Assembly: GCA_946414315.1 (NCBI GenBank)
Contig: CAMKNZ010000018.1
Location: 1 to 39,985 of the forward strand
Source: an uncultured Clostridia bacterium
Lineage (GTDB): Bacteria > Bacillota > Clostridia > Christensenellales > Aristaeellaceae
Direction: 5' to 3'
Length of the DNA stretch: 39,985 nucleotides
In this document: positions 1-39,985 of the stretch, in pieces
Position numbering within the stretch: position 1 is the stretch's first letter
Layout: the number at the start of each line of letters is the position of its first letter
Position numbers and translations under genes: made by a program
Notes under the pieces: model-generated
Told to the model about the DNA's origin: nothing
The model's database searches: none
Seen by the model: the letters and a program-made list of their open reading frames with translations, nothing else

Positions 1-111
1 TCCCTTTTCCCGGTCGATCCCGGATACGTTGCCCCAGGTGAACGTCACCAGGTGATATGCGGGCAGCAGCATGTTCGCTTCATAAACCTGCTTTTTCAGT
101 TCCTCTAACAT
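1..111 (-). CDS. araD: L-ribulose-5-phosphate 4-epimerase, N-terminal part (runs off the window)
   Basis: Only the first 37 codons are present, read on the minus strand from ATG at 111. The peptide contains [17 protein letters not shown], which is the conserved N-terminal segment of class II aldolase-fold L-ribulose-5-phosphate 4-epimerases (AraD/SgbE/UlaF). The enzyme interconverts L-ribulose 5-phosphate and D-xylulose 5-phosphate in the cytoplasm, feeding arabinose into the pentose phosphate pathway. A GGAGGAG ribosome binding site stands a few bases before the ATG, and the tdk stop codon is 19 bp upstream, so it probably shares the tdk transcript. The metal-binding histidines lie beyond the window and cannot be checked. 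Confidence 0.85.
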
Positions 112-130
112 AAGTGGCTCCTCCGTTCAA

Positions 131-694
131 TTATATTTTCAGTGGTCCAAGATCCCCGTTCCGCCAGTGCTTCCTGCACAGCGATACATAGCTTTCGTCT
201 CCGCCAAGCACGATCTGCTCGCCTTCCCGGGCCACCTTGCCGTCGATCACGCGGGCGTTGCAGGTCGCTTTCTTCCCGCACCAGCAGATCGTCTTGACCT
301 CTTCGATCGTGTCCGCCCAGGCCATCAGCCACATGCTTCCCTCGAAGAAGTTCCCTTTGAAGTCAGCCCGCAGGCCGTAGGCGATCACCGGGATCCCCAG
401 GTCGTCCACGATATGCACCAGGTATTCCACCTGGGCCTTGGTCAGGAACTGCGCCTCGTCCACGATCACGCAGTCGTACCCGGTCAGATCCATGCCCTCC
501 AGCTCTTCGGCAAAAACACATTCCGTTTCCAGCCCGCTGCGGGAGCGGATGATCCGTTCCCCGTCCCGGTTTTCCAGCTGGGGTTTGACCATCAGCACCT
601 TCTGGTGCCGCTCGCCGTAGTTGTACTGCACCATGATCGCGTTCGCCGTCTTGCTGGAGCCCATGGCCCCGTAGCGGAAATACAGCTTAGCCAA
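131..694 (-). CDS. tdk: Thymidine kinase (type II)
   Basis: The 187-residue protein phosphorylates thymidine to dTMP in the pyrimidine salvage pathway. A P-loop GAMGSSKT lies at residues 9-16, the Walker B/catalytic segment VDEAQF at 78-83, the thymidine-binding YGLRADF at 106-112, and a structural zinc site is suggested by CWCGKKA (C137, C139) and C173/H176. Length is usual for the small type II enzymes. The start is a TTG at 694 preceded by AAGGAGGAG; no ATG fits as well. The first 8 bp overlap the end of clpC, so translation is probably coupled. Placing tdk behind a heat-shock ATPase gene is a layout choice of this lineage rather than a known functional link. Confidence 0.95.
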   Translation of the reverse strand: MAKLYFRYGAMGSSKTANAIMVQYNYGERHQKVLMVKPQLENRDGERIIRSRSGLETECVFAEELEGMDLTGYDCVIVDEAQFLTKAQVEYLVHIVDDLGIPVIAYGLRADFKGNFFEGSMWLMAWADTIEEVKTICWCGKKATCNARVIDGKVAREGEQIVLGGDESYVSLCRKHWRNGDLGPLKI

Positions 695-3527
695 CGGGTT
701 TCTCCTCCTTCTTCGCCGCGGTGGGCTTCTTTACGGTCTTCTTCACCGGCTTCTTTGCCGCCGGTTTGGCAGGTTTTTTCGCGGCCGGTTTTTTCGCAGG
801 CGTCTTGGCCGGTTTCTTCGCCGGTTCTTTTTCTTCCTTCGAACTCACCGGCACGATCTCGTCGCCCTTCACCGTCAGCCGGATCTCCTGTCCCAGCTGG
901 ATATGGCCCATCAGCAGTTCCTCGCTCATGGTGTCCTCCACCGTGCGCTGGATCAGCCTGCGAAGCGGCCGGGCGCCGAACTTCGGATCGTATCCTTCCT
1001 TCGCCAGTTTCTCCGTAACCTTCTTGTCCCAGGTCAGCGGGATCTCCTGCTCCTTCAGCCGGTCCGCCACCTGCTTCAGCATCAGCTCCGTAATCCGGCG
1101 GATCTCTTCCTCGTTCAGGCTGTGGAACACAATCAGTTCGTCCACCCGGTTGATGAATTCAGGCCGGAAGATCTCCTTGACCTCTTTCATCACGGATTCC
1201 TTCATGGCTTCATAGTCCCGTGCTTCACCCTTCTGGTCAGCGCCGAAGCCCATGGACCGGCCGTGTCCGATCACGTGCGCCCCCGCGTTGGAGGTCATCA
1301 CCACGATCGTATTCTTGAAGGAGACCACCCGTCCCGTGTTGTCCGTCAGACGCCCGTCCTCCAGGATCTGCAGCAGGATGTTGAACACGTCGGGATGAGC
1401 CTTCTCCACCTCGTCCAGCAGCACTACGCTGTAAGGTTTCCGCCTGACAGCTTCGGTCAGCTGGCCGCCTTCCTCATAGCCCACATAGCCGGGCGGCGAA
1501 CCCACCAGCCGGGATACCGTGTGCTTTTCCATATACTCGGACATGTCCAGCCGGATCACGCTGTCCTCGTCGCCGAACATTGCTTCGCCCAGCGCGCGGC
1601 ACAGCTCCGTCTTGCCCACGCCCGTGGGTCCCAGGAAGATGAAGCTGCCGATGGGCCGTTTCGGATCCTTCAGACCCGCCCGGGCCCGGCGGATTGCCCG
1701 CGCCACGGCGCTCACCGCTTCCTCCTGGCCGATCAGCCGCTTATGCAGCGTCTCTTCCAGGCGCACCAACCGCTGGGCTTCCTGCTCCGTCATCCGGGAA
1801 ACCGGAATGCCCGTCCACTGGCTCACCACCTGGGCAATGTCGTCTTCCGTCACGGTATCCCGCGCAGTGCTCTGGGCGCGGTTCCATTCCGCGCGTTTCT
1901 CCTCGATCTCCCGGTGAATGTTCCGCTCCTGGTCCCGCAGCGCGGCGGCCCTTTCGTAATCCTGGTGGCTGATGGCTTCCTTCTTTTCGATCACCACGGC
2001 CTCCAGGCGCTTTTCCTGTTCCCGTACGTCCGGCGGCGCCGTGCATGCGGCGATCCGGACGCGGCTGGCAGCCTCGTCCATCAGGTCGATGGCCTTGTCC
2101 GGCAGGTACCGGTCCGGAATATAGCGGTCGCTCAGCTTTACCGCCGCGGCCAGCGCTTCGTCGGTGATCCGTACCTTGTGGTGCGCTTCATACCGGTCCC
2201 GCAGGCCGTACAGGATCGACAGCGTCTCTTCCGCCGTCGGCTCGCCGACCATCACCGGCTGGAACCGCCGCTCCAGCGCCGCGTCCTTTTCAATATGCTT
2301 GCGGTATTCGTCCAGCGTCGTCGCGCCGATGCACTGGATCTCGCCGCGGCTCAGGGCAGGCTTCAGGATGTTCGCCGCGTCCAGGCTGCCTTCCGTCGCG
2401 CCCGCACCGATAATTGTATGGATCTCGTCGATGAACAGCAGTACGTTGCCGGCCTTGTGCAGCTCTTCCATCACGTTCTTCAGCCGCTCTTCAAATTCGC
2501 CCCGATATTTTGTCCCGGCCACCATGCTGCCGATATCCAGGCTCATGATCTTCTTCCCGATCAGCAGTTCCGGCACGTTGCCCTGCACAATGCGCTGCGC
2601 CAGGCCTTCCGCCACGGCGCTCTTCCCTACGCCGGGCTCGCCGATCAGCACCGGGTTGTTCTTCGTCCGCCGGATCAGAATCTGGATGATCCGCTGGATC
2701 TCCGTTTCCCGGCCGATTACCGGATCCAGTTCGTTCTTCTCCGCGGCCGCGGTCAGATCGCGGCTGTATTTCTCCAGCTCGCTCTTGTTGTTTTCGTTGT
2801 TTCCGTTCCGTCCCTTCGCCGGGGCAAAGGGCGGGAATCCGGGCATCATGTGGCGGGGGCCTTCTTCGTTCCCCGCGTTCTCGCGCATCTGCCGCAGCAG
2901 CTGTTCCCTCGCGGCGCTCAGGTCCACCCCGTGCTTCCGGAACAGGCCGCCGGCCACACCGTCGTCGTTCCCCAGCAGCGCCAGCCATATATGCTCCACC
3001 GTCACATAGTTCTGTCCCAGTTTGTGGCTCTCCAGCACGCTGTTCTCCAGGGTTTTCTTTGCCCGGGGGCTCAGTTCGATCCGGGGACTCCGGGGCGTGT
3101 CCGGATCCTGGATGCCCTTCAGGTGCTCCCGCAGTTCAGCGACCACATCCTCATAATTCATCCGGGCGGAGACGGCTTCCGGTATGGAAGCGCCTGCTTT
3201 CAGCAGCGCCAGCAGGAAATGCTCCGTGCCCACATAGGGCTGCTGCAGCTCCGCAGCGATCCGCTGGGCCAGCGTCAGCGTCTGCTGCGCTTTCTGGGTA
3301 AAACGTCCGAATATCGGCATCGAAAATTCCTTTCTGTTTTCGTCTTCTGTGTTCGCCCGGATCGCGCTGAGCACCGTGTTCAGCAGGCTCCGCACGTTCC
3401 CTTTGACCAGGTCCGCATTCATCCGGCTCATACAGTCGGCGCACAGGTGCCTGACCGAGGTCTCTTCTCCGGCGACCACGGAAACCGTAAAGTTTGCTTC
3501 ATTCACATGGCATTCTTCGCACAGCAT
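687..3527 (-). CDS. clpC: ClpC-type AAA+ unfoldase with N-terminal McsA-like zinc finger and basic C-terminal tail
   Basis: The 946-residue protein is the class I Clp ATPase that unfolds substrates for ClpP. In order: a zinc-finger-like CxxC...CxxC unit (C3, C6, C29, C32) resembling the first finger of McsA; a Clp N-domain from about 70 to 220; AAA+ module 1 with GEPGVGKS at 296-303 and FIDE near 365-368; a UVR-type M-domain helix at about 517-541; AAA+ module 2 with GPTGVGKT at 633-640; an MGF tripeptide of the kind that docks ClpP; and a Lys/Ala/Pro tail at 895-946. The finger, linker and tail are extra compared with Bacillus ClpC (about 810 residues). An internal ATG at codon 70 has a good ribosome binding site. 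The gene lies 47 bp after ctsR; no mcsB is present. Confidence 0.93.
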   Translation of the reverse strand: MLCEECHVNEANFTVSVVAGEETSVRHLCADCMSRMNADLVKGNVRSLLNTVLSAIRANTEDENRKEFSMPIFGRFTQKAQQTLTLAQRIAAELQQPYVGTEHFLLALLKAGASIPEAVSARMNYEDVVAELREHLKGIQDPDTPRSPRIELSPRAKKTLENSVLESHKLGQNYVTVEHIWLALLGNDDGVAGGLFRKHGVDLSAAREQLLRQMRENAGNEEGPRHMMPGFPPFAPAKGRNGNNENNKSELEKYSRDLTAAAEKNELDPVIGRETEIQRIIQILIRRTKNNPVLIGEPGVGKSAVAEGLAQRIVQGNVPELLIGKKIMSLDIGSMVAGTKYRGEFEERLKNVMEELHKAGNVLLFIDEIHTIIGAGATEGSLDAANILKPALSRGEIQCIGATTLDEYRKHIEKDAALERRFQPVMVGEPTAEETLSILYGLRDRYEAHHKVRITDEALAAAVKLSDRYIPDRYLPDKAIDLMDEAASRVRIAACTAPPDVREQEKRLEAVVIEKKEAISHQDYERAAALRDQERNIHREIEEKRAEWNRAQSTARDTVTEDDIAQVVSQWTGIPVSRMTEQEAQRLVRLEETLHKRLIGQEEAVSAVARAIRRARAGLKDPKRPIGSFIFLGPTGVGKTELCRALGEAMFGDEDSVIRLDMSEYMEKHTVSRLVGSPPGYVGYEEGGQLTEAVRRKPYSVVLLDEVEKAHPDVFNILLQILEDGRLTDNTGRVVSFKNTIVVMTSNAGAHVIGHGRSMGFGADQKGEARDYEAMKESVMKEVKEIFRPEFINRVDELIVFHSLNEEEIRRITELMLKQVADRLKEQEIPLTWDKKVTEKLAKEGYDPKFGARPLRRLIQRTVEDTMSEELLMGHIQLGQEIRLTVKGDEIVPVSSKEEKEPAKKPAKTPAKKPAAKKPAKPAAKKPVKKTVKKPTAAKKEEKPVG
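690..845 (-). repeat. Low-complexity coding tract: Lys/Ala/Pro-rich ClpC tail
   Basis: Codons 895-946 of clpC encode repeats built from PAKK, AKKP and VKK, giving a strongly basic, disordered tail similar in composition to histone H1 or to the tails of some DNA-binding proteins. The tract follows directly after the conserved end of AAA+ module 2. It is translated, since the reading frame stays open to the TAA at 687-689. Confidence 0.85.
3321..3333 (-). promoter_or_regulatory. Internal ribosome binding site for a short ClpC form
   Basis: On the minus strand AGAAAGGA stands about 7 bases before the in-frame ATG at 3318-3320, which begins MPIFGRF, the residues at which ordinary ClpC proteins start. 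The longer ORF continues upstream to the zinc-finger ATG at 3527, which also has a weaker AG-rich site. Two protein forms, with and without the zinc finger, are therefore possible. This is read from the sequence only. Confidence 0.5.
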
Positions 3528-3574
3528 TCTCTTCGCCTCTTTCCTGCCATAAATTTCATATTACGAATTCTGAA

Positions 3575-4048
3575 TCAATTGCGGTTGCGGGCCGCAATAG
3601 ACATCAGCATCGACTTCATCATTTTCGCCCGCATCGCGTCCTTCAATACGTCCGGCACCGGCACACTCAATGCCCGGGTGCTCACCGCGCTGGCCATGAG
3701 GGCCGCCTCGTCCGCGGTCACAATCATCTGCTCTTTCAGCTGGCTGATCAGCCGCAGGCATTCCTCTTCGCTCAGGCTGTCGCCGATCCGGTCGTTCACC
3801 AGATACATCAGTCGCTGTGATCCGCTCTGCACCACCCGCACGATCCGGATATATCCGCCGCCGCCTCTCCGGCTTTCCGTCAGATAGCCGTGATCCGGGC
3901 TGAACCGGGTCGCCAGCACATAATTAATCTGGCTCGGCGCACACCCGAAATACTCCGCCAGTTCATTTCTCTTCAGTTCCACTTCCGTGGATTCCTGGTT
4001 CAGCAGTTCCTTGATAAACTGCTCAATCGAATCACTCAGGCGCATCAT
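3575..4048 (-). CDS. ctsR: CtsR transcriptional repressor of class III heat-shock genes
   Basis: The 157-residue protein matches CtsR: an N-terminal winged helix-turn-helix with LSDSIEQFIKELL and the ELAEYFGCAPSQINYVL recognition region, the glycine-rich wing RRGGGGYIRI, and a C-terminal dimerization helix bundle. It represses clp genes and is inactivated on heating. ATG at 4048 (or 4045) is preferred because GGGAGG lies just upstream; a TTG six codons earlier is less likely as it lies in the ribosome binding site region. The gene heads an operon with clpC and tdk and sits behind its own operator, the usual autoregulated arrangement. In Bacillus McsA and McsB act on CtsR; here only a McsA-like finger on ClpC remains visible. 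Confidence 0.95.
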   Translation of the reverse strand: MMRLSDSIEQFIKELLNQESTEVELKRNELAEYFGCAPSQINYVLATRFSPDHGYLTESRRGGGGYIRIVRVVQSGSQRLMYLVNDRIGDSLSEEECLRLISQLKEQMIVTADEAALMASAVSTRALSVPVPDVLKDAMRAKMMKSMLMSIAARNRN

Positions 4049-4074
4049 GAACCCTCCCTTCGTCAAAGGAGACG

Positions 4075-4091
4075 TCTGACTTTCTTTGACC
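4075..4091 (-). promoter_or_regulatory. CtsR operator (heptad direct repeat)
   Basis: The minus strand reads GGTCAAA GAA AGTCAGA. The established CtsR site is a tandem RGTCAAA heptad with a 3-nt spacer; the first copy is perfect and the second differs at one base. It lies immediately downstream of the ctsR promoter -10 box, covering the expected transcription start, the expected place for a repressor site. Confidence 0.85.
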
Positions 4092-4096
4092 TATGT

Positions 4097-4125
4097 AGTT
4101 TATCACAGAAATGGAAGATATTCAA
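4097..4125 (-). promoter_or_regulatory. Promoter of ctsR-clpC-tdk
   Basis: A -35 box TTGAAT (4120-4125) and -10 box TAAACT (4097-4102) are separated by exactly 17 bp. The promoter overlaps the last codons of the upstream serine hydrolase gene and is followed at once by the CtsR operator. Confidence 0.7.
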
Positions 4126-5290
4126 GTCCTAATACTTTCGCGATCGCCTTATGCAGATGCTCATCCTTCTGATGAACGTATTTGACCGAGGACGGAATCA
4201 CTTCCCCGTCGTTCCACCGGAACACGCCGCTCCCGTCCGGGTTGAGCCCGTAATCCGCCAGCCTCTTCCCTTCCTCCGGCACCAGCACCGTCAGCCTGTT
4301 CAGCACCCGGTTTCCCAGGAACACCACAAACGCGTCCCGTTCCGGATCCACAGACACATGGTTCCCCGTAAACCCGCCGATCCCGAAGGCCCGTTTCCCC
4401 ATGTAGCAGGGTATTTCCGAATAGTACTGGTCCGGATGCCGCACATAGCACTGGACGCCGAGGAACTGAGTCCATTCGCCGTTGGCGCGCTTCCGTCCGG
4501 TCCGGTTGACCGCCATTTCCTTCAGGGATTCCTCGCCCACGATCTTCCGGTCCAGCACCGCCCGGCAGAACCGAGCCATATCGCCGCAGGTGGAAAACAG
4601 CCCCGCGTGGCCGCAAAGGTCTCCCGTATCTCCCTGCATCACCGCCGCCTTGGGATCATGCGGAACCCCCGGCTGCCAGCCTGTCCGGAGAATATACTGC
4701 CCCTTCTCGATCCGGTGTTCCCGGTCGTAGCACACGCAGTCCTTTTTCCGCTCCGGCGGCACCGCCGCCCAGGTTTCGTTCATCCCGGCCGGCTCCAGCA
4801 CGACCTTCCGCACACAGTCCATAAAGGACATCCCGGAGACCGCTTCCGCCACATATTTCAGGATCATCGCGGGGATATCTGAATAGATCCGGCGCACGTC
4901 CTCATGGGGCGCCGCCGTGGAGGCGAAAAGCGCTTCCGTCGCGCTGTCCCGGTCCGTGCAGGCGTCCAGGCGGACAGGCGTCCGGACCGTCACCGCAAAG
5001 ATCATCAGGTCCCATACCGTGGTTTCCTTCAGGAACCGGAACCGCGGATCATAATCAAAAACAGGCCTGCCGGGATCCAGCAGACCTTCTTCTTTCATTT
5101 TCATCAGGCACATACCCGTAAACAGCTTCGTTACGCTGGCCAGATCAAACACGCTGTCCTCCCGGACAGCTCCGTCCATCGCTTCCGCCATGCTGTTTCC
5201 GGACCCGCAGGCAACGGAAACGCCGTCCAGTATCGCCTTTTCACGGGTGAAATACTGCACCGCCTTCAGCAGCTCGGGGTTGTCTCTCAT
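4103..5290 (-). CDS. Serine hydrolase of the class C beta-lactamase/DD-peptidase family
   Basis: The 395-residue protein has the SxxK motif as SVTK (S52, K55), a YSD at 136-138 in the place of the YxN motif, and an HAG triad at 228-230 in the place of KTG, which is the pattern of esterase-like and D-amino-peptidase-like members of the beta-lactamase class C fold. There is no signal peptide, so it should work in the cytoplasm; a true antibiotic beta-lactamase would be exported. The substrate cannot be told from sequence. Its ATG overlaps the stop of the amino acid kinase by 4 bp, giving translational coupling, and the ctsR promoter lies across its end. Confidence 0.85.
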   Translation of the reverse strand: MRDNPELLKAVQYFTREKAILDGVSVACGSGNSMAEAMDGAVREDSVFDLASVTKLFTGMCLMKMKEEGLLDPGRPVFDYDPRFRFLKETTVWDLMIFAVTVRTPVRLDACTDRDSATEALFASTAAPHEDVRRIYSDIPAMILKYVAEAVSGMSFMDCVRKVVLEPAGMNETWAAVPPERKKDCVCYDREHRIEKGQYILRTGWQPGVPHDPKAAVMQGDTGDLCGHAGLFSTCGDMARFCRAVLDRKIVGEESLKEMAVNRTGRKRANGEWTQFLGVQCYVRHPDQYYSEIPCYMGKRAFGIGGFTGNHVSVDPERDAFVVFLGNRVLNRLTVLVPEEGKRLADYGLNPDGSGVFRWNDGEVIPSSVKYVHQKDEHLHKAIAKVLGLEYLPFL

Positions 5291-6114
5291 GCGTCCACAC
5301 CGATCCGGGTACAGGGTACCCGGCCCTCTTTCAGATCGCTCAGCCGGTGCCGGGCGTGGCCGATGATCACCGTCGTGCCGCCCTTCACGCAGCCCAGCGC
5401 ATATTCCAGTTTGGCCCGGGCGCCGTTGGCGCCGGCCCGGCTCGCGCCGACGCAGGCATTCTGCAGTTCGCGCACCTTCCGCTCGACCTCTTCATAGGTC
5501 TTGCCGATCACGTCGCGCACCAGCGTGTTCGGATCGCTCCGGTCCTGATAGATTCCCTCCGTAGAGGTCATCAGCACCAGGATCTTCGCCTTTACCAGTC
5601 CCGCGATCACCGCCGCGGTCTCGTCGTTGTCCACGCACTCATGAACCTCGCCGCCCTTTTCCCGCCGGGCTGCCAGTTCCATCTTGCGGTTTTCCTCGTC
5701 GCTCACCGGGTCGTTGTAGTTCACGATCGGGATTGTCTTCTGCCTTGCGGCGCGGATCAGCAGCGCCCGTATGTGCTCGCTCTTTTCCGGGTCGTTGAAG
5801 TGGGTATGCTCCACCAGGATCTGGCGGATACCGTATTCCGGCGAAACAAACTGCCGGTAGTTCTGCATCAGGATCGTCTGGCCCTGGGCGGCGTAGTCCG
5901 CCTTGTCCTGGTCCGGATCCCCGCTCAGCTCGCAGCCGGTCCGCTTGATATAGTCCAGCCGGCCGATTTCCGTCGCACCGCTGGTCACCCAGATCATCCC
6001 GGGCCTCAGTTCCGACCCGATCCGGGAGAAAATGTTGTAGTCGATATCCCTGTCTTCCTGCCGGATCAGCGCCATGCTGCCAATCTTGCCGACCAGTTCA
6101 AACTGATATTCCAT
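5287..6114 (-). CDS. Amino acid kinase family protein (glutamate 5-kinase-like), substrate unknown
   Basis: The 275-residue protein has the amino acid kinase fold. Near the N-terminus is VTSGATEIG, which corresponds to the VSSGA motif of ProB and UMP kinases; then IPIVNYNDPVS and VDNDETAA, matching the NENDxV and DND motifs of glutamate 5-kinase; then LMTSTEGIY for the nucleotide loop. No PUA domain follows, and no proA neighbour is present. It lacks the strict GTGGM motif of ProB, having VGASRAGANGAR instead. It could be a small-molecule kinase acting on a carboxylate or a carbamate; a uridylate kinase name is also possible. ATG at 6114 follows GGAGCGG. It sits between aroK and a serine hydrolase with which it overlaps. 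Confidence 0.8.
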   Translation of the reverse strand: MEYQFELVGKIGSMALIRQEDRDIDYNIFSRIGSELRPGMIWVTSGATEIGRLDYIKRTGCELSGDPDQDKADYAAQGQTILMQNYRQFVSPEYGIRQILVEHTHFNDPEKSEHIRALLIRAARQKTIPIVNYNDPVSDEENRKMELAARREKGGEVHECVDNDETAAVIAGLVKAKILVLMTSTEGIYQDRSDPNTLVRDVIGKTYEEVERKVRELQNACVGASRAGANGARAKLEYALGCVKGGTTVIIGHARHRLSDLKEGRVPCTRIGVDA

Positions 6115-6133
6115 CTTTCCGCTCCTGCCTGCG

Positions 6134-6640
6134 TCACAGCCGTTCCCGGACCAGCCGGGTCAGGATGTAAACCGCCATATGATACCCCTGATCGTTCTTC
6201 AGGGTGATGTCCGCCAGTTCCCGGTAGACGGGGAGCCGTTCCTTGTAGACTCTTTCCACTTCCGCCAGGCCCCCGTCCCGCAGGGTAGGTCGCCGGTCCA
6301 GTTTGATATCGCCCAGAATGTCCTCCAGGGGCCTGTCGATCAGCACGATCGTGCCCCAGGAACGCATGATGTGACGGTTGACCGGGTTCATCACCGTACC
6401 GCCGCCCGTGGAGATGATCATCGGCCGGGCATAGGTCAGTGCGGCAAGCGCGTTTGTTTCGGCCCTTCGGAACGTCTCTTCGCCGTATTTTTCGAAGAAT
6501 TCGTTCACCGTACCGCCGGCGCTCTGGGCCACGATCGCGTCGGTATCCGCGAACGGTACGCCTGTCTCTTTCGCCGTGCGCTTACCCAGGCTGCTCTTGC
6601 CGCATCCCTGCATGCCGATCAGAAACAGATGCTTTTCCAA
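6134..6640 (-). CDS. aroK: Shikimate kinase
   Basis: The 168-residue protein phosphorylates shikimate at the 3-hydroxyl with ATP, in the route to chorismate and aromatic amino acids. The Walker A loop GMQGCGKS is at residues 9-16, the shikimate-binding DTD at 32-34, the FRRAE at about 57-61, GGG at 79-81 and the lid RRP at 116-118. Length is standard. The start is a TTG at 6640 preceded by GGAAAGGAGGG; no in-frame ATG nearby leaves the P-loop strand intact. No other aro genes are in the window; the gene heads a three-gene run with the amino acid kinase and the serine hydrolase, each spaced closely. Confidence 0.95.
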   Translation of the reverse strand: MEKHLFLIGMQGCGKSSLGKRTAKETGVPFADTDAIVAQSAGGTVNEFFEKYGEETFRRAETNALAALTYARPMIISTGGGTVMNPVNRHIMRSWGTIVLIDRPLEDILGDIKLDRRPTLRDGGLAEVERVYKERLPVYRELADITLKNDQGYHMAVYILTRLVRERL

Positions 6641-6687
6641 CGCCGTGACCCTCCTTTCCGCCGGTATCGTTTCCGGACCGCTTCATC

Positions 6688-6715
6688 ATGATACATATTT
6701 TTGGCTTTCCGTCAA
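6688..6715 (-). promoter_or_regulatory. Likely promoter of aroK operon
   Basis: TTGACG (6710-6715) and TATCAT (6688-6693) with a 16-bp spacer lie across the end of the histidine kinase gene, 48 bp before the aroK start codon. The spacing is one base short of ideal, so confidence is moderate. Confidence 0.5.
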
Positions 6716-8145
6716 GCCTTTTCCAACGTAAATCGGAATGCTGCCCCGCTGTCCGTGTCCAGCAGCCTGATTGTCTGCCCGTGCATCTCCATAATGCGTT
6801 TGCAGATGCTCAATCCCAGGCCGGTTCCCTTTCCGGCCGTATGCGCCCGGTCCGCCGTAAAGAACCGGTCAAAGATCTTCTCCCGGTCTTCCGACACGAT
6901 GCCGCAGCCGCTGTCCCGCACCGTAATCTCTGCGATCCCGTCTTTAGACGCGGATTCCAGCGTAATTGTTCCGCCTTCCGGCGTAAACTTGATCGCGTTG
7001 TCCAGCAGGTTCACCACCACCTGCTCAATGCGGTCGCTGTCCGCCCGCACCGGGCAGCTGTCTTCTTCAAACTCGCAGCTGACGTCGATCTTTTTCGTTT
7101 CCAGGTCATTCATCCGGACGATCACCGCCCGCCTCAGCATCTCGTTCACATCGAAGACCGACATCTCCGGCTTTGCGTCATCCCGTTCCAGCCGGCTCAG
7201 TGCCAGCAGATCGTCGATCAGCCCGCTCAGCCGCTTGCTCTCGTCCGCCACCAGCCGCAAATATTTCGGCTGGTCCTCTTCGGGAATCACCCCGTCCGCC
7301 ATGCCTTCTGCAAATCCGCGGATGCTTGTGATCGGGCTACGCAGTTCGTGGCTCACGTTCGCCACAAACTCCCGGCGTCCGGTTTCCACGCCCTGCAGCT
7401 TCCGGGTCATCGTGTTGAACGCCCCGCTCAGCTCCCGCAGTTCCGGGTCGCCCTGTTTCTCGTTTACCTGTACGGTAAAATCGCCTTCCGCAATCGTCGC
7501 CGCAGCCGTCTCCAGCTCCCTCAGCGGCTTCATCCGCCGCCGCACAAACAGGAACACCACCACGCCGCTCAGCACCAGCATGATCGCTGCCAGCGCCACA
7601 ACCCGCCACAGGATCTCGCCGAGTCCGCTTTCGATCTTCTGGGCCCGCGTCCGGATGAACACCGCGCCTGTCGCCTTGTTGCCCACGGTATATGGAACGC
7701 CTACCGTAAAGGTCGGGTCTTCTCCGCCTTCGGACCGCATCCGGATCGTCTCGCCCGCCAGGATCCGCCGGAACGCGTTTGTGATCTCTTCGCTGTTCAG
7801 GCTCTCCATGAATTCGGTATCGTCAATGTCCAGCGCCTGGTCGTATACCATGCTGTTTCCGTTCTGGTCCATCACGATGATGAACGCGTCGAATTCCTCG
7901 CTCACCCTGGCGGACATCCGGTTCAGGTAGGTCCGCGTCGCGCTGTCCCGGTCCCGGATGGTATCCATCAGATTGTCGCCGCTCAGGTTTCCCGCCAGGT
8001 AGGCGATCTCCTCGGCCTGGGAGTTCAGATAGTCCAGTCTCGCGTCGATTTGCTGGTTCCGCAGCGTCAGCCACCAGACTGCGGACAGACAGACCGTGGT
8101 CAGCAGGATGATCGCCAGCACCACCGCCATGATCCGCGCAAACAT
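6712..8145 (-). CDS. Membrane sensor histidine kinase
   Basis: The 477-residue protein has a first membrane segment at about 5-28, an extracellular sensor region (about 30-180), a second membrane segment at 182-201, a HAMP linker (202-255), a HisKA domain with the phospho-acceptor H266 in VSHELRSP, and an ATPase domain with N-box VVNLLDNAIKF (N379, N383), G1 DSGCGI at 411-416 and G2 GKGTGLGLS at 438-446. It starts 11 bp after the response regulator stop, so the two form a pair. The sensor domain resembles double-Cache/PAS-like modules of PhoR/WalK-type kinases, but the signal is unknown. ATG at 8145 follows GAGGTGAGGAT. Confidence 0.92.
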   Translation of the reverse strand: MFARIMAVVLAIILLTTVCLSAVWWLTLRNQQIDARLDYLNSQAEEIAYLAGNLSGDNLMDTIRDRDSATRTYLNRMSARVSEEFDAFIIVMDQNGNSMVYDQALDIDDTEFMESLNSEEITNAFRRILAGETIRMRSEGGEDPTFTVGVPYTVGNKATGAVFIRTRAQKIESGLGEILWRVVALAAIMLVLSGVVVFLFVRRRMKPLRELETAAATIAEGDFTVQVNEKQGDPELRELSGAFNTMTRKLQGVETGRREFVANVSHELRSPITSIRGFAEGMADGVIPEEDQPKYLRLVADESKRLSGLIDDLLALSRLERDDAKPEMSVFDVNEMLRRAVIVRMNDLETKKIDVSCEFEEDSCPVRADSDRIEQVVVNLLDNAIKFTPEGGTITLESASKDGIAEITVRDSGCGIVSEDREKIFDRFFTADRAHTAGKGTGLGLSICKRIMEMHGQTIRLLDTDSGAAFRFTLEKA

Positions 8146-8156
8146 ATCCTCACCTC

Positions 8157-8852
8157 TTACCGATCAGTCGCAAACTTATACCCGATTCCGCGGACGGTAT
8201 ACAATGACCATCCGTACTTCTCGCTGTCCACCAGTTTCTCTCTCAGCCGTTTAATATGGACGTCCACCGTCCGGCTGTCGCCGAAGAACTCAAACCCCCA
8301 CACCTGGTTCAGCAGCTGCTCCCGCGTGAACACCTGGTTCGGATGGGATGCCAGGAAATACAACACTTCCAGTTCCTTCGGCGGCATCTCCAGCCGCTTC
8401 CCGTCATAGTGCACGTCGTATTCCTTCAGGCTTACCGTCAGTCCGGGGAAACTCAGGTCTCCCGCCTGTTCTTCCTCACTGCCGCGGGCCCGGCGGAGCA
8501 CCGCCTTCACCCGGGCCACCATTTCTTTTCCGTCAAAGGGCTTCACGATATAATCGTCCGCCCCCAGCTCCAGGCACAGCACCTTATCAAAGGTCTCGCC
8601 CTTTGCCGTGACCATGATCACCGGGATCTCGCTGCTCTTCCGGATCGTCTTCAGCACTTCGTACCCGTCCGCGCCCGGCAGCATCACGTCCAGCAGCACC
8701 ATGTCCGGCGGAAGCTTGCGGAACGCGTCGATCGCGTCGTTCCCGTCCGCGGCCACCCGCACCTCGTATCCTTCCTTCTCCAGATACAGCTGCTCCAGCC
8801 TGCTGATATTCGGATCATCATCCACAACCAGGATATTGGGTTTATCCTTCAC
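8157..8852 (-). CDS. OmpR/PhoB-family response regulator
   Basis: The 231-residue protein has a receiver domain with acidic pocket D11-D12, phospho-acceptor D55 in LLDVMLPG, T82 in VMVTAKG and K104 in IVKPFDG, followed by a winged-helix DNA-binding domain ending in TVRGIGYKF. This is the OmpR/PhoB layout of Gram-positive regulators. The start is GTG at 8852 with GGAGG seven bases before it. It lies 11 bp after mutS2 and 11 bp before its partner kinase, so the pair is probably transcribed with mutS2, the U32 peptidase and zapA. Confidence 0.93.
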   Translation of the reverse strand: MKDKPNILVVDDDPNISRLEQLYLEKEGYEVRVAADGNDAIDAFRKLPPDMVLLDVMLPGADGYEVLKTIRKSSEIPVIMVTAKGETFDKVLCLELGADDYIVKPFDGKEMVARVKAVLRRARGSEEEQAGDLSFPGLTVSLKEYDVHYDGKRLEMPPKELEVLYFLASHPNQVFTREQLLNQVWGFEFFGDSRTVDVHIKRLREKLVDSEKYGWSLYTVRGIGYKFATDR

Positions 8853-8863
8853 CGTGTTTCCTC

Positions 8864-11221
8864 CTATTTAAGGGTGACCACCGTCACGCCGTCTTCGCCT
8901 TCTCCGTACATCCCGCGCCGGAATCCCTTCACATGCTTATTCTTCCTCAGATCCTGCTGGATCCCTGCCCTCAGGATCCCCGTGCCCTTGCCGTGAATGA
9001 TATACACCTCGTTCAGCCCGGCCAGCACCGCCTCGTCCAGATACAGGCTTACCGCGTCTAGCGCTTCTTCCAGGTTCATCCCGCGCACGTCGCACTCGCT
9101 CTTCACCGTCCGGGTCATCATCCCGGTCTTCGCCTTCACGGTGGTCTTTGCCTTCTCCGGCTCCTGCCGCATCAGCCGCAGCTGGCTCAGCGGCGCCTTG
9201 AACTTCATCATCCCGGCCTGCAGCTGCACCTCGCCCTTTTCATCCGGCGGGGCCAGCACCGTGCCTTCCGCACCAAGGGTCAGGATCTTCACCTTGTCCC
9301 CGGCTTTCACGGTCTCCGGTGCTTCGCCGCTCTCCGGTGCCGGTTGTCTCAGGCCTTCCGCCAGCGCGTCGCTTTCCTTGTCCAGCCGCCGGCGCAGTTC
9401 GTTCACATCGCCGTCGGCGGCGTTCTTCTTCATCTTCTTCAGCTCGGCGATCACGCTTTCGCTCTCCCGCCGCGCCTGGTCCACAATATGTTTCGCGTCT
9501 TCCCGGGCTTTACGCAGCTGTTCAGTGCGCTTCTGCTCCATCTCTTTGCGGAGCTGTTCCGCTTCGTTCCGCAGGCGAACCGTTTCCCGGCTGGCTTCCT
9601 CGGCCAGCTGTCGTTCCTTCTCCGCAACCTGCCGGTGGTATTCCGCGTTGGCGATCACGTCTTCAAATCGGATCGCGTTCCCGCTCAGCAGCTTCCTCGC
9701 CGCGTCGATCAGGTTCTCCGGCAGACCCAGCCGCCGGCTGATCTCAAAGGCGTTGCTCTTTCCCGGCACTCCGATGCTCAGCCGGTAGGTCGGCCGCAGG
9801 GTTTCCACGTCGAATTCCACACTGGCGTTCTCCACACCTTTGGTCGTCAGGGCAAAAGCCTTCAGCTCGCTGTAATGGGTCGTTGCCAGCGTCCTCACGC
9901 CGATGTGCTGCAGCCTGGTCAGGATACTCTGGGCCAGCGCCGCGCCCTCCGTCGGGTCAGTGCCCGCGCCCAGTTCGTCAAACAGCACCAGGTCCCGCGG
10001 CGTCACCTCGTGCATGATCTCCACGATGTTCGTCATATGGCCGCTGAACGTACTCAGGCTCTGCTCAATGCTCTGTTCGTCACCGATGTCAGCAAACACC
10101 TGCTCGAACACCGCCAGCTCCGTTCCCAGGTCCGCCGGCACCTGCAGGCCCGCCTGGGCCATCAGGGTAAAGAGGCCTACCGTCTTCAGCGTCACGGTTT
10201 TGCCGCCCGTATTCGGCCCGGTAATCACCAGCGTGGTGAACATATCCTTCTCTCCGAGCCAGATAGTGGAAGGCACAACCTTCTCCGGATCGATCAGCGG
10301 ATGCCGTCCCCGGATAATCTTCAGCCGGCCTTCGTTGTTCAGCTTCGGGCTTACGCATACAAACCGCCGGCTCAGCAGGCCTTTGGCAAAGATAAAGTCC
10401 AGTTCCGCCAGCAGTTCTTCCGTCTCCGTCATGCTCGCCGCATACGGCGCCACCTCGGCGCTCAGCGCCGCCAGGATCCGCTCGATCTCCTGCTGCTCCT
10501 TCAGTTCCCACTGTTTCAGCTCGTTGCCCATTTCCACGGCAGCCATGGGTTCGATGAACAGGGTTGCGCCGCTGGAGCTCTGGTCGTGCACGATGCCCGG
10601 CACGCTGCCCCGGAATTCCGCCTTCACCGGCAGCACATACCGGTTGTTCCTCACCGTGACAATCGGATCCTGCAGCGCCTTCTGCAGCGTCGCGGAGTGG
10701 ATCATCTGGTTCAGCTTGTCCCGGATCCGGTCCTGGGCCCCGCGCAGGTGCCGCCGGATATTCATCAGCTCGCTGCTTGCCCGGTCGGCGATTTCGTCCT
10801 CGCTGATGATCGCGTCCGTAATGTCTTTTTCAATGTTTCGGGCCACAAACAGGCCCTGGGCCTTGGCTTTCAGGATTGGCGTGTTTTCCCGGTCCGTGAC
10901 CAGCGCGTCCTGCGCCGCCCGGCTGGCCCGCAGCAGTTCCGCCACGTTCAGCAGCATCCCCGCGCTCAGGCTTCCGCCTTTCGCGCAGATCGCCAGTGCC
11001 GGCCGGATATCCGGAAACGCGACCATCGGATGCCCGCCGCTGTACTGCAGAATCACCGCCGCTTCTTCCGTCTCCGCCTGCAGCGCCTGTACCGTCGCCA
11101 GGTCGTCGCTGGGTTCCAGCGTTCGGCACTTCTCCGCCCCCGCTTCCGTCAGCGCGCCCTCGGCCATCATCTCGCGGATCCTGGTAAACTCCAGCACCCG
11201 CAGGGTTCTTTCTTTCATCAT
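8864..11221 (-). CDS. mutS2: MutS2 endonuclease-type MutS homolog
   Basis: The 785-residue protein has the MutS core and ATPase domain with GPNTGGKT at 335-342, a signature region with DELGAGTDPTEGAAL, a long coiled coil (about 515-640), and a C-terminal Smr nuclease domain (about 711-785) with HGKGTGILR. The usual Smr LDLRG motif is here CDVRG. MutS2 acts in suppression of recombination or in the rescue of collided ribosomes, depending on the species studied; which applies here is unknown. It lacks the mismatch-binding domain of MutS. Two ATG codons open the gene; 11221 is used, with AAGGAACG before it. It follows the U32 peptidase by 30 bp. Confidence 0.95.
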   Translation of the reverse strand: MMKERTLRVLEFTRIREMMAEGALTEAGAEKCRTLEPSDDLATVQALQAETEEAAVILQYSGGHPMVAFPDIRPALAICAKGGSLSAGMLLNVAELLRASRAAQDALVTDRENTPILKAKAQGLFVARNIEKDITDAIISEDEIADRASSELMNIRRHLRGAQDRIRDKLNQMIHSATLQKALQDPIVTVRNNRYVLPVKAEFRGSVPGIVHDQSSSGATLFIEPMAAVEMGNELKQWELKEQQEIERILAALSAEVAPYAASMTETEELLAELDFIFAKGLLSRRFVCVSPKLNNEGRLKIIRGRHPLIDPEKVVPSTIWLGEKDMFTTLVITGPNTGGKTVTLKTVGLFTLMAQAGLQVPADLGTELAVFEQVFADIGDEQSIEQSLSTFSGHMTNIVEIMHEVTPRDLVLFDELGAGTDPTEGAALAQSILTRLQHIGVRTLATTHYSELKAFALTTKGVENASVEFDVETLRPTYRLSIGVPGKSNAFEISRRLGLPENLIDAARKLLSGNAIRFEDVIANAEYHRQVAEKERQLAEEASRETVRLRNEAEQLRKEMEQKRTEQLRKAREDAKHIVDQARRESESVIAELKKMKKNAADGDVNELRRRLDKESDALAEGLRQPAPESGEAPETVKAGDKVKILTLGAEGTVLAPPDEKGEVQLQAGMMKFKAPLSQLRLMRQEPEKAKTTVKAKTGMMTRTVKSECDVRGMNLEEALDAVSLYLDEAVLAGLNEVYIIHGKGTGILRAGIQQDLRKNKHVKGFRRGMYGEGEDGVTVVTLK

Positions 11222-11251
11222 AACAATCGTTCCTTAATTCAGGTTAAAATA

Positions 11252-13660
11252 TCACTCCACCGGTCTCTTCCAGTGTCCCGTTGTCGTTTCTCCCCCGGTT
11301 TTTCTGCCTTCCTTAAATGCTTCCAGCACCGCCTTGGTTTCATCCCGGTCCTCTGTGGTCAGGATCACCGCTTTTATGTCTGATCCTTTGTCCAAGTTGT
11401 CCGTCGGGAACGCGTTCATCAGCTGTACCATGCAGCCTTCCGGCAGCCGCTGCCGCAGCAGCGGGAACCGGTATCCCTTCCGGTCTTCCAGTGCCTGCCC
11501 CGCCAGCGCGTCCGGGGATCCTTCGTCACACATCCGGCAGTCCTTATGTCCCTTCGCCAGTCCCAGCGCCGTCCTTGCCGGGCAGTGATGCAGCAGCATC
11601 AGCCGCGTTCTGCCGTAGACCACCGTCACGATCGGTTCCCCGCCTGCCAGCAGTTCCTTCAGCTCTGCCCCGGTCAGTTCCGGCGACGCGGTCACAAACG
11701 CGCAGCCCTCTTCCAGCAGCAGCCCTGCCGCCTGCCGGTTCATCACCGGAATCGCGGGCCCGGCGCCGTAGACTGCCGGCCAGTCGATTCCCAGCTGTCC
11801 CACCGATCCCAGCACGATCCCGCCCAGCAGCGCTTTATTCGTACTTGCCCAGCGCCGCAGGCCCTGCAGGGTTTCTTCCTCACACACATCCGGCAGCTTC
11901 AGCCAATCCCCCGGCTGCATGTCCGCCTTCAGCGTATCCAGCGCTTCTTTCCGGTAATCCTCCGGCTCCCAGGCAATCCGCAGCCCGGCTTTTCGCGCCG
12001 CCTCCGCCTGCTCCTTTGTCCTCACATACGCCTGCGGGGGAATAATATCGAACCCTTTGGGAATCGCGCCCTTTAATTCTGAATTATGAATTGTTGAGCA
12101 ACTGTCCAAATCTCTGATTTGGGTAACAGTTGCCACCTTACAGCCGTCAAAATTCTGAACAGGACTTTGGTAACGGCGATCAGGAAATTCTGAATTGGCT
12201 TGTTCAAATTCGCTTATGCGCTTTTGCGCCAACTGTTCCAGCGCCTCCCGCCGGATGGCGTTCACCGCGCTCACCGGCACGAACGCGCCTTCCGTCTCCG
12301 CTCTGACGTCCCGTGCGGTGAATACCGTCTCCCCGGTCTTTGCCAGGTTCCGGATCAGTTCTTCCGCCGTAGCCGCCCGGGTCTTCGCCGCGCTCACGGT
12401 CTCTCCGGTCACCGTCACGGTGCTCTCGCCGTCCGTTGCGGTCAGCGTCAGCGCTTCGCCCGGCATCGCCCGCAGATACAGGTCCGCCGGCACTGTTCGG
12501 CCTTTTTTCGCGGCTGCCGCGGCGATCTGCGCCGCGTCCGTCAGCCGGTATACGTCGTATCCGGGTTTCACTTTCGCGTCAGGCCGGATCCGCAGCGTCG
12601 CCGTTCCGCCGGCTGCCGTGTCCGGTCCGGCGTACACCAGGCCGGCCTCGTCTTTTCCTCCGCGCAGGGCCAGTCCGTCCCCGTTCCGCAGGTCCTTTTC
12701 CAGCCTGACCCGCGCCAGTTTTCCGTCCGCGCTCTCCACCTTTCCGATCCGGATCCCCTGGTGGTTCACCGCCCCGGGAAAGATCACACCCGCGTCTTCG
12801 CAGCCCAGTACGTATCCCTTCATAAAGCCGCCCCGGTTGAAGATCTGGAGCAGCCCCTCTTTTTCCTTCTCGTCCGCTTTCTCAAAGGCTCCCCGGTCCA
12901 GGCTGTCCAGCCCTTTCCGGTAGCTTTCCGTTACCACGGAAACATATTCTGGCCGCTTCAGCCGGCCTTCCAGCTTCACGCTGGCGACGCCCGCCTCCTG
13001 CAGCTTCGGCAGTTCGTCCCGCAGGCACACGTCCCGGGGGCTCAGCCACGCGCCCCATTGGCCGCGGTAGCTGTATTCCATCCGGCAGGGCTGGGCGCAC
13101 CGTCCCCGGTTTCCGCTCCGTTCCCCGACCATGCTGGAAAACAGGCACAGCCCGCTCACCGCCACGCACTGGGCGCCGTGGCCGAATACCTCGATCTCGA
13201 TCCCCGCCTCCGCGCATTTTCGGATCTCGTCCAGGCTGCATTCCCGCGCCAGCACGGCCCGGGTGATCCCCTGCTTTTTGCACCAGCTCACGCCGGTCCG
13301 GTTGTGGATGGCCATCTGGGTGCTGGCGTGCACCGCCAGCTCCGGAAACTGCTCCCGGATGATCTTCAGCACGCCCAGGTCCTGCACCAGCACCGCGTCC
13401 GCATGCAGGTCCCGCAGCAGCCGCAGCACCTCCGTCACGGCTTCCAGTTCCCCGTCCTTCACCAGTGTGTTCACTGTCACGTGAACCCGCATATGCCTCA
13501 GGTGGGCATACCGGATGGCTTCCTCCAGCTCCTGCCGGTCAAAGTTGCCGGCTCCCGCGCGCGCGCTGAAAGCGGCATACCCGAGGTATACCGCGTCTGC
13601 GCCGGCCGCGTCGGCCCGCTCCAATGCCTCCCGGTTTCCCGCCGGAGCCAGGTTCTCCAT
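11252..13660 (-). CDS. U32-family peptidase-like protein (RlhA/TrhP-related), with an in-frame repeat insertion
   Basis: The 802-residue protein starts with the U32 fold (LAPAGNREALERADAAGAD, residues 4-22) and has the cysteine set C165, C172, C188 and C192 in the GERSGNRGRCAQPCR region. Relatives are the tRNA/rRNA hydroxylation proteins TrhP and RlhA, which bind an Fe-S cluster, so an RNA modification role is more likely than proteolysis. The C-terminal half carries a DUF3656-like collagenase-associated region. Residues about 493-523 are encoded by a copy of a non-coding repeat also found at 33623-33709; the frame stays open. ATG at 13660 follows AAAGGAGTAAGAG at the zapA stop. The gene lies between zapA and mutS2. 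Confidence 0.85.
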   Translation of the reverse strand: MENLAPAGNREALERADAAGADAVYLGYAAFSARAGAGNFDRQELEEAIRYAHLRHMRVHVTVNTLVKDGELEAVTEVLRLLRDLHADAVLVQDLGVLKIIREQFPELAVHASTQMAIHNRTGVSWCKKQGITRAVLARECSLDEIRKCAEAGIEIEVFGHGAQCVAVSGLCLFSSMVGERSGNRGRCAQPCRMEYSYRGQWGAWLSPRDVCLRDELPKLQEAGVASVKLEGRLKRPEYVSVVTESYRKGLDSLDRGAFEKADEKEKEGLLQIFNRGGFMKGYVLGCEDAGVIFPGAVNHQGIRIGKVESADGKLARVRLEKDLRNGDGLALRGGKDEAGLVYAGPDTAAGGTATLRIRPDAKVKPGYDVYRLTDAAQIAAAAAKKGRTVPADLYLRAMPGEALTLTATDGESTVTVTGETVSAAKTRAATAEELIRNLAKTGETVFTARDVRAETEGAFVPVSAVNAIRREALEQLAQKRISEFEQANSEFPDRRYQSPVQNFDGCKVATVTQIRDLDSCSTIHNSELKGAIPKGFDIIPPQAYVRTKEQAEAARKAGLRIAWEPEDYRKEALDTLKADMQPGDWLKLPDVCEEETLQGLRRWASTNKALLGGIVLGSVGQLGIDWPAVYGAGPAIPVMNRQAAGLLLEEGCAFVTASPELTGAELKELLAGGEPIVTVVYGRTRLMLLHHCPARTALGLAKGHKDCRMCDEGSPDALAGQALEDRKGYRFPLLRQRLPEGCMVQLMNAFPTDNLDKGSDIKAVILTTEDRDETKAVLEAFKEGRKTGGETTTGHWKRPVE
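12094..12181. repeat. Repeat A, copy 1: double hairpin inside the U32 gene
   Basis: An 88-bp stretch shares a near-perfect match with 33623-33709: TTGAGCAACTGTCC through to GTAACRGCGATC. It has two hairpins. In the first CAACTGT pairs with ACAGTTG and CCAAAT with ATTTGG across a CTCTG loop, with a GTA bulge on the right arm. The second has GTCAAAAT paired imperfectly with the ACTTTGG side, again followed by GTAAC. It is flanked on both sides by the short AT-rich string AATTCTGAATT. It is coding in the minus frame. Confidence 0.85.
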
Positions 13661-13663
13661 CTC

Positions 13664-13933
13664 TTACTCCTTTATCGCCTTACTCGTTCTGGCCAGCTGC
13701 TCCATCTGGCGCCGAAGCAGCGTGTTCTCATCCTGCGCCTTCAGCAGGTCCTCCGCCAGGTTAAAGCACGTCAGCACCGCCGCCTGCCCGGACGGCAGGT
13801 TGGTCACCGTCGCCGTCTCGTTCAGCTTCCGGTCCACAAACGCCGCCACCCGTTTCACAAACTCCGGCGAATCGCCGGAAACCAGCGTATAGTTCTTTCC
13901 CGCCACCGTCACGGTGATCTTCTGCTTTTCCAT
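13664..13933 (-). CDS. zapA: Cell division protein ZapA
   Basis: The 89-residue protein begins with the ZapA strand KITVTVAGKNYTLVSGDSP and continues as a helical FVKRVAAFVDRKLNE and a coiled coil to the C-terminus, the usual ZapA layout and length. ZapA binds FtsZ and bundles its filaments at the division ring. The ATG at 13933 follows AAGGAGAGAT. It heads the run zapA-U32-mutS2 as in many Clostridia. A strong terminator ends only 20 bp before its start, so its expression depends on read-through from the cyclophilin gene or on a promoter inside that gene. Confidence 0.93.
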   Translation of the reverse strand: MEKQKITVTVAGKNYTLVSGDSPEFVKRVAAFVDRKLNETATVTNLPSGQAAVLTCFNLAEDLLKAQDENTLLRRQMEQLARTSKAIKE

Positions 13934-13953
13934 CTTTTATCTCTCCTTGCGCT

Positions 13954-13987
13954 AAAAAGCGCAGAAAGGGACTCGCCCTTTCCGCGC
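13954..13987 (-). terminator. Rho-independent terminator after the cyclophilin gene
   Basis: On the minus strand GCGCGGAAAGGG pairs with CCCTTTCTGCGC over a CGAGT loop (one G-U pair), followed by TTTTT. It lies between the cyclophilin stop at 14002 and the zapA start at 13933. Confidence 0.9.
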
Positions 13988-14001
13988 CGTTGGGAACAAA
14001 C

Positions 14002-14520
14002 TCAGATCTGCTCGAAGGGATAGACCTGTCCGAATGTTTCCACCCGGATCGAAGCCATCACCTGGGGCTCAAGCGGTTTGTCGGAAGCGTCCCGCTTCGT
14101 CTTCACAACGTCCTCCGCGACGTCCATGCCCTCCAGCACCTTGCCGAAGGCGGCATACTGGCCGTCCAGGTGCGGGCTGTCGCTGGTCATGATGAAGAAC
14201 TGGCTTCCCGCGGAATCGGGCATCATGCTGCGGGCCATGCTCAGCACACCGTAGGTGTGCTTCAGGGGGTTGTTCACACCGTTCCGGGAGAACTCGCCCT
14301 TGATGCAGTATCCCGGACCGCCGATGCCGATACCCTTGGGATCGCCGCCCTGGATCATGAAGCCCGGAATCACCCGGTGGAACGTCAGCCCGTCATAGAA
14401 GCCGCTGTTCGCCAGCGCGATAAAGTTGCCAACCGAATTCGGCGCGAATTCCGGATACAGCTCGCCTTTCATCTCGCGTCCGTCGCTCATCGTAATCGTA
14501 AACACAGGATTCTGTGCCAT
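14002..14520 (-). CDS. Cyclophilin-type peptidyl-prolyl cis-trans isomerase
   Basis: The 172-residue protein catalyses cis-trans isomerization of proline peptide bonds. The cyclophilin core has FHRVIPGFMIQGGDP with the catalytic arginine, and GSQFFIMTSDSPHLDGQYAAFGKV-type sequence in the active-site loop region. No signal peptide is seen, so it is cytoplasmic. ATG at 14520 is chosen because AAGGAGG lies 11 bases upstream; a longer ORF to 14607 would run through the promoter. The gene has its own promoter (TTGCCA, TATAAT) and its own terminator, so it is a single-gene unit, divergent from the GNAT gene. Confidence 0.95.
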   Translation of the reverse strand: MAQNPVFTITMSDGREMKGELYPEFAPNSVGNFIALANSGFYDGLTFHRVIPGFMIQGGDPKGIGIGGPGYCIKGEFSRNGVNNPLKHTYGVLSMARSMMPDSAGSQFFIMTSDSPHLDGQYAAFGKVLEGMDVAEDVVKTKRDASDKPLEPQVMASIRVETFGQVYPFEQI

Positions 14521-14583
14521 CTTCAGTACCCTCCTTACGGGATCCCGGATCCCTTTTCCGTTCACTTTACGGAAAACACACAT

Positions 14584-14612
14584 ATTATACTTACTTTCCC
14601 CCGTCATGGCAA
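14584..14612 (-). promoter_or_regulatory. Promoter of the cyclophilin gene
   Basis: TTGCCA (14607-14612) and TATAAT (14584-14589) with a 17-bp spacer. The start of transcription would fall about 57 bp before the ATG at 14520. Confidence 0.85.
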
Positions 14613-14616
14613 GTTT

Positions 14617-14645
14617 TTGACATCATGCCCCTCTCCCGCTATAAT
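14617..14645 (+). promoter_or_regulatory. Promoter of the GNAT gene (consensus)
   Basis: TTGACA (14617-14622) and TATAAT (14640-14645) with exactly 17 bp between, a perfect SigA-type match. Its -35 box is separated from the -35 box of the divergent cyclophilin promoter by only 4 bp. The expected start leaves a leader of about 20 nt. Confidence 0.9.
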
Positions 14646-14673
14646 AAGAAGGTTCCTGAAAGGAGTACCCGCT

Positions 14674-15477
14674 ATGAAGATCGTACATCCCACTCAGCCC
14701 GTCAACGGACTGAATCCGGAAGATGTGTTCTACGCCGTCGATGACCTCGGCGCCCAGACCGGTTACGGTTTTATCCTTTATCAGATGCAGCCCGGCCTTT
14801 ATCCGGACTGCCCTGTCAACCTGTATTTTTCCATCGCGGGAGATCCCGCGTCCCGTTATCTGCTCTTCGGCGCCCTGGTAGCCCGCGCGCGCATCCTCCA
14901 GAACGTGAATCCCCAGATGCGCTGCCGTCTCTATACGTCCATCGAACCGACCGATATCCAGATGAAGGATTTTTATGTCCATAACGGTTTCGACTGCAAC
15001 GAGTCGGATGAGATCCTCCAGCTGGCGATTCCCTTCGGGGACGGCCGCATTCCGATGAGCTGCACCGTCGCGCCCACGCCCCTGAACACCTGGGACGAAC
15101 AGAACAGCCTCATCTATCGGCTCCAGATGAACGAGATCACCTTCGTGGATATGAATTACCTCAACTCCCTCCGCCGCATGCCCCACTTCATGACCCTGGG
15201 CCTCTACCGCAACGCGGTGCTCATCGGTGAAGCGATCATGGCCGGCCAGGGAGCCGACTGCGAGCTGGTTGCGATCTATATCGAGCCCGGCAGCCGGAAC
15301 CAGGGCATGGGCAAAGCCCTCCTCCACCGCCTCATGGCGATCATGGCGGCTGAAGGCGTCACCCGGATCACCACGCGCATCATGTCCCGCAGTCTCCCGC
15401 AGCAGCGTCTGGCGGCGGATTTCAACGCCTCCGTTCTGGGCGTCAATATGCTCTTCCCGGGCATGTATCTGAACTGA
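14674..15477 (+). CDS. GNAT-family N-acetyltransferase, two-domain
   Basis: The 267-residue protein has a C-terminal GNAT domain (about 150-267) with the acetyl-CoA loop VAIYIEPGSRNQGMGKALL, matching motif A (V-x-P-x-x-R-x-x-G-x-G). The N-terminal half (1-140) looks like a second, degenerate GNAT-like fold without a clear motif A. It transfers an acetyl group to an unknown amine. ATG at 14674 follows AAAGGAGT. The gene has a consensus promoter and stands alone ahead of secD. No substrate can be named. Confidence 0.85.
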   Translation: MKIVHPTQPVNGLNPEDVFYAVDDLGAQTGYGFILYQMQPGLYPDCPVNLYFSIAGDPASRYLLFGALVARARILQNVNPQMRCRLYTSIEPTDIQMKDFYVHNGFDCNESDEILQLAIPFGDGRIPMSCTVAPTPLNTWDEQNSLIYRLQMNEITFVDMNYLNSLRRMPHFMTLGLYRNAVLIGEAIMAGQGADCELVAIYIEPGSRNQGMGKALLHRLMAIMAAEGVTRITTRIMSRSLPQQRLAADFNASVLGVNMLFPGMYLN

Positions 15478-15518
15478 CCTTTGCCCCGTTCTTTCCCTTG
15501 ATTTTCCTTGAATTTCGC

Positions 15519-15547
15519 TTGACGGAACCCCGTCAGGCGATTATAAT
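15519..15547 (+). promoter_or_regulatory. Promoter of secD-secF
   Basis: TTGACG (15519-15524) and TATAAT (15542-15547) are separated by 17 bp, 37 bp before the secD ATG. The first part of the spacer holds a small GACGG/CCGTC inverted repeat. Confidence 0.85.
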
Positions 15548-15583
15548 ATCTTCATCTGTGTTTCGAAGGAGGAAACGATCGTC

Positions 15584-16903
15584 ATGAAATCCGGCAATAA
15601 GCGCGTTGGCGGCAAAACCGGGGCCATCATCGCGCTGTGCGTACTGCTCGTGATCACCGTCGCACTCGGCGTGATCGGCGTCACGGGCCTGAGCATCCCG
15701 CCGCGGGGCCTGCACAAGGTTCTGCCCTGGCTGCCCACCACCAACTCTGAAAACTGGCCTCAGTCCCTGTCCCTGGGTCTCGACCTGCGGGGCGGTATGT
15801 ATGTTGAGTATTCCGGCAAGGCGCCGGAAGGCTCCACCGCGAACTTTGATGAAATGGTCGAAGGCACCATGTCCATCATCCGCGATCGTCTGGCTGACAA
15901 AGGCTTCACCGAAGCCAATGTCCAGAAGCTCGGTACCGACGGTATCCGTGTTGAGATCCCGGACGTGCAGGATGACACCGTCCTGGACCTGATCGGCGCG
16001 GCTGCCAAACTGGAGTTCAAAGATCCGTCCGGCGAAGTCTTCATGACCGGTGATATGGTTAAGACCGCCACCTACTACTACGCTGACGGCGATCACCAGA
16101 TCGCCTTCACCCTGACCGACGAAGGCTCCAAGATCTTCGGCGACATGACCGCCGCCAACGTCGGCAAAACCATCGCGATTTATCTCGACGGCGAACAGCT
16201 GATCGCCCCCACCGTCCAGAGCGCCATCACCAACGGTTCCGGCGTCATCAACGGCCTGGGCAGCGCGGAACGCGCCACCACCATCGCCGCCAAGATCCAG
16301 TCCGGCGCCTTGCCGCTGGAGCTGACCCAGCAGAAGGTCGACAAGGTGTCCGCCACCCTGGGCCAGAACGCCGTGTCCTCTTCCGTGCTGGCTGCCGCCA
16401 TCGGCATCCTGCTGATCATGCTTCTCATGATCTTCCGCTATCGCCTGAACGGTCTCATCGCCTCCTGGGCGCTGACGATCTACACGATCCTGCTGTTCAT
16501 GCTGATCGCGGTCTTCCATATCCAGCTGACCCTGCCCGGCCTGGCCGGCGTGGTCCTGGGCATCGGTATGGCGGTTGACGCGAACGTCATCATCTTCGAG
16601 CGCTTCAACGAAGAAGTCCGCAAGGGCCGCAGCGTGAAAGCCTCCGTCCGCGCCGGCTTCAAAAACGCCATGTCCGCCATCCTGGACGCCAACGTCACCA
16701 CCCTCATCGCGGCCATCGTGCTGCTGTTCTTCGGCACCGGTTCCATCCAGGGCTTCGCCAAGACCCTGCTGCTGGGCGTGGTCGTGTCCATGTTCACCGC
16801 GATCATGGTCACCCGCTTCCTCATGAACCGCTTCGTGAATGCCGGCGCCACCAAAACCTCCCTCTATACTAAAGTGAAAGAAGAACAGGAGGTTGAGGCG
16901 TAA
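15584..16903 (+). CDS. secD: Protein translocase subunit SecD
   Basis: The 439-residue protein has one N-terminal membrane helix (about 12-34), the periplasmic-side region beginning SLGLDLRGGMYVEY (P1 head), and a C-terminal bundle of five membrane helices with the conserved GIGMAVDANVIIFERFNEE. SecDF is a proton-driven partner of SecYEG that pulls proteins across the membrane. Length is short, as in Gram-positive clostridial SecD. ATG at 15584 follows GAAGGAGG. Its stop overlaps the secF start by one base (TAATG), so the two are coupled. Confidence 0.95.
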   Translation: MKSGNKRVGGKTGAIIALCVLLVITVALGVIGVTGLSIPPRGLHKVLPWLPTTNSENWPQSLSLGLDLRGGMYVEYSGKAPEGSTANFDEMVEGTMSIIRDRLADKGFTEANVQKLGTDGIRVEIPDVQDDTVLDLIGAAAKLEFKDPSGEVFMTGDMVKTATYYYADGDHQIAFTLTDEGSKIFGDMTAANVGKTIAIYLDGEQLIAPTVQSAITNGSGVINGLGSAERATTIAAKIQSGALPLELTQQKVDKVSATLGQNAVSSSVLAAAIGILLIMLLMIFRYRLNGLIASWALTIYTILLFMLIAVFHIQLTLPGLAGVVLGIGMAVDANVIIFERFNEEVRKGRSVKASVRAGFKNAMSAILDANVTTLIAAIVLLFFGTGSIQGFAKTLLLGVVVSMFTAIMVTRFLMNRFVNAGATKTSLYTKVKEEQEVEA

Positions 16904-17796
16904 TGAAGATTAAGAATCGTTCCAGGATCTGCCTGATCATCTCCGGCGCGATCATCCTCGCCGCCGTGCTGCTGACCGTCTTCGGTCACGGCATCAACCT
17001 GGGTATTGATTTCGAGGGCGGCCTCTCCATGCAGTATGACATGAAAGCCGCCGTTGCCTCCGCGGACGTAAGCAGCGTCCTCAGCGACATGGGCATCAAG
17101 TCCAGCACCGTCACCGTTCAGGGACGGGACAACAGCGAAGCGATCATCCGTATCAAGGACGTCTCCAAGGACGACATCCAGAAGGTCCAGGCCGAGTTCG
17201 AAGAGAACATCAAAAAGGCCTATCCGGAAGCCGTTTCCGTCGGCGACGTGAACTACGTCGGCCCCGTGGCCGGCGCCACCCTGGTCAAGAACGCGATCAT
17301 CTCCGTGCTGCTGGCCGCCGCCCTGATGCTGATCTACATTGCCATCCGGTTCGACCTGAACTCCGGTATCGCCGCTGTTTTCGGTCTCCTGCATGACGTG
17401 CTGATCATGCTCTCCTTCATGGTCATCTTCCGCTCCGTGATCCAGATGAACTCCTCGTTCATCGCCGCGGCGCTGACCATCGTCGGCTACTCCATCAACA
17501 ACACGATCGTGATCTTCGACCGTATCCGTGAGAACGCGAAGAAGATGCCGAACGTTGCCCGCGAAGAGGTCACCAACATCTCCATCAAGGAGAGCCTGGG
17601 CCGTACCATCTGCACCACCGTCACCACCCTGATCACCATCGTGGCGCTGTGCATCCTGGGCGTCGCCTCCATCCGCGAGTTCGCTCTGCCGATCATCGTC
17701 GGTATCCTCTCCGGTGTCTACAGCGCCAACATGATCAACGGTTATGTCTGGGCGTTCCTGGAGGAAAAGCGCCGCAGCCGCAAGGCCAAGGCCTGA
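16903..17796 (+). CDS. secF: Protein translocase subunit SecF
   Basis: The 297-residue protein has an N-terminal helix, the SecF signature GINLGIDFEGGLSMQYD, an extracellular head, and five C-terminal helices with YSINNTIVIFDRIREN, the counterpart of the SecD motif. It forms the SecDF complex. Translation starts on the ATG that overlaps the secD stop. A strong terminator follows 13 bp after its stop codon, so secD-secF is a closed operon. Confidence 0.95.
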   Translation: MKIKNRSRICLIISGAIILAAVLLTVFGHGINLGIDFEGGLSMQYDMKAAVASADVSSVLSDMGIKSSTVTVQGRDNSEAIIRIKDVSKDDIQKVQAEFEENIKKAYPEAVSVGDVNYVGPVAGATLVKNAIISVLLAAALMLIYIAIRFDLNSGIAAVFGLLHDVLIMLSFMVIFRSVIQMNSSFIAAALTIVGYSINNTIVIFDRIRENAKKMPNVAREEVTNISIKESLGRTICTTVTTLITIVALCILGVASIREFALPIIVGILSGVYSANMINGYVWAFLEEKRRSRKAKA

Positions 17797-17808
17797 TTCT
17801 GTTCATCA

Positions 17809-17840
17809 GGGAGGGACTGCTCAGGCAGTCCCTCCCTTTG
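17809..17840 (+). terminator. Terminator after secF
   Basis: GGGAGGGACTGC pairs perfectly with GCAGTCCCTCCC over a TCAG loop, followed by TTTGT. The weak T tract makes termination less than certain, but the 12-bp stem is strong. Confidence 0.8.
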
Positions 17841-17866
17841 TCATCCTGAGTACAAAGGAGGCCGCT

Positions 17867-19519
17867 ATGACGCATACCCGCTTCATTCAGCGCAGCACCG
17901 AAGCAGTCTCCTATGAGGGAATGCCGGACTGGTTCTCCTCCCTGCTCGCCGCCCGCGGCATCAGAACCCGGGACGAAGCAGACCGCTTCCTGAACCCGTC
18001 CCTTTCCGACCTCCACGACCCGTTCCTGCTGGACGGCATGCAGCAGACCGTGGATCTGCTGAAGGCGGCCATCGCCGATGGCAAAACGATCCTGGTCTAC
18101 GGTGACTATGACGCCGACGGCGTCTGCGCCGCCTCCATCCTCATGGAGACCCTCCACGATCTCGGCGCCTCCCTCGCCTACCGCATCCCCTCCCGCCACA
18201 CCGAAGGCTACGGCCTTAATCCGGAAGCGATCCGGGAGATCGCGCAGAAGGCGCAGGTCCTCGTCACCGTGGACTGCGGCGTTTCCAATGTGGAGGAAGT
18301 CGCCCTGGCAAAGGAGCTCGGCCTCACCGTCATCATCACCGACCACCACCAGCCCCCGGAAGTCCTTCCGGACGCAGACGTGGTCATGGATCCTTTCCTG
18401 GGAAATTATCCCTGCCCTTACCTGTGCGGCGCCGGCGTCGCGCTCAAGATCTGCCAGGCCCTCCAGGGCATGGCCGGCGTGGAAAAGCGCCTGGATCTGG
18501 CCGCCATCGCCACCGTCGCGGACGTCGTTCCCTTGCTGGGGGAGAACCGGATCATCGTCCGGGAAGGCCTCGCCCGCATCGAAACCACTTCCCGCCCCGG
18601 CCTGAAAGCGCTGCTTTCCATTTCGGCAACCCAGTCTCCGCTCTCCGCTGACGACCTGGGTTTCAGGATCGGGCCCCGCCTGAATGCAGCCGGCCGCCTG
18701 GGTGACGCCAGACTCGGCGTCCACCTGCTCCTGACCCCGGATCCCGCCAAGGCGGAGAACATCGCCGCCATGCTGGAGGAAGCCAACCGCACCCGCCAGC
18801 GCTTTGAGCGGGAGATGACCGCTGAAGCCCTGACCCAGCTGTCCCTGGAAGCCCTCGCCGCCTCCCATGTCGTCCTCGTTTCCGGGGAGGACTGGAATCC
18901 CGGCCTCATCGGCCTCACCGCCGGCCGGCTCTGCGAACGCTTCCATCTTCCCGCCATCGCCCTCAGCGTCCACGGCGATACCGCCGTCGGATCCTGCCGG
19001 TCGATCCCCGGGATCAACATCTATAAGATGCTTCAGTCCTGCGCCGATCTGCTCGTCCGCTACGGCGGCCATGAGCAGGCCGCGGGCCTCACCGTGAAGA
19101 CGGAGAATCTTCCCCTCCTCCGCGAGCGCCTGGAGAAAGTCATCTCCGAAGCCGCGCCGGAGGAAACCTTCCTCCCCTCCATGGAATACGACCTGATCGT
19201 CCCCTTCCGCACCTGGACCCGGGATTCCATGGCCTGGCTCACCCGGCTGGAACCCACCGGCTGCGGCAACCCCGCCCCGCTCTTCCTCCTGGAAGGCGCC
19301 GAAGTCCAGGCTATCCGCCGGGTCGGCAAGGACGGCTCCCACCTGAAGCTCACCGTCATCGACGAAGACCTTTCCGTCGTTGAAGCCATCGCCTTTTCCC
19401 AGGGCGATGTCGCCGACGAATCCCCGCAAAAGCTCGACCTGCTCTACCGCCCCGTCCTCAACGACTTCCGCGGCAGAACCACAATAGAGGCCCAGGTCAG
19501 CGCGATCAATGTCACCTGA
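17867..19519 (+). CDS. recJ: Single-stranded-DNA exonuclease RecJ
   Basis: The 550-residue protein degrades single-stranded DNA 5' to 3' in recombination and repair. The DHH domain has DYDADG (D80, D82, D84), VDCG (D136) and DHH at 159-161; the DHHA1 domain has YGGHEQAAG, the second metal and phosphate motif, and an OB-type domain follows. Length is typical for Gram-positive RecJ. ATG at 17867 follows AAAGGAGG. It starts 70 bp after secF, behind that gene's terminator, so it probably has its own start of transcription; no clear promoter was seen. RelA follows after a 268-bp gap containing a repeat. Confidence 0.93.
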   Translation: MTHTRFIQRSTEAVSYEGMPDWFSSLLAARGIRTRDEADRFLNPSLSDLHDPFLLDGMQQTVDLLKAAIADGKTILVYGDYDADGVCAASILMETLHDLGASLAYRIPSRHTEGYGLNPEAIREIAQKAQVLVTVDCGVSNVEEVALAKELGLTVIITDHHQPPEVLPDADVVMDPFLGNYPCPYLCGAGVALKICQALQGMAGVEKRLDLAAIATVADVVPLLGENRIIVREGLARIETTSRPGLKALLSISATQSPLSADDLGFRIGPRLNAAGRLGDARLGVHLLLTPDPAKAENIAAMLEEANRTRQRFEREMTAEALTQLSLEALAASHVVLVSGEDWNPGLIGLTAGRLCERFHLPAIALSVHGDTAVGSCRSIPGINIYKMLQSCADLLVRYGGHEQAAGLTVKTENLPLLRERLEKVISEAAPEETFLPSMEYDLIVPFRTWTRDSMAWLTRLEPTGCGNPAPLFLLEGAEVQAIRRVGKDGSHLKLTVIDEDLSVVEAIAFSQGDVADESPQKLDLLYRPVLNDFRGRTTIEAQVSAINVT

Positions 19520-19610
19520 CGCTCCGGATATTACCACCCCGCTTTTTCAGACAGGGTGACCGACCGGACGGAAGATTCCGCAATCAACGCGATCACTCTG
19601 AAAGAGAAAG

Positions 19611-19758
19611 GCGAGCGCGGCCGGTATTCTGAATTTTGGGACATCCACAGCGCCGGTGCTTAACGATAAACGAGCGTTAGCGAAGTTTGAGTTTAGCATC
19701 CGTTGCGCGAGGACACAAGTGCAAACGGTCCCAAAATCAGGATACCGTGACAGCGAGC
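19611..19758. repeat. Repeat C, copy 1: inverted-repeat-ended element upstream of relA
   Basis: A 148-bp non-coding element starts with GCGAGCGCGGCCGG and ends with GTGACAGCGAGC. Its two arms pair: GGTAT, CTGA and TTTTGGGAC on the left (19623-19642) with GTCCCAAAA, TCAG and ATACC on the right (19727-19746). The centre holds further small hairpins (about 19658-19681). The same end sequences occur at 36595-36799 with altered arms that still pair. It occupies most of the gap between recJ and relA; nothing else was seen in the remaining bases. Confidence 0.75.
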
Positions 19759-19787
19759 CAAAACCAATCATGAAAGGAGGTTCACCT

Positions 19788-21992
19788 ATGGCTTTTACTT
19801 CCTACGAAGCAATGCCCCTGGACCAGATGCTTGGCCGGATCCGCAAATACCATCCCGGCGACGGCTACAAGCTCGTGGAAAAAGCCTGGAAGTTCGCCGA
19901 AAAGGCGCATGAAGGCCAGTTCCGCAAGTCCGGTGAGCCTTATTTCACCCACCCGTCCCTCGTCGCCTCCATCCTCACCGAGCTCATGATCGACCCGCCC
20001 ACCATCGCCGCGGGCCTCCTTCACGACACGGTCGAGGACTGCCCCGATATCACCCTCGATACCATCCGCGAGGAGTTCGGCGAGGAAGTCGCGGACCTGG
20101 TGGACGGCGTCACCAAGCTGAATAAAATGGACTTCTCCAACCGGGAGGAAGCCCAGGCCGAGTCCCTGCGTAAGATGATCCTGGCCATGTCCAAGGACAT
20201 CCGCGTCGTGCTCATCAAGCTGGCGGACCGCCTGCACAACATGCGTACCCTCCGTCATCAGCCGGAGGAGCGCCGCGCCGCCATCGCCCGGGAAACGCTG
20301 GATATCTACGCGCCCCTGGCCCACCGCCTCGGCGTCTATGCCATCAAACAGGAGCTCGAGGACCTGTCCCTCAAGTATATCGATCCGGAAGCCTACAACC
20401 GCATCGTCCACCTCGTCGGCATGAAGCGCCAGGAGCGGGAGGAAAACATCCGCCTGGTCATCGACGAGTTGTCCGAGCGGCTGGACCAGCAGGGCATCCG
20501 CTATACCATCGACGGCCGCAGCAAGCATTTCTATTCCATCTATCGCAAGATGGTTCTCCAGCAGAAACAGTTCGACCAGATCTACGACCTCATCGCCATC
20601 CGCGTCATCGTGGATACCATTCCGGACTGCTACACCGTCCTGGGCATCGTCCATACCCTGTGGAATCAGGTTCCCGGCCGTTTCAAGGACTATATCTCCG
20701 TCCCCAAGGCCAACATGTACCAGTCCCTCCACACCACCGTCGTCGGTGGCCGCAGAATCCCCTTCCCCTTCGAGGTGCAGATCCGTACCTGGGATATGCA
20801 CCGCGTCGCGGAATTCGGCATTGCGGCCCACTGGCGGTATAAGGAAGGCGCCTCCCAGGAGGATTCCCTGGACCATAAGCTTTACTGGGTCCGCCAGATG
20901 CTGGACTGGCAGACGGAGACCCGGGACTCCCGGGAGTTCCTGGACACCCTGAAGACCGACCTCTTCTCCGAGGAAGTTTTCCTCTTCACCCCCAAGGGCG
21001 ACGTCATCTCCATGCCCAAGGGTGCCACGCCCCTGGACTTCGCCTACCGCATCCATTCCGGCGTCGGCAATCAGTGTGTCGGCGCCAAGGTCAACGGCAA
21101 GATCATCCCCCTCGATACGCCCCTGGAAACCGGCGACCGGGTGGAGATCCTGACCTCCGCCTCCTCCAAGGGTCCCAGCAGCGACTGGCTCCGGATCTGC
21201 AAAACGCCCCAGGCCAAAGCCAAGATCCGCCAGTTCCTCAAGAAGGCCCTCAAGGAAGAGAATGTGGAACTGGGCCGGGCCATGATCGAAAAGGAATGCA
21301 CCCGCCGCGGCGTGCGTATGTCCGACGTCATCAAACCGGAGTTCTACGATCCGATCCTCAAGCGCACCGGCTTCCTGGACTTTGACGATATCTGCGGCGC
21401 TGTCGGCTACGGCGGCATGGCCGCGGTCTACGTCGTCACCCGCTGCATCGAAGAGCAGAAGGCCAAGGAAACCCCCGCCCAGAACGTCCACAACGTGGAG
21501 GATATGGTTTCCGAGGAAAAACGCCTCATCCAGCACCGCGCCCATCATGGCATCGTGCTCACCGGCAGCGAGGACCTGGATATCCCCGTCCGCTTTGCCA
21601 AGTGCTGCAGCCCCGTGCCCGGGGATGAGATCGTGGGTTATATCACCCGCGGCCGCGGCGTCACCATCCATAAGGCGGAATGCGTCAACGCCGCCTCCGG
21701 CGAGGAAGAGCGCCGCATTCCCGTGGAATGGGCCTCCGACGGCGAGGATACCTTCTACGCCACCATCACCATCCTGGCCTATGACCGGGTCAATATGCTC
21801 GGCGAGATCGCGACCATCATCGGGGAGAACGGCGTGTCCATCCGGGCCGCCTCCATCCAGGCCGATGACAAAACCCGCATCTCCACCCTGCGCCTGACCC
21901 TCGATGTCCATTCCCGCGAGGAAATGAACAAGGTTATCCAGGCCCTCCGCAACAAGTCGGATATCCTGGATGTTTACAGGGCGACAAAATAA
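19788..21992 (+). CDS. relA: Bifunctional (p)ppGpp synthetase/hydrolase RelA/SpoT
   Basis: The 734-residue protein makes and breaks the alarmone (p)ppGpp. Domains in order: HD hydrolase (H55, H79-D80 in LLHDTVED), synthetase domain with GRSKHFYSIYRKM, TGS domain with VFLFTPKGDVISMPKGATPLDFAY-like sequence, a zinc-finger/RIS region with CCSPVPGDEIVGY, and a C-terminal ACT domain. The intact HD motif argues for hydrolase activity too, as in Rel of Firmicutes. ATG at 19788 is chosen since AAAGGAGG precedes it; an upstream ORF extension would read through repeat C. Its stop overlaps the hemZ start by one base. Confidence 0.95.
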   Translation: MAFTSYEAMPLDQMLGRIRKYHPGDGYKLVEKAWKFAEKAHEGQFRKSGEPYFTHPSLVASILTELMIDPPTIAAGLLHDTVEDCPDITLDTIREEFGEEVADLVDGVTKLNKMDFSNREEAQAESLRKMILAMSKDIRVVLIKLADRLHNMRTLRHQPEERRAAIARETLDIYAPLAHRLGVYAIKQELEDLSLKYIDPEAYNRIVHLVGMKRQEREENIRLVIDELSERLDQQGIRYTIDGRSKHFYSIYRKMVLQQKQFDQIYDLIAIRVIVDTIPDCYTVLGIVHTLWNQVPGRFKDYISVPKANMYQSLHTTVVGGRRIPFPFEVQIRTWDMHRVAEFGIAAHWRYKEGASQEDSLDHKLYWVRQMLDWQTETRDSREFLDTLKTDLFSEEVFLFTPKGDVISMPKGATPLDFAYRIHSGVGNQCVGAKVNGKIIPLDTPLETGDRVEILTSASSKGPSSDWLRICKTPQAKAKIRQFLKKALKEENVELGRAMIEKECTRRGVRMSDVIKPEFYDPILKRTGFLDFDDICGAVGYGGMAAVYVVTRCIEEQKAKETPAQNVHNVEDMVSEEKRLIQHRAHHGIVLTGSEDLDIPVRFAKCCSPVPGDEIVGYITRGRGVTIHKAECVNAASGEEERRIPVEWASDGEDTFYATITILAYDRVNMLGEIATIIGENGVSIRAASIQADDKTRISTLRLTLDVHSREEMNKVIQALRNKSDILDVYRATK

Positions 21993-23431
21993 TGAGCAAC
22001 GAATTGAACGCTTACCTGGAAACCATCGAGCCGGAGTTAAGAGTCTTAACCCGGCTTTTTGGCTATCCGGAAAGCGTCTGGGATGAACCGAAGAAGTTCG
22101 TTCCCGTTGCGGAAGAGCAGGACAACCTCTTCCGCATCACCTTCGAAACCGACGGTCACCGCGCGGAACGCTCCGTTCCCGCCCCGGATGATCCGGATGA
22201 GCGGATCCGCGTCCTGCACCGCCGCCGCTCCGCCCGGCGCCTCTGCAAACAGACGCTCTATGATCTCCTGCGCGAAACGACCGGGATCCGTCCGCCCTGG
22301 GGAAGCCTCACCGGCGTCCGGCCGACCCACCTGATGCTGGAGGCCCTGAAGGAAGGCCTGACCCCGGAGGAGGCCGTCAGCCGGCTTGTTTCGGATTTCG
22401 ACGTAGCCCCGGACCGGGCCGCGCTCCTGGCGGAGATCGCGGACGTGCAGGGAAAACTGCCGCCGCCCGGGGATGAATGGATGGACGTCTATATCGGCAT
22501 TCCTTTCTGCACAACCCGCTGCGCCTACTGTTCCTTCTCCTCCGGGGAGATCGGGGACGGCAGCCTGGTAAAGCCCTATATGGATGCCCTGACCCGGGAG
22601 ATGCGCGCCTGCGCGGAGATCCTCCGGGACAGCGGCCGGAAGCTCAGAGCCCTGTATGTAGGCGGCGGTACGCCCACCGCCCTGCCCCGGGATGACTTTG
22701 AGCGCCTGATGGCGGAAACCGTAGCCTGCTTCCCCGGCGCCATGGAATATACCGTGGAAGCCGGCCGGCCGGATACCCTGACCCGGGAAAAGCTCCGTGC
22801 CATCCGTTCCGCCGGCATCAGCCGGATCTCCATCAATCCCCAGACCATGAACGACCGGACGCTGGAGATCATCGGCCGGGCGCATACCGCCCAACAGGTC
22901 CGGGACGCCTACGCCCTGGCCCGGGAGGAAGCCATCCCGCATATCAACATGGACGTTATCGCCGGCCTGCCCGGGGAGAATGAAAAAGACTTCGCCCATA
23001 CCATGGACGAAGCCCGGAAACTGAAACCGGAAAGCCTGACCGTGCATACCCTGGCGATCAAGCGGTCCTCCCGGATGAGTCTGGAGAACCATCCCCTGCC
23101 GGACGGGGACATGACCGCCCGCATGGTGGAAGCCGGCCGGGAAACAGCGCGGGCCCTGGGTATGGCGCCTTATTACCTGTATAAGCAGAAATACATGGCC
23201 GGAAACCTGGAAAACACCGGCTACGCCCTGCCGGGGCATGCCTGCCTGTATAACGTGGATATCATGGAGGAGACCAGCCACATTCTTGCCATGGGCGCCG
23301 GCGGAATCTCCAAGCGGATCTTCCCGGAGGAAGGCCATATTGAGCGGGCCCCCAACGTCAGCAATATCCATGATTACCTTACCCGGACGGATGAGATGAT
23401 CCAAAGGAAAAAAGAATTATTCCTGAAATAA
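21992..23431 (+). CDS. hemZ: HemZ-like radical SAM protein (coproporphyrinogen III dehydrogenase-related)
   Basis: The 479-residue protein has an N-terminal extension typical of HemZ (residues 1-160) and the radical SAM cluster motif CxxxCxxC (C173, C177, C180 in PFCTTRCAYCSF), followed by GGGTPTALP and the HemN-type barrel. HemZ of Bacillus was linked to anaerobic haem synthesis, but related HemW-type proteins carry haem rather than oxidize coproporphyrinogen, so the exact role is open. No haem-synthesis genes are near. The gene overlaps relA by one base and ends at a bidirectional terminator shared with dtd. Confidence 0.85.
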   Translation: MSNELNAYLETIEPELRVLTRLFGYPESVWDEPKKFVPVAEEQDNLFRITFETDGHRAERSVPAPDDPDERIRVLHRRRSARRLCKQTLYDLLRETTGIRPPWGSLTGVRPTHLMLEALKEGLTPEEAVSRLVSDFDVAPDRAALLAEIADVQGKLPPPGDEWMDVYIGIPFCTTRCAYCSFSSGEIGDGSLVKPYMDALTREMRACAEILRDSGRKLRALYVGGGTPTALPRDDFERLMAETVACFPGAMEYTVEAGRPDTLTREKLRAIRSAGISRISINPQTMNDRTLEIIGRAHTAQQVRDAYALAREEAIPHINMDVIAGLPGENEKDFAHTMDEARKLKPESLTVHTLAIKRSSRMSLENHPLPDGDMTARMVEAGRETARALGMAPYYLYKQKYMAGNLENTGYALPGHACLYNVDIMEETSHILAMGAGGISKRIFPEEGHIERAPNVSNIHDYLTRTDEMIQRKKELFLK

Positions 23432-23457
23432 AAAAGACGTTCGTCAGAACGTCTTTT
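23430..23457. terminator. Bidirectional terminator between hemZ and dtd
   Basis: AAAAAGACGTTC pairs with GAACGTCTTTT over GTCA, with A and T tracts on both sides, serving the converging hemZ (plus) and dtd (minus) genes. It overlaps the last codons of dtd, whose stop is in the loop. Confidence 0.9.
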
Positions 23458-23893
23458 CACTGTCCAATAAAATCGTCACCGGACCGTTGTTCACCAGTGA
23501 AACCATCATTTCCGTGCGGAACCGGCCGGTCTCTACATGGATCCCGTTCTCCCGCCAGGCGGCCACAGCCCGTTCATACATCGTGTCCGCCGGTTCGGGC
23601 TTCGCCGCCCGGATATAGGAAGGCCGCCGGCCTCCCCGGGCGTCGCCGTAGAGCGTGAACTGGGACACAGCCAGGATGCTGCCGCCCGCGTCAATCACGG
23701 AGCGGTTCATGACGCCGTTCTCGTCGTCGAAGATCCGCAGGTTCATCACCTTGTCAATGATATACTTCAGGTCCTTGTCGGTATCCGTATCGGCCACGCC
23801 GATCAGCACCATGATCCCGGGACCGATCTCACCCACTTTTTCATTGTCAACCGTCACATTTGCCTGTGACACTCTCTGTACAACTGCTCTCAT
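23444..23893 (-). CDS. dtd: D-aminoacyl-tRNA deacylase
   Basis: The 149-residue protein removes D-amino acids wrongly attached to tRNA. It starts MRAVVQRVSQANVTVD and has the active-site motifs SQFTLYGDARGGRRPSY and NNGPVTILLDS (family SQxTL and NxGPVT). ATG at 23893 is chosen over a start 27 bp upstream, because GGAGAGAT lies just before it and the family begins MRAV(V/L)QRV. The gene follows the MBL-fold hydrolase by 23 bp and is probably transcribed with it. Confidence 0.94.
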   Translation of the reverse strand: MRAVVQRVSQANVTVDNEKVGEIGPGIMVLIGVADTDTDKDLKYIIDKVMNLRIFDDENGVMNRSVIDAGGSILAVSQFTLYGDARGGRRPSYIRAAKPEPADTMYERAVAAWRENGIHVETGRFRTEMMVSLVNNGPVTILLDSEKTF

Positions 23894-23916
23894 ATTCTTA
23901 TCTCTCCGGTTTTCAT

Positions 23917-24477
23917 TCAATGTCCCGCGTGGAACGGCATTTTCCTGACCATCGGCATCAGCCGCCTCAGCGACGCTTCCAGCTGCCCTTCGCTGCCGCC
24001 GGGCAGGTCTGTCCGGCCCCAGCCGTATTCAAACAGCGTATCCCCGGTAAACAGCTCACCCTCGATCTCATAGCATACGCTGCCCGGCGTATGCCCGGGC
24101 GTATGCAGCACCTTCACCTTCAGCCCGGCAAGTTCCAGCTCGTCGCCTTCCTTCACCAGGTCCGTGGCTTCCGGCGCGGTCACCTTCCGGGCGATCAGCC
24201 CGGCGCTGGCGTTCAGCTCCGGATCCCCCAGCATCGGCGCGTCCAGTCCGTGGATCACCAGTTTCGTGCCGGGATCCATCAGTTCCCGCACCGCGCCGAT
24301 ATGGTCAAAATGCCCGTGGGTCAGCAGGATCGCAGCGATCTTCCGGTCGCCCACGTGCTTCCGGATCCTTTTCGCTTCCGCGCCCGGGTCGATCACGATG
24401 CATTCCTGCCCGTCTTCCCTGCCCAGGATATAACAGCAGGTCTGTACAATGCCTACCGTGAGTTCATCAATCAGCAT
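23917..24477 (-). CDS. Metallo-beta-lactamase-fold hydrolase (glyoxalase II-like)
   Basis: The 186-residue protein has the HxHxDH motif as THGHFDH (H54, H56, D58, H59), the later histidine in LHTPGHTPGS and FTGDTLFEYGWGRTDLPGG for the metal-bridging aspartate. This matches the small glyoxalase II/YcbL group, which hydrolyses thioesters such as S-lactoylglutathione analogues; the true substrate is unknown. ATG at 24477 follows GGAGGGAAG. It pairs with dtd in many Clostridia, often next to relA, and relA is nearby on the other strand. Confidence 0.88.
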   Translation of the reverse strand: MLIDELTVGIVQTCCYILGREDGQECIVIDPGAEAKRIRKHVGDRKIAAILLTHGHFDHIGAVRELMDPGTKLVIHGLDAPMLGDPELNASAGLIARKVTAPEATDLVKEGDELELAGLKVKVLHTPGHTPGSVCYEIEGELFTGDTLFEYGWGRTDLPGGSEGQLEASLRRLMPMVRKMPFHAGH

Positions 24478-24494
24478 ATCTTCCCTCCGGGAAA

Positions 24495-24525
24495 GGAAAA
24501 GGCGTTCACTCCGAACGCCTTTTCT
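24495..24525 (-). terminator. Terminator after glyS
   Basis: AAAAGGCGTTC pairs with GAACGCCTTTT over a five-base loop, with T tract on the minus-strand side after the glyS stop at 24531. It lies between glyS and the MBL gene start. Confidence 0.85.
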
Positions 24526-24530
24526 TTTGC

Positions 24531-25910
24531 TCAGAACCGCATCCGGTCCTCAATATACTTGCGCACTTCGCTGATCGGAACGCGCTCCTGTTCCATGGTA
24601 TCCCGGTCGCGGATGGTCACGGTCTGGGTCTCTTCGGTCTCAAAGTCGACGCAGATGCTGAAGGGCGTGCCGATTTCATCCTGACGGCGGTAGCGCTTGC
24701 CGATGGAGCCGGTTTCGTCGTATTCCACCGGGAAGTACTTGCACAGTTCCGCATGGATCTCGCTGGCCAGTCCGCCCAGCTTGTTCTTCTGCAGGGGCAG
24801 CACCGCGGCCTTGTAGGGCGCCAGCGCGGGATGCAGGTGCAGCACGGTGCGGACATCGCCGCCCTCGAGCTCCTGCTCGTCATATGCGTTGCAAAGGAAG
24901 GCCAGGACCATACGGTCCACGCCCAGGGAAGGCTCGATGCAGTACGGGATATACTTCTCGTTCGTCACCGGATCAAGATATTCCATGCTCTTGCCGCTGT
25001 GCTCCTGGTGCTGGGTCAGGTCGTAGTCGGTACGGTCCGCCACGCCCCACAGTTCGCCCCAGCCGAAGGGGAACAGGAACTCGAAGTCCGTCGTTGCCTT
25101 GGAATAGAAGGCCAGCTTCTCGGGCTCATGATCCCGCAGCCGCAGGCTCTCTTCCTTGATGCCCAGGCTCAGCAGCCAGTCGCGGCAGAATCCGCGCCAG
25201 TAGTTGAACCATTCCAGGTCTTCGCCGGGCTTGCAGAAGAACTCCAGCTCCATCTGCTCGAATTCGCGTACGCGGAAGATGAAGTTGCCGGGGGTAATCT
25301 CGTTCCGGAAGCTCTTGCCGATCTGGGCGATGCCCGCCGGCAGCTTTTTCCGGGTGGTCCGCATCGCGTTCTGGAAGTTGACGAAGATACCCTGCGCCGT
25401 TTCAGGCCGCAGATAGATCTCGTTCGCGCTGTCCTCGTTCACGCCCGCGAAGGTCTTGAACATCAGGTTGAACTGGCGGATGCCGGTGAAATCCTTCTTG
25501 CCGCACACCGGGCAGACGATGTCGTGCTCGGCGATGAACTTCTCCAGTTCGGCGTTGCTCCAGCCGTCGCCGGTCTCCGCGCCTTCAGTGAAGTCTTCGA
25601 TCAGTTTGTCCGCGCGGAAGCGGGCCTTACAGGCTTTGCAGTCCATCAGCGGATCGTTGAAGCCGCCCACGTGGCCGCTGGCCACCCAGACTTCCCGGTT
25701 CATCAGGATCGCGCAGTCGAGGCCCGTGTTATACTTGCTCTCCTGCACAAACTTCTGCCACCAGGCCTTTTTCACGTTGTTCTTGAATTCCACGCCCAAC
25801 GGGCCGTAATCCCAGGTGTTCGCCAGGCCGCCGTAGATTTCGGAACCCGCAAAGATAAATCCGCGGTTCTTGCACAGCGCCACCAGCTTGTCCATTGTCA
25901 GTTCAGCCAT
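24531..25910 (-). CDS. glyS: Glycyl-tRNA synthetase (dimeric class II)
   Basis: The 459-residue protein charges tRNA-Gly. It has the [23 protein letters not shown] start of the alpha2-type GlyRS, a zinc-binding pair CKAC and CPVC (near residues 77-80 and 137-140), FRNEITP of motif 2, and an anticodon-binding C-terminal domain. It is the single-subunit form rather than the alpha2beta2 GlyQ/GlyS form. ATG at 25910 follows CGGAGGAATAAC. Repeat D copy 1 lies in the leader between ftsY and this gene. A terminator follows. Confidence 0.95.
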
Positions 25911-25964
25911 ATTGTTATTCCTCCGAAAACAGAATCATTACAAAACTTCTTACTTAGGTATTGA

Positions 25965-26020
25965 CCGAAGGTCCAGGGCGATCGGAAAGCCCTGGTCGCA
26001 CCGCAGTGCGAAATCCTTTT
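25965..26020 (-). repeat. Repeat D, copy 1: two-stem element in the ftsY-glyS gap
   Basis: On the minus strand, right after the ftsY stop, AAAGGATTTCGC leads into a hairpin TCGCAC with GTGCGA over TGCG, then a second stem CCAGGGC with GCCCTGG over nine bases, then ACCTTCGG. The same element at 28272-28382 has a different but paired first stem (TCGCGTC with GACGCGA). It lies about 55 bp before the glyS ATG. There is no T-box core sequence. Confidence 0.75.
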
Positions 26021-26934
26021 TAGAACAGCGCTTCAACGAATTCTTTTGCGTTGAAGGGCTGCAGGTCATCAATGCCTTCGCCGACCCCGATGTACCATAC
26101 CGGCACTGCCAGCTCCTGCCGGATCGCCAGCGCGATGCCGCCCTTGGCGGTGCCGTCCAGCTTCGACAGGATAATGCCGTTGATCTCGGCGACCTCCTTG
26201 AAGGCCCGGGCCTGCATCAGGCCGTTCTGGCCCGTCGTGGCGTCCAGCACCAGGATGCAGCGGGTATCCGCTTCCGGATACTCCCGGTCGATCACCCGGC
26301 GCATCTTGCTCAGCTCGTCCATCAGGTTCTTTTTGTTATGCAGCCGTCCGGCGGTATCGATGATCAGCAGGTCCGCGTTCTGGGCTTTGGCGCTCTTGAT
26401 GGCGTCAAACACCACCGCCGCCGGATCCGCGCCTTCAGCGTGCTTCACGATCGGCACCCGGGCGCGCTCCGCCCATACGGTCAGCTGTTCCGCCGCGGCG
26501 GCACGGAAGGTGTCTCCCGCGCACAGCATAACCCGCCGGCCGATGGCCTGGAACCGCAGCGCCAGCTTCCCGATGGTCGTGGTCTTGCCCACGCCGTTCA
26601 CACCGACGATTAGCATCACCATGGGCCACTTCAGCGGCGGCCGCGGGATGTCCATCTGCCCGACCATGATCTCCTTGAGCATTTCCCGGGCTTCAGCCGC
26701 GTCCTTGACCTTGCCGGCCTTCACCCTGTCCTTCAGCTCGTCCACGATCTCCGTGGTCGCCTTCAGGCCGCAGTCGGCCATGAGCAGGATGTCTTCCAGC
26801 TCTTCATAAAAGTCGTCGTCGATCTTCCGGTTTTCCCGGACCATGTCGTCGACCTTTTCGGTCATGTTTCCACGGGTCTTGCTCAGCCCCTCGCGGAGCC
26901 TCGCGAACAAACCCTTCTTTTTCTCTTCGCTCAT
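26020..26934 (-). CDS. ftsY: Signal recognition particle receptor FtsY
   Basis: The 304-residue GTPase receives the SRP-ribosome complex at the membrane. It has a short basic N-terminus, an N domain, and the G domain with G1 GVNGVGKTT at 111-119, G2 DTFRAAA, G3 DTAGRLH and G4 SKLDGTAKGG. The long acidic A domain of Escherichia coli is absent, as in Gram-positives. It starts 5 bp after the serS stop, so it is transcribed with serS and jag. No start codon issue: ATG at 26934. Confidence 0.95.
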   Translation of the reverse strand: MSEEKKKGLFARLREGLSKTRGNMTEKVDDMVRENRKIDDDFYEELEDILLMADCGLKATTEIVDELKDRVKAGKVKDAAEAREMLKEIMVGQMDIPRPPLKWPMVMLIVGVNGVGKTTTIGKLALRFQAIGRRVMLCAGDTFRAAAAEQLTVWAERARVPIVKHAEGADPAAVVFDAIKSAKAQNADLLIIDTAGRLHNKKNLMDELSKMRRVIDREYPEADTRCILVLDATTGQNGLMQARAFKEVAEINGIILSKLDGTAKGGIALAIRQELAVPVWYIGVGEGIDDLQPFNAKEFVEALF

Positions 26935-26939
26935 ATCTC

Positions 26940-28220
26940 TTACCCGATATGGTCTTTTCCGCCCATATACATTCTCAGCGCTTCAGGAATCGCGACGGTG
27001 CCGTCGGCCCGCAGGTTGTTCTCCAGGAAGGCGATCAGCATCCGGGGCGGCGCGACGCAGGTATTGTTCAGCGTATGGGCCAGGTACTTGCTGCCGTCCG
27101 CGCCCTTCACGCGGATCTGCAGTCTCCGGGCCTGGGCGTCGCCCAGGTTCGAGCAGCTGCCGACCTCAAAGTACTTCTTCTGCCGGGGAGACCAGGCTTC
27201 CACGTCCAGGCTCTTCACCTTCAGGTCCGCCAGGTCGCCGCTGCAGCACTCCAGCGTGCGCACCGGGATATCCAGCGTCCGGAAGAAGTCCACCGTGTTC
27301 TGCCACAGCCTGTCGAACCACATGGGGCTCTCTTCGGGCTTGCAGATCACGATCATTTCCTGCTTTTCAAACTGGTGGATGCGGTACACGCCCCGCTCCT
27401 CGATGCCGTGGGCGCCCACTTCCTTGCGGAAGCAGGGGCTGTAGCTCGTCAGCGTCTGGGGCAGCTGGTCCTCGTCCAGGATCGTGTCGATGAACTTGCC
27501 GATCATCGAATGCTCGGAGGTACCGATCAGGTACAGATCCTCGCCCTCGATCTTGTACATCATGTTTTCCATCTCAGCGAAGCTCATAACGCCGGTCACC
27601 ACGTTGCCGTGGATCATGAACGGCGGCACCACATAGGTGAAGCCACGGTCGATCATGAAATCCCGGGCGTAGCTCAGGATCGCGCTGTGCAGCCGGGCCA
27701 CGTCGCCCATCAGGTAATAGAACCCGTTGCCGCTGGTCTTGCGCGCGGCGTCCAGGTCGATGCCCGCCAGCCGCTCCATGATGTCCACATGATAGGGGAT
27801 CTCCCATTCCGGTACCACGGGCTCGCCGAACCGTTCGATCTCGACGTTCTCGCTGTCGTCCTTGCCGATCGGCACGCTGTCGTCGATGATGTTCGGGATC
27901 ACCAGCATCCGCTTGCGGATCTCGCCTTTCAGTTCTTCTTCCTTCGTTTCCAGCGCGGCCAGCTCATCCGCCATGGCGGCCACTTCCGCCTTCAGCTTCT
28001 CGGCTTCTTCCTTCAGGCCCTTGCCCATCAGTCCGCCGATCTCCTTGGAGATGGTCTTGCGCTTGTTGCGCAGGGCGTCGCCCTGCTGGATCGCTTCCCG
28101 GAATTCCCGGTCCAGCGCGATCACTTCGTCCACCATCGGCAGCTTGGCGTCCTGGAACTTTTTCCGGATATTCTCCCGGACCTTCTCCGGATCATTCCGG
28201 ATCAGATTAATATCTAACAT
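26940..28220 (-). CDS. serS: Seryl-tRNA synthetase
   Basis: The 426-residue protein charges tRNA-Ser and tRNA-Sec. It begins MLDINLIRNDPEKV, with a coiled-coil arm (about 30-100) that reaches the tRNA long arm, then motif 2 (FRKEVGAHG), the EVGSCSNLGDAQARR segment and motif 3 near PPRMLIAFLENN. Length is typical. ATG at 28220 follows CGGAGGAAAC. It lies downstream of jag, a position where trmE and gidA would be found in many Firmicutes. Repeat D copy 2 is in the leader. Confidence 0.96.
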   Translation of the reverse strand: MLDINLIRNDPEKVRENIRKKFQDAKLPMVDEVIALDREFREAIQQGDALRNKRKTISKEIGGLMGKGLKEEAEKLKAEVAAMADELAALETKEEELKGEIRKRMLVIPNIIDDSVPIGKDDSENVEIERFGEPVVPEWEIPYHVDIMERLAGIDLDAARKTSGNGFYYLMGDVARLHSAILSYARDFMIDRGFTYVVPPFMIHGNVVTGVMSFAEMENMMYKIEGEDLYLIGTSEHSMIGKFIDTILDEDQLPQTLTSYSPCFRKEVGAHGIEERGVYRIHQFEKQEMIVICKPEESPMWFDRLWQNTVDFFRTLDIPVRTLECCSGDLADLKVKSLDVEAWSPRQKKYFEVGSCSNLGDAQARRLQIRVKGADGSKYLAHTLNNTCVAPPRMLIAFLENNLRADGTVAIPEALRMYMGGKDHIG

Positions 28221-28271
28221 ACTTGTTTCCTCCGGCTATTTATTTACTAAATATCTGTATTTTTATTCTGT

Positions 28272-28382
28272 CCGAAGGTCCAGGGCGTTTTCACGGCCGC
28301 TGCCGGTGGCAGATGAAGGCCGGGAAAACGTTTATCCTTCCACCGGAAAGCCCTGGTCGCGTCCGAAGACGCGAAATCCTTT
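28272..28382 (-). repeat. Repeat D, copy 2, carrying a B-type hairpin
   Basis: Same ends as 25965-26020, with the first stem changed to TCGCGTC paired with GACGCGA over a TTCG loop and the second stem CCAGGGC with GCCCTGG kept. About 55 extra bases sit in the second loop and form a B-type hairpin: outer CGTTTTC and CGGCC paired with GGCCG and GAAAACG, inner CTGCC with GGCAG, and a 3' bulge ATGAA. It lies between jag and serS. Confidence 0.75.
28286..28330 (+). repeat. B-type hairpin inside repeat D copy 2
   Basis: The plus strand forms an outer stem (CGTTTTC with GAAAACG, CGGCC with GGCCG, one A/G mismatch), the inner stem CTGCC-GGT-GGCAG, and a five-base bulge ATGAA on the 3' side. The three full B units show the same inner stem and same-sided bulge. 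The site is missing from D copy 1, so it looks like an insertion. Confidence 0.65.
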
Positions 28383-29309
28383 TTATTTCTTCTGAGTGAT
28401 CACAACATGCCGGTTCGGTTCTTCGCCCTCGGAGTGGGTATCCACGCCGTCGGTCTGCTGCAGGGCGTAATGGATGATCCTTCTCTCGTAGGGATTCATG
28501 GGCTCCAGGCTTACCTTCCGGCCGGTGCGCAGCGCGCGGTTCGCCATCCGGTTGGCCAGGCGGATCAGGGTATCTTCCCGCTTCGCCCGGTAGTTCTCAG
28601 TGTCCAGCGTGACCCGGGTGTAACCTTCGCGGCCCCGGTTCACCTTCAGGCTGGTCAGGTACTGCACCGCGTCCAGGGTTTCGCCCCGGCGGCCGATCAG
28701 GATGCCCAGCGTATCGCCGTTGATATAGCCGAACACGTTGCCTTCGGCGTCCGTGCCCATGTCTATGGTCACGTCCACGCCCATCAGCTTCGTCAGTTCC
28801 ATCAGGAACGCGTGCGCAATCCCGGCAGGAGAATCTTCCGTCAGTTCTTCGGCCGCAATCATCGTCACTTCGGGCTTCTCCATCGGACGGATTTCCTGTT
28901 TCGGAGCCTTGGGCGCTTCTTCGGTCTTTTCCTCAGCCTTGGGTTCGTCTTTCTTTTCAGCCTTCTTCTCAGCCTTTTCAGCTTTCTTCTCAGGCTTCTT
29001 TTCGGTTTTCTTTTCAGCCTTTTCTTCGGCTTTCTCGGCCTTCTTTTCGACCTTTTTCTCGGCCTTCTCGGCTTTCTTTTCCGTCTTCTTCGCGGGCTTG
29101 TCCTCCAGCAGGTCAGCCAGCGGATCCTCTTCGGCATCCTTCAGGGTCAGGCGGACCTTCACCGGGCGGGAGCCGAACAGGCCGAACAGGCCCTTGCTGC
29201 CTTCTTCCACAACCTGAACATCTACATCCGCGATGGAAACGCCAAGCTCCTGAAGGCCCTGCTCAATGGCTTCGCTTTCAGTTCTGGCGGTAAATTCATA
29301 CTGCTTCAT
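28383..29309 (-). CDS. jag: RNA-binding protein Jag (KhpB) with a Lys/Glu-rich linker
   Basis: The 308-residue protein has a Jag_N domain (1-55, GSKGLFGLFGSRPVKV), a low-complexity linker of EKKAEKAEKK-type repeats at about 70-136, a KH domain with LGILIGRRGETLDAVQYL, and a C-terminal R3H domain (NRMANRALRTGRKVSLEPMNPYERR). Jag/KhpB binds many RNAs and is tied to cell size and division in Gram-positives. Linker length is well above the usual. It overlaps yidC by 4 bp (ATGA) and follows the rpmH-rnpA cluster in the usual order. ATG at 29309. Confidence 0.93.
   Translation of the reverse strand: MKQYEFTARTESEAIEQGLQELGVSIADVDVQVVEEGSKGLFGLFGSRPVKVRLTLKDAEEDPLADLLEDKPAKKTEKKAEKAEKKVEKKAEKAEEKAEKKTEKKPEKKAEKAEKKAEKKDEPKAEEKTEEAPKAPKQEIRPMEKPEVTMIAAEELTEDSPAGIAHAFLMELTKLMGVDVTIDMGTDAEGNVFGYINGDTLGILIGRRGETLDAVQYLTSLKVNRGREGYTRVTLDTENYRAKREDTLIRLANRMANRALRTGRKVSLEPMNPYERRIIHYALQQTDGVDTHSEGEEPNRHVVITQKK
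28902..29102 (-). repeat. Low-complexity linker of jag
   Basis: Codons about 70-136 encode near-tandem EKKAEK, EKKVEKK and EKAEKK units, forming a charged, likely helical or disordered spacer between the N-terminal domain and the KH domain. The nucleotide tract is AAG/GAG-rich and prone to slippage. Confidence 0.85.
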
Positions 29310-30310
29310 TTTACGCTTCCTTCCCCGGCCACGCTGTTTTCGGCCGCAGCTTCTTTCTTATCCAGATACTTGTTGATCGCATAGGTCTGTCCCATGCTCA
29401 CCAGGTTGCCGGCCACCCAGTACAGCGCGAATGCCGCGGAGTAGCTCAGACAGATGATCAGGGAGAAGATCGGGAAGAAATACTGCATGAACTTCCCGGT
29501 GTTCGGCTGGCCCTGGGCCGCAGGCTGCGCCTGGTTGCCGCCCATGATCTTGGTCATGAAGATCTGGCTCGCCGCGCTCAGGATAGGCAGGAGCAGCCAG
29601 CCGTTGTAGGAGTTGATCAGCGAGAACTGGGTAATCAGCAGGTTAAACGTCCAGCCGGGTTTGACCGCAACAGCCTCCACATAGGCGGCGTTCTGCTGCA
29701 TGGCAGCCGCGATCTGCTGGATCGACGCAGCCAGGTTGTCCTTGCTGAAGCTTTCCACAGTCAGTCCCAGGTCCTTGATCAGGATCGGCAGGTTGTTCTG
29801 GTCCAGCTTGCTGAACCATTCCGTCCACTGTTCCGTGGGGATCACCCGCAGCGTGTTCAGATCCGGCAGGGATGCGGCAAAAAAGCTGTCGGGCATCCAC
29901 AGGTTCTTGATCCACAGCCAGGGCTCCAGCGTGGGTGTTTCGTTATTCAGGATCTGGCCAAGCTGCATCAGCAGTTCCGTGTTGGCAGCCATACGCATGG
30001 CGCCGAACACGGCGATCAGGATAGGCCAGGTCAGCAGCAGCGGCAGGCAGCTGCTCAGCGGGTTGATATGCTCTTTTTTATAGAGCTCCGCCATCTTGGC
30101 GTTCAGCTTTTCCTTGTCGTTGGCGTACTTCTTCTGCAGCGCCTGCTGTTTGGGCGCCAGTTTCTGGGTCTTCCGCATGCTTACGCGGCTCTTGATGTCC
30201 AGCGGCGTCAGCACCAGACGGACCATGATGGTGAACACCACCATCGTCCAGCCCCAGCTCCCGACCCAGCTTTGGATCCAGGCCAGGATGTTGAAAAGAA
30301 ACTCATTCAT
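29306..30310 (-). CDS. yidC: Membrane protein insertase YidC/Oxa1
   Basis: The 334-residue protein inserts membrane proteins with or without SecYEG. It has five predicted membrane helices, with the cytoplasmic loop MRKTQKLAPKQQALQKKY and the signature NPLSSCLPLLLTWPILIAVFGAM. No lipobox is seen at the N-terminus, in contrast to the Bacillus SpoIIIJ form. A long loop (about 120-225) separates the second and third helices. ATG at 30310 follows a GGAGGGAATAACCC site. It is the second-last member of rpmH-rnpA-yidD-yidC-jag. Confidence 0.95.
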   Translation of the reverse strand: MNEFLFNILAWIQSWVGSWGWTMVVFTIMVRLVLTPLDIKSRVSMRKTQKLAPKQQALQKKYANDKEKLNAKMAELYKKEHINPLSSCLPLLLTWPILIAVFGAMRMAANTELLMQLGQILNNETPTLEPWLWIKNLWMPDSFFAASLPDLNTLRVIPTEQWTEWFSKLDQNNLPILIKDLGLTVESFSKDNLAASIQQIAAAMQQNAAYVEAVAVKPGWTFNLLITQFSLINSYNGWLLLPILSAASQIFMTKIMGGNQAQPAAQGQPNTGKFMQYFFPIFSLIICLSYSAAFALYWVAGNLVSMGQTYAINKYLDKKEAAAENSVAGEGSVK

Positions 30311-30316
30311 TCCGGG

Positions 30317-30559
30317 TTATTCCCTCCTTAATGTAGTGCAGGGATCCTCCGGTACGGGGTCATAGCCCCCCTTGCTGAAGGGGTTGCAGCGCAGCAGTCT
30401 CCACGCGGCCAGTCGTCCGCCTTTCCATGCGCCGTACCGCTCGATGGCTGTCACGGCGTATTCGGAACAGGTGGGGATATACCGGCAGGTCGGCTTGCGC
30501 TTGCGCGGGCTTAATTCCCGTTTGTAAAAACGGATCAGGAAAAGCAGGAATCGTTTCAT
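30317..30559 (-). CDS. yidD: Membrane protein insertion efficiency factor YidD
   Basis: The 80-residue protein carries the family motif [24 protein letters not shown] in spirit, with TCSEY at its core, and [12 protein letters not shown]. YidD assists YidC and the translocon. ATG at 30559 overlaps the rnpA stop by 2 bp. The frame was extended upstream in the raw ORF, but the overlap and the family N-terminus [14 protein letters not shown] fix the start here. It sits between rnpA and yidC in the canonical cluster. Confidence 0.94.
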
Positions 30560-30915
30560 TCGGCGCGGTTCCCTTCCTCTGAGGCATGTTTCAGCAGCGC
30601 GTCCTGCTTTTTCAGCAGGTAGCGCACATCTTTCCTCAGGTCTTCGAAGGCGGCCTCTGCGGCTGAAGTCCTGGCGACGATAACGTACAGGCCGGTTTTC
30701 ACGCCCCCCAGATAGGGCCGGAAGCATTCCCGCAGGCGGCGCTTGATCTTGTTCCGGACCACGGCGTTGCCTGTTTTCTTGCTGACGGAAAACCCGACCT
30801 TCAGCTCTTTGCTCGGGGCAAAGAGCATGACCAGATTACGGCAGGCGACCGAATGTCCTCTGCGGTAGACATACTGGAACGCCCTGTTTTTCTTCAGCCG
30901 ATAACGTCTTTCCAT
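30556..30915 (-). CDS. rnpA: Ribonuclease P protein component
   Basis: The 119-residue basic protein binds the RNase P RNA and helps it process tRNA 5' ends. It has the start [18 protein letters not shown] and the signature [27 protein letters not shown] at 30915 follows GAAGGAAAG. It lies downstream of rpmH, with a hairpin terminator between the two, a common way of giving fewer RnpA than L34 proteins. Confidence 0.96.
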
Positions 30916-30956
30916 TCACTTTCCTTCCGCTTTCCGCGGAATCATCCCTTTATGAG

Positions 30957-30986
30957 GAAAAGCCCGCCCATCTTTCACGGGCGGGC
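30957..30986 (-). terminator. Attenuating terminator between rpmH and rnpA
   Basis: On the minus strand GCCCGCCC pairs with GGGCGGGC over a nine-base loop, followed by TTTT CC. The hairpin and short T tract suit partial termination, which would let part of the transcription continue into rnpA. Confidence 0.75.
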
Positions 30987-31025
30987 CTCATCCACAGTCA
31001 TACAGAATTCGGCTTTACGGCGGTA

Positions 31026-31160
31026 TTACACCGTCAGCTCTTTGCGGCCGCGGCGACGGCGAGCAGCCAGAACCCGGCGGCCGTTCTTGGTCGCCATCCG
31101 GGCACGGAAGCCATGCACCTTGCTGCGCTGGCGTTTCTTGGGCTGGTATGTACGGAACAT
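31026..31160 (-). CDS. rpmH: Ribosomal protein L34
   Basis: The 44-residue protein is L34 of the large subunit: [21 protein letters not shown] and [19 protein letters not shown]. It is too short to appear as an ordinary predicted gene but is unmistakable. The ATG at 31160 follows GAGGAG. It is the first gene of the rpmH-rnpA-yidD-yidC-jag unit. In most bacteria dnaA lies on the other side of rpmH; here metK is the upstream neighbour and no dnaA is present. Confidence 0.97.
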
Positions 31161-31195
31161 GGTCAACACTCCTCACAGATTGAAACTCTTTTTGT

Positions 31196-31247
31196 GGATC
31201 CTGCGGGGATCCTCATCTCAGGCTGTCCCGGTAAAGAACGGACAGCC
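31196..31247 (-). promoter_or_regulatory. Hairpins in the rpmH leader
   Basis: The expected transcript begins at or near a hairpin GGCTGTCC with GGGACAGCC (31221-31247), followed by GGATCC paired with GGATCC over five bases (31196-31212). A 5'-terminal stem may protect the message from decay; the second may hold a regulatory site. Confidence 0.5.
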
Positions 31248-31252
31248 CAATA

Positions 31253-31282
31253 AATATATCAGAATCAGCAAACCCTTGTCAA
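31253..31282 (-). promoter_or_regulatory. Promoter of rpmH operon
   Basis: TTGACA (31277-31282) and TATATT (31253-31258) with an 18-bp spacer. A weaker second pair, TTGTTT and TATACA with 17 bp between, lies further upstream near 31340-31370. The rest of the 242-bp gap to metK holds no gene. Confidence 0.8.
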
Positions 31283-31402
31283 GCCTTTTTTACTAAGGTT
31301 TTTAGGGTTGTCAGGCCCTCATTTTCCTACCCACTATATCCTGTGGTTGTATAATGCTTTTTGCACTACTAAACAACCCCTCTTTTAGCGAGCGCGGCGC
31401 AA

Positions 31403-32584
31403 TTATTTCACAAAAGCCTTCAGTTGCTCAACGTAATCCACGTGCTCCCAGGGCAGGTCCACATCCGTGCGTCCGAAATGCCCGTACGCCGCCGTCTGCC
31501 TGTAGATCGGCCGGCGCAGGTTCAGCCGCCTGATGATCGCGGACGGCCGGAAATCAAACACTTTGCTGACCGCCTCGCTCAGCTTGTCGTCACCCACAAC
31601 GCCTGTACCGAAGGTCTCCACCAGCACGCTCACCGGCTCAGCCACGCCGATGGCATAAGCCAGCTGGATCTGGCAGCGCTTGGCCAGTCCGGCGGCCACC
31701 ACGTTCTTCGCCGCATGGCGGGCGGCGTAGGCCGCGCTCCGGTCCACCTTCGTCGGGTCCTTGCCGGAGAAAGCGCCGCCGCCGTGGGGCGCGCTGCCGC
31801 CGTAGGTATCCACAATGATCTTGCGTCCGGTCAGTCCGGAGTCTCCCTGGGGTCCGCCGATCACGAACCGGCCGGTAGGATTGACATAAATCTTGGTTTT
31901 GTCGTCCAGGAGTTCCGCGGGAACGATGGGCTTGATCACCAGCTCGATCATGTCCTTGCGGATCTGCTCCAGGGAAGCTTCCGGCGCGTGCTGTGTGGAA
32001 ATGACGATCGTATCCACGCGCACAGGCCTGCGTTCTTCGTCATATTCGATGGTAACCTGGGTCTTTCCGTCCGGGCGCAGGTAGTCCACCTTTTCGGCTT
32101 TCCGGATTCCGGCCAGCTGTCTGGCCAGTTTGTGGGCCAGGGAGATCGGCAGCGGCATCAGTTCAGGAGTTTCGTCGCAGGCATAGCCGAACATCATTCC
32201 CTGGTCTCCGGCGCCGTTGTCGTCCTCCGTGCTTCCCGCGTCCTTCGCTTCAAGGGATTTGTCCACGCCCATCGCGATATCGGCGGACTGCTCGTCGATG
32301 TTGGTGATGATTCCGCAGGTATCACAGTCAAAGCCGTACTTGGCCCTGTCGTATCCGATATCCCGGATCACTTCCCTCGCGATCCGCGGAATATCCACAT
32401 AGCATTCCGTGGAGATCTCGCCCATGATATGGACAAGGCCCGTGGATACGGTGGTCTCGCACGCAACGCGGCCCATGGGATCCTTTTCGAGGATCGCGTC
32501 CAGGATCGCGTCGGAGATCTGGTCGCAGATCTTATCGGGATGGCCTTCCGTAACGGACTCGGATGTGAAGAAATAATGACTCAT
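31403..32584 (-). CDS. metK: S-adenosylmethionine synthetase
   Basis: The 393-residue protein makes SAM from methionine and ATP. It starts [18 protein letters not shown], with [12 protein letters not shown], and the P-loop-like [22 protein letters not shown] at 32584 is chosen over an upstream in-frame ATG because the family starts at the [11 protein letters not shown] strand and AAGGGGGAAAA lies just before; the longer form would translate the leader repeat. Expression should be controlled by the SAM riboswitch at 32826-32937. Between the riboswitch terminator and the start codon lies repeat B copy 1. Confidence 0.96.
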
Positions 32585-32638
32585 TGTGTTTTCCCCCTTT
32601 TCTGAATTGCGATCGCCGTTACCCATAGGCAGCGTATA

Positions 32639-32743
32639 CCGCAATCTCAATGGTCGTGACTCCACACCGTGGAGATCACTCCCTTTCGATTGACCTCAGA
32701 ACCGATGATATATCTGCCACCGGCAGTCATCGGTTCTTCGCCC
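32639..32743 (-). repeat. Repeat B, copy 1: in the metK leader
   Basis: A 105-bp unit shared with 36641-36744 and 38788-38891. On the minus strand: outer stem GAACCGATGA with TCATCGGTTC, inner stem CTGCC-GGT-GGCAG, five-base bulge ATATA, then TGAGGTCAATCGAAAGGGAG, a hairpin CTCCAC-GGT-GTGGAG, and GTCACGACCATTGAG. It sits between the riboswitch terminator and the metK ATG and is transcribed in the metK leader. On its other flank, at 32609-32623, GCGATCGCCGTTACC matches the end of repeat A. Confidence 0.85.
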
Positions 32744-32768
32744 GCGCTGAAGCGCGGACGCTCACCTC

Positions 32769-32805
32769 AAAAACAAACCGCCTGGCAAGCACACATACCA
32801 GGCGG
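32769..32805 (-). terminator. SAM riboswitch terminator
   Basis: CCGCCTGG pairs with CCAGGCGG over a twelve-base loop, followed on the minus strand by TTTGTTTTT. It lies just after the aptamer and is the expression platform. Confidence 0.88.
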
Positions 32806-32825
32806 GATTCGATCTTTTTGACCGT

Positions 32826-32937
32826 CCTTATCTGTCAGCGCTTCCCTGCGGGGTGTGCACGCTGCGGGATTTGGCACCTTGCTTTCGCCGGTTGCCGTGA
32901 CGTCATCGGGCCCGTCCCTCGGTCACTCGTGATAAGG
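32826..32937 (-). promoter_or_regulatory. SAM-I (S-box) riboswitch aptamer upstream of metK
   Basis: The minus strand reads CCTTATC, GAGGGACGGGCCCGATGA, GGCAACC, CAAGGTGCCAAATCC and GATAAGG in order. This matches the S-box consensus: P1 closes with CCTTATC and GATAAGG, and GAGGGA, GGCCC, GGCAACC and GGTGC are the conserved core stretches. The aptamer binds SAM and favours the terminator at 32769-32805, so metK is turned off when its product is plentiful. Confidence 0.95.
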
Positions 32938-32955
32938 TATTCAGTTGCGGGAGTT

Positions 32956-32984
32956 ATCTTATTCAAAAATCCGGTGTTTGTCAA
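32956..32984 (-). promoter_or_regulatory. Promoter of metK leader
   Basis: TTGACA (32979-32984) and TAAGAT (32956-32961) with a 17-bp spacer, just before the riboswitch. The -35 box lies in the loop of the terminator of the upstream gene pduL. Confidence 0.85.
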
Positions 32985-32995
32985 CACCGGATTTT
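32965..32995 (-). terminator. Terminator after pduL
   Basis: AAAATCCGGTGT pairs with ACACCGGATTTT over TGACAA, followed by TT. The stem directly follows the pduL stop at 33000 and overlaps the metK promoter, so the two share DNA. Confidence 0.85.
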
Positions 32996-32999
32996 GACT

Positions 33000-33572
33000 T
33001 TATTTAATGAGTTCACCCATCGTACCGTTCACGGCGCAGGCGGCGTTGCTCTCATCCGTGTCGATGTGCATCGCCAGGGAGAATTTCTCGCTCACGCGGA
33101 CCACCACGTCGCCGAAGGTCAGGGCGCGGCCGTCGGTTTCCACCTTCACGGAAACAACGTCCTTGTCCTTCACGCCGAAGCTCTCGGCGTCAGCGGGGGT
33201 CATGTGGATGTGGCGCTTCGCGGCGATGACGCCCTCGGCGACCTCAACCTCACCCGCGGGACCGACCAGCTTGCAGGCGCCGGAACCGGCGATGTCTCCG
33301 GATTCCCGCACGGGAGCGGTCACGCCGATGGAACGGGCGTCAGTCAGGGAAAGCTCAACCTGGGTAGCGGGGCGGACGGGCCCGAGGATGCGGACGCGCT
33401 TCAGCGTGTTCTTGGGGCCGACCACGTCCACCTGCTCCTCGCTGGCGAACTGTCCGGGCTGGCTCAGCCAGCTCTTCACGGTCAGCTCATGTCCGGCGCC
33501 GAACAGGGTTTCCAGGTCTTCTTTGGTCACATGCACATGGCGTGCGGAAGTTTCAACCAGAATCTTGCTCAT
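33000..33572 (-). CDS. pduL: Phosphate propanoyltransferase PduL (phosphotransacylase)
   Basis: The 190-residue protein interconverts acyl-CoA and acyl phosphate (phosphotransacetylase-like). It has two metal-binding regions, TSARHVHVTKEDLE near the N-terminus and AAKRHIHMTPADAE near the middle, and SLTDARSIGV and FSLAMHIDTDESNAA, all diagnostic of PduL. It lacks an encapsulation-peptide-like extension and no microcompartment shell genes are near, so it probably serves fermentation to acetate in the cytoplasm in place of Pta. A repeat A copy lies before it, and mscL precedes that. Confidence 0.93.
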   Translation of the reverse strand: MSKILVETSARHVHVTKEDLETLFGAGHELTVKSWLSQPGQFASEEQVDVVGPKNTLKRVRILGPVRPATQVELSLTDARSIGVTAPVRESGDIAGSGACKLVGPAGEVEVAEGVIAAKRHIHMTPADAESFGVKDKDVVSVKVETDGRALTFGDVVVRVSEKFSLAMHIDTDESNAACAVNGTMGELIK

Positions 33573-33622
33573 TGTTTTTTCTCACTTTCACTTTTTCTTG
33601 TCCAGAAGCAAAGAGTGGAGCA

Positions 33623-33709
33623 TTGAGCAACTGTCCAAATCTCTGATTTGGGTAACAGTTGCCATGCTACAGCTGTCAAAATCCTGTAGGGATTTTGGTA
33701 ACAGCGATC
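33623..33709. repeat. Repeat A, copy 2: between mscL and pduL
   Basis: An 87-bp unit matching 12094-12181. The first hairpin is CAACTGT with ACAGTTG and CCAAAT with ATTTGG; the second GCTGT with ACAGC and CAAAATCC with GGATTTTG, each with a GTA bulge on the right arm. It ends in GCGATCGC. Here it is between two genes, while the other copy is in a coding region. Confidence 0.85.
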
Positions 33710-33722
33710 GCATGATTACGGA

Positions 33723-34121
33723 TTAATCTTTCAGCTCGCTGGTGCAGTTCGGGCAGCGGGTCGCCTTGATGCTGATCTCGCTCTGGCAGAAGGGGCACAC
33801 CTTGGTGGTGGGCTCGGCGGGAGCTTCTTCTTCCTTCTTCTTCAGGTCCTTGGCCTTGTTCATCGCCTTGATGATCGCGAAGAGGATCAGGGCGGTGAGC
33901 AGGAACTCAACAACCACGGCAGCGAAGGAAATCAGGGAGCCGACGAATCCGGTTCCGCCTTCGGGGGTCTTGGGCAGGGCTTCGAGGATGGGGTTCAGGA
34001 AGATTTCCACCACAGCGGTGACAACCTTGCCGAACGCGCCGCCCAGGATCACGGCCACAGCCAGGTCAACGACATTGCCTTTGAATGCAAATGCTTTAAA
34101 CTCGTCCAGTAACTTCTTCAT
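33723..34121 (-). CDS. mscL: Large-conductance mechanosensitive channel MscL with C-terminal zinc ribbon
   Basis: The 132-residue protein opens a wide pore in the membrane under osmotic shock. It starts MKKLLDEFKAFAFKGNVVDLAVAVILGGAFGKVV-like and has two membrane helices (about 17-41 and 62-86). After the charged cytoplasmic helix (KKKEEEAPAE) comes a zinc ribbon with C109, C112, C123 and C126 in CPFCQSEI and RCPNCTSEL. Classic MscL ends at the cytoplasmic helix. ATG at 34121 follows AAAGGGG. It may be co-transcribed with the gene before it. Confidence 0.92.
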   Translation of the reverse strand: MKKLLDEFKAFAFKGNVVDLAVAVILGGAFGKVVTAVVEIFLNPILEALPKTPEGGTGFVGSLISFAAVVVEFLLTALILFAIIKAMNKAKDLKKKEEEAPAEPTTKVCPFCQSEISIKATRCPNCTSELKD

Positions 34122-34202
34122 GATGATGTACCCCTTTCAAATTCTATTATTTGTGATCGTCGCAGCCGCTCACCGTTCGCTTTCAGCTCCGGTTTGCGGA
34201 TC

Positions 34203-34937
34203 TTACTTCTTTCCGCCGAACAGGCCGCCCAGGGCTTTGCCGATGTTCTTGATCAGGCCGTTCACGATCGTCCGGGTCGCGGAGCTGATCGCGGTATTCT
34301 TCACGCGGCCGGCTACGGAGTCGTTGCGGCGGGCGCGCTCAGCGGCTTCTTCACGCAGCTGGTCGTTGCGAGCACGGCGTTCCGCGGCTTCCTGCTCGCG
34401 TGCCTTGCGTTCTGCTTCCTTGGCGGCAGCGGCAGCGGCCTTCTGCTGGGCTTCCAGCGCCTTGGGATCCGTAGCGACGGGAGCGGGTACATAATTGCCG
34501 GTGGCGGGATCCAGCACCATGTCGACCATCTGCTGCACATACTGGCCGGTCGCCTGGTCCAGGACCATCACGGGCATCTTCTGGGTCTGGGGCTGCACCT
34601 GAATGGTGGGAACTGCCTGCTGCACAGCCTGGACAACGGGCTGAGCGGCCTGCTGGACGGCCTGCACCACGGGCTGGGCCGCCTGCTGGACCGCTTCCGC
34701 AACGGGAGCGCCGCTCTGCACCGCTTCGACCACGGGGGCCGCAGCCTGCTGCACGGCTTCAACCACGGGCGCGGCAGCCTGCTGGACTGCTTCGACCACG
34801 GGAGCCGCGGCTTCCTGCACAGCCTCGACCACGGGGGCAGCCGCTTCCTGAACGGCTTCCGCAGCGGCGGTCATGCCTTCGACTTCTTTTTCAACATACT
34901 GACCGGTGGTAGGATCGAAAACCTTGAATGTTGCCAT
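34203..34937 (-). CDS. Hendecad-repeat protein ending in a DUF853-like tail
   Basis: No named family covers the whole 244-residue protein. Residues 6-15, 125-134 and 141-150 each carry a (V/M)xDPxTGxYV-type motif. Residues 27-109 are eleven-residue repeats AAAPVVEAVQQ (with variants), a regular amphipathic pattern. Residues 165-200 are a charged helix rich in Ala, Arg and Glu. The last 35 residues, RVKNTAISSATRTIVNGLIK then GKALGGLFGGKK, resemble the C-terminal tail of DUF853 HerA-like ATPases. The preceding gene encodes a DUF853 ATPase without this tail. The start at 34937 has a weak ribosome binding site. Its function is unknown; it may be the ATPase partner. Confidence 0.75.
   Translation of the reverse strand: MATFKVFDPTTGQYVEKEVEGMTAAAEAVQEAAAPVVEAVQEAAAPVVEAVQQAAAPVVEAVQQAAAPVVEAVQSGAPVAEAVQQAAQPVVQAVQQAAQPVVQAVQQAVPTIQVQPQTQKMPVMVLDQATGQYVQQMVDMVLDPATGNYVPAPVATDPKALEAQQKAAAAAAKEAERKAREQEAAERRARNDQLREEAAERARRNDSVAGRVKNTAISSATRTIVNGLIKNIGKALGGLFGGKK
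34611..34859 (-). repeat. Tandem 33-bp coding repeats (11-residue units)
   Basis: Codons 27-109 of the preceding entry hold about eight units of AAAPVVEAVQQ, QAAQPVVQAVQ and AAAPVVEAVQE type. The 33-bp nucleotide period is visible as repeated GCCTGCTG and GCCGCAG stretches on the plus strand. Variation is mostly synonymous or conservative, so the coding period is under selection. Confidence 0.85.
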
Positions 34938-35022
34938 CTTTCTCTGCGGCGCTCTCTCCCCGCGCCGTACAGGGGTCGTTGAGTAAACAGTGACGTATGG
35001 AAGATCAGCTTTGCGCCGCACC

Positions 35023-36402
35023 TCAGAAATAGTACCACTGGCCGTTTATCAGCTTAAACCGCTGTGGATCCATTCCCTGCACCTGTGGTGGTGTCGGCGG
35101 TGCCGGCGGTGTCGGCTGTTCCTGAGTTCCGGGATCGTCTGCGGGGGTCGGTTCGTCGGCGTACCTGCTCTTCAGCGGGCTGGCGTCGATGACCATCCGG
35201 CGGACTTCCTGGCTGATCGCGCCCATATAGCTTTGCGGGGGTAAAATCGTGGCCCGCTCCACGACGCTCGGAGCTCCGTGCTCATCCAGGAATGAGACCA
35301 GCGCCTCCCCTGTTTTCAGGGTGGTGATGGCTTCTTCTGTATCAAAGGACGGATTCGTCCGGAACGTCTGTGCGGCGACCTTCACGGCCTTCTGGTCCAG
35401 CGGGGTGTATGCCCGCAGGGCATGCTGGATCCGGTTGCCCAACTGACCGAGGATCGACATCGGGATGTCCGCCGGGCTCTGGGTGATAAAGTACACGCCC
35501 ACGCCCTTGGAGCGGACCAGCCGGACCACCTGCTCAATCTTTTCCATCAGGGGTCGGCTGCAGTTATTGAACAGCAGGTGCGCTTCGTCGAAGAAGAACA
35601 CGATCTTCGGCTTCTCCGCGTCTCCGCGCTCCGGCAGCAGGTCATAGAGTTTCGTCAGCATCCACAGCAGGAACGTGGAATACATCGTGGGATTGTTGAA
35701 CAGCCTGTCCGCGCACAGGATGTTGATCTTGCCCCTGCCGTCGGCCGGGTTCACCTGGATCCAGTCGTTGATGTCGATGGCCGGCTCCCGGAAGAACACG
35801 TTTCCGCCCTGGTCTTCCAGTACGCCCACGGCCCGCTGGATGGCGCCCACGCTGGCCGCCGATACGTTGCCGTATTCCAGGGTGTATTCCTTCGCATTCT
35901 CGCCCACGTGGATCAGCAGGTTCTTCAGGTCCTGCAGATGCTCCAGCGGCATCTGTTCCCGGGCCGCTACCCGGAAAGCGATGTTCATCACGCCGCTCTG
36001 GGTCTCGTTCAGGCTCAGCATCCGGCTCATCAGCAGCGGGCCCATGTCCTCCACCGTCGCCCGGATCGGGATACCCTGTTCCCCGTATACATCCCAGTAT
36101 TCTGTGGGATAGGAAGTATATTTGAATTCATCCTTCGGCACGCCGCATTTGTCCAGCCGCTTGTCGATGGCTTCCGTCGCGGTGCCGTTCATAACCATGC
36201 CGCTCAGGTCGCTCTTGATGTCGCTCAGGAACACCGGCACGCCCATGTCGGAAAAGCCTTCCGCCAGAACCTTCAGGGACACGGTCTTTCCGGTACCTGT
36301 TGCGCCGGCGATCAGCCCGTGGCGGTTGGCCATGGAGGGCAGCAGATAAACCGGGTTTCCATTTTCGCAGGACCCGATCCAGATCTTGCTGTCATGGAGC
36401 AT
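35023..36402 (-). CDS. HerA-like ATPase of the DUF853 (YjgR) family, tail-less
   Basis: The 459-residue protein has Walker A GATGTGKT at 33-40, the SDIKSDLSGM region, GNVSAASVGAIQRAVG, and Walker B FFFDEAHLLF near residue 270, followed by RSKGVGVYFITQSPADIP and LGQLGNRIQHALRAYTP, all characteristic of DUF853 ATPases related to HerA. Members have been linked to DNA processing but the role is not settled. The family ends in a basic glycine tail; here the core is followed by a Pro-rich linker (about 415-443) and a MDPQRFKLINGQWYYF end. A comparable tail ends the next gene downstream. ATG at 36402 follows GGAGGG. Confidence 0.88.
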   Translation of the reverse strand: MLHDSKIWIGSCENGNPVYLLPSMANRHGLIAGATGTGKTVSLKVLAEGFSDMGVPVFLSDIKSDLSGMVMNGTATEAIDKRLDKCGVPKDEFKYTSYPTEYWDVYGEQGIPIRATVEDMGPLLMSRMLSLNETQSGVMNIAFRVAAREQMPLEHLQDLKNLLIHVGENAKEYTLEYGNVSAASVGAIQRAVGVLEDQGGNVFFREPAIDINDWIQVNPADGRGKINILCADRLFNNPTMYSTFLLWMLTKLYDLLPERGDAEKPKIVFFFDEAHLLFNNCSRPLMEKIEQVVRLVRSKGVGVYFITQSPADIPMSILGQLGNRIQHALRAYTPLDQKAVKVAAQTFRTNPSFDTEEAITTLKTGEALVSFLDEHGAPSVVERATILPPQSYMGAISQEVRRMVIDASPLKSRYADEPTPADDPGTQEQPTPPAPPTPPQVQGMDPQRFKLINGQWYYF

Positions 36403-36438
36403 CTGTATCCCTCCGTTTCAATTCTCAACTTTTCGAAT

Positions 36439-36468
36439 ATTTTACATCATTTTCCTTTGAATCGTCAA
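36439..36468 (-). promoter_or_regulatory. Likely promoter of the DUF853 gene
   Basis: TTGACG (36463-36468) and TAAAAT (36439-36444) with an 18-bp spacer, 36 bp before the ATG. It follows a terminator at 36517-36543. Confidence 0.65.
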
Positions 36469-36516
36469 GGTTTTGAGCGCTTTTCGAATGTTTTTTCCGG
36501 CAACACTCTCCCCATG

Positions 36517-36543
36517 AAAAAACCCGTCTGAAAATCAGACGGG
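36517..36543 (-). terminator. Terminator between repeat C and the DUF853 gene
   Basis: On the minus strand CCCGTCTGA pairs with TCAGACGGG, followed by TTTTTT. It ends transcription from the rph/rdgB side before the DUF853 promoter. Confidence 0.88.
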
Positions 36544-36594
36544 ATATTATTCTCTTATCGCCCTTCCTGCCGCCAATCGGTCTTGCTCGTTTAA

Positions 36595-36799
36595 GCGAGC
36601 GCGGCCGGGATTTCCGATTTGGGCGACATCCGCAGCGTGGGGCGAACCTCTGACGACTGCCAGTGGCAGGAATATCGTCAGAGGTGAGGTCAACTGAAAG
36701 GGAGTGATCTCCACAGTGTGAAGTCACGACCATTGAGGTTGCGGATCTACTTTGCATAAGCGCGAGCGGTCCCCAAATCGGGATATCGTGACAGCGAGC
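36595..36799. repeat. Repeat C, copy 2, carrying a complete B unit
   Basis: A 205-bp element with the same ends as 19611-19758: GCGAGCGCGGCCGG on the left and GTGACAGCGAGC on the right. The arms pair by GATTTGGG with CCCAAATC. Its middle is occupied by repeat B copy 3. The element fills most of the 415-bp gap between the RNase PH gene and the DUF853 gene; apart from the promoter and terminator noted, nothing else was seen there. Confidence 0.75.
36641..36744 (+). repeat. Repeat B, copy 3: inside repeat C copy 2
   Basis: Same unit as 32639-32743 but inverted relative to the minus-strand genes. Outer stem CCTCTGACGA with TCGTCAGAGG, inner CTGCC-AGT-GGCAG, bulge GAATA, then TGAGGTCAACTGAAAGGGAG, and CTCCACAGTGTGAAG, whose hairpin has one mismatch. 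Outer stem bases differ from copies 1 and 2 on both arms. Confidence 0.85.
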
Positions 36800-36817
36800 G
36801 TCTCAAGCTGCGAAAGA

Positions 36818-38134
36818 TCAATTATGAAGCTCTTTCATGATTTCCCGCATTTTTTCCGCCGCGCGGAACCGGTGGCTCACCTGGTTCTTCTCCTCCTGGT
36901 TCATCTCGGCATACGTCTTGTTCATCGGCTCATACAGGAACAGCGGATCATATCCGAACCCGCCGGTCCCCTGCCGCTTCGTCAGCAGCGTTCCCGGGCA
37001 GCTTCCCTCGGCGATCAGCGTTTCCCGGCCGGGGATCTTCAGCGCCAGCGCGCACTTGAACGCACAGGCCCGGTTCTCTTTCCCTTCCATCCGGCTCAGC
37101 AGCAGGTCGTTGTTCGCCTCGTCGTTTCCGTGCTCCCCGGCATACCGGGCGCTCATTACCCCGGGTTCTCCGTCCAGTGCGTCAACCTCCAGCCCGCTGT
37201 CGTCCCCGATGGCGGGATATCCCGTCGCGTTGCTCACCGCTTCCGCCTTGATCGCGGCGTTCCCGGCAAAGGTGTCCGCGTCCTCTTCGATCGGGCCGAA
37301 GAAGCCTGCCGCGGTCATCGGCGCCAGGGTATAGAAGTCCTTGAACATCTCCTGCAGTTCCCGCAGCTTATGCTCGTTGCCCGTCGCCACCAGCAGCAGA
37401 GGCTTGGGCGCGATCTGCGCCGCCCGCTCGCCCAGGGCTTCCTTCTGGGCATCCATCAGTTCCCGGATGCCCTTTCCGGCATATTTCATCAGCGTATCCA
37501 GCTCAGCCCCGGAGAACGCCCGGCCTTCGCCGGTTCCCTGCAGCTCGATGAATTCGCTTTTTTCGTTCATCACAAAGTTCATGTCCACCTGGGCATGGCT
37601 GTCTTCCTGATAGCACAGGTCCAGGCACGGCTCATCGTCGATCACGCCGGCGCTGATCGCCGCCACCTGGTGCACGATCGGGCTGATCGGCAGTTTCTTT
37701 TCCCGCACCAGCCGATCCGCCGCGCAGGTCAGGGCTACCATTGCCCCGGTGATGGACGCCGTCCGGGTACCCCCGTCCGCTTCCAGCACGTCGCAGTCCA
37801 GGGTGATTGTCCGCTCGCCCAGGGCCTTCAGGTCAATCGCCTGGCGCAGCGCCCGGCCGATCAGCCGCTGGATCTCCACGCTCCGGCCGTCCTTCTTGAT
37901 GCCGTCCCGCTTTTTCCGCTCCGTGGTGGAGGCCGGCAGCATCGCGTATTCCGCGGTCACCCAGCCCTGTCCCTTACCCTTCAGGAAGGGCGGAACCGCT
38001 TCTTCCACGCTCGCCGTGCAGATCACCCGGGTATTTCCCGTGGCGATCAGGCAGCTGCCGTACGCCGTGTGCACAAAATCCGTCTCAATGCTCACCGGCC
38101 GCTTCTCGTCCGGTGCTCTTCCGTCAAATCTCAT
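36818..38134 (-). CDS. rph: Fused RNase PH and XTP/dITP diphosphatase (RdgB)
   Basis: The 438-residue protein joins two enzymes. Residues 1-235 are RNase PH, which trims tRNA 3' ends by phosphorolysis (MRFDGRAPDEKRPV, GDGTRTASITGA-like GGTRTASITGA at 121-131). Residues 246-438 are the RdgB/HAM1 pyrophosphatase that removes non-canonical purine nucleotides (ATGNEHKLREL, IGDDSGLEVDAL, GGFGYDPLF). The joint is short. A similar fusion is known in some Clostridia. It overlaps pgsA by 11 bp. ATG at 38134. Confidence 0.94.
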   Translation of the reverse strand: MRFDGRAPDEKRPVSIETDFVHTAYGSCLIATGNTRVICTASVEEAVPPFLKGKGQGWVTAEYAMLPASTTERKKRDGIKKDGRSVEIQRLIGRALRQAIDLKALGERTITLDCDVLEADGGTRTASITGAMVALTCAADRLVREKKLPISPIVHQVAAISAGVIDDEPCLDLCYQEDSHAQVDMNFVMNEKSEFIELQGTGEGRAFSGAELDTLMKYAGKGIRELMDAQKEALGERAAQIAPKPLLLVATGNEHKLRELQEMFKDFYTLAPMTAAGFFGPIEEDADTFAGNAAIKAEAVSNATGYPAIGDDSGLEVDALDGEPGVMSARYAGEHGNDEANNDLLLSRMEGKENRACAFKCALALKIPGRETLIAEGSCPGTLLTKRQGTGGFGYDPLFLYEPMNKTYAEMNQEEKNQVSHRFRAAEKMREIMKELHN

Positions 38135-38723
38135 CTTTCTTTTCTTCTTTCTTGTTTATCGTTCTGATCGCGCCCGTGGCATAAATCACCATCGCTACCA
38201 CGGCCAGCGCCACCGTAATCCACAGCAGGATAATATCCGGCGTCATGCCCCGCAGCATCACGTTTCCTTCCACGAACCTTTCGTGGAAAAAGCTCAGGAT
38301 CAGCGAGGCGATGAATCCCACCTGGGCCGCCTTGCCGAAATAGTTGCTGTAGACCACCACGTCCCTGCTCAGCATGAATACGCCGCCCAGCACCATTACC
38401 AGTTCCTTCAGGGCCACGATGATCACCGCCACCAGCGGCAGCGGGCCCCAGAATGTCTGGCACACCATCGCCGTCAGGACCATCAGCTTGTCCGCCAGCG
38501 GATCAAACAGCTTGCCGAAGTCCGTGATCTGGTTCAGCTTCCGCGCCAGGTACCCGTCCAGCATGTCCGTCAGGCTCGCCGCGCAGAACACGCACAGCGC
38601 CGTGATCTTCTCTCCCTTGAAAAACAGCACCACAAACACCGGAATCAGGATAATCCGGATGATTGTCAGCACATTCGGAATCGTCCACACATTGCTGAAC
38701 AGCTTTTGAATCTTTTCTTTCAA
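38124..38723 (-). CDS. pgsA: CDP-diacylglycerol-glycerol-3-phosphate 3-phosphatidyltransferase
   Basis: The 199-residue membrane enzyme makes phosphatidylglycerol phosphate. It has the CDP-alcohol phosphotransferase motif D53-xx-D56-G57-xx-A60-R61-x8-G70-xxx-D74-xxx-D78 in LTDMLDGYLARK and FGKLFDPLADK, and several membrane helices. The start is a TTG at 38723 with GAAGGA before it; no ATG fits. It shares 11 bp with the RNase PH gene and is read from the same transcript. Repeat B copy 2 lies before it. Confidence 0.93.
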   Translation of the reverse strand: MKEKIQKLFSNVWTIPNVLTIIRIILIPVFVVLFFKGEKITALCVFCAASLTDMLDGYLARKLNQITDFGKLFDPLADKLMVLTAMVCQTFWGPLPLVAVIIVALKELVMVLGGVFMLSRDVVVYSNYFGKAAQVGFIASLILSFFHERFVEGNVMLRGMTPDIILLWITVALAVVAMVIYATGAIRTINKKEEKKDEI

Positions 38724-38750
38724 CCCTAAGTCCTTCTCTCGTGGTTATCA

Positions 38751-38778
38751 TAATTATGAATTGTGAATTCTGAATTAA
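38751..38778. repeat. AT-rich flank of repeat B copy 2
   Basis: A 28-bp string made of AATTATGAATTGTG followed by AATTCTGAATTAAT. AATTCTGAATT and AATTATGAATTGT recur beside repeat A copy 1 (12077-12096 and 12186-12197), and shorter related text is at 3563-3580 and 32601-32608. Confidence 0.55.
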
Positions 38779-38787
38779 TCTCTGGTT

Positions 38788-38891
38788 CCGCAAGCTCAAT
38801 GGTCGCGACTCCACACTATGGAGCTCGCTCCCTTTCGCTTGACCTCAGGACTGACGAAATTTCCGCCACTGGCGGTCGTCAGTCCTTCGCC
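38788..38891 (-). repeat. Repeat B, copy 2: at the end of glpK
   Basis: Same unit as 32639-32743. On the minus strand the outer stem is GGACTGACGA with TCGTCAGTCC, the inner CCGCC-AGT-GGCGG, bulge AAATT, then TGAGGTCAAGCGAAAGGGAG and a CTCCA/TGGAG hairpin. The TGA stop of glpK (38879-38881) falls inside the outer stem, so the unit supplies the last codons of glpK. Confidence 0.85.
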
Positions 38892-39985
38892 CAATCCTTC
38901 GACCGTTCAATCGCCTTATGCCATCCCCTGAGGTTCAGCAGCCTCGTCGCCTCATCCATCCGGGGCTCAAACTCCAGATCCTTCTGCCATCCCTTCGTGG
39001 CTTCCTCGGCGCTTCCATAGATCCCCGCGCCCAGCCCCGCCAGCAGCGCGGCCCCCAGTGCGGTCGTCTCCAGCACCCGCGGCCTGACTACCGGGATCCC
39101 GGTGATATCTGCCTGGAACTGCATCAGGAATCCGTTGGCGCTGGCGCCGCCGTCTACCTGCAGGCTTGCGGGCTTGCTGCCGCAGTCCGCGATCATCGCG
39201 TCCATCAGGTCCGCGCTCTGGTAGGCGATCGCCTCCAGCGCAGCCCTCACAATCTGCGGCCGCCCGGTGCCCCGGGTCATGCCCACCAGCGTGCCCCGGC
39301 TGTACATATCCCACCACGGCGCGCCCAGGCCCGTGAATGCCGGCACCAGGTATACGCCGCCCGTGCTCTGGATGCTCTGGGCAATGCTCTCGCTCTCCGC
39401 CGCGTGGTCGATGATCTTCAGCTCGTCCCGCAGCCACTGGATCGTCGCGCCGCCCATGAATACGCTGCCCTCCAGCGCGTAGGTCGGCTTCCCGCCGATC
39501 CGCCACGCCATCGTGGTCAGCAGCCCGTGCTTGCTCTCCACCGGCTTGTCACCGGTGTTCATCAGCATAAAGCAGCCCGTGCCGTAGGTGTTTTTGATGT
39601 CCCCGGTCTTCAGGCACGCCTGGCCGAACAGGCTCGCGTGCTGGTCGCCCGCCATGGCGGTCACCGGGATCGCCCGGCCCAGGATTGCCGGATCCAGCAT
39701 GCCGATGGGCCCGGCCGTGTCCACCACCTTCGGCAGGCACGCCTTCGGGATGCCCAGGAGCTTCAGCAGGTCGTCGTCCCAGTCCTGCGTATGCAGGTTA
39801 AACAGCATCGTCCGCCCGGCGTTGGTGGCATCGGTCACATGGGGCCGGCCCTCCAGCAGGTTCCAGCACAGGTAGCTGTCCACCGTGCCGAAGCACAGGT
39901 CGCCCTTCTCCGCCTTTTCCGTCAGGTTGTAGTAGTCCAGCAGCCATTTCAGCTTCGTTCCGCTGAAATATGCGTCCGGCACCAG
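38879..39985 (-). CDS. glpK: Glycerol kinase, C-terminal part (N-terminus beyond the window)
   Basis: About 369 codons are present, ending at the TGA in repeat B. The visible part includes [58 protein letters not shown] and [21 protein letters not shown], which are characteristic of FGGY-family glycerol kinase. It phosphorylates glycerol to glycerol 3-phosphate, the lipid and glycolysis entry point. The last residues, KDWAKD, overlap the repeat unit. Upstream sequence, including the start and the P-loop, is missing; about 130 residues are absent. Confidence 0.95.

Follow-up and report, generated by a model that had tools for sequence, protein, structure and literature searches.

Short hairpin repeats are common in bacteria. 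Elements of the IS200/IS605 group carry a hairpin at each end and insert beside a tetranucleotide without target duplication; integron attC sites are folded single-strand hairpins with unpaired bases, and the double-hairpin elements of fungal mitochondria consist of adjacent hairpins and are presumed to be mobile. In the REP/BIME and TnpA-REP (RAYT) system, as described in the available text of PMC8266576, short extragenic bulged hairpins carry a foot tetranucleotide, and foot bases choose the cleavage site; the same text gives the guide model for IS200/IS605 ends and PATE-like miniatures. REPs also serve as landing sites for IS621 (PMC11208160, available portion), and the BOX repeats of Streptococcus are modular, dispersed and predicted to fold (PMC3049150, available portion). 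Here we compare with these systems a repeat from an uncultured Clostridia bacterium (Christensenellales; Aristaeellaceae), present in a window of 39,985 nt, the whole stretch of DNA analysed.

The repeat, Repeat B of the earlier note and here named R1, is a two-hairpin repeat of ~105 nt that consists of a module A and a module B and carries no gene (Table 1). On the F strand, the orientation used in the earlier note, it reads CCG, module A, the foot bases at positions 56-57, module B and a flank tetranucleotide at positions 102-105, mostly GCCC. Module A forms a 19-pair stem-loop, interrupted by small internal loops and a bulged base, and module B comprises a 12-pair stem (outermost pair 57-102), a 5-nt bulge on the 5' side, a 5-pair apex and a 3-nt loop. 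The R strand of R1 starts with GA after GGGC, and the TC/TC internal loops read GA/GA there, which we take to be a tandem G.A arrangement.

Three full copies had been described in the window. They are present and alike in layout, with two coordinates corrected by one base (36640-36744 and 38788-38892), and their paired outer and inner stem changes and the five-base bulge in each are as described. What had been called an almost unchanged 3' flank is, in contrast, the second hairpin, module A, the stem of which also covaries (14 of 19 pairs changed on both sides). The first copy is in the leader of metK, with the SAM riboswitch on one side and the start of metK on the other, and occupies the bulge of another hairpin (read by eye as ..GGCAGCGT-ATA-[R1]-CCGCGCTGAAGCGCGG-ACGCT..); because this composite stands between the riboswitch, with its terminator-like hairpin, and the start of metK, it may alter metK expression. 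The second copy is located between genes for a HerA-like ATPase and an RNase PH/Ham1 fusion, and the third at the extreme end of an FGGY-kinase gene, presumably glpK-like (glycerol-kinase-like), the ortholog of which in the sister genome G018 has no insert. A hairpin at 28286-28330, proposed as a stripped-down fourth copy, exists and is kept in G018, but it gives no match to the R1 covariance model at E<=1; by eye it has neither module A nor the TC/TC internal loop nor the GGNN site, and its apex matches module B over 15 nt. Since it shares only the bulged apex and has no model match, we do not count it as a copy of R1.

Table 1. Positions of R1 copies and neighbouring features in the window
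Feature	Position	Strand	Basis or remark
R1 copy 1	32639..32743	+	model 123.6 bits; fold; covariation; G018 without it
R1 copy 1, parts	module A 32639-32692; foot dinucleotide 32694-32695; module B 32694-32743; flank tetranucleotide 32740-32743		flank GCCC, other strand GGGC
R1 copy 2	36640..36744	-	model 117.5 bits; module A 36691-36744, module B 36640-36689, flank tetranucleotide 36640-36643
R1 copy 3	38788..38892	+	model 123.1 bits; module A 38788-38841, module B 38843-38892
FGGY kinase gene	38879..39982	-	stop codon now within module B of R1 copy 3
SAM riboswitch upstream of metK	32825..32938	-	Rfam RF00162, 78 bits
metK (S-adenosylmethionine synthetase), downstream of R1 copy 1	31403..32584	-	Pfam PF00438, PF02772, PF02773
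Block missing from G018 at metK leader	32607..32768 (edges approximate)	.	alignment with G018
Bulged hairpin, earlier proposed as fourth copy	28286..28330	.	apex common with module B; present in G018
XY two-hairpin repeat (GCGATCGCTGT-TAC-C.. and GGCAACTGT-TAC-CC..)	33625..33715; also given as 33623-33686	-	read by eye
XY repeat, second copy	12094-12157		sequence reading by eye

R1 is mobile, as orthologous sites in the sister genome are empty. G018, the closest relative seen, is collinear with the window over positions 27001-39985 at about 85-94% identity in long blocks and has no R1 at any of the three sites in the window. At the kinase gene, the window matches G018 up to GGGCGA, then carries R1, and then continues with AGAGATTAATT (by eye, GATTGGGCGA^..^AGAGATTAATT in the window versus the G018 target GATTGGGCGAGAGATTAATT). 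This join is clean: no target is lost and any duplication is at most 1 nt, four bases at the far end (AACC) being assignable to neither side. The idea that an arm of module B copies the target was dropped, because at this gene the target resumes beyond module A. At the second copy the intergenic gap is about 276 bp shorter in G018, and in the metK leader a block larger than R1 is missing there.

Further copies were followed in both directions. Six G018 copies were searched in the own genome, of which three were taken to alignment (L148, L180 and L073), L016 and L185 were not collinear or showed a large gap, and L223 matched on one side; of three own-genome copies searched in G018 and a further genome, G034, L005 and L009 aligned and L008 had no match there. 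Orthologous loci without the insert were seen for four of the five aligned copies (L148, L180, L005 and L009; six pairs), L073 being the one that could not be aligned with its sister locus. L148 and L005 are composites that the sister genome does not have, the L009 insert is absent in two genomes, and the L180 insert, also missing from the sister, has the end of the adjacent gene duplicated beside it, on one side, over ~50 nt (by eye). The kinase gene alone provides a clean join, the remaining joins being composite, diverged or, at L180, accompanied by a duplicated flank.

The sites that R1 occupies share a motif. Among 210 R-strand flanks beside module B, 112 read GGGC followed by GA, 54 GGAC followed by GA and 24 GGAT followed by GA, which together make up 190. 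At GGAT sites the T and the GA often form the TGA stop codon of a gene, and 18 of 29 T-ending sites read ..Lys-Gly and then stop, some of these being one gene in two genomes. With genes called by a simple codon-composition script, 62 copies have a gene end on their module B side, and 14 of these overlap it by exactly 6 nt; of 102 copies, 12 fall within a called ORF. By Pfam, the genes at stop sites include a transporter permease (L009), both orthologs of which end in GGATAA, and a PfkB kinase (L008). R1 is also found in tandem, inside other B modules and in the bulges of XY hairpins. XY is a second dispersed two-hairpin repeat with TAC bulges; its copy at 33.6 kb is absent from G018, and the bulges of other copies hold R1.

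The two bases at the foot of module B vary together with the site. On the F strand the foot is mostly CC, TC, AT, GC or TT, before TC, and CC is partnered by a GCCC flank, TC by GTCC, and AT or TT by ATCC. We counted this relation in 155 copies, obtained from 190 distinct elements after dropping 29 that were not 104/105 nt long (in some the loop of module A is longer) and, from the 161 left, 6 that were out of register. In 153 of the 155, positions 57 and 102 hold complementary bases (shuffled mean 117.5), and positions 56 and 103 have a mutual information of 0.73; neither value was reached in 5000 shuffles. Positions 56 and 103 hold mostly like letters (C with C, T with T), so that their relation is not ordinary pairing. 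The CC, TC and AT foot classes recur in several module A subfamilies, which argues that the foot probably switched more than once, and the TC/TC mismatch is kept with AT and TC feet. On our analysis, the relation resembles the guide bases of the REP and IS608 systems as given in the available text of PMC8266576. The site and foot letters could also be shaped after insertion.

We consider it rather probable that R1 is a small non-autonomous mobile DNA element of two hairpins, with guide-like matching to its site. A trans-acting enzyme would recognise the folded single strand of R1 and insert it 3' of GGNN, and the two-base foot, matching the site, would help to choose it, in the manner of the guide bases in REP/TnpA-REP and IS200/IS605. 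At a GGAT site at a gene end, the leading GA of R1 would complete a TGA stop, and the insertion would be tolerated; the perfect stems may be kept through re-copying and/or template switching between arms, together with selection for the fold. The earlier note had left the choice between an RNA and a transposase substrate. A mobile hairpin substrate fits better and a functional RNA less well, given the empty ortholog sites, the nested and tandem insertions, the fixed flank motif and the bases that track the flank.

R1 is widespread among relatives, in answer to the possibility raised earlier that no related genome would have it. In the own draft genome (60% complete) there are nine strong BLAST matches, one of them cut by a contig end, and 18 matches to a covariance model built from 97 distinct copies. 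The covariance-model search suggested earlier was run on genus and family genomes. BLAST matches occur in 32 of the 45 genomes of the window's genus and model matches in all 45 (1-42 each). Across the family, with at most 13 candidates scored per genome, the model matches 92 of 300 genomes in 19 of 50 genera including the own genus; many matches are weak (E about 1e-4), and 19 genera is therefore an upper reading. Outside the own genus, strong matches lie mostly in one other genus (g30). Among the matches listed, records with the R1 pattern belong to uncultured Clostridia and their relatives, many of them sampled from the ruminant gut. Four viral contigs (L429-L432) also hold the pattern and are possibly prophage or host pieces. 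A phage or plasmid origin was dropped as a search with one copy as query gave no hits. No description of R1 was found in the literature searched, with subscription journals mostly outside the search.

The stem letters of R1 drift in pairs, and its hairpin geometry is preserved. The three window copies fold better than shuffled sequences (z of -5.7, -4.5 and -6.2; none of 200 shuffles equal). In an alignment of 97 distinct copies (set A1; one misregistered row of 98 left out), 98.3% of the cells in 36 pairs are paired, and both sides change in 30 pairs. Double-changed cells number 543 versus 157 in shuffles, with none of 500 shuffles as high, and shifting the partner by one base lowers the covariation score from 0.44 to 0.07. 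A second set (A2) gives 27 pairs changed on both sides and 436 double-changed cells, but it is not independent, having been found with the model from A1, with some genomes recurring and the sets partly overlapping. Kinship and repeated copies inflate the counts in both sets; given the size of the effect, there is little doubt that the arms change together. Every one of the 97 aligned copies has the 5-nt bulge of module B, and almost all have TC/TC internal loops. The covariation in two partly overlapping sets and the retention of bulge and loops uphold the earlier view that the folded form matters.

Such covariation is what a structured RNA would display, and R1 might be one, a BOX-like repeat or small RNA selected for its RNA folding and dispersed as a side effect, which we consider improbable. 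Pneumococcal BOX repeats are modular, dispersed, predicted to fold and partly expressed (PMC3049150, available portion). The position of one copy within the metK leader would also suit an RNA, whereas the orientation of R1 relative to genes varies, all orientations being seen. In Rfam, only the SAM riboswitch exceeds the gathering threshold in the window and no family reaches threshold on R1; at E<=5 two sub-threshold matches appear, neither on an R1 copy. A functional RNA is expected to tolerate G.U far better than A.C. In the 155 copies, mismatches in 35 pairs, without pair 15-44, are 40 G.T versus 37 A.C; with pair 15-44, where the differences are largely a matter of subfamily, they are 89 versus 37. 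A control of 29 tRNAs from the loci examined, small and with structures drawn by a program that favours pairs, gives 39 G.T and 0 A.C. As G.T and A.C are equally rare in R1, ordinary RNA selection is not the obvious reading of its covariation.

Template switching between hairpin arms is a published source of paired changes (PMC8794818, available portion). The covariation could then be mainly mutational, with arm copying keeping old mobile or relic hairpins paired and no selection on the fold; we regard this as decidedly improbable, although several counts agree with it. One-sided (G.T) changes are scarce in A1, with 47 cells, of which a single pair accounts for 22, versus 543 double, and the mismatches are symmetric. 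L009 and L163, apparently one site, differ by 11 double changes and 1 single change in the stems, and L002 and L085 by 4 double and 2 single. The few one-sided cells, and G.T no commoner than A.C, make it too strong to say that paired changes prove selected folding; the earlier argument from paired changes to the fold holds in that the arms covary, but template switching can also give the pattern. Against this reading, 11 close pairs (both flanks over 88%), some of them paralogues with common composite flanks, show one stem change in all. For this comparison a copy needed at least 60 nt of flank; 7 of 30 pairs whose members differed in length, and pairs of other lengths, were set aside, as were four pairs of tandem units from within a single locus and the misaligned L031/L217. 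Copying of arms would moreover erase the TC/TC mismatch of module B, yet it is kept in 145 of 155 copies, and the site motif and the like-letter relation of positions 56 and 103 would be left unexplained.

If R1 is, as we favour, a mobile hairpin substrate, an enzyme acting in trans would be expected, and among the Y1 and Y2 transposase families no mobilising enzyme was found. Y1_Tnp occurs in 39 of 92 family genomes with R1 and in 85 of 208 without (p=0.80), both scans being taken as the same 300-genome draw and the drafts being incomplete; outside the genus it is rarer with R1 (14 of 55 versus 85 of 208, p=0.04). A strong R1 match was seen in one of 30 Y1 loci, beside an IS200-sized gene, and bulged hairpins occur in these loci at background rate (0.16 versus 0.19 per kb). 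A Y1/RAYT mobiliser was rejected or weakened by this unlinked presence and by another repeat at most RAYT-like loci, and a Y2/IS91-type mobiliser by the occurrence of Y2_Tnp in only 2 of 45 genus genomes. About 16 of the 19 long-Y1 (RAYT-like) genes L287-L304 and L306 are flanked by a different short repeat (by eye), often with GGGACGG-type motifs, perhaps the cognate REPs of those genes.

That R1 belongs to a TnpA-REP (RAYT) system as one of its REPs, or is a miniature derived from an IS200/IS605 element, is very unlikely. In favour stand its bulged hairpin, flank tetranucleotide and site-tracking foot bases, the GTAG guide logic already known (PMC8266576, available portion) and Y1 genes in 28 of 45 genus genomes; against it stand the absence of Y1 association, the other repeat at most RAYT-like loci and the lack of a GTAG motif.

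A bias in orientation relative to replication was also considered. By script, 62 of 106 copies in three genomes share an orientation (25/32 in G001, 22/42 in G021 and 15/32 in G032), which is not significant (p=0.10) and weakens the idea of a lagging-strand bias. Counts by eye with assumed replichores gave 24/42 in G021 and about 32/39 in G002, a genome outside the total as its replichores are unmapped; the count by eye there would point to a bias. The idea that split A and B modules enclose an autonomous element was discarded: the pairs 1.7 kb apart in G002 are IS110 copies at the A-B junction. These IS110-family elements (L409 and L410) are 98.7% identical and have each entered an R1 copy at the same A-B junction; PF01548 and PF02371 occur in the one scanned, and a CT stands at the join by eye. 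R1 thus serves as an IS110 landing site and is, like REPs, a target of such elements.

Placed beside the described systems, R1 combines familiar features in a different arrangement. It shares with REP/BIME the short extragenic bulged hairpin, the foot tetranucleotide and the foot-site relation, but has two linked hairpins of fixed layout, free stem letters and no Y1 link; its flank is GGGC, GGAC or GGAT with GA, with no GTAG or close variant at the foot, and, unlike the cognate copies of TnpA-REP, it is seldom found beside Y1 genes. With IS200/IS605 ends and PATE-like miniatures it shares hairpins, a tetranucleotide site and a foot-site relation, and, going by the one clean pair, it would share insertion without target duplication; the absence of Y1 association and of a TTAC-type site set it apart, and its strand bias is not significant. 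Compared by description alone, BOX is similar in its modular, dispersed, folding repeats, beside which R1 has a fixed flank motif and a foot-site relation; that R1 can hold an extra hairpin between A and B is in keeping with BOX modularity. This third module, C (apex GAGCCACTGGCTC), was seen at L053, L068, L412-L415 and L417. Classical MITEs of DDE transposases differ in that the ends of R1 (CCGCA..GCCC) are not inverted repeats (by eye) and target duplication is 0-1 nt at the one clean site. R1 differs from the fungal mitochondrial double-hairpin elements in being bacterial and having a sequence-specific site, and from integron attC in having no gene cassette; attC core letters were not noticed.

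A wider reading can be offered tentatively, as a possibility. R1 may be part of a mobile system whose site choice is programmable and which relies on neither of the two HUH transposase families examined, Y1 and Y2. Its two-base guide would match the insertion site and would have been switched more than once (CC, TC, AT, TT), each switch giving access to another kind of landing site, among them stop codons rebuilt by R1 itself; the nested and tandem hairpins would in this case make up a network that targets itself, in which RNA-guided IS110 elements land at the A-B junction.

R1 is a family of small non-autonomous mobile double-hairpin repeats, known in kind, none like it having been found in the libraries searched, and it is unusual for its hypervariable perfect stems and its foot-site association. 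The family is large and densely covarying, and its insertion site, guide-like bases and fold are all readable from sequence. It lets selection and template switching as sources of perfect stems be tested directly and allows a search for its mobilising enzyme; it is also a warning that covariation in a repeat is not alone proof of a functional RNA. The two-base tag that tracks the site suggests that R1 is a small jumping element whose choice of target may be readable from its own sequence.
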